This document shows positions 1 through 55,248 of a DNA stretch of 55,248 nt, piece after piece; position 1 is the first letter of the stretch; each line of letters starts with the position of its first letter. The notes below the pieces were generated by a model that ran no database searches, had not been told where the DNA came from, and saw only the letters and a program-made list of their open reading frames with translations. The DNA lies in NCBI GenBank assembly GCA_029259935.1, contig JAJDEH010000239.1, positions 1 to 55,248 of the forward strand, written 5' to 3'. The stretch comes from Planctomycetota bacterium. GTDB taxonomy: Bacteria > Planctomycetota > Planctomycetia > Pirellulales > Pirellulaceae. The translations under genes and the position numbers were made by a program.

Positions 1-2
1 CG

Positions 3-590
3 ACGGGGTGTGGATGTGGAACGACCAACTACTCGTCAGGGGCGTCATTCGCACCGGTATTGGGTTCGGGTTGCTCGTCATGTTCAGGCGGTTCGTCGGT
101 GATCGGTTCGCCGATTCCCTCGACGACCATTCCTTCGACAATGGCCCCGGCAACGATTGTGCCCAGCGCTCCCGGTTCGGCCGTGCCCGGAACTCAGATT
201 TCGCCAACACCGGCCGACCAACGACCGAGCCTCAGCCCGACACCCAGGGAAGGATCGGCCAGCCGCAATCCGATAGGTACATCCGAGACGAAAACGGCGT
301 CGGGAAATCCAACGCCTCTGCTGCGATTTCCGAATGTCGAACAACGAACTCGCCGTGTCCAAGTGCCCGTACCCGATCCGGACGCGGACCAGCCAGCCCC
401 CGCCCTCAAGCCGGCTCCCATGTTGTTGGATCCGCGCGACAAAACGGCACTCATTCCGCGCCGGAAGACAAGCGGCTACGCGCCCGTTTCAATCGTCAAC
501 CACGTGGAACCCGAAATCCGCAGGCCCGCTCAAGCTCAGCCCAACAAATCGAAGTGGGACTCCAGCGGCTGGCGTTCCGTGGGCAAATAG
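3..590 (+). CDS. Pro/Ser/Thr-rich hypothetical protein, 5'-truncated by window edge
   Basis: The frame that ends at TAG 588-590 is open to the left edge, so the gene probably begins outside the window; an internal TTG at 60 is the first possible start inside it. The visible N-terminal part is rich in Gly, Cys and Ser (it includes TGCGCGTT and GSGCSSCSGG), followed by a long Pro/Ser/Thr/Ala low-complexity stretch and a basic tail ending SSGWRSVGK. No enzymatic motif is visible. Composition suggests an extracellular or surface protein, but this is inference. A strong terminator follows 32 bases later, which supports this frame and strand as the real one. Overlapping frames on both strands are also open because of the biased composition, so confidence is moderate. 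Confidence 0.5.
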   Translation, partial: TGCGCGTTNYSSGASFAPVLGSGCSSCSGGSSVIGSPIPSTTIPSTMAPATIVPSAPGSAVPGTQISPTPADQRPSLSPTPREGSASRNPIGTSETKTASGNPTPLLRFPNVEQRTRRVQVPVPDPDADQPAPALKPAPMLLDPRDKTALIPRRKTSGYAPVSIVNHVEPEIRRPAQAQPNKSKWDSSGWRSVGK

Positions 591-622
591 CAAACACGGA
601 ATAATACGAGGACGATCACTAC

Positions 623-651
623 GGCTCCGCCTTCCCCGGCGGAGCCTTTTT
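623..651 (+). terminator. Rho-independent terminator after the first gene
   Basis: A perfect 9-bp stem GGCTCCGCC / GGCGGAGCC (623-631 with 638-646) encloses a 6-nt loop and is followed directly by TTTTT at 647-651. It separates the partial upstream gene from the nuo operon. Confidence 0.9.
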
Positions 652-824
652 CGTTTCTTGACCTTGCGGACTCGCTTCCTCTGGGCTCAACGGGCCGCCT
701 CCAAAGCAAGGATGCCTTCCCGGTGCTTCCCCCTTAAATGCCCCGCTGCTTTGCCAAATTCACTTGCGGGCGAGACCTCGAACCCCGGCGATGGTAATTA
801 ATGCGACAATTTGCCACAGCCGCC

Positions 825-852
825 TTGAAAAAGTAATCGGTCTACCTAGAAT
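825..852 (+). promoter_or_regulatory. sigma70-like promoter of the nuo operon
   Basis: TTGAAA (825-830), a 16-nt spacer and TAGAAT (847-852) fit the sigma70 -35/-10 consensus with only small deviations. The pair lies 21 bp upstream of the GTG at 874 and after the terminator at 623-651, so it is well placed to drive nuoA onward. This is a sequence match only; no start site is known. Confidence 0.55.
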
Positions 853-873
853 GCGTTTTTCGCAAAAGAGTTT

Positions 874-1554
874 GTGAAAAAGATTTTCACGCTCAGATCA
901 CAATCATCCGCCATGTCCCCCGATCCGGTCGCGGCCTCCCTAGGAATTGTCGCCTATCTCGCACTCTTTTTTGGTGCGGGTTTCCTATTCGTTTTTGCCA
1001 ATCTGCTGATTGGCCGATTCGTGCGACCCAGCGATCCGCATGAAGAGAAGCTGGAGATCTACGAGTGCGGCGAACCCGCGATTGGCTCTAGCTTTGTCCA
1101 ATTTGACCTGCGGTTCTACGTCGTGGCACTGTTGTTCATTATCTTCGACGTGGAAGTCGCGTTCTTCTTCCCTTGGGCCACGGTCTTCGGCAAGGCGACG
1201 AATATGGCCGATCCGGAATTGGTCGTGGTCGAAGGATCCGCCCTGACGGCCGATGCGAAAGCTCTTTATCGGGAGATGGGAGTTCGCGGAGAGATTCGCC
1301 TCCCGCAAAACACTCCCGCTTCGCTAGGCACCAAGCCATTGCCACCGGAGGAAATTGTTCAACAAGGCTCACGGCAATTGGCATTGATTTCACTCTTTGA
1401 CATCGGCGTGTTTTTTGTCGTGCTGATGGTTGGATTCTTTTACGTTTGGAAGCGTGGCGACTTGGATTGGGTTCGGTCCGTGCAGGCCGAGCGGACACAG
1501 CGCAGCGAGCGCGGGCCGCCGGCTGATGTCAACGAACCGGTGTTGTCAGCCTAG
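874..1554 (+). CDS. nuoA: NADH-quinone oxidoreductase subunit A
   Basis: Membrane subunit of Complex I at the junction between the peripheral and membrane arms. The diagnostic segment EKLEIYECGEPAIGSSFVQF is followed by a membrane helix with FDVEVAFFFPW, both hallmarks of NuoA/ND3. At 226 residues it is much longer than the usual 120-145. The extra length is a hydrophilic insertion (about residues 108-165) before the last membrane helix, plus a polar C-terminal tail. The start is either GTG 874 or ATG 913, whose product begins MSPDPVAASLG; neither has a good ribosome site, and the 913 start removes a non-conserved N-terminus. It is first in the operon, with 48 bases to nuoC and no nuoB between them. 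Confidence 0.93.
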   Translation: MKKIFTLRSQSSAMSPDPVAASLGIVAYLALFFGAGFLFVFANLLIGRFVRPSDPHEEKLEIYECGEPAIGSSFVQFDLRFYVVALLFIIFDVEVAFFFPWATVFGKATNMADPELVVVEGSALTADAKALYREMGVRGEIRLPQNTPASLGTKPLPPEEIVQQGSRQLALISLFDIGVFFVVLMVGFFYVWKRGDLDWVRSVQAERTQRSERGPPADVNEPVLSA

Positions 1555-1602
1555 TGTTGGGCGTTGTTGATGAATTGACCCTTTAGATCAGTTGAATTTG
1601 AC

Positions 1603-2133
1603 ATGAGTGGCGACGGATTTCTTCAGCGATTAGAAAGTCGGTTTGGTGACAAAGTCACCGGCTCCAATCTGGAGGCCATCGATCCGTGGATCGAAGTATC
1701 CCCGGATGGGTTGGTTGAAGTGTGTCAGTACTTGAAGCAGGACGCGGATCTGCGGTTCGACATGCTGAATTGCATCACCGTGGTCGACTACTTTCACGCC
1801 GATCCCAAAAAAGCGGCCAAGGCCGATTGGGAACCCCATCTCGAAGTTGTTTACCATCTTTCCAGCATCGAAAAAAAGCATTCGATCGTGATCAAGGTAA
1901 AGCTGCCGCGCTGGAAGGATGAGGCGGAGGGAGCGTTGCCCGAGGTGCCCACCGTTTCGGGTGTGTGGCGTACGGCCGACTGGCACGAGCGGGAGGTCTT
2001 TGATCTGTCGGGCGTGAATTTTCTGGGGCATCACGATCTGCGCCGAATCTTGTGCCCGGAAGATTGGGTCGGATATCCGCTTCGCAAAGATTACGAAATG
2101 CCGCTGGAGTATCACGGTATTCGTGGGCGTTGA
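1603..2133 (+). CDS. nuoC: NADH-quinone oxidoreductase subunit C
   Basis: Peripheral-arm subunit of Complex I (30-kDa subunit family), 176 residues. The C-terminal signature is clear: WHEREVFDLSGVNF, then GHHDLRRILCPEDWVGYPLRKDY, matching the conserved ERE-x-(Y/F)DL and the GHPLRKD-like elements. It is a stand-alone NuoC, not fused to NuoD. The downstream nuoD starts 42 bases after the stop. In most bacteria nuoB sits just upstream of nuoC, but here nuoA does. Confidence 0.95.
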   Translation: MSGDGFLQRLESRFGDKVTGSNLEAIDPWIEVSPDGLVEVCQYLKQDADLRFDMLNCITVVDYFHADPKKAAKADWEPHLEVVYHLSSIEKKHSIVIKVKLPRWKDEAEGALPEVPTVSGVWRTADWHEREVFDLSGVNFLGHHDLRRILCPEDWVGYPLRKDYEMPLEYHGIRGR

Positions 2134-2175
2134 TTGTTGGGTCACGAATTGCAGGTAAAAACTTAGACAGCTTTT

Positions 2176-3381
2176 ATGGCCACCAACCTCGAAGATCCCC
2201 GCATTGTTGAATTCGACGTCCGCACGGACGAGATGCTGGTCAATATGGGACCGCAGCATCCGAGTACGCACGGAGTGTTGCGGTTGGTGCTGAGGACGGA
2301 TGGCGAGATCGTCTCCGAAGTCACGCCGCATATTGGGTATCTTCATCGTTGTGCCGAAAAGATTGGCGAAAATATCACGCCGCGCCAGTGGATTCCCTAT
2401 ACCGACCGCATGGACTACCTGGCCGGGATGAACATGAATCTGGGCTGGTCGATGGCGGTCGAAAAACTGCTCGACCATCAGTTGTCGGAGAAGGCGAAGC
2501 ACTTGCGGGTCATCATCTGCGAGATGGGACGTATCGCCAGCCATCTGGTCGGCATGGGCGCTTATGGGCTCGACCTGGGCACGTTTAGTCCGTTCCTCTA
2601 CGCATTTCGCGAGCGAGAAAAAATTCTCGATCTGTTCGAAGAGGCGTGTGGCGCGCGGCTCACGTACAGTTACCTCACCGCCGGTGGGGCGACCGCGGAC
2701 TTGCCTTCAGGTTGGTTGCAAAAGTGCGAAGAATTTCTGACGCAGTTCGTGCCGATGATTCGCGAGTATCACACACTGCTGACCGAGAATGCGATCTTCA
2801 TCAAGCGAACGGCCAATATCGGTGTGATGTCGGCCGAAATGGCGATCGACTATGGATGCACGGGTCCGGTGCTGCGTGGCAGCGGCGTGGACTATGATTT
2901 GCGGCGCGATGGCGAAGAGCGGTACACCGAGATGTATGACGGCTATGCCTTTGAGGTTGCCGTGCAAAAAGACGGCCATTATCCCCGCGATCACAACTAC
3001 CCGGCAGTTCCGCGTGAAGCCGTGCTGGGTGATTGTTGGCATCGATTCTTTGTACGCATGATCGAGGTGCTGCAGGCGATCGATCTCGTGCGGCAGGCGA
3101 TCGACCGCTATAGCACGGCCGCGGGCGATTGGGGAATTCCGATCAAGTTGACGCAAAAGCTGCCCAAAGGCGAGGTCTACCTGGAAACCGAAGCACCGCG
3201 CGGACAGATGGGTTTTTATTTGGTCAGCGATGGCTCGTCGATTCCCTGGCGCGTTCGTGCGCGCAGTAGTTCGTTTTGCAATCTCTCGGTGACTCACGAA
3301 CTGTGTAAAAATTGTCTGATTGCCGATGTGCCGGCCGTCGTCGGTTCGTTGGATGTCGTGATGGGTGAAATAGATCGCTAA
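2176..3381 (+). CDS. nuoD: NADH-quinone oxidoreductase subunit D
   Basis: The 49-kDa subunit that lines the quinone-binding cavity of Complex I; 401 residues, normal for the family. Near the N-terminus MGPQHPSTHGVLRL carries the conserved HPSTHG quinone-site loop. The protein ends with SLDVVMGEIDR, the classical NuoD C-terminus. Other family segments include GYLHRCAEK and YTDRMDYLAG. It is related to the NiFe-hydrogenase large subunit but lacks the metal-binding cysteine pairs, as expected for NuoD. It is followed after 22 bases by nuoH. Confidence 0.97.
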   Translation: MATNLEDPRIVEFDVRTDEMLVNMGPQHPSTHGVLRLVLRTDGEIVSEVTPHIGYLHRCAEKIGENITPRQWIPYTDRMDYLAGMNMNLGWSMAVEKLLDHQLSEKAKHLRVIICEMGRIASHLVGMGAYGLDLGTFSPFLYAFREREKILDLFEEACGARLTYSYLTAGGATADLPSGWLQKCEEFLTQFVPMIREYHTLLTENAIFIKRTANIGVMSAEMAIDYGCTGPVLRGSGVDYDLRRDGEERYTEMYDGYAFEVAVQKDGHYPRDHNYPAVPREAVLGDCWHRFFVRMIEVLQAIDLVRQAIDRYSTAAGDWGIPIKLTQKLPKGEVYLETEAPRGQMGFYLVSDGSSIPWRVRARSSSFCNLSVTHELCKNCLIADVPAVVGSLDVVMGEIDR

Positions 3382-3403
3382 CGCAGGGCCCACGCATACT
3401 TAA

Positions 3404-4783
3404 ATGTTTAATAGCTCTCTCACACTTCGAAGCTTCGCCGCGATCGTCGCCTTGCTAGTGGTTGCGCTAGGCATATTCGCTGGCGATTTGCAAGCGGCCG
3501 ATGATTCTTCGTCGATGGCCGTGACAAAGGCAGCTTCCGTTGAACAGGATGATACCGTTCGCTCGATGGCCGATTTCTTTGAGAAGACATGCGGTCTTCC
3601 CAATCTGCTGGCTCACCTGGTGACTGCCTTTATCAAATGGTTTTTGCTGATCCAGGTGGTGGCGGTGGGTGCCTTGGTCTTTATTTGGGCCGAGCGAAAG
3701 GTGTCCGGGCGCATTCAAGATCGGTTGGGGCCAACCCGTGTTGGCGGCAAGTTTGGCTGGCTGCAGGGTTTGGCCGATGGCATCAAGCTGATTGCAAAAG
3801 AAGATGTCATGCCGGGCGAAGCCGACGCGATGCTGTTCAAGTTGGCTCCCTATTTGAGTTTGGCCGCCAGCTCCACGGCGTTTTTGGCATTGCCGTTCGC
3901 CGATGGTTGGGTGGCTCAGCATATCAATGTGGCGGTGTTCTTCATCTTGGCCGTTTTGGGCCTGGAAGTGTTCGGCGTGATTTTGGCCGGCTACGGTTCC
4001 GGGTCGAAGTGGTCACTGTTCGGTGGCATGCGTGAAGCGGCTCAAGTCGTCAGCTATGAAGTGCCGCTTGGATTGTGTGTTGTCGTGCCGGTGCTGATTT
4101 GCGGAACGATGAATCTGGTCACCATTGGCAATATGCAAGCGGGCCTGTTCACGAATTGGCTCGTTTTTCACGATCCATTCACGTTTATTATCTTTTGGGT
4201 CTATTTCACCTGCGCTACGGCCAGTGTAAATCGCGCTCCGTTCGATCTGGCGGAAGCCGAAAGTGAACTGGTGGCTGGCTTTCATACCGAGTACTCCGGA
4301 ATTCGCTGGAGCATCTTTTTCATGGCCGAGTACGGATCGATGATCTTGGTCAGCGCGTTGGCGGCAACATTGTTTTTCGGCGGGTGGCACGGTCCGATTC
4401 CGATCTTTACTTGGATCGGCGGCGCGATGCAGTGGGAGAATTCCACGGTCTGGTATATCGTTGGCAATCTGGCTGGCGTCGTGAACTTCCTTGCCAAGAC
4501 GTCGATCGGCGTCATCGCGATGATTTGGGTTCGCTGGACCTTCCCTCGCTTACGTATTGATCAAGTTATCACCACCTGTCTTAAGTACTGCGTTCCGATT
4601 GCGGCCTTTTGCTTTATTGGTGTGCTGTTTTGGCAAACGGTTGTTCGTTGGTCGCCTAACGACCTGTTACCTGCCATGCGTCGAGGTCAGGTGCGTGAAC
4701 ATTGGGCCGAGGATCTCGTTGAACCTGACGAATCCGAAACAACTAGTGAAGATCGCCTGGCGTTGAAGGAGGAAGACCGATGA
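3404..4783 (+). CDS. nuoH: NADH-quinone oxidoreductase subunit H
   Basis: Multi-spanning membrane subunit that closes the quinone chamber of Complex I. Family motifs: WAERKVSGRIQDRLGPTRVG after the first core helix and the acidic EAESELVAGFHTEYSG loop. At 459 residues it exceeds the usual 330-400 because of an N-terminal extension of about 65 residues that begins with a hydrophobic, signal-like helix, and a polar acidic C-terminal tail. Its last four bases ATGA overlap the start of nuoJ, indicating translational coupling. Confidence 0.96.
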   Translation: MFNSSLTLRSFAAIVALLVVALGIFAGDLQAADDSSSMAVTKAASVEQDDTVRSMADFFEKTCGLPNLLAHLVTAFIKWFLLIQVVAVGALVFIWAERKVSGRIQDRLGPTRVGGKFGWLQGLADGIKLIAKEDVMPGEADAMLFKLAPYLSLAASSTAFLALPFADGWVAQHINVAVFFILAVLGLEVFGVILAGYGSGSKWSLFGGMREAAQVVSYEVPLGLCVVVPVLICGTMNLVTIGNMQAGLFTNWLVFHDPFTFIIFWVYFTCATASVNRAPFDLAEAESELVAGFHTEYSGIRWSIFFMAEYGSMILVSALAATLFFGGWHGPIPIFTWIGGAMQWENSTVWYIVGNLAGVVNFLAKTSIGVIAMIWVRWTFPRLRIDQVITTCLKYCVPIAAFCFIGVLFWQTVVRWSPNDLLPAMRRGQVREHWAEDLVEPDESETTSEDRLALKEEDR

Positions 4784-5394
4784 TTTTGCTCGCCTTCATC
4801 GACTGGCACACGTTTTTCTTTGCATTCTTCGCTTTGCTGGCCTGCGGGTTCGGCTTGGGTGTGCTGTTTTCGAACAATATCGTCCGCATGGCGTTTTTCC
4901 TGGTGTTGTCGTTGGGAGCCACCTCGGGCTTGTTTTTTCTAGCGGGTGCTGAATTTGTCGGTGCCATGCAGTTAATGATCTATGTCGGCGGCACGTTAGT
5001 GCTGTTGATCTTCGGCGTGATGCTGACGGCTCAAAAGTCATTCATCTCGATGAAAACGCGTGGTGGTGAATGGGTGATCGCCTGTTTTGTCGGCGGCAGT
5101 TTGTTGATGGTGCTGGTGACGGCCGCCTTGGGTGTGGAAAGCTGGTCGCAGCCTCGGCAGGATCGCGATCAGGTCACTCGCCTCGATGTGGAAGATACAA
5201 CTCAACTCGGCGTGACGATGCTGGGGGCGCACACGGAACGGCTAACCGAAGAAGACGAGGTGCGGCGGTCGGGCCTGTCGGGCTACCTGTTGCCCTTCGA
5301 GATTGTTTCCGTCCACCTCCTAGTCGTGTTGATCGGCGCGGGGTATCTTGCACGAGCGAAAAAACGAGTTAGCGCGTCGGCGGAAGAAAGTTAG
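4780..5394 (+). CDS. nuoJ: NADH-quinone oxidoreductase subunit J
   Basis: ND6-type membrane subunit of Complex I, 204 residues with about five predicted helices. The family core AMQLMIYVGGTLVLLIFGVML holds the glycine-bearing pi-bulge helix. A polar loop (roughly residues 125-165) precedes the last membrane helix, longer than in enterobacterial NuoJ. The start ATG lies inside the nuoH stop (ATGA overlap). Confidence 0.95.
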   Translation: MILLAFIDWHTFFFAFFALLACGFGLGVLFSNNIVRMAFFLVLSLGATSGLFFLAGAEFVGAMQLMIYVGGTLVLLIFGVMLTAQKSFISMKTRGGEWVIACFVGGSLLMVLVTAALGVESWSQPRQDRDQVTRLDVEDTTQLGVTMLGAHTERLTEEDEVRRSGLSGYLLPFEIVSVHLLVVLIGAGYLARAKKRVSASAEES

Positions 5395-5437
5395 ATCACT
5401 TTTACCAAAAGTCGGTTTCAATTCAAATCACTGCCTC

Positions 5438-5770
5438 ATGGATCTCACTCAACCAGTCACCGTTTCTCATTACCTCGTGGTCGGGGCTGTGCTGTTTGTC
5501 ATCGGCGCGGTCTGCATGGCCACGAAACGGAACGCGCTGGGGATTCTGATGGGGGTCGAATTGGTGCTGAACGGCGCGAACATTAACTTCATCGCCTTTG
5601 GCAGCAAGTATCTGCGATCCGAAACACTCGGTTTGGACGGGCAATTGATTGCCTTGTTCGTGATCGTCCTGGCGGCGGCCGAAGCGGCGGTGGCCCTGGC
5701 CATTGCGTTAAACTTTTACAACAACCATTCAAGCATTGATGTGGATCGGGCGGACGACCTGAAGGGCTGA
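5438..5770 (+). CDS. nuoK: NADH-quinone oxidoreductase subunit K
   Basis: ND4L-type subunit, 110 residues with three membrane helices. The conserved GVELVLNGANINF carries one proton-channel glutamate, and AAAEAAVALAIALNFY carries the second. I place the start at ATG 5438 (MDLTQPVTVSHYLVVG); the frame is open upstream to 5348, but that segment overlaps nuoJ and is highly basic and unlike the family. Its stop TGA shares one base with the ATG of nuoL. Confidence 0.94.
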   Translation: MDLTQPVTVSHYLVVGAVLFVIGAVCMATKRNALGILMGVELVLNGANINFIAFGSKYLRSETLGLDGQLIALFVIVLAAAEAAVALAIALNFYNNHSSIDVDRADDLKG

Positions 5771-8649
5771 TGTTAGACGTTTCCTCTTTGAAATGGTTGT
5801 TGTTGCTGGCAACGCTGCTGCCGTTGTTCTCGTTCGCGTTCATTTTGTGCGCTTATCCGCGAATTGGCAAAGCGTTTGGCAGCGGTTCTTGGATCGCCAC
5901 CGGCGCAATTCTGGCGTCACTCATTCTATCGTTCACCTCGCTGGGGATTTGGCTGCAACACCACTGGCCCGCCCGCGGGCACGGCGAGGAACATGCTGGC
6001 GGCCACGCGCGGGTGATCGAAGAAGATCGGACCACGCCGACGGCTTCGCTGGTTTCCTTCAAGGAAGAAAACGAGTCGTCCGAAGAAAGCGGGTCGGGAG
6101 AGGGTTCTTCCTCCGCCGATTCCGAAAACGATAAAGCCAAAGACCATGGTCACGGCCATGAACAGGAAAAGACGGCTTACACGGGTGACTATTATTTGCT
6201 GGGTCAGTTCGGCAAGTTGCGGCTGACGATCAGCTACTATATCGACACACTCACCATTTGCATGTTCTGTATGGTGACGCTGATTGCTTCGTGCATTCAT
6301 TTTTACGCGATCGGCTACATGCATGAAGAGTTGCATGAAGTAACCGATCATGAAGTCACGACCGGCGACGGGTCCCATTTGCATCGGCCGGGCCGCTATT
6401 TTCGCTTTTTTCAATATCTGTCGCTGTTCTGTTTCAGCATGCTGGGATTGGTGCTGGCCGGCAACATCGCGATGGTCTTCGTTTTTTGGGAACTGGTGGG
6501 CATCTGCTCGTATTTCCTGATCGGCTTTTATATCGAACGGAAGAGCGCTTCGAACGCGGCTAACAAGGCATTTATCGTCAACCGCGTTGGCGACTTCGGC
6601 ATGATCATCGGCCTGATGGCGCTCTGGAGCGGCTGCGGGACGTTTGCCTTTGGAGATATCGACTACGACGCAGACGGCAGTTTTCACGATACCGCCGAGG
6701 TAACGGAAGTCGGCATCTTCAGCCAGGTACGCCCGACTCCCAAAAAGTCGCACGAAGATCACGAGAGCCAGGAACATCACGGCCAAGAGAACCACGGTGA
6801 ACACGGCCACGAACTTCATGCTTACGCGCTGACGGTCCCCGAGGGGATGGTTCGCTACGCGGCGCAGCGGGAAATCGACGCCGTCTACGAGGATTACTGG
6901 AAGCAATATCCTGACGATCCCGAACAAGTCCAAATGGCGTCAGAGTCTGAGATTGCATCCCGGATAGATGGCAAATGGCGAGATGAGGGATTCGGCTACG
7001 GCCTATTAATCATCGCCGGCATTGGCATTTTTTGCGGATGCGTGGGCAAGAGTGCCCAGTTCCCGCTGCATACCTGGCTGCCCGATGCGATGGAGGGTCC
7101 CACGCCTGTTTCGGCGCTGGTTCACTCGGCAACGATGGTCGCCGCCGGCGTCTATTTGGTGGGTCGGTTTTATCCGGTCTTTGCGCCGGAAGTATTGCTG
7201 GTGATCGCCGTGATCGGCTGCATCACTTTGTTTATGGCCGCCACGATCGCGATCACTGCCACGGATATTAAACGGGTACTCGCCTATTCCACGGTCAGCC
7301 AGCTTGGTTACATGATGTTGGCTTTGGGCGTTGGCGGTTGGGTCGCCGGTTTGATGCACCTGATTACGCACGCCTTCTTCAAGAGCTTGCTGTTCATGTG
7401 TTCTGGCTCGGTGATTCATGCCGTCCACACGAACGAGATGCCCCAGATGGGCGGATTGCTGAAGAAAATGCCCGTGACCGGTTTCACCATGCTGGTCGGC
7501 TGCTTGGCGATAATTGGTGCCAGCGTGCCGTTGGTGGTTGGGCTGAGCGGTTACTACTCGAAGGACGCCATCCTCGAACAGGCTTGGTCGTTCATGGAGT
7601 CCAACTTTGTTGAATCCCGTAACGCCCCTTGGGCACCCGCGTTTTTCGGCATGGCTGCCGGCGGTGCGGTGATTACGGCCTTCTATATGTTCCGGATGTG
7701 GTTTTTGACCTTCCTCGGCAAACCGCGCGACGCGCATCGGTACGACCACGCACATGAATCGCCGCCCGTGATGTACGTTCCGCTGGTTATTCTGTCGGTG
7801 TTCGCGATCAGCGTGGCTTGGAGCCCCGAACCGGTCAAGTTCCTCGGCGGCTTGCCCTCAGGTTTGATCGGCGCGTTGATTTGCCTGCTGATCACGGGCG
7901 GAGCGGCGCTTTGGTTTAGGGCGTCGGCCGAGCAATCGGATCATCCGCCCGTCAATAAGAATTTGCTTTACGTGCCGGCCGCGCTGAGCGGATTGCTGTT
8001 GGTGGTAACGATCATCTGGTGGGCGGCCGATGATTTGCACGACCTTACTTTGGGCAATCTCTTGGAGCAAGCGCGACATCCCGGCACGGCGCCGCACGGC
8101 GATCACGGCACGTTTCCCGCCGCCGGCAAGGCCCAGTTGATGACGTTGGACGTTCCCAACGAACACTATATTCACAGCGATCAGTTCGCGAAAAAGGCGT
8201 TCGTGACGATGATCGCATTCTTCGCGGGAGTGGGCGGAGTGGGTTTGGCCGCGGCGTTCTACTGGTTCAAGTGGCTCGACCCGGTTGACGCGCGAAACCA
8301 GTTCAAGAGCGTCCACCGATTCTTGATTAACAAGTGGTGGTTCGACGAACTGTACGATTTCCTCTTCGTGCGTCCGGCCCATGTGTTGGCGCGGTTGGCG
8401 GCGAATTTCGATAAGCGCGTGCTGGATCGCCTGATCGACTCGCTCGCCTGGGGTGTCCGCGTGTTTTCCAACGCTTGGGAAAAAGTGGCCGACCAGACGA
8501 TTGTCGACGGGTTTGTCAATCTGTTCGCCAGTTGGACGTACAGCATTGGGGTTGCCTTGCGGCAGGTTCAACGCGGCCGCCTGCGTGAATACGTGATGTT
8601 TATTGTGCTTGGAACCGTGGTTTTATTTGTTTTGATTAGCTTCCTATAA
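5770..8649 (+). CDS. nuoL: NADH-quinone oxidoreductase subunit L, with His-rich insertions
   Basis: Antiporter-like distal subunit of Complex I carrying the long lateral helix. Core motifs: FWELVGICSYFLIGFY, FIVNRVGDFGM, PLHTWLPDAMEGPTPVSALVHSATM (split by family position) and DIKRVLAYSTVSQLGYMM, which together carry the channel Glu/Lys/His residues. At 959 residues it is far longer than the usual 610-650. Extra sequence lies at about residues 60-135 (acidic, with GHGEEHAGGHARV and DHGHGHEQEK) and about 300-400 (SHEDHESQEHHGQENHGEHG and a charged stretch), plus a long polar segment before the C-terminal helices. The histidine-rich inserts suggest metal binding or a pH-sensitive loop, by inference only. 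Confidence 0.96.
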   Translation: MLDVSSLKWLLLLATLLPLFSFAFILCAYPRIGKAFGSGSWIATGAILASLILSFTSLGIWLQHHWPARGHGEEHAGGHARVIEEDRTTPTASLVSFKEENESSEESGSGEGSSSADSENDKAKDHGHGHEQEKTAYTGDYYLLGQFGKLRLTISYYIDTLTICMFCMVTLIASCIHFYAIGYMHEELHEVTDHEVTTGDGSHLHRPGRYFRFFQYLSLFCFSMLGLVLAGNIAMVFVFWELVGICSYFLIGFYIERKSASNAANKAFIVNRVGDFGMIIGLMALWSGCGTFAFGDIDYDADGSFHDTAEVTEVGIFSQVRPTPKKSHEDHESQEHHGQENHGEHGHELHAYALTVPEGMVRYAAQREIDAVYEDYWKQYPDDPEQVQMASESEIASRIDGKWRDEGFGYGLLIIAGIGIFCGCVGKSAQFPLHTWLPDAMEGPTPVSALVHSATMVAAGVYLVGRFYPVFAPEVLLVIAVIGCITLFMAATIAITATDIKRVLAYSTVSQLGYMMLALGVGGWVAGLMHLITHAFFKSLLFMCSGSVIHAVHTNEMPQMGGLLKKMPVTGFTMLVGCLAIIGASVPLVVGLSGYYSKDAILEQAWSFMESNFVESRNAPWAPAFFGMAAGGAVITAFYMFRMWFLTFLGKPRDAHRYDHAHESPPVMYVPLVILSVFAISVAWSPEPVKFLGGLPSGLIGALICLLITGGAALWFRASAEQSDHPPVNKNLLYVPAALSGLLLVVTIIWWAADDLHDLTLGNLLEQARHPGTAPHGDHGTFPAAGKAQLMTLDVPNEHYIHSDQFAKKAFVTMIAFFAGVGGVGLAAAFYWFKWLDPVDARNQFKSVHRFLINKWWFDELYDFLFVRPAHVLARLAANFDKRVLDRLIDSLAWGVRVFSNAWEKVADQTIVDGFVNLFASWTYSIGVALRQVQRGRLREYVMFIVLGTVVLFVLISFL

Positions 8650-8667
8650 GAAGTTGTTAGTGATCCT

Positions 8668-10806
8668 ATGGACAACTTGTTGTTAACGGCCATCGTTTTC
8701 CTGCCCGCCGTCGCGGCTTTTCTGTTGATGCTGATTCCAAAATTGGCTCCGGAAGCGTGTCGGATGTTGACCTTCGCGGTGACGGCCATTGTGTTTGTGC
8801 TGACCATCGTGGCCGCCGTGGAATTTAATCGCGCGGATGCCCATATTCAGTCGTACCTCAACGAGGCCTGGATACCATCCTTCAGTATCAACTACTTCAT
8901 CGGTATCGATGGGATTAGCCTACCGCTGATCATGCTGACCTCTTTCATCAGCATGCTGGCGATGGCTGCCAGTTGGACCCCCAGCCTGAACAAGCACATC
9001 AAAGCCTATTGTGTGTTGTTTCTATTCTTGGAAACGGGCATGCTGGGCGTTTTCGTGGCGCTCGACTTCTTCCTGTTTTATGTCTTCTGGGAAGTTATGC
9101 TGCTGCCGATGTACTTTTTGATCGGTGTGTGGGGTGGTCCTCGCCGGGAATACGCCGCCATCAAGTTCTTCTTGTATACGTTGGTCGGCAGTGTGTTGAT
9201 GCTGATTGCGATTCTGCTGCTTTACTTCAACAGCGATCTGCGTAGCGTGGCTCAAGTCTCAGAAGTTTATGGCGATCAGCAGGTCGCCGTTGTTTGGAAA
9301 GATCTGCGCGTCAGCGAGCGCGAAGAAGCCCAGATGGGGATCTTCCGAGATAACGTTCAGGGCGGGCAATTGGTGATCGAGGCCGCCAAGGGCGAAACAT
9401 CATTGCGGTTGCTGCCCAGCGCTGAAGGGGATTCCACTAGTGCGTGGTTCGACCAGGGGCAGGACGCCGTGGTAGTCGCCGTCCACCCGGATCAAAACAC
9501 ACTGGCTGACGTTCAACGGGCGATCAAAGCCAGTAGCGACACATCCGCGAAGCTGATTGTTAATCTCGCCAGTGGTGCGCACGATGATGATGCCGTGTCT
9601 GACGCGCCGGTCCATACGTTTAATTTGCTGGCTTTGGCCGCCATTGGCCAGCACACGGACAATTTTAGCACCTCGCTGCAACGCTGGGCGTTCATTCTGC
9701 TCTTCATCGGTTTCGCCATCAAAGTACCTTCGGTGCCGGTCCATACCTGGTTGCCTGATGCTCACGTCGAAGCTCCCACACCGATCTCGATGATCCTGGC
9801 GGGCGTGCTGCTGAAGATGGGCGGTTACGGCATCATCCGCATCTGCTATCCGATTTGCCCGGCCGGCGGTTGCGACTTAGCGCTGTTGGTCTGTGCCATC
9901 GGCGTGATCAGCATGGTTTACGGTGCGTTTGCCGCGATGGCGCAAACGGATTTCAAACGTCTGGTCGCCTACAGTTCGGTGAGCCACATGGGCTACGTTG
10001 TGCTTGGTTTGGGAGTTTGGTCGGCGTTTGGAGCCAACGGTTACAACGCGGACTATTGGAACATGGGCGTCAAAGGCGCGATGTTCCAGATGATTGGACA
10101 CGGCGTGAGTTCGGCTGGCATGTTCTTTATGGTCGGCATTGTTTACGACCGCGTACATCATCGAAACCTCAACGAGTTCGGCGGGCTGTTTTCCAAGATG
10201 CCGATCTACACGGCATTGTCGATTGGTATCTTTTTCGCCGGCCTCGGCTTGCCTGGGCTGTGCGGCTTCATCGGTGAAGTGTTGGTGGTGCTGTCGGTTT
10301 GGAATTACAGTCCTTTCCTGGCCATTGTTTCCGCTTCGGTCGTGATCATCACGGCGGCCTACATCTTGTGGACCATACAACGAGTCTATCTCGGTGCCGA
10401 GTACACGGGTCCGCATGAGGAAGCACTGACACCGATCAACAGCCGTGAATTTGCGGTCGGCGTGACGCTGTTCATCTTTGCGATTATTTTCGGAGTCTTC
10501 CCGCACTCCATTCCGACTCCTAGTGGCGACAGAATTCCCACGGTGTTGGAGTTCATGGACGCTTCGATTGATCGGCAGACCGATGAACTGGCGGACTGGA
10601 CGAGAGAAAACCGGCGAGGCCATCACATGCCATATTGGCCTTGGGATGATACCGCCAGCGCCACTCGCGCGACGAGTACGCAAACTGCGGATGGCACGGA
10701 CCGAAATCCCAAGCAACAGCAGGTCACCGCCAAGCCCGCACCGGCTGACGACCAGGCAAACCTTCCCCTCAAACAAGCCGCCGCGCCGACCAGCAGCGGA
10801 GACTAA
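8668..10806 (+). CDS. nuoM: NADH-quinone oxidoreductase subunit M, with soluble insertion
   Basis: Second antiporter-like subunit of Complex I. Core motifs: FYVFWEVMLLPMYFLIGVWGG with the essential helix-5 glutamate, VHTWLPDAHVEAPTPISMIL, and DFKRLVAYSSVSHMGYVVLG with the channel lysine. At 712 residues it is about 200 longer than usual. One hydrophilic insertion of about 120 residues (roughly 192-315) sits between two membrane helices after YTLVGSVLMLIAILLLYF, and a Thr/Pro/Ala-rich tail of about 80 residues ends the protein. It starts 18 bases after nuoL. Confidence 0.95.
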   Translation: MDNLLLTAIVFLPAVAAFLLMLIPKLAPEACRMLTFAVTAIVFVLTIVAAVEFNRADAHIQSYLNEAWIPSFSINYFIGIDGISLPLIMLTSFISMLAMAASWTPSLNKHIKAYCVLFLFLETGMLGVFVALDFFLFYVFWEVMLLPMYFLIGVWGGPRREYAAIKFFLYTLVGSVLMLIAILLLYFNSDLRSVAQVSEVYGDQQVAVVWKDLRVSEREEAQMGIFRDNVQGGQLVIEAAKGETSLRLLPSAEGDSTSAWFDQGQDAVVVAVHPDQNTLADVQRAIKASSDTSAKLIVNLASGAHDDDAVSDAPVHTFNLLALAAIGQHTDNFSTSLQRWAFILLFIGFAIKVPSVPVHTWLPDAHVEAPTPISMILAGVLLKMGGYGIIRICYPICPAGGCDLALLVCAIGVISMVYGAFAAMAQTDFKRLVAYSSVSHMGYVVLGLGVWSAFGANGYNADYWNMGVKGAMFQMIGHGVSSAGMFFMVGIVYDRVHHRNLNEFGGLFSKMPIYTALSIGIFFAGLGLPGLCGFIGEVLVVLSVWNYSPFLAIVSASVVIITAAYILWTIQRVYLGAEYTGPHEEALTPINSREFAVGVTLFIFAIIFGVFPHSIPTPSGDRIPTVLEFMDASIDRQTDELADWTRENRRGHHMPYWPWDDTASATRATSTQTADGTDRNPKQQQVTAKPAPADDQANLPLKQAAAPTSSGD

Positions 10807-10862
10807 GCACGAGAATCAAGAATGTCGTGCCGCCGCATCCACCGGCGAGCCGAGAAGATTTC

Positions 10863-12764
10863 ATGTCAGAAAACCTGCACGAACTCGTCAGTGACCTCAT
10901 AGTCGATACCAAGGGATCGGCGACCGAACTCGTGACCGCCGACTCCAGTCTGGCGGCGTTCGGCCCTGAGTTGGTGCTTTGCGCGACGATCGTCGTGATG
11001 TTGATTTTCCGAATTTTCATCACTGGCCGCGCGGCTTACATTGCCGCCTTTTTGATTGCTTTGTCCGGCAGTTGTTTTGCGCTTTGGCTTGCCGCTCCCT
11101 GGACTCACCTCGCCAGCATTGCCGTCGACCATGCCAGTCCGGTGGCGGTTACGCGGATGGAAATCTTCACCGGAATGCTGGTGTACGACACGTTCAGTGT
11201 GTACATCCGCGCCGTTCTGTTGTGCTTTGTCGTGTTGTTCCTGCTGTTTACGCAGTTGTCGGGCCTAGCGAATCGCGACGATCGGTTTGATTTTTACACA
11301 TTGCTGTTGGGATCCACTTTAGGCATGTGTTTGATGGCCTCGGCCAACCACTTGCTGATGATCTTCGTCGCCGTGGAAATGGCCAGCGTGCCTTCCTACG
11401 CCTTGGCGGGCCTGATGAAAGGCCGCCGTGTCGCCAGCGAAGCGGCTTTGAAATATGCGGTTTACGGTGCCGGAGCGGCTGGCGTGATGTTGTATGGAAT
11501 CAGCCTGGTGGCCGGTTTGCTCAACACGGCCCACTTGCCGACCATGGCCATCCGCTTGGCCGAGTATTTGGGCGAAGGGCCGGTGGGCGGGGCTGACACG
11601 ATGGTACTGGCCTTGGGCGGACTAATGATCATGGTCGGCCTAGCATTCAAGTTGTCCGCCGTGCCATTTCATTTCTGGTGTCCCGACGTATTCGAAGGGG
11701 CGACGGCCGAGATCAATGCATTTTTGAGTGTGGCCTCGAAGGCGGCCGCTTTGGCGTTGTTGGTTCGCGTGGCGCTCGGATTTGGAGTGGTGCCGACGCC
11801 GTCGGTCGAAGTCAGCCAGGTTGCCGCCATGGATCAAGAGTCGCTGCCCAACGAAGCGTATTTCAAACCTGGGGCTCGCAGTCTATACCACGCCAAGTTT
11901 CCTTCGGCACCGGCCGCTGATTCGTCGGCCGATGAGGAGACGGCGCAACGCAACGAGGCGACCTCCACGCCCTTTGTGATGGTCAGCACCAGCGATGAAG
12001 AACTGGACGTTCCCCAGGATGCCATGTCGTCCTTGAGTCCCGTGCGCATGTTTATCGCCAAAGTGATCGCGCTATTTGCCGTAATTACTTGTACCTTCGG
12101 CAACCTGGCTGCCTACGGACAGACGAACATTAAGCGTCTGATGGCCTATTCGACGATCGCCCATGCCGGTTATATGATGATGCCCGTGCCGGTGATCATG
12201 GTGATGGCAGGCCACGATGTGTCGATCGCTGAATCGGCCGTGTCGGCGCTTTGTATCTATATCGCGGTCTACCTTTTCATGAATTTGGGGGCGTTCGCCG
12301 TGATCGCCTTCCTCGGTAAGGCGATGCGAAGTGACGAGATCGCCGACTACTCGGGGCTGATCCGCCGCTGCCCGTTTTTGGTGATCTGCCTTTCGCTGAT
12401 TATGTTTAGCCTGATCGGCATGCCGCCGTTGGCGGGCTTTGTTGGCAAGTTTGCGATCTTCGCCTCGCTGGCCGATGGCTGGCGTTCGGCAACGGCGGCC
12501 GACATACCGGCCACGTTCTTACTGGTGCTGTTGTTGGTTGGCGGTGTGAATACGGCGATCAGCTTGTTCTATTATTTGCGTGTCGTGAAGACGATGACGC
12601 TGGACCCGGAACCGGAAGGCCGTGAGCCCTTTGTCGGGCCGGACATATTCCAGCGAGGATTTGTCTTGTTGATGGCGGGGGCGACGATTGTGCTTTTTAT
12701 CGCGTGGGACTGGCTGAGCGGCATTGGCCAAGTTGCCGCCCATCATTTGTTCCCTCTCTCCTAA
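10863..12764 (+). CDS. nuoN: NADH-quinone oxidoreductase subunit N, with soluble insertion
   Basis: Third antiporter-like subunit of Complex I, next to NuoK in the membrane arm. Motifs: NHLLMIFVAVEMASVPSYAL with the key glutamate, SAVPFHFWCPDVFEGA, and NIKRLMAYSTIAHAGYMMM. Length is 633 residues against the usual 480-500; the extra part is a polar insertion at about residues 310-390 (acidic, Ser/Ala-rich) between membrane helices. I prefer ATG 10863 (MSENLHELVSDL) over the in-frame GTG 10827, whose 12 extra residues are proline-rich and uncharacteristic. It is the last nuo gene of the operon. Confidence 0.93.
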   Translation: MSENLHELVSDLIVDTKGSATELVTADSSLAAFGPELVLCATIVVMLIFRIFITGRAAYIAAFLIALSGSCFALWLAAPWTHLASIAVDHASPVAVTRMEIFTGMLVYDTFSVYIRAVLLCFVVLFLLFTQLSGLANRDDRFDFYTLLLGSTLGMCLMASANHLLMIFVAVEMASVPSYALAGLMKGRRVASEAALKYAVYGAGAAGVMLYGISLVAGLLNTAHLPTMAIRLAEYLGEGPVGGADTMVLALGGLMIMVGLAFKLSAVPFHFWCPDVFEGATAEINAFLSVASKAAALALLVRVALGFGVVPTPSVEVSQVAAMDQESLPNEAYFKPGARSLYHAKFPSAPAADSSADEETAQRNEATSTPFVMVSTSDEELDVPQDAMSSLSPVRMFIAKVIALFAVITCTFGNLAAYGQTNIKRLMAYSTIAHAGYMMMPVPVIMVMAGHDVSIAESAVSALCIYIAVYLFMNLGAFAVIAFLGKAMRSDEIADYSGLIRRCPFLVICLSLIMFSLIGMPPLAGFVGKFAIFASLADGWRSATAADIPATFLLVLLLVGGVNTAISLFYYLRVVKTMTLDPEPEGREPFVGPDIFQRGFVLLMAGATIVLFIAWDWLSGIGQVAAHHLFPLS

Positions 12765-12775
12765 TCCGTCAGCGC

Positions 12776-13207
12776 ATGAATTCCACGACGACCAGCGACG
12801 CGCTCAACCGGCTGTACGCGATTCACTATCGTTCGCTGCCCAGCTATCTTCGCTATGCCAAGCCGTACTCCTTACGGGGAGACGAGGCCGCCAAGGAGAC
12901 TCTAGATCAAATCGCCCTCGATCACGAAGCCATGGTAACGCGAATCGGCGATTTGTTGGTGATCAGCAAGGTGATTCCTGATTCGGACGAGTATCCGATG
13001 GAGTTCACCTTCTATCACGACCTCGGTTATGATTTTCTCGTACGGAAGGTCATCGAGCATCAGGTGCAAGATATTGCAGTGATCGAGCAATGCGTTGAGC
13101 AATTGAGTTTGGCTCCGCTGGCTAAGGCACTCGCGGAAGAATGTCTAGGCGAGGCGAAGGGGCATCTCGACTCGCTGCGGGAATTGGCCGAGCAAACGAC
13201 GGCTTGA
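12776..13207 (+). CDS. Small helical protein, possibly ferritin-like
   Basis: A 143-residue cytoplasmic protein without signal or membrane segments. It looks all-helical, with Glu/His/Asp-rich helices (DEAAKETLDQIALDHEAM, MEFTFYHDLGYDFLVRKVIE, HQVQDIAVIEQCVEQL), a pattern reminiscent of four-helix ferritin-like proteins. I do not see a complete ExxH metal pair repeated as in rubrerythrin, so the function stays open. The ATG at 12776 lies 11 bases after nuoN; the frame is open upstream inside nuoN but that part is not protein-like. It is probably co-transcribed with the nuo genes and tatD. Confidence 0.75.
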   Translation: MNSTTTSDALNRLYAIHYRSLPSYLRYAKPYSLRGDEAAKETLDQIALDHEAMVTRIGDLLVISKVIPDSDEYPMEFTFYHDLGYDFLVRKVIEHQVQDIAVIEQCVEQLSLAPLAKALAEECLGEAKGHLDSLRELAEQTTA

Positions 13208-13231
13208 TTCGTGTGATGGGCTGAACGTCCC

Positions 13232-14020
13232 ATGGAACTCTTTGACACCCACGCTCATCTTGATGACGAGCAATTCGACGACATTCGCGATGCCGTTGTC
13301 GAACGGGCGGTCGCCGATGGCGTTGGCACCGTAATCGCCGTCGGCACAACCGCTTCGGCCAGCAAAAAGTGTGTGGAGATCGCGGCGCGCTACGAGAACG
13401 TATTTTGTTCGGTCGGCATTCAGCCAAACTATTGCGCCCAGGCCGCCAGCGACGACTGGGATCAGATCGTCCAACTGGCAACCGAGCCCAAAGTCGCGGG
13501 ACTAGGTGAAACGGGCCTAGACCGTTATTGGGACTACACTCCGCTAGAAGTGCAGCGCGACTACTTCGACCGCCACCTGCGGTTGTCCCAAAAAACCGGC
13601 TTGCCCTTCATCGTGCATATGCGCGACTGCGGGGAAGACATTTTGGAGATGCTGCGTGAGGCTCGCCTGCGAGGGCCGCTCGATGGTGTCATGCACTCGT
13701 TCACGGGCGACGCGACCTTGGCCGCCGAGTGTCTCGATTTGGGCCTGTACATCAGCTTCGCCGGGATGGTGACCTATAAAAAGTCGCACGAACTTCGATC
13801 GGTGTCGGCCGGAATACCCGCCGACCGCATTTTGATCGAGACCGACTCGCCGTATCTGTCCCCGCATCCGCACCGAGGACAACGCCCTAACGAACCGGCT
13901 TTGATTGTACACACCGCCCAATGCTTGGCCGATGCACGCGGGTCCAGCCTGGACGACTTCGCCCAGCTGACGACCGAAAACGCCCGGCGGCTGTTTCGCG
14001 TCGCCCTGGGGTCTCAATAG
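13232..14020 (+). CDS. TatD family metal-dependent hydrolase
   Basis: A 262-residue TIM-barrel metal-dependent hydrolase of the TatD/YcfH type (DNase-like). Visible metal ligands are H7 and H9 in FDTHAHLDD, the glutamate in GLGETGLDRYW, the histidine of PFIVHMRDCGED, the histidine of GVMHSFTGD and the late aspartate in IETDSPYLSP. The set is complete, so the enzyme should be active. It follows the small helical gene by 24 bases. Family members act as 3'-5' exonucleases or D-aminoacyl-type hydrolases; substrate cannot be told here. Confidence 0.93.
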   Translation: MELFDTHAHLDDEQFDDIRDAVVERAVADGVGTVIAVGTTASASKKCVEIAARYENVFCSVGIQPNYCAQAASDDWDQIVQLATEPKVAGLGETGLDRYWDYTPLEVQRDYFDRHLRLSQKTGLPFIVHMRDCGEDILEMLREARLRGPLDGVMHSFTGDATLAAECLDLGLYISFAGMVTYKKSHELRSVSAGIPADRILIETDSPYLSPHPHRGQRPNEPALIVHTAQCLADARGSSLDDFAQLTTENARRLFRVALGSQ

Positions 14021-14105
14021 GATGTTTTCTCGCCTGCGCCTGTTTAGAATAGTTCGGCTATGGAGATCCGCACGCCCTGCAACTTGAACGACCGGAGATT
14101 GATCG

Positions 14106-17075
14106 ATGCGAATTTGGCTGGTGACTGGTTTGCTATTTTCCTGCATGTTTCAGCAACAGATGGCGGCCGTTGCCTGGGCCAAGGACGCCGCAACTCCCGA
14201 GTGGATTTGGCTGAACAGCTCGCCGAAACAAGGTGAAACCGTCTACTTTCGCCGCACGTTCAACTTGGCTGGAGAACTGAAGTCGGCCAAGGTTGTGGCT
14301 GCTTGCGATGATTCGATGGTCGTTTTCGTCAATGGAAAACGAGTTGCGGCACACAACGCGTGGCAACATGCGATCCTGGTTGACACCACCAAACATATGG
14401 TGCAGGGAAAGAATGTTGTCGCAATTCAAGGTAAGAACAACGGCAGTATTGGCGCGTTGATCGCACAAGTTACTTTGGAACTTGCCGATGGAACCAAACA
14501 GACCATGGTTTCCGATGCTGCTTGGCGCGTGGCGGCGAAAGAGCAAGACGGTTGGCAAACGACCGCTTTGGATGACTCGACCTGGAAGCAGCCTCACAGT
14601 TTCGGAAAGTTGGGCGTCTCGCCGTGGAGGGCGATTGAATTTTCGGGGGCGAGGCCGACTTCGCAACCGTCGACACCTGCGGAGCGAATTTCGGTCCCCG
14701 AGGGATTTGAGGTCGATTTGGTTTACTCGGTTCCCAAAGCGGAGCAAGGGAGCTGGGTGAGCATGACGCCCGACGCCAAAGGTCGCCTGATCGTTTCCGA
14801 CCAAAACGGTAGCCTGTATCGCGTGACTCCTGGGAAGAATCACGAATCTACCAAGGTCGAAAAGATCGAACTGAATATCGGTGCCGCGCAAGGATTGTTG
14901 TGGGCCTTCGATTGTTTGTATGTGACCGTGAATGGCGGTGCGGCGCAAGGCAGTGGGTTCTATCGCGTGACGGATACCGATGGCGACGACCAGTTGGATC
15001 GCGTCGAATTGTTGAAGAAGCTTCGCGGCGGCGGCGAACATGGTCCCCACGGAATTCGCTTGGGTCCGGACGGAATGCTGTATGTGATCGCCGGCAACCA
15101 TACGGCCATTCCGGATGATATCGAGCCGACCTCGCCTCATCGCAATTGGGCGGAAGATCTTCTATTGCCGCGAAATCCCGATGGTCGGGGTCACGCGACG
15201 GGCCGCATGGCTCCGGCGGGCTGGGTCGCGCGGACGGATAAAGACGGCCAGCGTTGGGAATTGATTTGCGCCGGCTTTCGCAATCCTTACGATATCGATT
15301 TCAATCAGGATGGTGAGTTATTCACTTACGATGCCGATATGGAGTGGGACACGGGTACGCCCTGGTATCGGCCAACGCGGGTGAACCACTGTGTTTCCGC
15401 CGGCGAGTTTGGCTGGCGATTCGGCACGGGAAAATGGCCTGACTACCAAGCCGATAGCTTGGGCGCGGTCGTCGACATTGGCCTCGGATCGCCGACGGGC
15501 ATTGGATTCGGAACAGGGGCCAAGTTTCCGGCCAAGTATCAGCGAGCGCTGTACATCTGCGATTGGACCTACGGCAAGCTGTATGCCGTACACATGCAGC
15601 CGCGCGGCGCGAGTTACTCAGCAAATCTTGAAGTGTTCGCCCAAGCGAAACCGCTACCACTCACGGATGTCGTGGTCAATCACGATGGGGCGCTGTACTT
15701 CACCATCGGCGGTCGCGGCACGCAATCGGGTTTGTATCGAGTTTCCTACGTGGGTAAAGAGTCAACGAAAGCTGCGGCGGCTATCACTCATGCCGCCGCC
15801 AAAAAGGCTCGTGATACTCGCCACGAATTGGAACGACTGCAAGTTGCGAAGTCGGATGAAGCGTTGGACTTCATCTGGCCAAACTTGAACAGTTCGGATC
15901 GTTATATTCGCTACGCGGCTCGCGTCGCCTTGGAGAATCAAGACGCGAACGCTTGGCGGCAACGTGCTTTTGAAGAAACGAAAATCAACGCCCGGATTCA
16001 GGCCATGCTTGCATTGGCGCGCGGCGAATTGCCCGAGCTGCAGCCAAAGATACTGCAGCGGCTGAGTACGCTGCCGCTCCGCAGCCTCACCGAGCAACAA
16101 TTGGTCGAGACGTTGCGGGCATACGGGCTAGTTTTCGCCCGATATGGCGTGCCCGATAAAAAGACCGCCGCCGCGATCAGCAAGACGATTAGCCCGCTCT
16201 ATCCGCATGCCAGCAACGTGGCTAACCGCGAGTTGTGTCGCTTGCTGGTTTATCTCGACGCGCCGGATATTATCGGTCGCTCGATGAAGTTGTTGGGCGA
16301 GTCGGTTACGCAAGAAGATCAACTATTCTTTGTCTTTGTGTTGCGAAACGTGCAGCACGGCTGGACGCCCGAGCAACGGCGGGCCTACTTCAGTTGGATG
16401 AACCTGGCCGAGAAGAATTATCGAGGTGGGGCCAGTTTTCAGAGGTTTGTTCAACAGATTCGCAAGGATGCGGTCGCCTTGCTGACGGCTGACGACAAAG
16501 CCGACTTGAAAGACATCTTGGAGGGGAAACGCAATGTCGAAGTGGTCAAGCTAGAGACGACTCGGCAGTTCTTGCACAACTGGCAAATGGAAGATCTGGA
16601 ACCCATGCTCGCGGAAGCGGAGCGTGGCCGATCGTTTAAGAAAGGTCAGGCGGCTTTCCATGCGGCGCAGTGTTACAAGTGCCATCGTTTTCAGGGGCAA
16701 GGCGGGGCGACCGGTCCGGATATCACGGGAGTTGGCAATCGCTTTGACGCCAAGTATCTGTTGGAGGCGCTGATAGAACCGTCCAAAGTAGTTTCCGATC
16801 AGTATGCGAATACAAATATCGTGACTGTTGACGGCGAGATTTTCAGCGGTCGGATTATCGACCAAGACGACAAACATGTGCGTGTTCGCACGGATCCTTA
16901 TGCTTTGGAGTTAACCTCGATCGCCAAGAGTGACATTGAAGAACAGCTTCCGTCGAAAGTGTCGGAAATGCCCCAAGGGTTGATCAACGTCTTGACCAAG
17001 GAAGAAATCCTGGATCTGATTGCCTTCATGCGATCTGGAGGCAACCGGGAGGATCGCGTGTTCCAACGTGAGTAG
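14106..17075 (+). CDS. PVC-type heme-binding beta-propeller protein (large cytochrome c)
   Basis: A 989-residue exported protein. Residues 1-25 form a signal peptide. About 27-180 resemble a galactose-binding-like beta-sandwich (VYFRRTFNLAG, VVFVNGKRV). About 195-550 form a sugar-dehydrogenase-like six-bladed propeller typical of planctomycete membrane-bound dehydrogenase proteins (PHGIRLGPDGMLYVIAGNHT, GFRNPYDIDFNQDGEL). About 570-830 are helical, HEAT-like. The C-terminus is a PVC-type heme-binding domain with CYKCH (C856, C859, H860) followed by GPDITGVGNRFD. It probably moves electrons during extracytoplasmic sugar oxidation or binding; the substrate is unknown. It lies alone, with the next gene convergent. 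Confidence 0.9.
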   Translation: MRIWLVTGLLFSCMFQQQMAAVAWAKDAATPEWIWLNSSPKQGETVYFRRTFNLAGELKSAKVVAACDDSMVVFVNGKRVAAHNAWQHAILVDTTKHMVQGKNVVAIQGKNNGSIGALIAQVTLELADGTKQTMVSDAAWRVAAKEQDGWQTTALDDSTWKQPHSFGKLGVSPWRAIEFSGARPTSQPSTPAERISVPEGFEVDLVYSVPKAEQGSWVSMTPDAKGRLIVSDQNGSLYRVTPGKNHESTKVEKIELNIGAAQGLLWAFDCLYVTVNGGAAQGSGFYRVTDTDGDDQLDRVELLKKLRGGGEHGPHGIRLGPDGMLYVIAGNHTAIPDDIEPTSPHRNWAEDLLLPRNPDGRGHATGRMAPAGWVARTDKDGQRWELICAGFRNPYDIDFNQDGELFTYDADMEWDTGTPWYRPTRVNHCVSAGEFGWRFGTGKWPDYQADSLGAVVDIGLGSPTGIGFGTGAKFPAKYQRALYICDWTYGKLYAVHMQPRGASYSANLEVFAQAKPLPLTDVVVNHDGALYFTIGGRGTQSGLYRVSYVGKESTKAAAAITHAAAKKARDTRHELERLQVAKSDEALDFIWPNLNSSDRYIRYAARVALENQDANAWRQRAFEETKINARIQAMLALARGELPELQPKILQRLSTLPLRSLTEQQLVETLRAYGLVFARYGVPDKKTAAAISKTISPLYPHASNVANRELCRLLVYLDAPDIIGRSMKLLGESVTQEDQLFFVFVLRNVQHGWTPEQRRAYFSWMNLAEKNYRGGASFQRFVQQIRKDAVALLTADDKADLKDILEGKRNVEVVKLETTRQFLHNWQMEDLEPMLAEAERGRSFKKGQAAFHAAQCYKCHRFQGQGGATGPDITGVGNRFDAKYLLEALIEPSKVVSDQYANTNIVTVDGEIFSGRIIDQDDKHVRVRTDPYALELTSIAKSDIEEQLPSKVSEMPQGLINVLTKEEILDLIAFMRSGGNREDRVFQRE

Positions 17076-17098
17076 GTGATCAGCGAACGGCATTATTC

Positions 17099-17881
17099 TC
17101 AGATGTTCTTCAAGAACTCCACGGCTTGACCGACTTCCGTGACGGGGTCGGACGCGTTTTCCCGTTCCACGGTGAAGTAGCCTCGGTATTGGCGCTCTTC
17201 GAGGACGCCCATGATTTCGGGAAAATCGGCCGAACCGCGTCCGAGCGGGACTTCCAGCCCGCGTCCTTGCGCCAAATCGCGAACGCCGTCGCGGGCATGG
17301 ACATGCAGGACATGTTCCCCCAGGGCTCGTGCCGCCTCGCTGGCGGAGAAGCCGTTGATGATTAAGTTGCCTGGATCTAGATCGACTCCCATTGATCCTG
17401 GCGGCAAGGCGTCGATCAGTCGCCGTAGATCCTCCGCGTCTTCGGAACCAGTTTTTGCCGCCAGCAGAGCTCCCACACGCTGGCCATGCCGGCCCAGATC
17501 GGCCAAACTCTCCACCAGCAAGTCCCACTCCAGGCCCTCGGACTCCGGCGGAACGCGGCCAATTTGATTGACCAACACCGAGGCTCCCAGATCGTAGGCC
17601 ATCTGCATGGCCTGCTTGGTCCCCTCGACGCGTCGGTCTAGATCTTCCAGCACGTTGTAGCCACGTCGGGTTTGATAACGGACCGCGCAAACCCGCAAAT
17701 TCACGTCGTCCAGCATTTTCCGCAAATGCCGAGTGGCGGTACGGGTCATTTCTTGCGGTTTGACCTCACTACGAGCATCAATTTCAACCGCGTCGGCTCC
17801 CAACATGGCCGCTGTATGCAAAGCTTTCTTAAACGGTTGCCGCAAGCTACTAAGTTGAATACCGACTTTCAGTTGGAGCAT
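17099..17881 (-). CDS. Sugar phosphate isomerase/epimerase family TIM-barrel protein
   Basis: A 260-residue xylose-isomerase-like TIM barrel (AP endonuclease 2 family). Motifs: MLGADAVEIDAR near the N-terminus, GVDLDPGNLIINGF in the middle and HVLHVHARDGVRD followed by PLGRGSADFPEIM, which carry the usual metal-binding Glu/Asp/His residues of the fold. It ends with YFTVERENASDPVTEV. I chose ATG at 17881 (product MLQLKVGIQLSSLRQ) because the frame upstream to 17941 does not look like the family. It converges on the heme protein gene and is divergent from the large secreted protein at 17968. Substrate not predictable. Confidence 0.88.
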   Translation of the reverse strand: MLQLKVGIQLSSLRQPFKKALHTAAMLGADAVEIDARSEVKPQEMTRTATRHLRKMLDDVNLRVCAVRYQTRRGYNVLEDLDRRVEGTKQAMQMAYDLGASVLVNQIGRVPPESEGLEWDLLVESLADLGRHGQRVGALLAAKTGSEDAEDLRRLIDALPPGSMGVDLDPGNLIINGFSASEAARALGEHVLHVHARDGVRDLAQGRGLEVPLGRGSADFPEIMGVLEERQYRGYFTVERENASDPVTEVGQAVEFLKNI

Positions 17882-17967
17882 GGTATCGCCAAGTGCTTTC
17901 GCGGGCCCTGTGTCGTGCGAGTTGACGCGGGCTAGATACAACTATCCTTCACCCGGTCCAGAAAACT

Positions 17968-20598
17968 ATGAACGCGCTGATTACGCTCTTGATTCTAACG
18001 ATTCCGCCCGACGCGCCCACAGGCGATGGACGGGCCGAGGAAGTGGAAGTCTATCGATGTGACTTTGAAACCGCGACCACCGATCGGAATTACGATTTGT
18101 GGCCAGACCAGTGGACTCGAAAAGTGGGGCCCGGCTATCCGCCCTACCTTGACGTCGAAATCACGCAAGATGACAAGAGGGCGAATGAGCCGGACAACAA
18201 CGCCGTGGAGTTGGCTTTGAACGGCGGCGCGGCGGCGATCTTCAGCCCAATGCACACGTTTGGTACTGACAGGCCGATGATCCCCATCCGCTCGCAGTTT
18301 AGCTATTTGCTGCAAGGTTCGCTGCGGACCGAGGGGCTGCGCCATGACGTGGCCTATTTGTCGATTACTCTGTTTGACCGCGACAATAAACGCATCGCCA
18401 CCTACCAATCGGAAGAGTTGCGGGAAGCCAAGGAATGGACCAACATCAAGGTCGGCCCAATCACGCCCACCGAATCCCAAGCCATGCAGGCGGTGATCGG
18501 CCTGCATGTGCGGCCGACGGGGCGGAAGGCCGACTTGGGCGGCCGAGCGCTCTTCGACAATTTGCGAGTCACTCGGTTGCCTCGCATGACTTTGAATTGC
18601 AACAAGCTGGCCAATATCTTTTTCGAGCCGAAAGACATCGAGATAAGCTGTGAAGTCTCCGGAATTTTAGAACATGACCCTTTGTTCAGATTCAGTTTGC
18701 TCGATCACGATGGCAAGGTCTTGGCGAAAGAAGAACAACCGCTGCACGAGTCGATTCGTGCTCAACGAGCGGAAGGGGCGCAGCCCCGCGGCATGGGCCT
18801 GTCGGAGGTCATTCGCTGGCAGCCTCCTATCAAGAGCAACGGTTTCTACATCGTGCGAGCCACGCTCCAAGGCCGCGATTCGATCTTACTGGAACGCGAC
18901 ATCGGGCTGACCGTCCTTGAGGAACAGGGCGCGCTCGTGAGCGGACCTTTCGGCTGGTCGCTTCCCAAGGGTGAAGAGCGGCTGGAGATAAAGCAGCTAT
19001 TGGCGTTGCTGTCACAAGCCGGTGTCAACTGGGTGAAATACCCGGTTTGGTCGGTGGACTATGAAGACGCGCGGGCCGACCAAATTGACGAATTCGTGGA
19101 GTACTTGCGGGCGGAAAACATCAACATGGTTGCCGTTCTCGACCAGCCGCCGGCGCGTTCCCTGACGCTGTTTTCCGACAGCGGCAGGATCCCCATTGCT
19201 TCGGTGTTCGTCGATCCAGACCTCTGGCAGCCGCTGGTCGATCCCGTGATGAATCGCTTGTCGATGAAGGTCCGTTGGTGGCAGTTGGGCAACGATAGCG
19301 ATACAAGCTATGTCGGCTTCCCGGAGTTGGAAGCGCGCATCGCTGAAGTTAAACATCACCTTGAGCAATTTGGGCAGAACGTGGAACTAGGGTTTGGTTG
19401 GGATTGGCTCCACGAATCCCCTCAATCGCAACAGCCAACTTGGGGCTTCATTTCCTTTACGGAGCATCCTCCGTTTACTCAGAAGCAACTGGCCGATCAG
19501 TTGACGCATGAAAAGAGCGAAACGGCCAAGAATTGGGTCACGCTAGAGCCTCTTGATCGAGATGAATATTCCTTGGAAATTCGAATTCGCGATTTGGTGA
19601 CACGCATGCTGGCCGCCAAGATCGGCGGGGCGGACGGCATCTTCGCGCCCGACCCGCTCAATCCGAAGTTCGGCCTCGTGCGGTCCGACGGGGCACCCGG
19701 CGAACTCTATCTGCCGTGGAGAATGACCGCCGCAAGTTCCTCCGGCGCGAAGTTCATCGGAAGTATCCAAATGCCTGGTGGAAGCCAAAATTTCGTCTTT
19801 GCTCGTGATGGAGAAGCCATCATGTTTGTCTGGAATGACCAGCCGGTCACCGAGACGATTTTCCTGGGCCATGACGTGGGGCAGGTGGACATGTGGGGGC
19901 GCAAGTCGAAGCCGGGTCTGAAGGGGCATCGACAAGTGATTCAAGTGGGCCGCACGCCCACGATCTTGACCGGAGTTAGTGAAGAGATCGCGAAATGGCG
20001 TATTGGTTTTTCCTTCGATCCTCGTCCGCTGGCGAGTGTCTTTGGTCAACAGCAAATCACGTCGGTTCGGTTCAAGAACACCTTCAAGCGCGGCATCGGC
20101 GGGCAGTTTCGGTTGATCGCGCCAGACGAATGGGAAACTCAGCGACGGTTCGAATTGAAAGTGCCCGAGGATGGCGATGTGTATCGGCCCTTTCCCGTCG
20201 TGTTGACCAGCGTCGCGCGGACGGGAGAACAACACGTGCGCGTCGACTTTGTAGTTTCCGCCGAGTTGGATTACAAATTCAGCATTTACAGGACGATGCA
20301 GGTCGGATTGGGCGATGTCGTGATTGAAGTGGAAACGAATTGGACTGCCAAGGGAGATCTCGAAGTTGTGCAACATTTGATCAATCAAACCGATCAATTC
20401 GTCAGTTTCGATTGCTGGCTCTACGTGCCCAGCCATCCGCGGCAACGCGTGCAAGTCATCAACACGGCACGCGGGCGAAATACGCAGAAGTATATCATCG
20501 CCAACGCCAAGGAATTGAACGGAAAAACGTTGTGGCTGCGAGCTGAAGAAATCGACGGGACCCGCGTTTTGAATTACCACGTCAAGGTCGAACAGTAA
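17968..20598 (+). CDS. Large secreted protein with glycosidase-like barrel, function unknown
   Basis: An 876-residue protein with a short N-terminal hydrophobic segment (MNALITLLILTIPPDAPTG) that may act as a signal. About residues 28-195 look like a carbohydrate-binding jelly-roll (CDFETATTDRNYDLWPDQW, ALFDNLRVTRLPRM). About 200-320 are beta-rich. About 325-600 look like a glycoside-hydrolase clan-A-type TIM barrel (FGWSLPKGEERLEIKQLLAL, GVNWVKYPVWSVD, VRWWQLGNDSDTSYVG). The C-terminal part is beta-rich. I see no certain pair of catalytic glutamates, so this may be a non-catalytic or divergent relative. It begins 86 bases from the divergent isomerase gene, suggesting a shared sugar-related theme. 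Confidence 0.75.
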   Translation: MNALITLLILTIPPDAPTGDGRAEEVEVYRCDFETATTDRNYDLWPDQWTRKVGPGYPPYLDVEITQDDKRANEPDNNAVELALNGGAAAIFSPMHTFGTDRPMIPIRSQFSYLLQGSLRTEGLRHDVAYLSITLFDRDNKRIATYQSEELREAKEWTNIKVGPITPTESQAMQAVIGLHVRPTGRKADLGGRALFDNLRVTRLPRMTLNCNKLANIFFEPKDIEISCEVSGILEHDPLFRFSLLDHDGKVLAKEEQPLHESIRAQRAEGAQPRGMGLSEVIRWQPPIKSNGFYIVRATLQGRDSILLERDIGLTVLEEQGALVSGPFGWSLPKGEERLEIKQLLALLSQAGVNWVKYPVWSVDYEDARADQIDEFVEYLRAENINMVAVLDQPPARSLTLFSDSGRIPIASVFVDPDLWQPLVDPVMNRLSMKVRWWQLGNDSDTSYVGFPELEARIAEVKHHLEQFGQNVELGFGWDWLHESPQSQQPTWGFISFTEHPPFTQKQLADQLTHEKSETAKNWVTLEPLDRDEYSLEIRIRDLVTRMLAAKIGGADGIFAPDPLNPKFGLVRSDGAPGELYLPWRMTAASSSGAKFIGSIQMPGGSQNFVFARDGEAIMFVWNDQPVTETIFLGHDVGQVDMWGRKSKPGLKGHRQVIQVGRTPTILTGVSEEIAKWRIGFSFDPRPLASVFGQQQITSVRFKNTFKRGIGGQFRLIAPDEWETQRRFELKVPEDGDVYRPFPVVLTSVARTGEQHVRVDFVVSAELDYKFSIYRTMQVGLGDVVIEVETNWTAKGDLEVVQHLINQTDQFVSFDCWLYVPSHPRQRVQVINTARGRNTQKYIIANAKELNGKTLWLRAEEIDGTRVLNYHVKVEQ

Positions 20599-21016
20599 AC
20601 CGGCCAGAAACGTGACCCATTAGAGCGATCGCTTGAGCCTCACCGTCCGTTGCCGATCGTAGCGTTTGATCGTTTTATGCCTTGTTGGCATTCAACGTGA
20701 TTTGAGACTCGCTCGGATGGAGCCAGGCTGACCCCATGCTGGGGCACCCGCCCGGTTACGTTCCTTTCAAACGGACCAAACCAACATACCGTCGCATTCT
20801 GTCAAACGTGTGGCGTCACTATTAGCGCACGATTTTGGCGATGTATGGCGGACGTCAAGCCGGTATGTCGATGCCGTCTATTGCGTGTTTCCACCCTCCT
20901 GCAATTCGGTGGAATGCGGCCCTTCAGTGTCGTACAAGGATGTATCAACAATCAAGCGGCGCGGCTTTAGTTCGGCTTTAGTTTCCTCGTCGCTGTCTAA
21001 AAAGGAAAGCACACGG
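20599..21016. other. Intergenic stretch, no supported gene
   Basis: 418 bases between the large secreted protein and the outer-membrane-type protein. A small hairpin CCCCA-TGC-TGGGG lies at 20732-20744 without a T-run. The frame of the downstream gene is open back to 20810, but its product there is Ser/Cys/Arg-rich and unlike a signal peptide. AAAGGAAAG at 21001-21009 is a plausible ribosome site for ATG 21017. No tRNA or conserved RNA was recognised. Confidence 0.5.
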
Positions 21017-22006
21017 ATGTCGCTGCCCCCCGCTGTCCGGCTCATGCGTTGGCCCCTCGTTATCATCTTGTTGGCGACCGCCAACTCAGCCCAAGCTCAA
21101 TTCTACGCCTCGGGCGAGGCCCTGTTCTTGGATCAGCTCAACGGAGACCAAACGGTCCTTTCGCAGCGGGTTACAATGCCGGCGGGAATGTCCGCCGTTC
21201 TGTTTACGGATTCCGTGAACGGTTCGATGCAGCCGGGCGTTGAAGTTACGCTCGGTTTTCGTCAAAACGACGTTACCGCCGTCGAGCTGACCTACTTCGG
21301 ACTGCACGACTGGAACGAATCGGCCTCGGTTACCGACCCGGCGGAAAATCTGCAGGCTCCATTTTCTAACGGCGGGCTATTCACTAACACGGGCCAGCAG
21401 TTGGACGATTTCTTCGACGCCTTTCAACAAGGCATTGAATTCTCCAGTGAAATGCACAACATCGAACTGAATGTTCGTCGCCAGTTAACAGGGCCCTTAT
21501 GGTTCGTGGCGGGCATTCGCTATATCGACTATGACGAAACGATGAACTTTTTCTCCGTCGACGATGCGGGCGCGGGAAGCGATGTGGGTCGATATAACGT
21601 CTCGGTCGACAACCAGTTGCTGGGACTACAAGTCGGGGGCGATGCAACCTACTCTCTGACTTCCTGGCTGGAAGTGACCGGCAAGGCCAAAGCCGGCATG
21701 TTTGTGAACTGGGTGGATCAGGAGACTCTGTTACAGAATACCGGTCCCAATTTGTCCGCCCAAGGAGGCAAGTCGGACACCGGATTGGCAAGCGTGATCG
21801 ACGTCGAAATGATGTTCGCCGCGCGACGAGGCCCGTGGACGCTGTTCGCCGGTTATCGCGCGCTGGTCCACGGTGGAATGGCCAAAGCGGGCGATCAATT
21901 CGATTTTTCGATCAACGAAGATCCGGCAGCCGTTATTGGAAATGTCGACCACCAGGGAACGTTAGTGTTACACGGGCCGTTTGGCGGCCTCATGGGCGAG
22001 TATTGA
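21017..22006 (+). CDS. BBP7-like outer-membrane beta-barrel type protein
   Basis: A 329-residue exported protein. I start it at ATG 21017, which follows AAAGGAAAG by 7 bases and gives a proper signal peptide (hydrophobic core WPLVIILLATANS, cleavage after AQA). The mature part alternates polar and aromatic residues in beta-strand fashion (FYASGEALFLDQLNGD, VTLGFRQNDVTAVELTYFG, FVAGIRYIDYDE, WTLFAGYRALVHGG), as in planctomycete BBP7/Lpg1974-like outer-membrane proteins. The GF/GI/GYR strand pattern is typical. Role is probably structural or pore-like at the cell envelope. It converges with ispH. Confidence 0.75.
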   Translation: MSLPPAVRLMRWPLVIILLATANSAQAQFYASGEALFLDQLNGDQTVLSQRVTMPAGMSAVLFTDSVNGSMQPGVEVTLGFRQNDVTAVELTYFGLHDWNESASVTDPAENLQAPFSNGGLFTNTGQQLDDFFDAFQQGIEFSSEMHNIELNVRRQLTGPLWFVAGIRYIDYDETMNFFSVDDAGAGSDVGRYNVSVDNQLLGLQVGGDATYSLTSWLEVTGKAKAGMFVNWVDQETLLQNTGPNLSAQGGKSDTGLASVIDVEMMFAARRGPWTLFAGYRALVHGGMAKAGDQFDFSINEDPAAVIGNVDHQGTLVLHGPFGGLMGEY

Positions 22007-22032
22007 GCGGAACCGAGTTTCGCGCCACGGGT

Positions 22033-22980
22033 TTAACCGCCAGCGCAATCGCTGGCGATTACGCGAAGCTGTTTTGGCAACGGAAAGTGGACTTCTTCCT
22101 CGCGAATCGTGCGCATCTCGACTGTTGCCCCGAATTGCTGTTGAAGATAAGAAACGCATTCCTGGACTACGGATTCAGGCGCGCTCGCTCCGGCCGTGAC
22201 CAACACGGTTTCATCGCCCCGAAACCAATCCGCGTGAATGTCGGCCGCACTGTCGATCAAGTGCGAACGAACGTTGTGTTCCATCGACAATTCTCGCAGC
22301 CGTTGGCTGTTGGAACTGTTCTGACTCCCCAACACCAAAGTGATACTCACCTCGCCGGACAGCGTGGCAACGGCCTCTTGCCGATTTTGAGTCGCGTAAC
22401 AGATGTCGTCTTTTGGAGGGTTCGCGATATTGGGATAGCGTTCGCGAAGCCGGTCTATGATACGATTCGCGTCGTCCACGGATAAGGTTGTTTGCGTCAA
22501 ATAGGCAACTTTGGTGTCAATGGGGATTTCCAACAAATCGACATCCTCTTCGGATTCGACAAGTACCATGGCGTTCGGTGCTTCGCCCATCGTGCCGATC
22601 ACTTCATCGTGCCCCTCGTGTCCGATGAGAAAAATAGTGTATCCCTCTTTTGCGAAGCGGATGGCCTCCAGATGGACCTTCGTCACCAACGGGCAAGTGG
22701 CGTCGATGGCGTTGAGCTTCCGCTGCCGCGCCTTGAGACGGATTTCTGGCGACACGCCATGCGCCGAAAACAACAACGTCGCGCCTTCAGGCACGTCGTC
22801 CAGATCGTCGACAAATACAGCACCCTTCTCGGAAAACGTACTCACCACGAACTTGTTGTGGACGATTTCATGGTAAACATAAACCGGCGGCCCAAATGCC
22901 TCCAGCGCGAGATCGAGGCTTTCGATGGCCATGTTCACGCCGGCACAAAAGCCGCGCGGGGCCGCGAGAATGATCTTCAT
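22033..22980 (-). CDS. ispH: 4-hydroxy-3-methylbut-2-enyl diphosphate reductase
   Basis: Last enzyme of the MEP isoprenoid pathway: a [4Fe-4S] reductase converting HMBPP to IPP and DMAPP. 315 residues, standard length. The three cluster cysteines are visible: C12 in LAAPRGFCAGV, one in NAIDATCPLVTKVH and one in DDICYATQNRQEAV. Further signatures are YHEIVHN, FSAHGVSP, GHEGHDEVIGT, and a late SAPE in TAGASAPESVVQE. It is transcribed away from hpnC, with only 134 bases between the two starts, so IPP supply and squalene formation share one intergenic region. The start ATG is the family's usual one. Confidence 0.97.
   Translation of the reverse strand: MKIILAAPRGFCAGVNMAIESLDLALEAFGPPVYVYHEIVHNKFVVSTFSEKGAVFVDDLDDVPEGATLLFSAHGVSPEIRLKARQRKLNAIDATCPLVTKVHLEAIRFAKEGYTIFLIGHEGHDEVIGTMGEAPNAMVLVESEEDVDLLEIPIDTKVAYLTQTTLSVDDANRIIDRLRERYPNIANPPKDDICYATQNRQEAVATLSGEVSITLVLGSQNSSNSQRLRELSMEHNVRSHLIDSAADIHADWFRGDETVLVTAGASAPESVVQECVSYLQQQFGATVEMRTIREEEVHFPLPKQLRVIASDCAGG
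22038..22057. terminator. Possible hairpin at the ispH 3' end
   Basis: A perfect 8-bp stem CGCCAGCG-CAAT-CGCTGGCG lies within the last codons of ispH, between two convergent genes. It lacks a clear T-run on either strand, so terminator function is only a possibility. Confidence 0.3.
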
Positions 22981-23100
22981 GGTTTTCGGACTCCTTGAAA
23001 AGCATCATAATGCAATCTCGCGGACGGGAGAATGACAGCTTCGTCTGGGCATTCCACCCTTGCAGACTAGTCCGCACAGGAAGCAAACCGCAATTCACAG

Positions 23101-23105
23101 GGAGG
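23101..23105 (+). promoter_or_regulatory. Shine-Dalgarno site setting the hpnC start
   Basis: GGAGG (in context AGGGAGG) ends 9 bases before ATG 23115. It touches ATG 23106, which is therefore too close to be used, so the second ATG is the better start. Confidence 0.7.
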
Positions 23106-23114
23106 ATGCAACTG

Positions 23115-24038
23115 ATGGCCGGCTACGATTTTGCCGCCCAACTGGACCAGTATGGTCCTCGGAGGCAATCCGGACCGGTATCACTTGACGATGCGCGCGC
23201 CTATTGTTCGCGTTTGGCCCGCACTCATTACGAAAACTTCTCGGTGGCCAGTTCGCTTGTTCCAGCGCGGCTGCGCCAGCATTTTGCAAATATTTATGCC
23301 TACTGTCGTTGGGCCGACGATCTGGCGGATGAAACCGGTGATTCGGCCGCCAGTTTGGAACTGCTGGATTGGTGGCGCGGCCAGCTTGAAGATTGCTTTC
23401 GGGGTCGGGCCGAGCATCCGGTCTTTGTCGCATTAACCCAATCGATTGAAGATTTTGACATTCCTCGCGAGCCATTTTGGGACTTGCTGTCCGCCTTTCG
23501 GCAGGATCAGCGCAAGACTCGCTACGAAACCGAAGACGAATTGCTAGATTATTGCCGGCGATCGGCCAACCCCGTGGGGCGACTCGTATTGCGATTGGGG
23601 CGGTGCGATGATGACGAAAATGTGCAATTGTCAGACTGCATTTGCACTGGATTGCAGCGGATCAATTTTTGCCAGGATGTTCGCCGGGATTTTGAGCGTG
23701 GGCGGATTTATCTGCCCCGCGAGTCATGGCGGAAGTTCAACATCGCCGAATCTGATTTCTCAGTTGATCGCGCCAACGCCTCGTTTCGGGAACTGATCGC
23801 ACACGAGGTGGATCGTGCGGAATCCCATTTGGTCCAGGGGCAGCCGTTGGTTGAGCGTGCCGCGCCCGACTTGCGAATGCCGATAGACCTGTTCGTGCGG
23901 GGAGGCTTGGCGCTGGTGCGGGGTGTTCGAAACATCCACTACGATGTATTGCGACGACGTCCGATTGTCGGTCGCTGGACAAAACTTCGGCTGATTGCGG
24001 GCGCATGGTGGCGTCACCGCCGAGGAGGCGCAAGGTGA
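23115..24038 (+). CDS. hpnC: Hydroxysqualene synthase HpnC (squalene/phytoene synthase family)
   Basis: Trans-isoprenyl synthase of 307 residues, assigned to the HpnC step (presqualene diphosphate to hydroxysqualene) of the three-enzyme HpnCDE squalene route. The first Asp-rich motif is WADDLADE (about residues 66-73) and the second is NFCQDVRRDFERGRIY, both needed for Mg-diphosphate binding. The family-typical N-terminal HYENFSVASSLVP distinguishes HpnC from HpnD. Order hpnC-hpnD-hpnE is the known cluster order. Its stop overlaps the hpnD start as GTGA. Confidence 0.93.
   Translation: MAGYDFAAQLDQYGPRRQSGPVSLDDARAYCSRLARTHYENFSVASSLVPARLRQHFANIYAYCRWADDLADETGDSAASLELLDWWRGQLEDCFRGRAEHPVFVALTQSIEDFDIPREPFWDLLSAFRQDQRKTRYETEDELLDYCRRSANPVGRLVLRLGRCDDDENVQLSDCICTGLQRINFCQDVRRDFERGRIYLPRESWRKFNIAESDFSVDRANASFRELIAHEVDRAESHLVQGQPLVERAAPDLRMPIDLFVRGGLALVRGVRNIHYDVLRRRPIVGRWTKLRLIAGAWWRHRRGGAR
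24022..24028 (+). promoter_or_regulatory. Shine-Dalgarno site setting the hpnD start
   Basis: GAGGAGG lies 6 bases before GTG 24035, inside the end of hpnC. This favours GTG 24035 over the ATG at 24005. Confidence 0.75.
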
Positions 24039-24976
24039 ACCTAACGCTCAAGGAGAGCTATCGCCAATGCGTTTCGATGTCGCGCCGCGCGGCATCCAAT
24101 TTCTATTGGTCCTTTTGGCTGCTGCCGCGGGACAAACGCCTGGCCATGTGCGCACTGTACGCCTTCTCTCGACATACTGATGATCTGGCGGACAGTGACC
24201 AGCCAGTGGAAAAACGCCGGGCGGCCGTTACCCAATGGCGCGAACTGTTGGCGGAAGCGCTGGACGGCAAGTACCACGAGACACTGCTGCCCGCCCTGGC
24301 AGATACGGCCCGGCGTTTTCAAATCCCCGGCGAATATTTGTTGGATATCGTCGACGGAGTGACGATGGATCTGCAACCCCGCCGGTATCAATCCTGGGAG
24401 GAGCTGCAGCAATATTGCCATCGGGTCGCTTCGGCGGTGGGGTTGGCTTGCGTTCATATTTGGGGGTTCACCGACGACGCGCATCGCGAACCGGCGCTCG
24501 CCTGTGGCTTGGCGTTTCAACTGACGAACATCTTGCGAGATCTGAAAGAAGACGCGGCCAGCGGAAGGATTTACCTGCCAATCGACGACTTGGATCGCTT
24601 TCACTACTCGGTGGAAGATATTAGTCGTGGCGTCGTCAACGATCGGTTTGGCGACTTGATGCAGTTTGAGATCCGACGTGCCGAACAACTGTACCGCGAC
24701 GCATTACCACTGACGGAATACCTTCATCGCGACGGTCGGCGTACCTTTCAGTTGATGATGGCGACGTACTGGCGGCTACTGAAAAAAATCCGCGATCGCT
24801 GGCGGGATGTGCTGTCGGTCCGCATACGTCTCAGCCGCGCTCAAAAGCTGAAGATAATATTCTCTAATCTAGCTGGTGGCGGAATGCCCAAGGTATCGAA
24901 TTCAGACGAGAATGGGTCTTCATCGCTGCCGTTGATTGGCGAGCCAACTCGAAATAGGACGAACGTTCGCGGTTAG
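24035..24976 (+). CDS. hpnD: Presqualene diphosphate synthase HpnD
   Basis: Trans-isoprenyl synthase of 313 residues that should join two farnesyl diphosphates to presqualene diphosphate. Asp-rich motifs are SRHTDDLADSD and QLTNILRDLKEDAASGRIYLP. The N-terminal SMSRRAASNFYWSFWLLPRDKR matches HpnD. GTG 24035 is used as start because of the strong upstream GAGGAGG, giving a 4-base overlap with hpnC and tight coupling. A 6-base gap leads to hpnE. Squalene from this route feeds hopanoid or sterol synthesis; no cyclase is in the window. Confidence 0.93.
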   Translation: MNLTLKESYRQCVSMSRRAASNFYWSFWLLPRDKRLAMCALYAFSRHTDDLADSDQPVEKRRAAVTQWRELLAEALDGKYHETLLPALADTARRFQIPGEYLLDIVDGVTMDLQPRRYQSWEELQQYCHRVASAVGLACVHIWGFTDDAHREPALACGLAFQLTNILRDLKEDAASGRIYLPIDDLDRFHYSVEDISRGVVNDRFGDLMQFEIRRAEQLYRDALPLTEYLHRDGRRTFQLMMATYWRLLKKIRDRWRDVLSVRIRLSRAQKLKIIFSNLAGGGMPKVSNSDENGSSSLPLIGEPTRNRTNVRG

Positions 24977-24982
24977 TGCTTC

Positions 24983-26416
24983 ATGTCGCAAGAGAGTGAA
25001 ACGTCTCGCCCCCATGTGGCAATTGTTGGCGGCGGGTTGGCCGGACTGGCCGCGGCGGTGGCCCTGTCGGAGCAGCCGTTGCATGTGGAACTGTTTGAAT
25101 CGCGCAAGCAGTTGGGAGGCCGCGCGGGTTCTTTTCGTGATCCAGCCAGCGGCGAATTGGTCGATCATTGCCAGCATGTCGGAATGGGCTGCTGCACCAA
25201 CCTGGCCGACTTTTATCGGCGAACCGGCATGGATAAATGGATGCGGAGCGATGATCTATTGCACTTTTTCGGTCCGGATGGCCGGCGGTTCGATTTTCGG
25301 GCGTCTCGTTGGTTGCCCGCGCCGCTTCATTTGGCCCCGGCATTGTTGGGACTTCGATATCTGAAACCGCGCGAGCGAATGGGCGTCGCCACGGCCATGT
25401 TCAAGCTGGCGCGCGCGGCGCGGAAGGAGACGACCGCAACCCCGTCCATTGGCGATTGGCTCCGCCAAAACGGCCAGTCCGAACAGGCCATCCAGCGATT
25501 TTGGTCCGTTGTGCTAGTGAGCGCGCTGGGAGAATCTATCGAACGCGCGTCGCTGTCCGCGGCCCGCAAGGTCTTCGTGGACGGCTTCATGGCTCACCGC
25601 GACGCCTATTGCATCCAGGTTCCCACAAAGCCGCTGGGCCAACTCTACGACGGGCATGTCGCCACTTGGCTGGCCGATCGCCATGTTGCGATGCATATGC
25701 AATCCCCCATCAAACAGATCCAAATCAACAACGATGGTCTGGCACTGCAACTTCAAGATGAATCAGTGCGTCACTTTGATGCCCTGGTGGTGGCCGTCCC
25801 TTGGCGACGCGCGACAGAGCTGTTCGTCCGTGAAATTTGGCAAAACCTGTTGCCGCTCGACGCCATTGCCGGAATTGGCGCTTCACCGATCACCGCTTGC
25901 CATCTATGGTTCGACCGCGCGATCACCGAGTTACCGCATGCAGTCTTCATCGACAAACTGAGCCAATGGATGTTCAACCGAGGCCCTCAGCCGCGAGTTG
26001 ACGATGCGGCGACGGATTCCCACGGCTATCAAGTTGTGATTAGCGCATCGCAAGAATTGACCGGGCGCGACCGCGAGGACGTCCTGAAAGAAGTACTCGA
26101 TGATTTAAATTCCGTGTGGCCGACGGTCCGATCGGCTCGTCTGCTTCGGTGGCGGATGGTGACCGAGCGAGAAGCGGTGTTTTCTTACACGTCGGGCCTC
26201 GATAACGTCAGGCCTCTCCAGCGGACCGATACGAAGGGCCTCTTTCTCGCCGGCGATTGGACCCAAACCGGCTGGCCTTCCACGATGGAGGGAGCCGTCC
26301 GCAGCGGTTATCTGGCGGCCGAATGCGTTGGTGAACTCTTTGGAATTCCGCAGCGCGGGTTGGCCTCTGAATTGCCGCGCAACTGGCTTGTTCGCTGTTT
26401 GCTTGGCGGCGATTGA
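24983..26416 (+). CDS. hpnE: Hydroxysqualene dehydroxylase HpnE
   Basis: FAD-dependent amine-oxidase-superfamily protein of 477 residues that reduces hydroxysqualene to squalene. N-terminal Rossmann motif VAIVGGGLAGLAAAVAL is followed by the acidic end FESRKQLGGRAGSF. GELVDHCQHVGMGC is typical of HpnE. The C-terminal FAD motif is GLFLAGDWTQTGWPSTMEGA. It is the third gene of hpnCDE with 6 bases to hpnD. All features expected of an active enzyme are present. Confidence 0.94.
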   Translation: MSQESETSRPHVAIVGGGLAGLAAAVALSEQPLHVELFESRKQLGGRAGSFRDPASGELVDHCQHVGMGCCTNLADFYRRTGMDKWMRSDDLLHFFGPDGRRFDFRASRWLPAPLHLAPALLGLRYLKPRERMGVATAMFKLARAARKETTATPSIGDWLRQNGQSEQAIQRFWSVVLVSALGESIERASLSAARKVFVDGFMAHRDAYCIQVPTKPLGQLYDGHVATWLADRHVAMHMQSPIKQIQINNDGLALQLQDESVRHFDALVVAVPWRRATELFVREIWQNLLPLDAIAGIGASPITACHLWFDRAITELPHAVFIDKLSQWMFNRGPQPRVDDAATDSHGYQVVISASQELTGRDREDVLKEVLDDLNSVWPTVRSARLLRWRMVTEREAVFSYTSGLDNVRPLQRTDTKGLFLAGDWTQTGWPSTMEGAVRSGYLAAECVGELFGIPQRGLASELPRNWLVRCLLGGD

Positions 26417-26434
26417 AACGGGTTTTCCCAATCG

Positions 26435-27322
26435 CTACCAGGACTGGATTCGATGGAAATAGTTGGATGGCCAGTCCTCTGGCAGCGGGTCCGGAATGGC
26501 CGCTTCGCGCCAGAACTCTTTGTCGTCGAATTGGATGATATTATCGCCCGCGTCAAGACGACCGAAACCCACGGTCCAGGACCATTCTTGGTCGTTTTGC
26601 CTGCGGGCTTCAATCAACATTACGACCTGCACATTCGTGCCGCCATGCACGAAACCGAACATCGCGCCATCCAAGACTCCCGCCGTCTCATTGGAGTAGC
26701 GGTGGATGGGCTTGGGCAGTCGGCGAAGAAGGATGCGTTTCTGGTCCACGTCGAATCGTTTGGTCGGAATGTTGTAGGCGTCAAACCGCTTGGCAAGCTG
26801 TTTCATTTGTCGAGTCCGCCCGACCTTCGATTTAGCGGGCAACTGCACGTCTGGAATCGCCTCCGCTCGGAAATCGGTCGGCCGCAGCACTCGCGAGATG
26901 GTCGCATCGTCTTCGATGCTTAGGCGATCACTGCAAAAACTGTAGAGTCCAACAGTCCACCGATCCTTCGGCACCAGGCTGGCGAAGATCTGCGCAACGG
27001 CCCGTGGCAAGCCATCTTGCTGCCAAACCCACATCGTTCCTTCTCGTAGGTCCGGGTGATAAACACTGTCCGTAAAATAGAGGAGACAATGATCGACCAG
27101 CACGCAATTCTGTTCTCCTTCCTTGGCTTGTTGGACCAAAGTCAACGACTCGGCCACTTTTTGCATCGCCTCGCGCCGCGCATCACGAACCTTCCTGGCA
27201 TCGTCTGGCAGTTCCGTAACGGAGTCTTTTTCCTGGCCGACGATGGAAGAGACAAACAGCGAACTGCCCAAAAGGAAAAGTGAACTCAAGAAGAAAGCGG
27301 TAAAATGCTTGAAAGCCGACAT
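26435..27322 (-). CDS. Secreted protein of unknown function
   Basis: A 295-residue protein with a clear signal peptide from ATG 27322 (hydrophobic core FFLSSLFLLGSSLFVSSIV). The mature part begins with an acidic, Lys-rich helical segment and continues as mixed alpha/beta (CVLVDHCLLYFTDSVYHPD, GTMWVWQQDGLPRAVAQIFA, GAMFGFVHGGTNVQVVMLIE). No catalytic motif is recognised. It ends ELW-like with PEDWPSNYFHRIQSW. The frame is open further upstream to 27370 but the start at 27322 gives the better signal. It converges on hpnE. Confidence 0.75.
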   Translation of the reverse strand: MSAFKHFTAFFLSSLFLLGSSLFVSSIVGQEKDSVTELPDDARKVRDARREAMQKVAESLTLVQQAKEGEQNCVLVDHCLLYFTDSVYHPDLREGTMWVWQQDGLPRAVAQIFASLVPKDRWTVGLYSFCSDRLSIEDDATISRVLRPTDFRAEAIPDVQLPAKSKVGRTRQMKQLAKRFDAYNIPTKRFDVDQKRILLRRLPKPIHRYSNETAGVLDGAMFGFVHGGTNVQVVMLIEARRQNDQEWSWTVGFGRLDAGDNIIQFDDKEFWREAAIPDPLPEDWPSNYFHRIQSW

Positions 27323-27460
27323 GGTCAACCAAACGTAAAAAATGGTGTTCGGCAGAAACCTTCCGTGCACAAAGCAGACATTCTGTCTTGCATTCTAGTA
27401 ATGCCTAGCCGATTCTTGCAACTTGCGAACGTGTGAATTCTGATCACTGCTACTATTTTT

Positions 27461-27465
27461 GGAGG
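27461..27465 (+). promoter_or_regulatory. Shine-Dalgarno site of the 70-residue ORF
   Basis: GGAGG ends 5 bases before ATG 27471, one of the clearest ribosome sites in the window, and supports the small ORF as a real gene. Confidence 0.65.
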
Positions 27466-27470
27466 CCCCC

Positions 27471-27683
27471 ATGAGTCCGTACACTACCGAGGCAAAGCCA
27501 CCAGGTGCAGGTTCTCATTTGAGGTTTAGAAAATTCTCCGCCATAATCAAGACTTGGGATGCCGTGTTTACGGAAGCAGCGGAATTTGCCACCGAACAGG
27601 GGCCGACGCGCGTCGTATCCATTTCACACTCCCATAATTCAACTGAGTCCGTCGTAACTGTTTGGTATTGGAGCGACACGTAA
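27471..27683 (+). CDS. Small protein of 70 residues, unknown function
   Basis: A short ORF with a strong GGAGG site. The product has a helical middle (FSAIIKTWDAVFTEAAEFA) and a beta-like end GPTRVVSISHSHNSTESVV closing with VTVWYWSDT. No signal or membrane segment. The mixed helix-strand pattern and the good ribosome site argue that it is translated. It precedes the acyl-carrier-like ORF by 38 bases on the same strand. I do not recognise the family. Confidence 0.6.
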   Translation: MSPYTTEAKPPGAGSHLRFRKFSAIIKTWDAVFTEAAEFATEQGPTRVVSISHSHNSTESVVTVWYWSDT

Positions 27684-27721
27684 CGCGATTCTTGATCGCA
27701 TCGATTGTGGGGACCCCAATC

Positions 27722-27928
27722 ATGGCCTGGCATGGCGAAACAAACCCCTACGAGTCACCTCGGCTAACCGAGGAGGAAATCAGGGCGCGAGTGCCACTGC
27801 GTCAGCGAGTGTGGACGCGCGAGGAGATTTTTGAAACCATTGCCGAACTTCTCGTTAACGCTCTGGGAGTGGATCGTGAGGAGGTCACCCGAGAAGCTTC
27901 CTTGGTTCGAGATTTGGGGGCAGGTTAA
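27722..27928 (+). pseudogene. Acyl-carrier-protein-like gene, truncated before the Ser attachment site
   Basis: The ORF encodes 68 residues: a Pro/Tyr-containing lead-in (MAWHGETNPYESP), then TREEIFETIAELLVNALGVD, EEVTREASLVRDLGAG and a TAA stop. The segment from TREEIF to RDLGA is the first helix and loop of an acyl carrier protein, where the next residues should be ESIDFL/DSLD with the phosphopantetheine serine. The stop falls immediately before that serine. About 58 bases further on, in another frame at 27981-28016, the reading KFPVELDDIGL resembles the late part of such a domain. This suggests decay by frameshift; a short intact protein is the alternative. Confidence 0.45.
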
Positions 27929-28024
27929 TCGACGATCCGCTGCCAAACACTTTACGCATAAGCGATCGTCTTGATCCCTCAAATTCCCAGTAGAACTGGA
28001 CGACATTGGGTTGTCGCGGGACGA

Positions 28025-29131
28025 CTATGTGAGTAGGTCAAGCGGGTTTTTGCGGTTCTTGAGTGGCATCGCGACTGGTCCTCCCTGTCGGTGGGATTCG
28101 AAGATTGCGGCGATCATTTCGACCGTCGTGCGGCCTTCGTAGACGCTCGCTTCGGGTTGCCGATCTTCTTCCACCGCGGCGATCAGATCTTTACAAGCGG
28201 CGATGTTTCCGCCGGCATGGCCGCTGTCGTCGATGGGTTCGGGCTTATTGATTCCCGCCGAGCTTACCGGAACCCATTTCTTTCCGCTGCGTCCCGGAGA
28301 CCAATTAGGATCGGGCAGAAAAGATACGGATGGAATATATCCGGTAACGATTTCCAAAATCCCTTTCGAGCCCAATATCTGCAGTGCAAATCGCCGGCCG
28401 CCTTCGTTGGTGTTGCGGTGCGAGCCGAAATAGGCGGTGACTCCATCGTCCATGCCGTACATCGCACTAATGGCGTCGCCGGCCAAAGAGCCGATTCCTT
28501 CGTTACCCGGGCTCACGTCGTCCTTGGAGATGGGATGTCCGTCTTGTTGCACGGTGGAAAAGCACCAGTTGGCCTCGCCACCGAAGGTCTGGATCAAGTT
28601 CATGATGTGACTGCCCAAGACCCACAGATCTTCGCCGCCGCCCCGCCGATCCTCCTTACCGCGACCCCGCAACTCCAGGATGCGGCCAAGCTTGTCGTCG
28701 TAAATCATGTCGCGGATGACTTGGATTTTCGGACTGTAGCGGGTCTGGTGGCCGATCGCCAGCTTCACTTTGTGTTTTTCACAAGCAGCTACCATCTGGT
28801 CCGCTTCTTCCAGCGAACGGCACATCGGCTTTTCCATGTAGATGTGAATCCCCCGCTGGGCGGCCGCCAATACCATGTCCCGATGTTGATCGAGCCAACG
28901 TGGACAGATGCTGACGAAATCGAGTTGCTCCTTTTCCAACAACTCGCGATAGTCGGAATAGGCCTTGGGAGCCTTCAGCCGGGCGGCGGCGTTCTTCAGC
29001 CCGCCTTCGTGGGCGTCGGCTACCGCGACAATCTCACAGTTGTCGAGATTAAGCCAAACCGTATCGATGCCATGGCCATAGTTTCCTTTTCCCGTGTGAC
29101 CGATCACGCCTACTCGATAATTCTTCGCCAC
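28025..29131 (-). CDS. Gfo/Idh/MocA family oxidoreductase
   Basis: NAD(P)-dependent sugar dehydrogenase-like protein of 368 residues. The N-terminal Rossmann segment is YRVGVIGHTGKGNYGHGID, and the family signature EKPMCRSLEEADQMVAACEKH (split here by length) lies near residue 115; the EKP lysine is present. The C-terminal domain is beta-rich (ILELRGRGKEDRRGGGEDLW, YFGSHRNTNEGGRRFALQIL). I use GTG 29131 as start because AGGAGG (29141-29146 on the complementary strand) precedes it by 9 bases and it puts the Rossmann strand right at the N-terminus. No Tat signal is seen, so it is probably cytoplasmic. Substrate unknown. Confidence 0.9.
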   Translation of the reverse strand: MAKNYRVGVIGHTGKGNYGHGIDTVWLNLDNCEIVAVADAHEGGLKNAAARLKAPKAYSDYRELLEKEQLDFVSICPRWLDQHRDMVLAAAQRGIHIYMEKPMCRSLEEADQMVAACEKHKVKLAIGHQTRYSPKIQVIRDMIYDDKLGRILELRGRGKEDRRGGGEDLWVLGSHIMNLIQTFGGEANWCFSTVQQDGHPISKDDVSPGNEGIGSLAGDAISAMYGMDDGVTAYFGSHRNTNEGGRRFALQILGSKGILEIVTGYIPSVSFLPDPNWSPGRSGKKWVPVSSAGINKPEPIDDSGHAGGNIAACKDLIAAVEEDRQPEASVYEGRTTVEMIAAIFESHRQGGPVAMPLKNRKNPLDLLT

Positions 29132-29140
29132 AACGGTGGT

Positions 29141-29146
29141 CCTCCT
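29141..29146 (-). promoter_or_regulatory. Shine-Dalgarno site setting the oxidoreductase start
   Basis: CCTCCT on the plus strand reads AGGAGG on the minus strand, 9 bases before GTG 29131. It excludes the longer upstream-open frame. Confidence 0.7.
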
Positions 29147-29337
29147 GCTTGCCTCTTGGCGGGTAATATTGGTGGGTCCGTGTTTTGGATCCTTAGCGGC
29201 CATTCTCGCTTGGACGGATGGCGGTTGCAATCGTTTGGGCGGTTTTCGATGATTCGCCGCTAAACTACGATGACTCAAGACACTCGACGGCCGATCACAT
29301 GGTCGCACTCACCAGCATCGTTAAATGTTATCGCCGC

Positions 29338-30894
29338 ATGAATATCGCGATCCTCCACTATCACTTGAACCGTGGCGGCGTTACTCAGGTCGTCTTGAAT
29401 CACCTGCGGTCCCTTGACGAGGCATTGGAGGCCCCCGATCGCGTTCGTGTCGCCTTGTTTTACGGTGGACGTCGCGAGGGGATTTCGGACGACCAGTTGC
29501 AGGGATTTCGTTCTCTGGAGGTTACGCTTCACGAAACGATTGGATTGGAATACGACGGCGGCGGCGCGCCTAGCAGTAACGAACTCTATTTCGAGTTGCA
29601 GCAAACGCTGGCCACGATTGAATTCGCGCCTGAGAACACGGTCCTGCACATTCACAACCACTCGTTGGGCAAAAACGCCTCGCTACCCGCGGCTCAACGC
29701 CAACTGGCCAGCGACGGCTATCCGCTGTTGCTTCAGATCCATGATTTCGCGGAAGACTTTCGTCCTGGCAACTATGTGGATTTGGAACGGAGTTCACCAA
29801 CCGCATCCGCCGATTGGCCGTCCATCGTCTATCCGGCCGCGACGCAGATCCATTATGCGTCCCTCAATCGGCGTGACTTCAAGATTCTTGCAGAAGCAGG
29901 TGTGGGCAAATCGAACTTGCACCTATTGCCGAACCCGGTGGGAGATTTTGGAACGCTGCCAGACAAGGACGCGACTCGACAAAAACTCTCCCATTTGTTT
30001 AACGTCGATCGCGAGTCCACTTACATCCTCTACCCTGTTCGCGGAATTCGTCGCAAAAACTTGGGCGAGGCGTTGTTGTGGTCGATATTGGCGGAGGGGC
30101 GAGCGACTGTCGGATTGACGCTGCCGCCTTTGAATCCGATCGAACGAGGATCTTATGACACCTGGAAGGCGTTTGCCAACGAATTAAATTTGACCTGTCG
30201 ATTCGAGACAGGTGCGCGGCACGGCATGTCGTTTGTCGAGAATTTGTCCGCCGCCGACCTGATCCTCACGACCAGCGTCGCCGAGGGATTTGGCATGGTG
30301 TTTCTGGAATCGTGGCTGGCGGGACGCCGACTGATCGGACGCGACTTGCCGGAGATTACCGTCGATTTTGCCGATGCCGGTCTCTGCTTGAAAGAGCTCT
30401 CGCCGCGCCTGGCCGTTCCAATCGAGTGGATCGGACGAGGGGCCTTTTTCGCCCGTTTTCATGAGCTGTACCAAAGCGTGCGGACCAAATTCGGCCGCCC
30501 CCGAGTTGAGGATTCTTGGCTTGATTCGCAGATCGAATGCCTCATTGAAAACGAGACCGTCGACTTTGGACATCTGGCGTCCGATCATCAACGACGAGTC
30601 CTACGCACGGCAACTGAAAGTGCCGATCGGCGGGCCGAATTATTGGATGGCAATGCTTGGGCTGTAGACGCATTGCAGTTTCCCGCAGCGGGCGATCAAC
30701 TGATAGAGCAAAACGCCGAGGCAGTTCGATCCGGCTATTCCCTCAACGCTTCTGGGAATCGGCTGTGGGCACTTTATCGACAAATCCTGGCCGGGCCGCG
30801 AGAGAACACCATTGGATCACTGCCCGCTCCGAGCAAGATACTGGATTCGTTTCTGGCCCCCGCCCGGCTTCATCCCCTGCGGCTTGTTTCATGA
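29338..30894 (+). CDS. GT4-like glycosyltransferase, first gene of a solute cluster
   Basis: A 518-residue GT-B glycosyltransferase. The start ATG 29338 gives MNIAILHYHLNRGGVTQVV with the Gly-rich acceptor-side loop; the frame upstream is not protein-like. The donor-site motif EGFGMVFLESWLAGRRLIG carries the E-x7-E pattern of GT4. The N-terminal domain has FYGGRRE and VLHIHNHSLGKN. The last 120 residues form a helical extension. The stop TGA overlaps the next ATG (ATGA), so it is translated together with the HAD hydrolase. In a glucosylglycerate-type cluster this could add a further sugar; its donor and acceptor are not readable from sequence. Confidence 0.82.
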   Translation: MNIAILHYHLNRGGVTQVVLNHLRSLDEALEAPDRVRVALFYGGRREGISDDQLQGFRSLEVTLHETIGLEYDGGGAPSSNELYFELQQTLATIEFAPENTVLHIHNHSLGKNASLPAAQRQLASDGYPLLLQIHDFAEDFRPGNYVDLERSSPTASADWPSIVYPAATQIHYASLNRRDFKILAEAGVGKSNLHLLPNPVGDFGTLPDKDATRQKLSHLFNVDRESTYILYPVRGIRRKNLGEALLWSILAEGRATVGLTLPPLNPIERGSYDTWKAFANELNLTCRFETGARHGMSFVENLSAADLILTTSVAEGFGMVFLESWLAGRRLIGRDLPEITVDFADAGLCLKELSPRLAVPIEWIGRGAFFARFHELYQSVRTKFGRPRVEDSWLDSQIECLIENETVDFGHLASDHQRRVLRTATESADRRAELLDGNAWAVDALQFPAAGDQLIEQNAEAVRSGYSLNASGNRLWALYRQILAGPRENTIGSLPAPSKILDSFLAPARLHPLRLVS

Positions 30895-31772
30895 ACCAGC
30901 AACACCAAGCCGTCATCCGCCGCCATAGCCGACCCCTATCGCCTCGGGAAACGGGCGTACAAGCTGTCCAGGTGCCGTTACCCGACATTAAGGCGGTGTT
31001 GTTCGACATCTATGGAACACTGTTGATCAGCGGCAGTGGCGACGTCGGCACGTCGGCCACTTCTCCGCGAAGCGACGCCCTCATCGACGCACTACAAGCA
31101 CTGGGTGCCGAATTGCCAGCGGAGCCTGAAGCAGTACTCCAGGTACTCGACGACACGATCGCCGCCGACCATCAACAATCGCGTCGCCAGGGAATCGACT
31201 TTCCGGAAATTGATATTGTCAAGATTTGGTCCGACGTGATTTTGGACTGCGGACGACGCGGATTGCTTGAGCAAAAGGACTCACTGGCCCCAGCGGATTT
31301 AGCGGTCGAATTCGAGGTCCGGGCCAATCCCGTTTGGCCTATGCCTTACATGGAAGAATGCATTAACGTACTATCCTCCCGGAGACTCGCGCTGGGACTG
31401 ATTAGCAACGCCCAGAATTTCACGCTCGAGCTGTTTCCCGCCCTTGTGAAAAAGACGACCGTCCAGCTTGGATTTGCAGAGGATTTGCAGTTTTTTTCCT
31501 TTCAACACCGGCAATCCAAGCCAGGAGAGTACCTTTATCGATTGGCGTTGCGGTCGCTTGAAAGTCGAAGCATCAGGCCGTCCGAAGTACTATATATTGG
31601 GAACGATATGTTGAATGATATCTGGCCCGCCCATAAGGTCGGCTTTAAGACCGCCCTCTTCGCCGCCGATGCCAGAAGCTTGAGGAACCGCGAGGGCGAC
31701 GATCGCGTGGCCGGCTTGGCCGCGAATCTTGTAATCACCGACCTGCGGCAAATACCCGACTGTCTGATTTAG
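30891..31772 (+). CDS. HAD superfamily hydrolase, candidate phosphatase of the solute cluster
   Basis: A 293-residue haloacid-dehalogenase-fold protein with a 35-residue basic N-terminal lead. Motif I is AVLFDIYGTLL: the nucleophile aspartate is present, but the second Asp of the phosphatase DxD is Tyr, as in some HAD subfamilies. Motif II is LGLISNAQ, and motif IV is YIGNDMLNDIWPAHKVGFKTAL (given by parts), typical of the fold. Its position between two glycosyltransferases in one operon suggests it dephosphorylates a phosphoglycerate glycoside (the MggB-like step), by inference. ATG 30891 overlaps the preceding stop by 4 bases. Confidence 0.8.
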   Translation: MNQQHQAVIRRHSRPLSPRETGVQAVQVPLPDIKAVLFDIYGTLLISGSGDVGTSATSPRSDALIDALQALGAELPAEPEAVLQVLDDTIAADHQQSRRQGIDFPEIDIVKIWSDVILDCGRRGLLEQKDSLAPADLAVEFEVRANPVWPMPYMEECINVLSSRRLALGLISNAQNFTLELFPALVKKTTVQLGFAEDLQFFSFQHRQSKPGEYLYRLALRSLESRSIRPSEVLYIGNDMLNDIWPAHKVGFKTALFAADARSLRNREGDDRVAGLAANLVITDLRQIPDCLI

Positions 31773-31790
31773 AAACTTGAGAATTGCACC

Positions 31791-33056
31791 GTGGGTCATC
31801 GAATTGGTTTTGTCGGCACTCGCTTCTCCGGCACCGATGGAGTGTCGTTGGAAAGCGCCAAGTGGGCGCAAATTCTGTGGGATCACCGGCACGTAAGTTA
31901 TTGGTACGGCGGCGAACTGGATCGAGATCCGACGATCAGCATGCTGGTTCCTCATGCTCATTTTGAAAATTCCGACATTCGGTGGATTAACGAAAGAATC
32001 TACGGCTGCCGGACTCGCGATCCCGATGTGACGCGCTTGATCTATGCCCTTAGCGAGCATCTGAAAAGAACACTGTACGACTTCACCAAGAAGTTCGACA
32101 TTGAAATCCTAATCGCTCAGAATTCGCTTACGATTCCGATGAACATTCCGCTGGGCCTGGCGATCACCAACTTTATTGCCGAAACCGGATTTCCGACCAT
32201 TGCTCATCACCATGACTTCTATTGGGAACGGGATCGGTTCGCCGTCAACGCCGTGGGCGATATGTTGGGAATGGCATTTCCACCGGCGCTGCCGTCCATC
32301 CAACACGCCACGATCAATTCCTTCGCCCAAGAGGACTTGTCCCACCGCCGCGGCGTAACGTCGGTCTTGGTTCCGAACGTGCTGAATTTTGAAGATCCCG
32401 TTCCCGACCCCGACGACTACTCGCTGCACTTTCGCGCGGATGCGGGACTGGCCGATGACGATATTTTGTTCTTGCAGCCGACGCGAGTCGTTCCTCGCAA
32501 GGGCATCGAGCATTCCATCGCCTTGGTTTCCGGTCTCAACAATCCCAAGGCCAAGCTGGTTGTCTCGCACAAGTCGGGGGATGAAGGCGACGACTATCGA
32601 GCGGCTCTGCAGGAAATGGCGCAGCATGCCGGTGTCGACATGCGATTCGTGGACGAACTCGTGGACGATGAACGCGGCACGACCGAAGATGGCCGCAGGG
32701 TGTACACGCTGGAAGATGTCTATTCGCAGGCTGACTTTATCACTTATCCCAGCCTTTACGAAGGTTTTGGCAACGCGCTGCTGGAGGCCTTCTATTTCAG
32801 AAAGCCGGTGTTGGTCAATCGCTATTCGATTTTTATCGCGGATATCGAGCCGCGGGGGTTTGAGGTCATTTCGATGAACGGATACATGACGCGCGAGGTC
32901 ATCGGCCAAGTTCAAAGGGTGATTGCCGATACCGAATTTCGTCAACGGATGGTCGACCATAACTACGAGCAAGGAAAAGCGTTTTTCAGCTATTCCGTTT
33001 TGCGACGGAAGCTGCGAGCGCTGATCACCAATTTCACGGGTATGGATGATTTATAG
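31791..33056 (+). CDS. GT4-like glycosyltransferase, candidate MggA-like enzyme
   Basis: A 421-residue GT-B glycosyltransferase starting at GTG 31791, 18 bases after the HAD gene. The N-terminus [20 protein letters not shown] carries the substrate loop and [15 protein letters not shown] lies in the N-domain. The C-domain has [18 protein letters not shown] and [21 protein letters not shown] with the E-x7-E donor motif. The GTDGVSLE plus [12 protein letters not shown] combination is what I associate with mannosylglucosyl-3-phosphoglycerate synthases and related GT4 enzymes, so an MggA role next to GpgS is a reasonable inference, not proven. Confidence 0.8.
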
Positions 33057-33190
33057 CGGGGCATTGGTCCGAAGGCAGGCACGACGGGCGGGGGGACCTA
33101 CTGGACTTCCGCCTGATTCGATAAGATTGGGGCACGGGGGTAGTTGCATGTCATTTTCCACGCTCGAAAATTGAGTCAGGAACACAGCCA

Positions 33191-34411
33191 ATGCCTGATT
33201 TTGCGCAATCCGGACCCATTACCACTCTGCATGCACTGGGGACAGTGCAAGGCGAGCACCTTGAAGATTTGTTGAATGATGTCACTCAAGATTCAAGAAT
33301 AGGCTTGGTGCTTCCCGTAACGGCCGCCGACATGCGCGCCGCGCCGTTCGCCCGCATCATGGAAAAGTTGCAAGGCGCGAATTTCATCGATTCGATCGTC
33401 GTTGTCTTGGGGGTTGCGCCGGACGAGGAAGATTACCGAGAGACGAAGAGATTTATCGAGCCGCTTGGTGAAAAGGCTGAAGTGTTGTGGACCGACGGCC
33501 CGCATGTCAGCCGGCTGTACGAACGATTGATTGACGCCGGGTTTAATTTGAAAGTGCCCGGCAAGGGGCGCTCCGTATGGACGGCCTTTGGCTACCTGTT
33601 GGCCGACACGCGTTTGCAGGCCATGGTGCTGCACGATTGCGACATTGTGGACTACGACCGCGAAATGCTGGCTCGGCTCTGCCTGCCGATGGCCCATCCC
33701 AGTTTGGATTTCGATTTTTGCAAAGCCTACTACGCCCGCTGTACCGATCGAATGCATGGACGGGTGGTTCGACTGCTGGTGGCTCCGCTGCTGAGGGCGT
33801 TGATCGCCATCTTGGGCAACGACGATTTCCTTTTGTACATGTCCAGCTTCCGCTATCCGCTGGCTGGCGAGTTTGCCGTCAGCACGAAGCTGGCCCGTTC
33901 GAATCGAATTCCCAGCGATTGGGGATTGGAAGTGGGAACGCTGGCAGAAGTTTTTCGCAACACTTCGGTCAAACGCATTTGCCAAGTCGATCTGGGCCGA
34001 CTGTACGAGCATAAGCATCAGTCCTTGTCGCTGGACGATCCCAGCAAGGGGCTGATGAAGATGGCGACCGACATTCTGACCAGCATCCTCCGTACTCTTT
34101 CCAGCCGGGGAGTGGTCTTCGAGCCGGGGCATTTCATCACGTTGCGGTCCGCATATTTGCGATCCGCCCAAGACGCGATCCGACAATATCACGCCGATGC
34201 GCTGATCAACGGGCTGGGATTTGATCGTCACGCCGAAGAGCAGGCAGTCGAGGGGTTTGCCCGACGCATCACCGTGGCTGGCGAAACTTTCCAGACTGAG
34301 CCATCCGGCGGCGACGCAATTCCCAACTGGACCCGCGTGCTGACCGCCTTCCCCAAGTTCCCGCAAGAATTGCGGGAGTCGGCCCGCGCCGACACACAAC
34401 GATTGGCATGA
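33191..34411 (+). CDS. Glucosyl-3-phosphoglycerate synthase-like glycosyltransferase (GT81)
   Basis: A 406-residue GT-A enzyme of the GpgS type, which moves glucose from NDP-glucose to 3-phosphoglycerate. Motifs: GKGRSVWTAFGYLLA, the metal-binding D149-C-D151 in HDCDIVDYD, FRYPLAGEFAVS, SDWGLEVGTLAEVF and CQVDLGRLYEHKHQSL. These match the order and spacing of the family. It is separated from the GT4-like gene by 134 bases, so it may have its own promoter. Product would be glucosyl-3-phosphoglycerate, precursor of the compatible solutes glucosylglycerate and mannosylglucosylglycerate. A mannosyl-specific relative is the main alternative. Confidence 0.85.
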   Translation: MPDFAQSGPITTLHALGTVQGEHLEDLLNDVTQDSRIGLVLPVTAADMRAAPFARIMEKLQGANFIDSIVVVLGVAPDEEDYRETKRFIEPLGEKAEVLWTDGPHVSRLYERLIDAGFNLKVPGKGRSVWTAFGYLLADTRLQAMVLHDCDIVDYDREMLARLCLPMAHPSLDFDFCKAYYARCTDRMHGRVVRLLVAPLLRALIAILGNDDFLLYMSSFRYPLAGEFAVSTKLARSNRIPSDWGLEVGTLAEVFRNTSVKRICQVDLGRLYEHKHQSLSLDDPSKGLMKMATDILTSILRTLSSRGVVFEPGHFITLRSAYLRSAQDAIRQYHADALINGLGFDRHAEEQAVEGFARRITVAGETFQTEPSGGDAIPNWTRVLTAFPKFPQELRESARADTQRLA

Positions 34412-34456
34412 TGCACACACCTCGCGGCCAGCCTGATTTCCGTCGCGGCCGAAGCG

Positions 34457-35791
34457 TTACTTCGAGTTATGGCCGATACAGTACAACTTCCGCTTTCCGC
34501 GAATGAAGAACTTGCCATCGGATATCGCCGGTGAGGCAACCGTTTCGTCGTCGAGCCGATTCTCGGTCAGGCGGTTAAAGTGAGGGGAGGCCGAGACCAC
34601 CGTGCACAGCCCTTCGGTATTGAGAAAGAACAAACGGCCGTCGACCGCCACCGGCGAAGCCTTGTACTGGCCGCGTAGGCGCGTTTTCCATTTGACATGG
34701 CCACTGCGAGCATCGTGACAACGGGCAATACCGTCATCAGTGACGGTAAACAACCAAGTATCCCACAGTAGAGGGCTGCACGAGTCGGGCGTGCCCGACT
34801 TATGGGTCCAAACGATTTCGCGTCGCGTGAGCTTGATGGCTTCGTCACTCGCGACCGCTTGCTCGCTTGGCTTTACCGCGACGAGCGGTCCGCGCAGGCC
34901 GCGTACCGCGAAGACCGTGCCGTGCCCGAACGTCGGCGTGGGGACGGTTCGTCCGCCGTCTAAGCCTGTCACGAGCCAGGATTGACGGCCGGAAAGCGGG
35001 TTGTAGGCGTCCAATTGATTGGCACCCATCACGACCAGTTGAGGCTTGCCATGAATCTCCGCGACCAGCGGAGTCGTATACGCGTCGAACTGTTCGGCGT
35101 GGGCTTTGGTCGGACGAGAGGTTTTCCATCTCACGAATCCATCCCGAATATCGTGTGCCACCAGATAGCTTTCGACCGGATTCTTTCCAAGGTCTTCCAA
35201 CGAATCGTGCATCGCCGCCGAGATGACCAGCCCCTTGTAGAGCGTGGGGCTGTTGGCGTGCCCGTACCAAATCGTGTACTTGCCGTGATCCTCTTGCAAG
35301 TTTCGTTTCCACATCAACTTGCCGTCAAAGTTGTAGGTCGCCAGATCGCCGTTTCCAAAGTGGACGACGACATCCTTGCCATCAGTTACGGGCGACGGAC
35401 TGGCCATGTTGTGCCAGCGGTGGAAAACTTGCTGAGAACGTTTGGCTTGCCCCCGTTGAATGAGTTCGGCCTTGCCCACTTCTCTCGACCAGACAATTTT
35501 ACCTTCCGTCTTGTCGATGCGCAGTAACAGCAAGCGGTTGTCCGCGGTATGGCTGGTGATGAAAATCGCGTCGCCCCAAATCGCCGGCGTACTCGCTCCC
35601 CACTGCGGCAATTCACACTTCCAAAGCACGCTTCGCTTTTCATCCCAGAAAACCGGCAGTCCGGTTTCGTGGCTGACTCCCGTGCCTTGCGGCCCGCGCC
35701 ACTGAGGCCAGTTTTCGGCGCTCGCGGGCTTCACGAAAACGAGCAACAGATTCAGCACGACAAGTGGGAAGCAATAGTACTTCGCGGGCAT
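34457..35791 (-). CDS. Secreted PQQ-like beta-propeller protein
   Basis: A 444-residue exported protein with a signal peptide from ATG 35791 (MPAKYYCFPLVVLNLLLVFV). The mature N-terminus NWPQWRGPQGTGVSHETGLP is the characteristic start of planctomycete outer-membrane-assembly-like/PQQ propellers. Repeats follow with W-x-x-x-L and KxxGxxxW-type blades (LLRIDKTEGKIVWSREVG, LATYNFDGKLMWKRNL, ARSGHVKWKTRLRG). It probably binds no PQQ: the fold is widely used for protein interaction. It starts 13 bases after epmB and is likely co-transcribed with it. Confidence 0.88.
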   Translation of the reverse strand: MPAKYYCFPLVVLNLLLVFVKPASAENWPQWRGPQGTGVSHETGLPVFWDEKRSVLWKCELPQWGASTPAIWGDAIFITSHTADNRLLLLRIDKTEGKIVWSREVGKAELIQRGQAKRSQQVFHRWHNMASPSPVTDGKDVVVHFGNGDLATYNFDGKLMWKRNLQEDHGKYTIWYGHANSPTLYKGLVISAAMHDSLEDLGKNPVESYLVAHDIRDGFVRWKTSRPTKAHAEQFDAYTTPLVAEIHGKPQLVVMGANQLDAYNPLSGRQSWLVTGLDGGRTVPTPTFGHGTVFAVRGLRGPLVAVKPSEQAVASDEAIKLTRREIVWTHKSGTPDSCSPLLWDTWLFTVTDDGIARCHDARSGHVKWKTRLRGQYKASPVAVDGRLFFLNTEGLCTVVSASPHFNRLTENRLDDETVASPAISDGKFFIRGKRKLYCIGHNSK

Positions 35792-35804
35792 GGCCGACCT
35801 CGCT

Positions 35805-36836
35805 CTAAATAAGGACCGTTTTCGATGTTGCTCCAGCGGTCTCCTGAACATACCTGGGCACCGCGTAACCAGGCAGTCGCGCTCGCATTTGCTCAATCAT
35901 CTCAATCCCTTCGTCGACGGGCACTTCAAAATGCGCCGCGCCGGCAACGCGGTCCAATTGATGTAAATAATAAGGCATCACGCGCAAATCAACCAATCGC
36001 CGGCTAAGGTCAATCAGAACTTTCGCCTGGTCGTTCACGCCGCGCAGCAGTACCGCTTGATTGAGCAGGAGGATTCCAGCGTCGACAAGCTTTCCCAGAG
36101 CCTCGGCGACAGGCTGATCGAGTTCCGCCGGGTGATTCGCGTGAACGACCACGATCGGCACGAGTCGCGAACCGGTCAGCCAACCGAGGAACTCGTCGGT
36201 GACTCGTTCCGGAATGACGATCGGCAATCGCGTGTGGATTCGCAATCGTCGCACGTGCTCGATGTCCGCGAGTCTTCGCGACAGTTCGGCCAATTGGGAA
36301 TCAACGATCGTCAGCGGATCGCCGCCGCTCAGCAGGATCTCTTCGATCGACGAATCGGCGGCGATTCGGTCGAGGGCCGGCTGCCAATCGGCCATCGATC
36401 GCGGACCCTCGCTGTAAGGGAAGTGCCGGCGGAAGCAATAACGGCAGTGAATGGCACAAGCGCCGGTGGAAATCAGCAGCGCTCGGCCGTGGTATTTTTT
36501 TATCAGCCCGGGTGTCACCGTCGCCGGAGCGTCACCCACCGGATCAAGCGCGAATCCCGTGACCTCGGCGGCCTCTTCCTCCAGTGGCAGCACTTGCCGT
36601 AGCAGCGGGTCCTTGGGGTCGCCCGGCTTCATCTTGGCGACGAAACCGTGGGGAGCAAAAACCGAGAAGTCCTTGGCGGACGACCCCGCTTTTTCCGCGA
36701 TTTGAGGCGATAGGGATAATACTCGGCAAAGTTCGCGCGGGTCTCGGATGGCGTCTCGCATCATCTGATGCCAAGTGTTGGGACTTGCCGCCGCAGTGGC
36801 GCGGACAGGATCATCGGAAGCGGTTACAATTGCCAT
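35805..36836 (-). CDS. epmB: EF-P lysine 2,3-aminomutase EpmB (radical SAM)
   Basis: Radical SAM enzyme of the KamA family that makes (R)-beta-lysine for EF-P modification. 343 residues from ATG 36836. The CxxxCxxC cluster motif is C127-AIH-C131-RY-C134 followed by FRRHFPYSEG. The family segment LLSGGDPLTIVDSQL follows. Length fits EpmB rather than the longer lysine 2,3-aminomutases of fermentation, and the flanking genes decide it: efp starts 50 bases away on the other strand and an EpmA domain follows. The frame is open upstream to 36893 but would overlap the efp start. Confidence 0.92.
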   Translation of the reverse strand: MAIVTASDDPVRATAAASPNTWHQMMRDAIRDPRELCRVLSLSPQIAEKAGSSAKDFSVFAPHGFVAKMKPGDPKDPLLRQVLPLEEEAAEVTGFALDPVGDAPATVTPGLIKKYHGRALLISTGACAIHCRYCFRRHFPYSEGPRSMADWQPALDRIAADSSIEEILLSGGDPLTIVDSQLAELSRRLADIEHVRRLRIHTRLPIVIPERVTDEFLGWLTGSRLVPIVVVHANHPAELDQPVAEALGKLVDAGILLLNQAVLLRGVNDQAKVLIDLSRRLVDLRVMPYYLHQLDRVAGAAHFEVPVDEGIEMIEQMRARLPGYAVPRYVQETAGATSKTVLI

Positions 36837-36886
36837 GGTTAGTAGCATAAACCGACAGTTTTCGGACGCGTAGTAGGGAACCGAAC

Positions 36887-37456
36887 GTGGCAACTTATAA
36901 GACGAGTGATTTTCGCAAGGGACTGAAGGTCCAGATCGACGGCGAACCCTTTTTGATGTTCGAGATGAATTTCGTCAAACCGGGCAAAGGGAACGCTTTC
37001 TACAAGTGCAAGCTCCGCAATCTGATCCGAGGCGGCGTACTCGAACGCACCTATAAGGGCGGCGATTCGCTGGAAGCTGCGGATGTCGAGGAAATCGACT
37101 GCCAATTCTTGTACCGTCAAGGCGATACTTTTGTTTTCATGGACAGTTCGACGTACGAACAATACGAGCTGAGCGCCGAGCAAGTCGACGATGCCTGGAA
37201 ATTTTTGAAAGAATCGATGACCTGTTCGATGGTGCTGTACAACGGCAACCCCATAACGATGGCACCGCCGAATCACGTGGAACTGCTGGTTGAATATTGC
37301 GAACCGGGCGTCAAAGGCGATACGGCGACCAATGTCACCAAGCCGGTGAAAGTGGAGACCGGAGCGGAAATTATCTGTCCATCGTTTATCAATATCGGCA
37401 ATGTGATCAAGGTCGATACACGCAGCGGCGATTATGTGGAACGTGTGAAAACCTAG
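36887..37456 (+). CDS. efp: Elongation factor P
   Basis: Translation factor that rescues ribosomes stalled at proline stretches. 189 residues with three beta-barrel domains, GTG start. The modification loop KPGKGNAF has the acceptor K34 with the PGKG context used by EpmA-type lysylation. Domain 2 carries RQGDTFVFMDSSTYEQYEL, and the C-terminal domain ends with VDTRSGDYVERVKT, as in the family. Divergent from epmB and 74 bases before the FHA-EpmA fusion, so factor and modifying enzymes sit together. Confidence 0.97.
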   Translation: MATYKTSDFRKGLKVQIDGEPFLMFEMNFVKPGKGNAFYKCKLRNLIRGGVLERTYKGGDSLEAADVEEIDCQFLYRQGDTFVFMDSSTYEQYELSAEQVDDAWKFLKESMTCSMVLYNGNPITMAPPNHVELLVEYCEPGVKGDTATNVTKPVKVETGAEIICPSFINIGNVIKVDTRSGDYVERVKT

Positions 37457-37530
37457 GATTTCACCCACTTTTCGAGTGCCATTCGTTCTGTCTGGGCTTG
37501 AGATAAGCGGCAAACACCGAAGAAGGCGAG

Positions 37531-38880
37531 ATGCCATTTCTGGTGCCACAAGACGATGACCGGCGTCAGCCTTATGTGATTGGTACGCCCCATTGTGTAA
37601 TCGGTCGTTTGCCGGAATGCGAGATCGTTCTTAACGCGACCAGCATCAGTCGCCGTCATTCGCGGATTTCGTTCAAGGGCACCGACTTCTTCATCGAAGA
37701 TCTTCAGAGCCGCCACGGGACATACGTCAATGGCGAACGCGTTGGCGGTTGCCAACGGCTTCGTGCCGGAGACGAAATCCAAATCGCCGAAATCGGTTTT
37801 TGGTTTCAACTGGAGGCTACCGACGGTGGTTCTGAAAAGGGCGGCAAGACTGCTCGCTTGGTCGCGGACCAAACGCACGGATCAAAAGTGGTTGTGGATG
37901 ACTTTCGTCCCACGGCGTCGCACGAGCGACTAAGGCAGCGCGCGGATCTGTTGGACCGTGTCCGTGCTTTTTTTAAGACGCGAGATTTCCTCGAAGTTGA
38001 AACTCCGCTGCTGTCCGCCGATACCGTGGTCGACCGATATTTGGAGCCAATTCGAGTCTCTTTGGGGCCTGCGGGCGGAGGCAGCAAGCGGAGGTCGGAT
38101 GAAGGCCAAATGTGGCTGCAAACATCGCCCGAATTCTGTATGAAGCGGCTGTTGGCCAGCGGGCTGGAGGCCATTTTTCAAGTCACCAAAGCCTTTCGCC
38201 GAGGCGAGCAAGGCGCGTATCACAACGTCGAATTCAGCATGCTGGAATGGTATCGAGTGGGTGACACGCTGGATGTAGGAATGCAGTTGCTGGATGAGTT
38301 GGCTCAGGCCATGCTGGGTCGTGGCGCGGCTGAACGGATCAGCTTTCGCGACGCGTTTCAGCGACACGTCGAACTCGATCCGCACACGGCGGATCTTCAA
38401 TCGTTGCGGCATGCCGCCATGGCGCAACTGAGCGGCAGCATGGATTCGCTCGGGTCGCTGGATCGCGATGGACTCTTGAATTTGCTATTGGCTGAATGTG
38501 TTGAGCCACATCTGGGCCGTGAGCAGCCAACGATCCTGCACGACTATCCGGCCAGCCAAGCAGCGCTTGCCGTGATCCGCGCTGGTGATCCGCCCGTCGC
38601 GGAACGATTCGAGCTTTATGTAGATGGGATGGAACTGGCCAACGGCTATCACGAACTGGTGGATCCCGCCGAGTTGCGTGAACGTTTCGAGCAAATCAAC
38701 CAACAGCGGTTCGACGACGGCGCGACGCCCTTACCAATCGAAAACCGGCTGTTCAAGGCGATGGAGCATGGCTTGCCGACTTGTGCCGGCGTAGCGCTAG
38801 GATTCGATCGGCTGGTGATGGTGCAAACCGGTGCCCGTTCCATTGCCGAGGTCATCGCGTTTCCGCTAGACCGCGCCTGA
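37531..38880 (+). CDS. epmA: FHA domain fused to EF-P beta-lysine ligase EpmA
   Basis: A 449-residue fusion. Residues 1-95 form an FHA phosphothreonine-binding domain: G25-R26, S40-R-R-H43 and N67-G68 are all present in the correct order (IGRLPECEIV, ISRRHSRISF, DLQSRHGTYVNGERV). After a linker, about 128-449 form a LysRS-like EpmA that attaches beta-lysine to EF-P K34: VRAFFKTRDFLEVETPLLS, LQTSPEFCMKRLL, VTKAFRRGEQGAYHNVEFSML (given in parts), YVDGMELANGYHELVD and GVALGFDRLVMV, ending VIAFPLDRA as E. coli EpmA does. No anticodon domain is present, as in EpmA. The FHA part suggests phosphorylation-dependent recruitment or control, by inference. Confidence 0.93.
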   Translation: MPFLVPQDDDRRQPYVIGTPHCVIGRLPECEIVLNATSISRRHSRISFKGTDFFIEDLQSRHGTYVNGERVGGCQRLRAGDEIQIAEIGFWFQLEATDGGSEKGGKTARLVADQTHGSKVVVDDFRPTASHERLRQRADLLDRVRAFFKTRDFLEVETPLLSADTVVDRYLEPIRVSLGPAGGGSKRRSDEGQMWLQTSPEFCMKRLLASGLEAIFQVTKAFRRGEQGAYHNVEFSMLEWYRVGDTLDVGMQLLDELAQAMLGRGAAERISFRDAFQRHVELDPHTADLQSLRHAAMAQLSGSMDSLGSLDRDGLLNLLLAECVEPHLGREQPTILHDYPASQAALAVIRAGDPPVAERFELYVDGMELANGYHELVDPAELRERFEQINQQRFDDGATPLPIENRLFKAMEHGLPTCAGVALGFDRLVMVQTGARSIAEVIAFPLDRA

Positions 38881-38904
38881 GAAGACACCACGACGGAGGC
38901 TCAC

Positions 38905-39639
38905 CTAGCGCCACTGGTCGTCAGCAAAGGGGTGACTGCCGCCGAAGATTTTTGGTTTGGGTAAGGCCTTGAGGCCATGCTCGGCCAGCCGCAGATCCTC
39001 CTTCGTTGTGATCTTTAGATTGATCGGCGAACCCTGAACGACGCTCACTGGGTGGCCGAAGTTCTCCACCATTTGAGCTTCGTCGGTGGGATTGGAGTCG
39101 CCTCGTTTGGCGTAGGCGTCGAGCAATAACTGCCGGCGGAACACTTGCGGAGTTTGCGCTTCCCAAAGATTGTCCCGTGAAACGGTTTCCGCAATCGTGC
39201 CGCCATCGACCCGTTTCAGCGTACCGGTCACGGGCAGGGCCAAAATCGCGGCATCCGATTTCTCGGCGGCGGCAAATACCTTGTCGATCCATTCGTTGGC
39301 GATGCAGGGCCGAGCCGCATCGTGCACGGCGACGAAGTCAATGTCCGGCTTGACTCGCGCCAACGCGTTGGCGACGGAATCGGCGCGTTGGTCGCCGCCT
39401 ACCACGACTTCGATGCCAAGAACGGCGACATTGGCCGCGAACTTCATGTTGAAATACTCGCGGTCATCCGCTGAAATAACCACGATCACCTGCTTGACGT
39501 CGTTGCGATTGAGAAACTTTTCGGCCGCATGCATCCAGACGGCACGATCGCTCAGCAAGGCGAATGGCTTTCTATAATGCTTGTCGTGAAAGCGAGTGCT
39601 TTTCCCGGCAGCAGGCAAGATGGCGGCGAATTTGGACAT
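38905..39639 (-). CDS. ispD: 2-C-methyl-D-erythritol 4-phosphate cytidylyltransferase
   Basis: MEP-pathway enzyme that makes CDP-methylerythritol from CTP. 244 residues from ATG 39639. The CTP-binding loop is AAILPAAGKSTRF, ending in TRF where many members have the GxGxRM form, followed by KPFALLSDRAVW. Further signatures: FVAVHDAARPCI, DTLKRV-like TGTLKRVDGG and the ETVSRDNLWEAQTPQVFRR stretch; it ends with DLRLAEH. It is 27 bases downstream of nadA on the same strand. With ispH it gives two MEP enzymes in one window. Confidence 0.94.
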   Translation of the reverse strand: MSKFAAILPAAGKSTRFHDKHYRKPFALLSDRAVWMHAAEKFLNRNDVKQVIVVISADDREYFNMKFAANVAVLGIEVVVGGDQRADSVANALARVKPDIDFVAVHDAARPCIANEWIDKVFAAAEKSDAAILALPVTGTLKRVDGGTIAETVSRDNLWEAQTPQVFRRQLLLDAYAKRGDSNPTDEAQMVENFGHPVSVVQGSPINLKITTKEDLRLAEHGLKALPKPKIFGGSHPFADDQWR

Positions 39640-39666
39640 GGGCGATTTTACCTTGCTCGACAACGT

Positions 39667-40806
39667 TTACTTCACTTCCAACATCCGTTCCAATGCTTCC
39701 AGCGACCATTTCGCCGTTTCGTTGTCCACCTCAATGATATTGACCGGCGTGTCGGCCGCGAGATTCTCCAGAGTCCAGCAGAGATGGGCCAGGTCGATTC
39801 GGTACATGGTGGCGCACATACAGACAACGGGCGACAAGAAATGAATCTCTTGTTCGGGGTGTTCGTCCTTCAAGCGATTGACCAAATGCAGCTCGGTGCC
39901 GATCGCCCATTGCGTTCCGGCGGGCGCTGCTTCGACGGTCTTAATAATCTTGCCCGTCGAACCGGAAACATCCGCCAAGTCATTGACTTCCTGCATGCAC
40001 TCGGGATGCACCAGAATCTTAATGTCGGGAATGCGTTGGCGAAAACGGTCAACATGTTCGGCGCGAAACATTTGATGAACGCTGCAATGACCCTTCCACA
40101 GAATCACTTTGCTCTGCCGCAACGTCTCCGTGGTGTTTCCACCCGAGTCGGCATGGTACGGATCCCAAACGGGCATTTGCTCGTTGGTGATCCCCATCCG
40201 CAAAGCCGTGTTGCGACCGAGGTGCTGATCGGGAAAAAACAGCACGCGGCCGCGCCGTTCAAACGCCCACTTCAACACCGCCGACGCGTTGCTGGAGGTG
40301 CATACGATTCCGCCGTGGCGTCCGCAAAAGGCTTTGAGACTGGCGGCAGAATTGATATAGGTTACGGGCGTGATGTCGCTGGTATCGACCACTTCGCCAA
40401 GGTCAGCCCAGGCCGCTTCGACTTGATCGATTGCCGCCATATCCGCCATCGAGCAGCCCGCGGCCATGTCAGGTAGAATCACTCGCACCCGCCGGCCATT
40501 TCGTTCTTTCAGCTTCTCCGGCCGGTTGGCCAACATATCGGCGGTTTCCGCCATGAAATGAACGCCGCAAAAGACAATCCAGCGGCAATCGCTGCTGCTG
40601 GCGGCCATCTGGCTCAATTGATAGCTATCACCCCGCAAGTCACTGTTCGTGATGACTTCATCTTGCTGATAGTGATGCCCAAGGATCAGCAGTTGCGGAC
40701 CAAGCTGCTGGCGAACGGCCGCGATCCGTCGCTGGAGTTCCGCGTTGTCAAGAGACCGATACGGAGCAAGGTCGAAAGCGCCAGATTGCTGGAGCATGGT
40801 ACTCAT
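39667..40806 (-). CDS. nadA: Quinolinate synthase NadA
   Basis: A [4Fe-4S] enzyme that condenses iminoaspartate and dihydroxyacetone phosphate to quinolinate in NAD synthesis. 379 residues. Family motifs: LILGHHYQQDEV near residue 42, CGVHFMAETADML, DMAAGCSMADM, YINSAASLKAFCG, VHPECMQEVND and the late VVCMCATMYRIDL. The cluster cysteines lie in the C-GVHFM, VHPEC and C-terminal segments. ATG 40806 or the next ATG three codons in are both possible. nadB and nadC are not in the window. It is probably co-transcribed with ispD. Confidence 0.96.
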   Translation of the reverse strand: MSTMLQQSGAFDLAPYRSLDNAELQRRIAAVRQQLGPQLLILGHHYQQDEVITNSDLRGDSYQLSQMAASSSDCRWIVFCGVHFMAETADMLANRPEKLKERNGRRVRVILPDMAAGCSMADMAAIDQVEAAWADLGEVVDTSDITPVTYINSAASLKAFCGRHGGIVCTSSNASAVLKWAFERRGRVLFFPDQHLGRNTALRMGITNEQMPVWDPYHADSGGNTTETLRQSKVILWKGHCSVHQMFRAEHVDRFRQRIPDIKILVHPECMQEVNDLADVSGSTGKIIKTVEAAPAGTQWAIGTELHLVNRLKDEHPEQEIHFLSPVVCMCATMYRIDLAHLCWTLENLAADTPVNIIEVDNETAKWSLEALERMLEVK

Positions 40807-41128
40807 GCGAAGCTATTTCTTCAACGTAAAGGAAAAACGAAGTTTCTCAAGGCGTTTCTCAATTATATCGGTGCGGGCGATAGCAAAACAGTGTGTCACT
40901 GCTTGCATGCGGCACCGTCCAAAGTGTCGAGACCTGGCTCGCACTGGGTTTGCTCGATTGAATCGTGCGACCTGAGATTTGCCCAATAAAGTGCCTCTTC
41001 AGCTTGGAAACCTGTTCTGCAGGCAAAGTTTGTCAGCCGTTCGGCCGATAACTGGCGTAGGTCCAAACCGATCGCACCCAAAAAGGCGGTTTTTTGGAAT
41101 CCGTCGACCACTCTTGAGTACTCGTTCC
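40807..41128. other. Intergenic stretch, no supported gene
   Basis: 322 bases between nadA and the FliN-like gene, the shared upstream region of two divergent genes. The frame of the FliN-like gene is open back to 40979, but the product there is basic and not domain-like. No RNA structure, tRNA or clear promoter was recognised. Confidence 0.5.
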
Positions 41129-41434
41129 GTGGAATATCAATCTCCCGACGCCGGCCTTCATCAACTGCCGCATTACGCGCGAAGCCTGTTGAAAATCAAC
41201 GTAGAGGTGACGGTCACGCTGGCGACGGCCAAACAGCCGGTCGAACGAGTTGTTGATTTGCGTCCCGGTTCGATTCTGCAATTCGACAAACCATGCGATG
41301 AAATGCTGACTCTTGAGGTCGCGAACCACGGAATTGCCGCCGGCGAGGCAGTCAAAGTGGGCGACAAATATGGATTGCGAATCACCGCCATCCAGTTGCC
41401 TGAAGAACGCTTCTCCGCCCTAAAGACCAGCTAG
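41129..41434 (+). CDS. FliN/SPOA-domain protein
   Basis: A 101-residue protein dominated by one SPOA (surface presentation of antigens) domain: LLKINVEVTVTLATAKQPVE, then RVVDLRPGSILQFDKPCDEM, LTLEVANHGIAAGEAVKVGD and YGLRITAI. This order of beta segments is typical of FliN and of the C-terminal part of FliM in the flagellar C-ring. GTG 41129 gives a plausible short lead-in. No other flagellar gene is in the window, so it is a lone gene here. The isolated domain could serve the flagellar switch or a related secretion apparatus. Confidence 0.8.
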   Translation: MEYQSPDAGLHQLPHYARSLLKINVEVTVTLATAKQPVERVVDLRPGSILQFDKPCDEMLTLEVANHGIAAGEAVKVGDKYGLRITAIQLPEERFSALKTS

Positions 41435-41576
41435 CGGCGACGATTCACATCAGCACCCGAGCCAATCCGCCGCGTGGAATTCGCGGCCGCATTTCTTACG
41501 ATTCCGATGACTCGCCGCCGTCGTCGTGCCGAACAAAGACCGAAAAGATCGTTCGGCAGCGATTCGCGAAACCTGG

Positions 41577-42068
41577 CTAAGGTTGGGCGTCGCATTTATT
41601 GCCACCGGAAGTCAGCATCTTTAGAGCAGTTGATGCAATGCCGCTATCGGGGAAAAGTTCGAGGCATCGTTCGTAATATTTGCGTGCATTCACTCCGTCG
41701 CCGATTTGAGAATAGCAGAATCCCGCATTTGCAAGAGCCATTTCACGGTAACTGGCGGACGAGGGTGAAAGCATGAAAATGGCGCGGTAATCGTCGAGCC
41801 AGCGCCGATCGTCAAAGAACTCGAAACTGCGGAGGAAATACGGAATCGCGTCGACAAACTGTTGTTGCCGAACCAATCCGATACCTGCCCGGTGATCGCG
41901 TGGGATGGCGCGGAGCCGAAAGCGCAACGCCAGAAACAACGCAGCCCCACCGATAACGCCGAAATCGCGCGAGATGTACCAGCCCGCAAAGACAAACATC
42001 GCGAGTACGGCTAAATGTGGAATTGCGCCAGGGATCGAAACTTGGCGGATCATCGGTGTCCTGATCAT
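41577..42068 (-). CDS. Small membrane protein with TPR-like C-terminus
   Basis: A 163-residue protein with two adjacent hydrophobic segments near the N-terminus (AVLAMFVFAGWYIS, GVIGGAALFLALRF) and a cytoplasmic helical part that resembles two tetratricopeptide-like units (VRQQQFVDAIPYFLRSFEFF; MALANAGFCYSQIGDGVNARKYYERCLELFP in parts). Likely a membrane-anchored scaffold; no function can be assigned. The start may be ATG 42068 or 42053. Confidence 0.65.
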   Translation of the reverse strand: MIRTPMIRQVSIPGAIPHLAVLAMFVFAGWYISRDFGVIGGAALFLALRFRLRAIPRDHRAGIGLVRQQQFVDAIPYFLRSFEFFDDRRWLDDYRAIFMLSPSSASYREMALANAGFCYSQIGDGVNARKYYERCLELFPDSGIASTALKMLTSGGNKCDAQP

Positions 42069-42455
42069 TCGCTGCGCCGGCTAACAGTTAGCATCGCCGA
42101 CGCGCGCCCCAATGAAGCGAAAAACGTCGAGCAATTTAACTCCATTTTATGCGCGCGCCCGTTGAATGAAAGACGAAGGTGTGCCCGTACCGCGTCTGCG
42201 GCGGATGCGCTGTTCGCAGGCTTAATTTGGTCCGAGATCACGCGAGCGGAAGCAATTCGGCGATCCATGGGGGCAATAAAATTCGCTCAGCCGTTTCAGT
42301 GAGGAAGAGAGGTTGGTAATCTGATGTGTGGCGTCCGCTACGAATGTTGAAATTGATCTCGATTGACAACCAGCATTGAGACCCGGTCGCCCTGTTGCAC
42401 CAACCTCAATTCACTCTGCATCAGCAGAGATTAGTGGCATCTGGAAGAACGACCA
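42069..42455. other. Intergenic stretch, no supported gene
   Basis: 387 bases between two divergent genes. Short frames exist but none has a ribosome site or family-like product. The region presumably holds promoters for both genes; I cannot place them with confidence. Confidence 0.45.
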
Positions 42456-43502
42456 ATGATTCAACGACGCACAACCGTTCGCTCTTTGGCACACGCGGCT
42501 GTGCCTTTACTGGCGAGCCTGCTGATCAGCGCCCACCTGTGGGCGGCGGACGTGCCCGTATCGATACTCGCGGCTCGTATCGGCGGACATGTCCATCCTT
42601 CCATTTGTCAAACGAAAGACGGCACACTGGTCGTTGTTTACAAGGGAGCGAATGTACTGATGTGCGCTCGCTCGACGGACGGCGGGGAAAGTTGGTCGCG
42701 GCCTGAGCCGATTGCCACGTCCGCCATGCGGCCCGACGTGATTCGCGAAGTCAAGAAGTTCGAGGTCTATCCCGGCACCGCCGACACGCTGCCTGACGGT
42801 CGCATTCTGGTGACTTGGAATTACATCGCCGATGAAAAGGCCCGAGACGGCTATTACGAGCGGGCGCTACTGTACACCATCAGTTCGGACGACGGGGAAA
42901 CGTGGAGTGAACAGCAACTTATCGGTCCAGTCGACGGGAAGCACCTGGGCGCGGTTCGCCACAATGTGCTGCCGTGGAGCGACGGTCGCTGGCTGTTGCC
43001 GCTGCGCGTGGGGCCACCTCGATTATTCGATCCGAACAATGGACGATTGACCGTGTTTTCGCTGGTCGGACCGGATGGCAAACAGCACGAGTTTCAGCAA
43101 ATCTTGCGGACCGCGAAGGGAACCTTGGTGGCGATGGGGCCCGTGCTGTTGCATTCCGTTGATGAAGGCGGCAGTTGGAGTTCGATCGAGGGGTGTCCGG
43201 CCGTTCCCGACAAACGCGATAACGCCGAAGGACGTTACTTGACGGCGCTGGCCGATGGCCGAGTGCTGGTGACATGGGGCATCGGCAACGACAACAAAGG
43301 TTTGCGTTATAACCTGTCGCTCAACGACGGTCGCACTTGGAATGCCGAACGGACGGTGGTGCTGTTGCCTGAGAAGAACATCGCGGCGCGGTACTATTCA
43401 GCGAGGACCATCCAACTCGATTCCCAGCACGTCGGTACCGTGTTCATGAACCGAGAGGGCGTTCATTTTCTCCGAGTGAGTCTCGATCGATTGGCAAAGT
43501 AG
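42456..43502 (+). CDS. Sialidase-like exo-glycosidase fold protein (BNR/Asp-box)
   Basis: A 348-residue exported protein with a signal peptide (VPLLASLLISAHLWAA). Asp-box repeats are visible at four places: STDGGESWSRP, SSDDGETWSEQ, SVDEGGSWSSI and SLNDGRTWNAE, giving the six-bladed sialidase propeller. Such planctomycete proteins are often annotated as sialidase or exo-alpha-sialidase, but the catalytic arginine triad cannot be verified here, so substrate is open. It precedes the candidate selenoprotein by 196 bases. Confidence 0.85.
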   Translation: MIQRRTTVRSLAHAAVPLLASLLISAHLWAADVPVSILAARIGGHVHPSICQTKDGTLVVVYKGANVLMCARSTDGGESWSRPEPIATSAMRPDVIREVKKFEVYPGTADTLPDGRILVTWNYIADEKARDGYYERALLYTISSDDGETWSEQQLIGPVDGKHLGAVRHNVLPWSDGRWLLPLRVGPPRLFDPNNGRLTVFSLVGPDGKQHEFQQILRTAKGTLVAMGPVLLHSVDEGGSWSSIEGCPAVPDKRDNAEGRYLTALADGRVLVTWGIGNDNKGLRYNLSLNDGRTWNAERTVVLLPEKNIAARYYSARTIQLDSQHVGTVFMNREGVHFLRVSLDRLAK

Positions 43503-43698
43503 TCCGACGATCGCCGCGCCGCCTATTTCGAGTCCGCCGGGAGCTTCACGGTGCATTTCCGACAAGACCGCCCAGGTTTTTTTTGTAACGCTGCTACGTT
43601 ATTAGTAATGATGGACTGCGGGCCCTCTGGGACTACCACTGCCGGCGGCGAGCGGCCCGAAAGTGGTTGAATAACGACCTAAAACGAAAGCAACTCCC

Positions 43699-44937
43699 AT
43701 GAAACACCCTGTTGCCGTGATCATTGTTGTCGTGATCTCGACAATCGCGCAGTGCCCGGCGGCCACATTGCGTGCGGTCCGGGCCGATCCGGGAACGCCG
43801 AAACAACAGTACTCGGCGATTTTCAAAGAATACAGTCCCGTCAGCGGCGGAATGCGAGATGCGACGACCGATCTGGAACGCAAGGCGGCCGTGGAACGTC
43901 TCGGCTCTTTCTCGTCGAAGTTCGTGGAGCTGGCGGCGAAGCATCCCCAGGATCCCATCGCTTTGAAGGCTTTGAGGCAGGCGGTGCAGATCGTTGTCAG
44001 CACGGATTCAGGGGCACAGAATGCCTGGGAGATCAACCGTTCGGACTTTCCGGCCGGAAGCATGGACGGTTCGGCCAGCAGGACGGTCGAACTGGTACTC
44101 CGCGACCATCTCCTCAGCGAAAAACTGGGCCCGGTTATCGACCGCATGCGGTATGGATACCGAATGGAATATGAAACGTGCTTGAGTGCCGTACTGGAAA
44201 AGAATCCACACCGGGATGTCCAGGCGCTGGCCTGCCTAGCCTTGGCCCAGTTTTTGAACGACCGCTTGCGAATGCTTCGACTTGTGGACGACCGGCCGGA
44301 ACTGGCGGAGTGTTACAGCATTGTGTTTGGCAAGGACTACCTCCCCGAGTTGCAACGACTGGGTCAAGCCAAACTCGCCGCGCGAATCGAAACTCTGTTT
44401 GAGCGAGCGGCCGGTGAATACGCCACGGTCAAGTTTCGCTCGGGTACCGTCGGTGAAACGGCCAAGTCCGAGTTGTACGCCCTCCGCAACTTGGCCATTG
44501 GCAAGGTTGCCCCAGAGATGGAAGGCAGGGACCAGGACGGCACGATGTTCAAGCTGAGCGACTATCGCGGCAAGACCGTGCTGTTGTACTTTTGGAGTGA
44601 GTTCTGACTGACGTGACGGACCACATGGCCTCACGAGCGGTCGCTCGTAACGAAACTGAAAGCAAAGCCATTCGCCCTGATCGGCGTCAATTCCTGGGTC
44701 CATGACCCGGGGAAACTCAAGGAAGAGATGACGAAACATAACATCAACTGGAGGTCATTTGACGACGACGGTTCAATCAATCGTCAATGGAACCAGCCCG
44801 CCACGCCGACGTTCTATATTATCGATCACAAGGGCACGATCCGCCGCAAATGGGTCGGCAAGCCCGGCGAAAAGTCCGTCGACACATCGCTGGAGAAGCT
44901 GATTCGAGAAGCCGAAAAAGCGGCCCGTCCCAAGTGA
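43699..44937 (+). CDS. TlpA/thioredoxin-like protein, candidate selenoprotein with UxxU (two in-frame TGA)
   Basis: Read through two TGA codons (44605-44607 and 44614-44616) this is a 412-residue exported protein. Residues 1-22 form a signal peptide; about 35-260 form a helical domain usual in planctomycete TlpA proteins; about 265-412 form a thioredoxin fold. NLAIGKVAPEMEGRDQDG and LSDYRGKTVLLYFWSEF lead into TGA-Leu-Thr-TGA-Arg, then WPHERSLVTKLKAKPFALIG, the cis-Pro segment QPATPTFYIIDHKGTIRRKW and the last helix, all in one frame. The two TGAs are residues 303 and 306, exactly the two Cys of CxxC. No other stop interrupts the frame. I infer selenocysteine; the alternative is a pseudogene broken at both active-site codons, in which case only 43699-44607 is translated. 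Confidence 0.75.
44614..44650 (+). promoter_or_regulatory. Candidate bacterial SECIS element downstream of the TGA pair
   Basis: After the second TGA, ACGAGC-GGTC-GCTCGT (44633-44648) forms a 6-bp stem with a 4-nt loop starting GG. The first loop G is 22 nt after the second TGA and 31 nt after the first. Known bacterial SECIS elements sit just 3' of the UGA with a G among the first two loop bases, roughly 16-37 nt away; the GGUC loop is like the one I recall for E. coli fdhF. A weak outer pairing ATGGC (44625-44629) with GCCAT (44667-44671) could extend it. Visual fold only. Confidence 0.55.
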
Positions 44938-45235
44938 AATATTCGGCCAGCCGCAGTGACTTAAGACTTCCATCCACGTGTACTCATGCGATGAGCGGTC
45001 GGGGATCTGATCTCCACGTCGAGCCGGATTGCCACTCCGCAACGCGGACTCGACGGTTGCCATTGCCGATCCACCGATTACTTCAGTAATCCGGCCTCGG
45101 CTGATGAGGAGCGTTCCGCCGCCACCCTCCCTCACTTCGTAGCATGACTCGCGGAGTCGAGGTGATTCGACGAATCGGCATCCGGCGTTTAAGATGTGAA
45201 TCGGCTTGAACAACCTGTTTTCGTGGGGACGCTTT

Positions 45236-48200
45236 ATGCATCCGCGTTTGAACTGCCTAACTTTATGGCTCGTGATCCTGTCCCTTTCCTCGGCCGCCCG
45301 GGGCGCGGAACCGGAATTGAAGAAGGGTGTAAAGCTGCCACTGGACGGATATCGGCTGCAGAAGTGGGCGTCTCCCGAGGTCGTTGACTGGAATGGCGAC
45401 GGAATGAATGACGTCGTAGTGGGCCATTATTCAGGTGCGTTGTTCGTTCATCTGAACCGTGGCTTGGGAAGAACCGGCTTTGAATTCGAGAGGATTGATA
45501 TACTTCGCGAAGACGGTTTCAAAAGGGGCGATACGCCGATTTGGGCTTGGCGGTTTAACAAGGCCACTTGCGTTTGCCCAGGCCCGGGCAGGATCAGCCC
45601 GCGCGTCGTCGACTGGGACCAAGATGGAAAAATGGACCTGGTGATCGGCGACGGACTTGGCGCGCAGACTCGCATCTGGCGAAACATTGGAACCGGCGAC
45701 ACCGCAAGATTTTCAACCCACCACCTACAGTATCTGCCTCCGGACGCCGGCATTCGACCCTATCACGAAACGGTTCAGCCGTGTCTCGCCGACTGGAACA
45801 GCGATGGCAAGGTGGACCTGATCATGGGACGGAACCGGGGCGTCTACGTCTATCTCAATGAAGGCACCCGCCGTTCGCCCCACTTCGACTTCGACAAGTC
45901 GCGTTTGGGAACGAAGATTCGCAACCTATTTCCGCCCGAGCGTCTTTGTCCTGTGTTGGTGGATTGGGACGGCGATGACTTGCAGGACCTGCTCGTGGGA
46001 AGCCAACGGGGTGAGGTTTGGTTCGCTCGGAATGTGGGTTCAAAGTCTCAACCCCGATTTGATGGTTACACGCCTGTTCGGGCAGGTGGCAAAGACATCC
46101 AAGTGGGTGCCGAAGCGCGAATTGCCGTGGCCGATTTGGACGGCGACAGGCGAATGGATTTGCTAGTCGGCGGGGACAGGGGTGCCGTTTGGTTTTTCCA
46201 GGCACGTCAGCCGCATCCTGTCGCTCGCGGCCAAATGACGCGAATCCAACGCGGCACGCCGGCGGCCATTGAACTGGTGGGAACCTACGATGGCGGACGA
46301 ACATTGACGTACAACGTGCTCACGCAACCAGAAAACGGCACGCTGTCGGGAACCGCACCCAACCTGACCTACACACCAAAAAAAGATCACCAGGGGCGGG
46401 ATCAATTCACCTTTAGTGTGGCAACAGGGCAGAGGGAGTCTGCGCCTGCCACGGTGGTGATTGAGGTTCAACCAGCGGACAAGCCACCGACGATCATGAC
46501 GCAACCGATCGATGCGATTGTCGGCGTGGGGCAACCGGCCAGTTTCCGCGTCGTCGCATCTGGGACACCACCGTTTTCTTATGAGTGGAAAAAGAACGGG
46601 AACGTGATTCCTCGGGCCACGGGCCAAGTCTATTCCATCCGTGAGGCCCAAGAAGACGGTTCGTATTCGGTGACAGTAACGAACGTGGCTGGGTCCGTGT
46701 CGAGCCAACCGGTCGCGTTGCGAGTGAAATCGCTGCCGACGGAAGCCGACGACGTGCCCGTAATCGCCATCAAGTACAAATCTCCCGTGATTGAACCGTC
46801 GACGGCCGGAGTGCTGACCATCACTCGCACCGGGAACACCGCACGGCCGGTGACCGTGAATCTTACCTCCCGCCGAGGCCACAATCCGGTCATCGCCGAC
46901 ATTCATTTTGTCCCCACCCCATCTTCGATAACGCTGAAAGCCGGCCAAACGAACGCCGAAGTCCACATTAAGCCGATCAACGATACGTTAGTCAACGGCA
47001 CACAAACATTGACGTTTCAAATCGCGCCGAATCCGGCGTATAGGGTCGCGTCTAAACAGGGCTCGGCAAGCATGAGATTCCTTGACGACGATTGCCCGCA
47101 AGTCGGCATCAGCGTGGCAAAGGACGCGCCGCAAACCTTCAGCATCACCGCTCAACCCGCGCCGCGGCGCGATATGGAAATTGCTTACTCCGTCGGCGGC
47201 ACCGCCATCGCCGGGGTTGACTACGAAGCTCTTCCCGGAACGGTGACCATCCCTGCCGGCGAGACAACCGCCACGATTTCCATCCAATCGTACCGACAAG
47301 CGACGACTGGAGATAAAAAAACGGTGGTGTTAACGCTTCCCTATCAACAATTCACGTTCTTCGATTTCTATCGCTACCTAAATCATGGACGTCCTCGCGT
47401 GGCAAGTTTACGGATCGCATCTTCCGATTCCAGCCCGCCGGCTCCGAAACAACGTGAGGAATCCCCCGCGGAACCGGCTGTAGAAAAATTGCGCGGCGAG
47501 GTGTCCGAACTAGGCTGGATCGTCTTTACGGCGCGTTCCAACGGCTCCGGCAGCGATTTCGATCTATTCGTCATGCGGCCCGACGGCACACAATTGCGCA
47601 ACATCACCAACACACCACGATTTGATGAATACTCAGCGCGCGTTTCTCCCGATGGCAAGAGGATGCTGTACCGCCGAGTAACGAAGGGCGCGAAATTGCC
47701 AACGACTGGCCATGTACTCTCGGTCGGTGAAGTGGCCGTCAGCAGTTGGCCGCCGAAGGGAACGCTAGTCATTGCCAACGCCGATGGCGGCAGTCCCCAA
47801 CCGCTAGGCAGTGACGGATCCCATGCATGGGCCACGTGGGGCCCGAAGGGGCAGCGAATCGCCTGCCTGGAAGCCGTCGAAGCCAAAGAACCCGCGCCGG
47901 CCACACCGCGAAGTGCTTCCCACAACCGAAAGCCTTCACGAAACATCGTGATTCGTGACGCGGAGACGTTAAAGGTACTCCGATCCTTGCCGTCCGGAGG
48001 AATTCAACGTCAGGCGATCTGGTCGCCCGATGGTAAACGGATCTGCGGCCCTGCCGACATTCCTCCAGGAGAGATTCGGTTGGCCAAGGGAATCGAATAC
48101 CCGCTTGGGATGGGGAAGATGGTCAGCCTGGACATTGAATCGGGTAAGCGGATTCCAATGGCGCGATTCCCTGATTGGAGTCCCGTGTGGGCCACCGATT

Positions 48201-48610
48201 CGGACGGCGACTGGTTTCAGGGCGGATCGCCACGAATACTCCATTCCGCCAATAACTACGGAATCTGTCCCGCCTACTACGCGATGCTATGGCGTTCCGG
48301 CTCGCGGCACGAGCCGTCCCAATTGGTCTTCGCCGAAGACAAGAAACACATTTGGGGCGGATGCACGTCGCCAGACGACAAGTATGCGATTTTTGTGATT
48401 GGCGGTGACGCATGGGCGCTGCAAGGAAAGATGGCCATTATTCGCTTGGCCGATGCTCCTATCGCACGAGGAAGTTCAAAGCTATTTCATGAAGTACTGG
48501 CCGACTTCTTCCCAACCTTGACGGCGGGACCGGTTTTTGATTTGACGCACGTGCCTGCGGGATTTGATCCCCACTGGACGCGCGCGGATCTAGCTAGCCC
48601 AAAGCCCTAG
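45236..48610 (+). CDS. Very large secreted multidomain protein: FG-GAP, Ig-like, Calx-beta, TolB-like
   Basis: A 1124-residue exported protein from ATG 45236 (signal core LTLWLVILSLSSAARG). Domain order: five FG-GAP/VCBS Ca-binding repeats at about residues 40-330 (VDWNGDGMNDVVVG, VDWDQDGKMDLVIG, ADWNSDGKVDLIMG, VDWDGDDLQDLLVG, ADLDGDRRMDLLVG); a cadherin-like Ig domain at about 345-415 (TYTPKKDHQGRDQFTFSV); an I-set-like Ig domain at about 420-500 (FSYEWKKNGNVIP, QEDGSYSVTVTNVAG); two Calx-beta domains at about 510-740 (GVDYEALPGTVTIPAGETTA); and a C-terminal TolB/PD40 propeller at about 765-1110 (DLFVMRPDGTQLRNITNTP). Probably a cell-surface or extracellular adhesion or polymer-binding protein. 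Start TTG 45206 is possible but less likely. Confidence 0.87.
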   Translation: MHPRLNCLTLWLVILSLSSAARGAEPELKKGVKLPLDGYRLQKWASPEVVDWNGDGMNDVVVGHYSGALFVHLNRGLGRTGFEFERIDILREDGFKRGDTPIWAWRFNKATCVCPGPGRISPRVVDWDQDGKMDLVIGDGLGAQTRIWRNIGTGDTARFSTHHLQYLPPDAGIRPYHETVQPCLADWNSDGKVDLIMGRNRGVYVYLNEGTRRSPHFDFDKSRLGTKIRNLFPPERLCPVLVDWDGDDLQDLLVGSQRGEVWFARNVGSKSQPRFDGYTPVRAGGKDIQVGAEARIAVADLDGDRRMDLLVGGDRGAVWFFQARQPHPVARGQMTRIQRGTPAAIELVGTYDGGRTLTYNVLTQPENGTLSGTAPNLTYTPKKDHQGRDQFTFSVATGQRESAPATVVIEVQPADKPPTIMTQPIDAIVGVGQPASFRVVASGTPPFSYEWKKNGNVIPRATGQVYSIREAQEDGSYSVTVTNVAGSVSSQPVALRVKSLPTEADDVPVIAIKYKSPVIEPSTAGVLTITRTGNTARPVTVNLTSRRGHNPVIADIHFVPTPSSITLKAGQTNAEVHIKPINDTLVNGTQTLTFQIAPNPAYRVASKQGSASMRFLDDDCPQVGISVAKDAPQTFSITAQPAPRRDMEIAYSVGGTAIAGVDYEALPGTVTIPAGETTATISIQSYRQATTGDKKTVVLTLPYQQFTFFDFYRYLNHGRPRVASLRIASSDSSPPAPKQREESPAEPAVEKLRGEVSELGWIVFTARSNGSGSDFDLFVMRPDGTQLRNITNTPRFDEYSARVSPDGKRMLYRRVTKGAKLPTTGHVLSVGEVAVSSWPPKGTLVIANADGGSPQPLGSDGSHAWATWGPKGQRIACLEAVEAKEPAPATPRSASHNRKPSRNIVIRDAETLKVLRSLPSGGIQRQAIWSPDGKRICGPADIPPGEIRLAKGIEYPLGMGKMVSLDIESGKRIPMARFPDWSPVWATDSDGDWFQGGSPRILHSANNYGICPAYYAMLWRSGSRHEPSQLVFAEDKKHIWGGCTSPDDKYAIFVIGGDAWALQGKMAIIRLADAPIARGSSKLFHEVLADFFPTLTAGPVFDLTHVPAGFDPHWTRADLASPKP

Positions 48611-48641
48611 AAAATAGATTTCAACAAGTGAGGGGGTATCC

Positions 48642-48974
48642 ATGGCTGGAGTTGGAACACAAAAGGTCTTCGAAAACGACCGCGTGGTTGTTTGGCATCT
48701 TGACCTTGAGCCCGGTGAGCAAGGCGAACGGCATACCCACGAGTTGGACTTTGTCGTCCACGTTTTAGCGGGATCAAGCCTGGAGGTTTATGGTCCCGAC
48801 GACGAGTTGCTGTACGGCGTGGAACGCCAAGCTGGTGAAGCCGTTAGTTTTCGTCTGCAAGGGGATCAGGTCGTTTCGAATCTTCCAGGCCATGCAGGAG
48901 TACCCGCGACTCACAGCGTGCGCAACGTCGGCCCGAGTACGTTCAAGGAAGTTCTGATCGAATTCAAGAAGTAG
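48642..48974 (+). CDS. Small cupin-domain protein
   Basis: A 110-residue single-domain cupin with a GTGAGGGGG ribosome site before ATG 48642. The conserved barrel segment is HLDLEPGEQGERHTHELDFV with GERHTH-type metal ligands, then VVHVLAGSSLEVYG. A late histidine lies in PGHAGVPATHSVRNVG. It could be a metal-dependent dioxygenase- or isomerase-like protein; substrate unknown. It is followed by a convergent phosphoesterase. Confidence 0.82.
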   Translation: MAGVGTQKVFENDRVVVWHLDLEPGEQGERHTHELDFVVHVLAGSSLEVYGPDDELLYGVERQAGEAVSFRLQGDQVVSNLPGHAGVPATHSVRNVGPSTFKEVLIEFKK

Positions 48975-48998
48975 CCCCGGGCTACAGACCCATTCAGT

Positions 48999-50688
48999 TC
49001 AGTTTCTAGGCGATGGAATGACCAGTTTCTCGTACAGCGGCATTCCGACCTGTTTGCGGCCAACGACGAGCCGATCGGGGAATACATGCAGCAGATGGAT
49101 CGTGCCCATGTTGTCGGACAATACGTGAGCCGTACGTTCGTGCATGCGGAAGCCGTTGCGATGCCGATGGCCGAACAAGTAACCGGTGACGCGGTGCTCA
49201 TGCAACAGTGAAAGCACTTCCGTACCGCCCAGTTGTGGCTGGACGTTGTTGCCGAAGGCCGAAAGCGACGGATAGTGGGCAACCACGAACACATGTTTCT
49301 TACTACTGGAATGTGCGAGTTGTTCACGTAAGAAATCAATTTGTTCGGAATCGGCGCGCATGGTCAGAAATGGAACCGTAATGAATGCGCAGTCCTGGTA
49401 TTCAATCAACTGCCGCGGCTTGCTGCCGGTGTATTTCTGGTATAGCGCCGCCGGTCCGGTAAACCCTTCTTTCTTGGCAGCGGCCAACGCTTTCTTGACG
49501 ATGGCCGCGTACTGTGGCTTCTTTTTAGGAGCCGACGAGTACGATTCCTCAATGAAGTTGTAGTTGAACAAGACATCGTGATTACCGGGCACGACGTGAC
49601 GCGGCGGCTTCAACTTCGCAAATATCCGATTGAAGATCTCCCATTCTTCCGGCAAGTTGTTGTTGACCAGATCACCGGCGATGAAGACCATGGCCGGATT
49701 CAATCGGTTCAGATCCGTGATGCAGGCTTCGGCTTTCTTGATCAAGTGGTCGCGATTGGTTTCGCGGTCGAACTGGGGGTCGGAGACGAGGGCAAAGGTA
49801 AAATCCGGCTTGAGTTTGAGATCTTGGCTGTAGGACGGGCAGCCGAACGGATCGTCGTCGACCAATGGCATGCGCGGTTTCGTGACCGGATTGGGAATTG
49901 TCAACGAGAACACCGGCTGACCGGCCGCGGCAACCTGCGCCAATTCAAGCCGGTCTTCGAAGACGCGAACGAGCGTTATTGGCGCGCGTCCAGACCACCC
50001 CGTGGACGCAACGGTCCAAACGGGCAGCGTGTTCACATAGCCGGTCTGATGGCCATATCGAGTCGGATCGAAGCGAACCGCGACTCGGCGCTGCTCGACC
50101 ACCTTCCAGAATCGCTCGTGAGCCGCGGTTAACTTCGAACGGGGAACGGAACGGTCTTTGGCACTGAACAACAACACGGCCCGCGACCGCTCGTTCGCCG
50201 CCAGTTGCTCCTCAAGACGCGTGGTGGCAAGATCGGGGTCGCGATCCAAATCGCTGGCAAAGGCGAGTGCGACATCGTTGACGGACTGAACCGTGTTGGT
50301 GGCATCGTACTTGCCAAAGACTCGCAAGTAATTGTCGACCGATCCACTTAACCGGTCGCGATGGCCGTGCACAAGGAACTTGGGAACCTTGATTTGATCG
50401 AGATAGGCCGCGCAGGCTTTGAAGTCCTCTTCCGATCCAGACCAAGTGAGCGATCCGAGAACGACCAATGCGTCGGGTTGGATCTCGTTGACTAAAGCGA
50501 CTGTCTTCTCCATGCTCTGTGGTGCCGTCCTTGATTTGCTCGGGAGGCAGCGTCGTCATGTAGGGATTCGAGATGACGGCGATTTCGGCAATCGGCTCCT
50601 CCGCCAAAAGTTCTCTGGAAGCGCACAACGCGGCCAGCGCCATCGTTAGGCATAAGACAAGATTGAGCAATTTGTTTGGGTGCGACAC
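48999..50688 (-). CDS. Exported tandem metallophosphoesterase, frameshifted near the N-terminus
   Basis: The main frame (48999-50513, 504 residues) starts inside a domain and has no signal. Upstream, in the frame one base off, GTG 50688 encodes a signal peptide (VLCLTMALAALCASRELLAEEP) followed by IAEIAVISNPYMTTLPPEQIKDG, which joins naturally to EKTVALVNEIQPDALVVLGS at about 50513. The gene therefore has a one-base frameshift there, real or a sequencing error. The first half is a degenerate calcineurin-like domain; the second half (ALVSDPQFD, VFIAGDLVNNN, VVPGNHDVLF, VFVVAHYPSLSA, YLFGHRHRNGF) has a full set of metal ligands. Probably acts outside the cytoplasm. Confidence 0.8.
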
Positions 50689-50739
50689 GATTCGTCTTTC
50701 GTGAAGAAGGCGGGAGCCGTGACTTTCGGCCTGCAAAGA

Positions 50740-50756
50740 TTAATGTCTGACATTAA
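50740..50756. promoter_or_regulatory. 17-bp palindrome, possible operator
   Basis: TTAATGTC-T-GACATTAA is perfect on both arms with a single central base. It lies 52 bases upstream of the start of the minus-strand phosphoesterase. A related half-site GGACATTTAATT begins at about 50766. The GTC-N-GAC core is common in GntR/FadR-type operators, but the regulator is unknown. Confidence 0.35.
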
Positions 50757-51135
50757 AACACGTAGGACATTTAATTGCAAGATCTTGCTGGTGCCGATCA
50801 CGGCCAGTTCGAGGGACTCTCCGTCAACTCGCGCCCAGGCCAACGACCCGCAGCATCGTTATTAACGCGGAACCGAACCGCGCTCAGTGGCGTATTCTGT
50901 TCCCACTAGCAATGTGATACCCACTGATTCGTCTGGTGTCACTCTTTCCTGGATGGGTTTGCGAGAGCCTCGGCAGAGTTTGGATAACGGTCAAACTATT
51001 ACGATGGGACGATATGGTCATCCACGTGGTTGTTTTCGTGTGCAACAGCACAGTAATATTGCGAAGTACGCCGCATTCCGCATCGTGAAACGCGTCACGG
51101 CTCGACGGCCGTGGCCGACAAATGGCGACGCTCCT

Positions 51136-51140
51136 GGAGG
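51136..51140 (+). promoter_or_regulatory. Shine-Dalgarno site favouring TTG start at 51149
   Basis: GGAGG ends 8 bases before TTG 51149. It lies inside the frame if ATG 51122 were used and so argues for the TTG. Confidence 0.55.
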
Positions 51141-51148
51141 ATCGAACT

Positions 51149-52327
51149 TTGAAGAGAGTTTATTGGGCATCCGCGACGGTGCTTGTTGCGGTCACCTTTG
51201 CGAACGCCGAAACACCGCGACAGTTCGCTGTTTGGGCGACCAGTTGTTCGCATGTTCCGGCCGACATTCGTAATGGGCGCGAGAGTCTGGCCGAGGTGAT
51301 TCGGCAATCGGAAGGACTCGAACAGAACGCGCCCGCCTTTGATTGGGATATCATGATCGACGCGGGCGACTTGTCGGCTCATCAAACGCCGCCCGGCGAC
51401 AAAGATGGCCGCGAGTTGATTCGACAGTATCGCGCGATGACCAAGCATCGTCGCGAACAGGTCTACAATGTGCCGGGAAATCACGACGCACCCTATTACG
51501 ATCATGGCGCGGGGAGCTGGTTTAGAAAGTGGGGCGATCCGCTGGGTGAGTACACGGAGTTTTCTGGCGTCGATCCGCTACAGCGGCCATTTCCCGTTAA
51601 CGGCACCTGGGAGCGTTATCGATTTCTGGCAGGGAACATCTTATTTCTGATGCTCGCCGATCGAAACGACGCGCCAATTCCGGTCGGTCGCGGCCACAGC
51701 AAGGATCGCCGTCGCGGCGGCTATCCTCCGGGCGCGGTCACGCGCGATACCTTCAACTGGTGGAAGCAACAGGTACTCGACAATCAAGACAAGCTGATTG
51801 TTACGATGCACCATCATGCGCTGCGCGACACGACGGTCGCGTCTGGACGTGGCGAAGGAACACCCCGCTATCACGGCAAAACGGGTGGCGCCGACGGTTC
51901 GTCGTATTTGTATTACATCATTGAGAACGACGACCCGGAAAATTTTCGCTTCACCAAGGACGCACACGTGTTCGAGGATTTCTTGGCCCAATTCCACCAG
52001 GACCACGGACATGGTGCGATCGATCTGTGGGTCGCCGGTCACACTCACGTCAAAGGGCCGGACGACAATCACGGCGACAAAACGATTACGGAAACGCGCT
52101 GGGGCACGCATTTCCTACAGGTCGCCGCGCTAACTCGCCATCATGCGGGTTCGCATCCGATGAGTCGCTTGTTGACATTCACCGACGGCAGCGACCAGGT
52201 AACGGCAAAACTTTATCTTCACGAGCCGTCGTATCAGAAACACCCCGTCGGTTGGTACGCTCCAGCGGCCAAGACGCTTCGTCTGCGTCACCGATTCGCC
52301 GCCCCAAAAACTGCTCCCATGCGCTAG
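51149..52327 (+). CDS. Exported calcineurin-like metallophosphoesterase
   Basis: A 392-residue exported phosphoesterase from TTG 51149 (signal LKRVYWASATVLVAVTFANA); ATG 51122 is possible but leaves the ribosome site inside the gene. Metal-site motifs: IMIDAGDLSAHQ, QVYNVPGNHDAPYYDH, VTMHHHALRD and WVAGHTHVKGPDD, a full calcineurin-like set, though the first DxH is replaced by SCSH in WATSCSHVPAD. It is divergent from the frameshifted phosphoesterase and 120 bases before the nitrilase. Substrate unknown. Confidence 0.87.
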   Translation: MKRVYWASATVLVAVTFANAETPRQFAVWATSCSHVPADIRNGRESLAEVIRQSEGLEQNAPAFDWDIMIDAGDLSAHQTPPGDKDGRELIRQYRAMTKHRREQVYNVPGNHDAPYYDHGAGSWFRKWGDPLGEYTEFSGVDPLQRPFPVNGTWERYRFLAGNILFLMLADRNDAPIPVGRGHSKDRRRGGYPPGAVTRDTFNWWKQQVLDNQDKLIVTMHHHALRDTTVASGRGEGTPRYHGKTGGADGSSYLYYIIENDDPENFRFTKDAHVFEDFLAQFHQDHGHGAIDLWVAGHTHVKGPDDNHGDKTITETRWGTHFLQVAALTRHHAGSHPMSRLLTFTDGSDQVTAKLYLHEPSYQKHPVGWYAPAAKTLRLRHRFAAPKTAPMR

Positions 52328-52447
52328 GTACTCAAGCTGCCGGAAACACAGTTACTCCGGTTGATTCCGGCGCGACATTGGCTGAAGATGCGGATCAACG
52401 AAAACGATGCCGCGTCACAAATACTCCTCTGATCGAAGAGTCAAGCC

Positions 52448-53344
52448 ATGCAAGATTTGCGAGTCGCCTGTGTCAGCATGAACAGCCCACTAGGCAAGGT
52501 GGAACAGGTTCTGGAAGAAATGGATGGTTGGTGCCAGAGGTCCGCCGACGCGGGGGCCGACTTGGTCTTGTTTCCCGAGCTTTTGATCCATGGTCATTGT
52601 ACGCCTAACACTTGGGATCTGGCCGAAACGGTTCCCGACGGACCCAGTGTTGCGCGCGTCGTCCAGATGGCCAAGAAGTACCAGTTTGTCGTTTCGGTTG
52701 GCCTCAGCGAGAAGGAAAACGACCTCGTCTACAATACGCAAGTACTCGCTGGGCCGGGGGGCTACATCGGCAAGCAGCGCAAGATTCATATGTCGCGCGA
52801 CGAAGTGCTGTACTACAAAGGGGGCCGTGAACTGCCGGTGCATGATATCGGCAAGTGCAAGGTGGGGACGGTCATTTGTTACGACAATCAACTACCGGAA
52901 GTTGCCCGCGTGCTGGCGCTGCGCGGCGCGGAGCTAATCCTCATGCCTCACGCCGCACGCGTCAAAATGTGGCAAGATACGACCGAATCGATGGCTGCGG
53001 CGCGGCAGCATACCCACGATTACTTCACGACTTGCTACACCATGCGGGCGCGTGAGAACGCGTGCTATGTGGTGCTGACGAATCAAGCAGGCCGAGCGGG
53101 CTACGTCGACATCTACCCGTCTGATTCGCCCAATCAGCCTCATCACTGCGGTGGCGCGCTGGTGATTGCGCCGGACGGCGAACTGCTGGCCAGTACGCAG
53201 CGCGACGAGATTCGCGATGAAATGATTGTCTGCGATCTAGCCGCGGATCGTCTCGCTCACGAACGCAGTCTAGCTAACTACACATTGAAAACGCGCCGTC
53301 CCGAATTGTTCGGCGAATTGGTTCGCGATCAGACCAATTCTTAG
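52448..53344 (+). CDS. Carbon-nitrogen hydrolase (nitrilase superfamily)
   Basis: A 298-residue amidase-fold enzyme. The catalytic triad is visible as Glu44 in LVLFPELLIHG, Lys in GKQRKIHMSRDE and Cys in VGTVICYDNQLPEVAR. GADLVLFPE and RGAELILMPHAAR are family-typical. The mid-length and the GKQRKIH context suggest N-carbamoyl amine hydrolase- or omega-amidase-like activity; the substrate cannot be fixed. It follows the phosphoesterase on the same strand. Confidence 0.92.
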   Translation: MQDLRVACVSMNSPLGKVEQVLEEMDGWCQRSADAGADLVLFPELLIHGHCTPNTWDLAETVPDGPSVARVVQMAKKYQFVVSVGLSEKENDLVYNTQVLAGPGGYIGKQRKIHMSRDEVLYYKGGRELPVHDIGKCKVGTVICYDNQLPEVARVLALRGAELILMPHAARVKMWQDTTESMAAARQHTHDYFTTCYTMRARENACYVVLTNQAGRAGYVDIYPSDSPNQPHHCGGALVIAPDGELLASTQRDEIRDEMIVCDLAADRLAHERSLANYTLKTRRPELFGELVRDQTNS

Positions 53345-53408
53345 GCGACCCGCTAGGGATGCCACGGCGGCGGAAAGACCCCGCCGAGACGCGAAACCAA
53401 GGCTACGG

Positions 53409-54719
53409 TTATCGAGTTGGCTTCAGGCAGTCGATCGTAACGCCTTCGACCGTTTCCTTCGCCATCACGGTGATGTCGACCATTTCCGTACTCTCGTAGT
53501 CGCCCGGGCATAGGGTGTACATTTCACTCAAACCAACGAAGGGGAACTTGCGGTCCCAAACCGCTTTGACCCAATACCTACCCGGCGTGACGCCATACAA
53601 TCGAAAGTCGATTGCCTTGCCGACTTCGCCATGCTCTGGATCGAGATTGATCCGCACACGCTGAACGGGCTCGGAAGCGATCCAATCATTCGGCTTCACA
53701 TTCTCGGGGACCAGATAGATCCAAACCTGCCCATCCCATTCTTTCGGTTGAAGAGGAAGCCGGACCGTGCCGTGAATCTTTCCCAAGTGCTGGTATTCGC
53801 GCGCCGCCTCACTGTTCGTGTCAACGGAACCCAATGGGGCAGCAGCACCCCAGTGAGCCAAGTGAACGTCGGCCAAAATACGCATGGGTGACGAAGCCAT
53901 GAAGTAAGGTCTCTCCGCACTGAATTCCTTGGAAGTGAAGAATCCATCGTCCGTTAGCAACTTCTCTACCACCTTTCGATTCTCGGGATGCTTGGTTGTC
54001 GCCAAGTAGTTTAATGCTGTATCAATCTTTGCCCCTATGTATAGTAAGGTCTGATCGCCGCCACTTGAGATGAGCCACATGCCGCCCCCGTCCTCGATCC
54101 ATCCCAATGCCCGATTTCGCGCTCGCTGATTGCATTGCGCCAACATTGCATCCGACACGCTCACCTGCTCTCCCGACATTACCGACCATGCAAGATAGCA
54201 TTCCCTTCCTAGCCACTGACAGAAAAACGGTTGACCTTTCCCCTCGATGAGGAAGCCCAAACTGGGTAGAGATGGGGGCGCGGCGCCCGTAGGCAAGAGG
54301 TCAAATACCACGTTGGAGTACGCCTTCGAACGCCCGCCACGATCATAGAATGCCAAGTGATCTTCGCACGCTATACCAAATAATTGAGCAAATGGGTCCG
54401 TCCAGTTTCCAAAGGTGACGACGTACTCGCCATCGTTTGAAATGAAAACGTCGTCGGGGGCAGTTCGGTTTGTGATATCGACTTTCCAAACCAAGGAACC
54501 ATCCTCGGGCTTGCCCTCAAATACCCGTAATCTTGCAGGAACTGACGGCCCGTCCTTCGATCTTTCAGCCGGAATCACCTCGGCGCAGAATCTCTTGTTG
54601 TTGGAATAGGTGACAGATCGACTTGCTGGAAGATACCCAGGCCCAATCGCAAGCAAACCACAAGGGACTAACGTCACCAACGTTGCGACGAGTGTTCCAA
54701 GACCGTGGCTAGATCGCAT
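53409..54719 (-). CDS. Secreted protein of unknown function
   Basis: A 436-residue exported protein starting at ATG 54719 (signal LGTLVATLVTLVPCGLLAIG). The N-terminal half is beta-rich, propeller-like (RLRVFEGKPEDGSLVWKVDI, VFISNDGEYVVTFGNW, EDHLAFYDRGGRSKAYSNVV). A middle helical part follows (ATTKHPENRKVVEKLL), and a C-terminal beta-sandwich (VRINLDPEHGEVGKAIDFRL, GRYWVKAVWDRKFPFVG, TLCPGDYESTEMVDITVMAK) has a carboxypeptidase-regulatory-like look. No enzyme motif. It starts 14 bases after the hydrolase gene and is likely in one operon with it. Confidence 0.72.
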   Translation of the reverse strand: MRSSHGLGTLVATLVTLVPCGLLAIGPGYLPASRSVTYSNNKRFCAEVIPAERSKDGPSVPARLRVFEGKPEDGSLVWKVDITNRTAPDDVFISNDGEYVVTFGNWTDPFAQLFGIACEDHLAFYDRGGRSKAYSNVVFDLLPTGAAPPSLPSLGFLIEGKGQPFFCQWLGRECYLAWSVMSGEQVSVSDAMLAQCNQRARNRALGWIEDGGGMWLISSGGDQTLLYIGAKIDTALNYLATTKHPENRKVVEKLLTDDGFFTSKEFSAERPYFMASSPMRILADVHLAHWGAAAPLGSVDTNSEAAREYQHLGKIHGTVRLPLQPKEWDGQVWIYLVPENVKPNDWIASEPVQRVRINLDPEHGEVGKAIDFRLYGVTPGRYWVKAVWDRKFPFVGLSEMYTLCPGDYESTEMVDITVMAKETVEGVTIDCLKPTR

Positions 54720-54733
54720 GCTTTTTGTTCCGT

Positions 54734-55248
54734 TTATCGAATTTGCGGACCGGTGGCGGGCGTGGCGACTTCTACATCGAGCGCGTGAAAGACCCAGTAG
54801 GTAAGCCCGTCGGCGACGACAGGCCGAAGCCAACGGCGGCTTTGGGCAGAAACCTGGTCCTTCAGCAGATGATGCAGATCGGCAATGATCGAATCGTTGT
54901 CGCCGTAGTAGGAATGTCCCAGCAGGCTGGTGTCGATCGACGAAACGTCAATGGTCTCGATGCCGGGGATGATGACCAGCCCGTCGCCTGAATCACCCGC
55001 GCGAGGATAGCCGTGAACCTTCTTCGAGGCGATCAAAGCATGGTCGTTGGACGAGGCATACAAAGTCACCCGGTTGGCCGTCCTGGTGATCGCGGGCGCG
55101 ATGTCTCGCTTGAACACGTCGGCGTCGACATCGGGAGCGGCCAGAATCACCTGATTGAATCGCCGCGCGTCGTCTTGCAGTTCGTAGGTCAATTCCCGCA
55201 GAGCGCTGGTCAGCGCTCGATTGCCCATGCTGTGGGCCACCAAATGCA
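54734..55248 (-). CDS. Alpha/beta hydrolase (DUF900-like), cut by window edge
   Basis: The visible C-terminal part of an alpha/beta hydrolase. The nucleophile elbow is HLVAHSMGNRALTSAL (GxSxG-like AHSMG). Downstream are NQVILAAPDVDADVFKRDI with the acid residue region and DVSSIDTSLLGHSYYGDNDS with the likely catalytic histidine. The AHSMGNR, AAPDVDADVF and GHSYY set is typical of DUF900 hydrolases. The frame stays open to the right edge, so the start is outside the window. Physiological substrate unknown. Confidence 0.82.
   Translation of the reverse strand, partial: HLVAHSMGNRALTSALRELTYELQDDARRFNQVILAAPDVDADVFKRDIAPAITRTANRVTLYASSNDHALIASKKVHGYPRAGDSGDGLVIIPGIETIDVSSIDTSLLGHSYYGDNDSIIADLHHLLKDQVSAQSRRWLRPVVADGLTYWVFHALDVEVATPATGPQIR

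What the first reader, a model, noticed from the sequence alone, without database searches (positions are those of the whole stretch)
43699..44937. Candidate UxxU selenoprotein: TlpA-like thioredoxin with both active-site Cys codons as TGA
The frame from 43699 to 44937 is continuous apart from TGA at 44605 and 44614. Before them is the classic run-in (VLLYFWSEF); after them, in the same frame, comes RTTWPHERSLV and the rest of the thioredoxin fold including the cis-Pro motif ATPTFYIID. In ordinary relatives this position reads WCGPCR. A random double hit on exactly these two codons, with nothing else broken across 412 codons, is improbable for a pseudogene. A GGTC-loop hairpin sits 22 nt after the second TGA. 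UxxU diselenide motifs are known in the SelL family (established knowledge), but I know of none in this planctomycete TlpA type.
Basis: partly seen in the sequence, partly recalled or inferred. Interest (0 to 1): 0.93.

Follow-up and report, generated by a model that had tools for sequence, protein, structure and literature searches.

The report
Double-selenocysteine ResA-like planctomycete redox protein
A predicted secreted bacterial redox protein appears to use two selenocysteines instead of the usual two cysteines in its active site, both read from stop codons with the help of one small RNA hairpin, and the same double-stop gene recurs in more than a dozen related genomes.

Summary
Window 43699-44937 is one frame broken only by TGA at codons 303 and 306. 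Of 118 distinct homologous contexts read at DNA level, 17 (the window and 16 others from 14 genomes) are U-x-x-U, 73 U-x-x-C, 27 C-x-x-C and 1 other. A hairpin, ACGAGC-GGTC-GCTCGT, follows the first TGA at fixed distance: its 12-base core is exact in 81 of 90 Sec and 0 of 28 non-Sec contexts. SelA passes its cut-off in 14 of 14 genomes with the UxxU gene and in 0 of 8 relatives lacking SelB and tRNA-Sec. The UxxU forms fall in one clade, with two CxxC proteins nested inside. The redox domain is ResA/TlpA-like, behind a likely signal peptide and a helical domain of unknown family. UxxU in PF00578 proteins is already catalogued, and SelL is a known diselenide family, so this is a new variant of a known kind. 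Selenium in the protein, and Sec machinery in the window's own genome (not held), remain untested.

The parts
43699..44937 (+). UxxU redoxin selenoprotein gene, 412 codons plus stop TGA; most listed relatives are annotated as ending at residue 302
43699..43788 (+). likely signal peptide / low-confidence N-terminus (residues 1-30)
   Evidence: hydrophobic stretch; pLDDT 49-59; inferred, no signal-peptide program was run
43789..44493 (+). all-helical N-terminal domain (residues 31-265)
   Evidence: AlphaFold2 of residues 31-264 alone, pLDDT 95.3; no Pfam match up to E 1 for the window's domain; no PDB match at E<=0.001
44494..44934 (+). ResA/TlpA-like redoxin domain (AhpC-TSA, PF00578)
44605..44607 (+). 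first TGA, predicted Sec303
44614..44616 (+). second TGA, predicted Sec306
44633..44648 (+). predicted bSECIS hairpin: stem ACGAGC/GCTCGT, loop GGTC
   Evidence: hairpin alone -7.9 kcal/mol
44806..44808 (+). Pro370 codon, the likely cis-Pro of the thioredoxin fold
   Evidence: T369-P370 invariant in 12 aligned proteins; the role as cis-Pro is recalled
44935..44937 (+). TGA used as the true stop of the same gene

Best explanation
The gene encodes a probably exported, ResA-like thioredoxin-fold oxidoreductase whose two active-site residues are both selenocysteine (UxxU). When the ribosome reaches the first UGA, SelB with Sec-tRNA-Sec, bound to the downstream GGUC-loop hairpin (31 nt from UGA to loop), inserts Sec303; three codons later the second UGA lies 22 nt from the same loop, with 16 nt between it and the first stem base, so the same hairpin can serve a second insertion, Sec306. 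Both spacings fall in the published 16-37 nt range. The product is expected to cycle between a diselenide and two selenols and to exchange electrons with disulfides or oxidants outside the cytoplasm. Shown: the two TGAs and their conservation, the hairpin, its link to Sec forms, selection downstream, machinery in relatives. Inferred: actual Sec insertion, use of one hairpin for both codons, export, diselenide chemistry and substrate.
For: Both TGAs recur in 17 distinct contexts, the window's included. No TGA outside the two motif codons lies in the matched range of 89 of 90 Sec forms; the exception, L172 at +103, stands at the end of the homology and looks like its stop. HERSL is coded CAC GAG CGG TCG CTC in 78 of 79 Sec forms that have that peptide, although the joint usage of these codons in the window's other ORFs is 0.002. 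Exact core 81 of 90 Sec vs 0 of 28 non-Sec, Fisher 1.2e-19; all six stem pairs form in 88 of 90 Sec contexts, 17 of 17 UxxU, and in 1 of 28 non-Sec. Of 83 distinct exact occurrences of the 16-mer in all loci held, 80 have TGA exactly 28 nt upstream; two are unrelated (L111, L115) and one is a decayed redoxin remnant (L188). SelA over cut-off in 14 of 14 UxxU genomes, 0 of 8 Sec-lacking ones; SelB 13 of 14; tRNA-Sec 7 of 8 tested. pN is below pS downstream of the TGAs, as upstream, against all 14 homologs compared. Spacing rule: PMC13188914, section 5.
Against: No whole genome is held for the window. In UxxU genomes G004 has no SelB, G002 no tRNA-Sec, G358 and G054 no SelD over cut-off; these are many-contig assemblies, but their completeness is not given. 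SelD over cut-off is also found in one of the 8 Sec-lacking controls, G292. The isolated 58-nt RNA from the first TGA folds best into another structure that pairs the TGA region with the hairpin (-16.8 against -13.0 kcal/mol with the hairpin forced); its z-score is only -1.81. The hairpin alone gives -7.0 in two UxxU members, short of the -7.5 rule. Codon bias is also strong outside the hairpin, at Arg +4 and some other codons, and the sequences are related, so the codon p-values are not independent tests. Rfam has no match. No transcript or protein data.
Confidence: 0.93

Rival explanations
1. Partial recoding: only the first UGA is decoded efficiently as Sec; the second mostly terminates, or the 302-residue N-terminal form is itself a product made when selenium is short.
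For: UxxC relatives have one TGA at the first position with the same hairpin spacing; termination competes with Sec insertion (established knowledge).
Against: The second TGA is kept in 17 contexts although TGC or TGT is one substitution away; the downstream part is under purifying selection.
Confidence: 0.06
2. Pseudogene or sequencing error: the two TGAs are damage.
For: Decayed relatives exist: the L003/L004 copy changes frame within the gene, and L188 is a remnant.
Against: The same two TGAs in loci from 14 other genomes, no other in-frame TGA in 89 of 90 Sec forms, selection downstream.
Confidence: 0.005
3. UGA is reassigned to a sense codon across the host genome.
For: Two in-frame TGAs.
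Against: TGA ends this same gene and is the stop of 12 of 40 mechanically called window ORFs, one of the 12 being the truncated form of this gene.
Confidence: 0.005

Closest known systems
Prx-like thiol:disulfide oxidoreductase selenoproteins (PF00578, UxxC/UxxU, 1-2 Sec; catalogues in PMC13188914 and PMC9312934)
   Same: PF00578 domain and a UxxU motif
   Different: The window's gene has a helical N-terminal domain of about 235 residues; whether the catalogue's representative has one was not tested. No NCBIfam model reaches its cut-off for four members tested.
SelL, aquatic diselenide selenoprotein family
   Same: A diselenide redox motif; reported in fish, invertebrates and marine bacteria (PMC2397514 passages). 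That the motif is UxxU in a thioredoxin-like fold is recalled.
   Different: No SelL sequence was compared here; the PNAS paper is not held.
ResA / TlpA / DsbE thiol-disulfide oxidoreductases
   Different: Both Cys replaced by TGA; extra N-terminal domain; ResA model score 56.8 against a cut-off of 170.
UxxC redoxins of related genomes
   Same: Related redoxin domain and the same hairpin at the same distance
   Different: One TGA only; usual motif WUGPCR or WUPPCR.

Membership tests
bacterial selenoprotein | in-frame TGA aligned with Cys in homologs | tested here: met
bacterial selenoprotein | bSECIS: 3-9 nt loop, 4-16 bp stem, G in the first two loop positions, 16-37 nt from UGA, MFE <= -7.5 | tested here: met
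   window: loop GGTC, 6 bp, 31 and 22 nt, -7.9 kcal/mol; two other UxxU members give -7.0; rule from PMC13188914
bacterial selenoprotein | Sec machinery in the host genome | tested here: inconclusive
   own genome not held; in relatives SelA 14 of 14, SelB 13 of 14, tRNA-Sec 7 of 8, SelD 7 of 9 over cut-off
bacterial selenoprotein | selenium in the protein | not testable with these tools
   needs mass spectrometry or 75Se labelling
Prx-like thiol:disulfide oxidoreductase (PF00578, UxxU) | PF00578 domain | tested here: met
   69.8 bits, cut-off 26
Prx-like thiol:disulfide oxidoreductase (PF00578, UxxU) | UxxU motif | tested here: met
Prx-like thiol:disulfide oxidoreductase (PF00578, UxxU) | homology over the full length to the catalogue's representative WP_010940744.1 | not tested
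   sequence not fetched
SelL | sequence homology to SelL | not tested
   no SelL sequence compared
ResA | NCBIfam ResA model above its cut-off | tested here: not met
   56.8 against 170
ResA | ResA-like fold of the redox domain | tested here: met

The most novel reading that the evidence does not exclude
One nearly invariant 16-nt hairpin directs two Sec insertions nine nucleotides apart, giving a diselenide-centred exported ResA-like enzyme; the second Sec was gained once, on a UxxC selenoprotein that already had the hairpin, and was later lost together with the first in a nested CxxC lineage. In 10 of 17 UxxU members the best fold of the isolated RNA pairs the TGA region with the hairpin, which could hide the SECIS until a ribosome opens it.
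Probability: 0.7. Interest if true: 0.7.

Novelty: new variant of a known kind. Interest (0 to 1): 0.62.

Why it matters
It offers a conserved natural case in which two Sec codons nine bases apart appear to share one bacterial SECIS, with UxxC and CxxC relatives as built-in controls. That makes the value of a diselenide over a selenenylsulfide or a disulfide in one scaffold directly testable. It also shows a family cut short in databases: 116 of 119 listed homologs end at the place of the first TGA. The hairpin works as a search signature: the 16-mer is in 28 of 50 genomes searched, its reversed control in 2.

Tried and rejected

Corrected on checking: a first count of the 16-mer in loci L001-L140 (39 of 41, also in my notebook) was wrong; one search gives 40 of 42, and 80 of 83 with all loci.

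Full report
Observation. Reading 43699-44937 with TGA as a residue gives 412 codons with TGA only at 303 and 306 and at the stop. The protein has a hydrophobic N-terminus, a long helical region and an AhpC-TSA redoxin domain.

Homologs. A search of about 5.8 billion proteins scored 7997 candidates and gave 675 hits, of which 120 were listed. One is the window's own truncated form. Of the other 119, 116 end in W-x-[EQ]-x, the place of residue 302; two are full-length with Cys at both positions (P0003 CLPC, P0035 CLTC); one ends otherwise (P0045). Their DNA was not seen. At DNA level, loci came from a scan of genome contigs (5 loci) and three genome searches: the order of G004 (396 genomes, 133 with a match at 1e-10), the family of G003 (241 genomes, 12 at 1e-50) and the phylum of G002 (392 genomes, 42 at 1e-50). 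Both TGAs were reported at high similarity in 6, 5 and 6 of these genomes respectively, 14 distinct genomes in all, so the UxxU form is uncommon. G905 was also reported with 2 TGA, but its second TGA is near the end of the match and it is a UxxC form. Only a few candidates per genome were scored, so absences are not firm. After dropping 40 duplicates and 13 partial spans, 118 distinct contexts remained: 17 UxxU, 73 UxxC, 27 CxxC, 1 other; no CxxU. The 17 include the window and one copy (L003/L004, there L152) whose homology changes frame. The two middle residues vary (LT, LS, PT, RT).

The RNA element. In 79 Sec forms that have HERSL after the motif, 78 code it CAC GAG CGG TCG CTC; the joint usage of these codons in the window's other ORFs is 0.002. 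The next codon, Val, takes all four third bases (G 41, A 24, C 17, T 8), so the freeze ends where the stem ends, although GTA is over-used there in UxxC forms. In an earlier set of 86 contexts (11 UU, 48 UC, 27 CC) codon bias was strong at the hairpin codons in the UU and UC groups and at no codon of the CC group; it was also strong at Arg +4, before the hairpin, in both Sec groups, and at some further codons of the UC group. The sequences are related, so these p-values are guides only. The 12-base core is exact in 81 of 90 Sec and 0 of 28 non-Sec contexts (Fisher 1.2e-19), and all six stem pairs form in 88 of 90 against 1 of 28. The 16-mer occurs in 28 of 50 genomes and its reversed control in 2. 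Of 83 distinct occurrences in all held loci, 80 have TGA exactly 28 nt upstream; L111 and L115 are unrelated sequence and L188 is a decayed redoxin remnant. The loop lies 31 nt after the first and 22 nt after the second TGA; the published bSECIS model asks for 16-37 nt, a G in the first two loop positions and -7.5 kcal/mol (PMC13188914, section 5). The window's hairpin alone gives -7.9; two UxxU members give -7.0. Against the reading, the isolated 58-nt strand prefers another fold; a ribosome at the first UGA would open it (inference).

Machinery. No genome is held for the window. In relatives, SelA passes its cut-off in 14 of 14 UxxU genomes and in 0 of 8 genomes chosen because SelB and tRNA-Sec were not found. 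SelB passes in 13 of 14 (G004 missing), tRNA-Sec in 7 of 8 tested (G002 missing), SelD in 7 of 9 (G358 and G054 missing) and in 1 of the 8 controls. Over 50 genomes with redoxin hits, 27 of 27 with a Sec form have SelB or tRNA-Sec, against 15 of 23 without one (Fisher 0.0009, lists typed by hand).

Selection and evolution. Against 14 UxxU homologs, nonsynonymous differences stay below synonymous ones after the TGAs, as before them (for L014: pS 0.45, pN 0.09 downstream; 0.59 and 0.16 upstream); for the far homologs synonymous change is near saturation. A tree of 88 redoxin domains, motif masked, puts the 11 UxxU rows and the two Cys proteins P0003 and P0035 in one clade (SH-aLRT 99), with the two Cys proteins inside a set of five that holds the window (95). 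The next wider set mixes UxxC and CxxC, and 42 of 85 inner branches are open. One gain of the second Sec on a UxxC gene, and one return to CxxC, is the simplest story; the UxxC step is inferred from the shared hairpin.

Known work. Papers seen: PMC13188914 (abstract, section 5, parts 1 and 2 of 3 of section 7, passages); PMC9312934, PMC2398784, PMC4807772, PMC7539508, PMC1242214, PMC1088965 and PMC2397514 (passages only). The catalogues list a PF00578 'Prx-like thiol:disulfide oxidoreductase' with UxxC or UxxU. UxxU was also seen in a Prx-like 2 family in GOS data. Some planctomycetes are known to encode Sec machinery and selenoproteins. So the kind is known; what is added here is this subfamily with its own N-terminal domain, one hairpin within range of two UGAs, and close UxxC and CxxC relatives.

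Noticed in passing
L003 8001-9200, L004 8001-9200: A UxxU copy in two MAGs (isolates NIOZ-UU7 and BS150m-G36) whose homology changes frame twice, at about query residues 146 and 322, while keeping both TGAs and the hairpin.
   Followed up: partly
L188 (G192:C10:8400-9700), hairpin at 591: A decayed remnant of a redoxin gene that still holds the exact hairpin; the homology is broken and split between frames.
   Followed up: partly
G003, G192, G013, G333, G344, G346: Several Sec redoxin paralogs per genome, some side by side (L046, L048, L024).
   Followed up: partly
selD matches in G437, G012, G004, G003, G002, G292: SelD itself has one in-frame TGA in these six genomes, so it is probably a selenoprotein there.
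   Followed up: no
window 913-12761: Run of genes with Pfam hits for NADH dehydrogenase (complex I) subunits.
   Followed up: no
window 22036-26413: LytB, two squalene/phytoene synthases side by side and an amine-oxidase-type flavoprotein, resembling a hopanoid or squalene cluster (recalled).
   Followed up: no
window 37531-38880: A protein with an FHA domain in front of a class II tRNA synthetase (D, K, N) domain.
   Followed up: no
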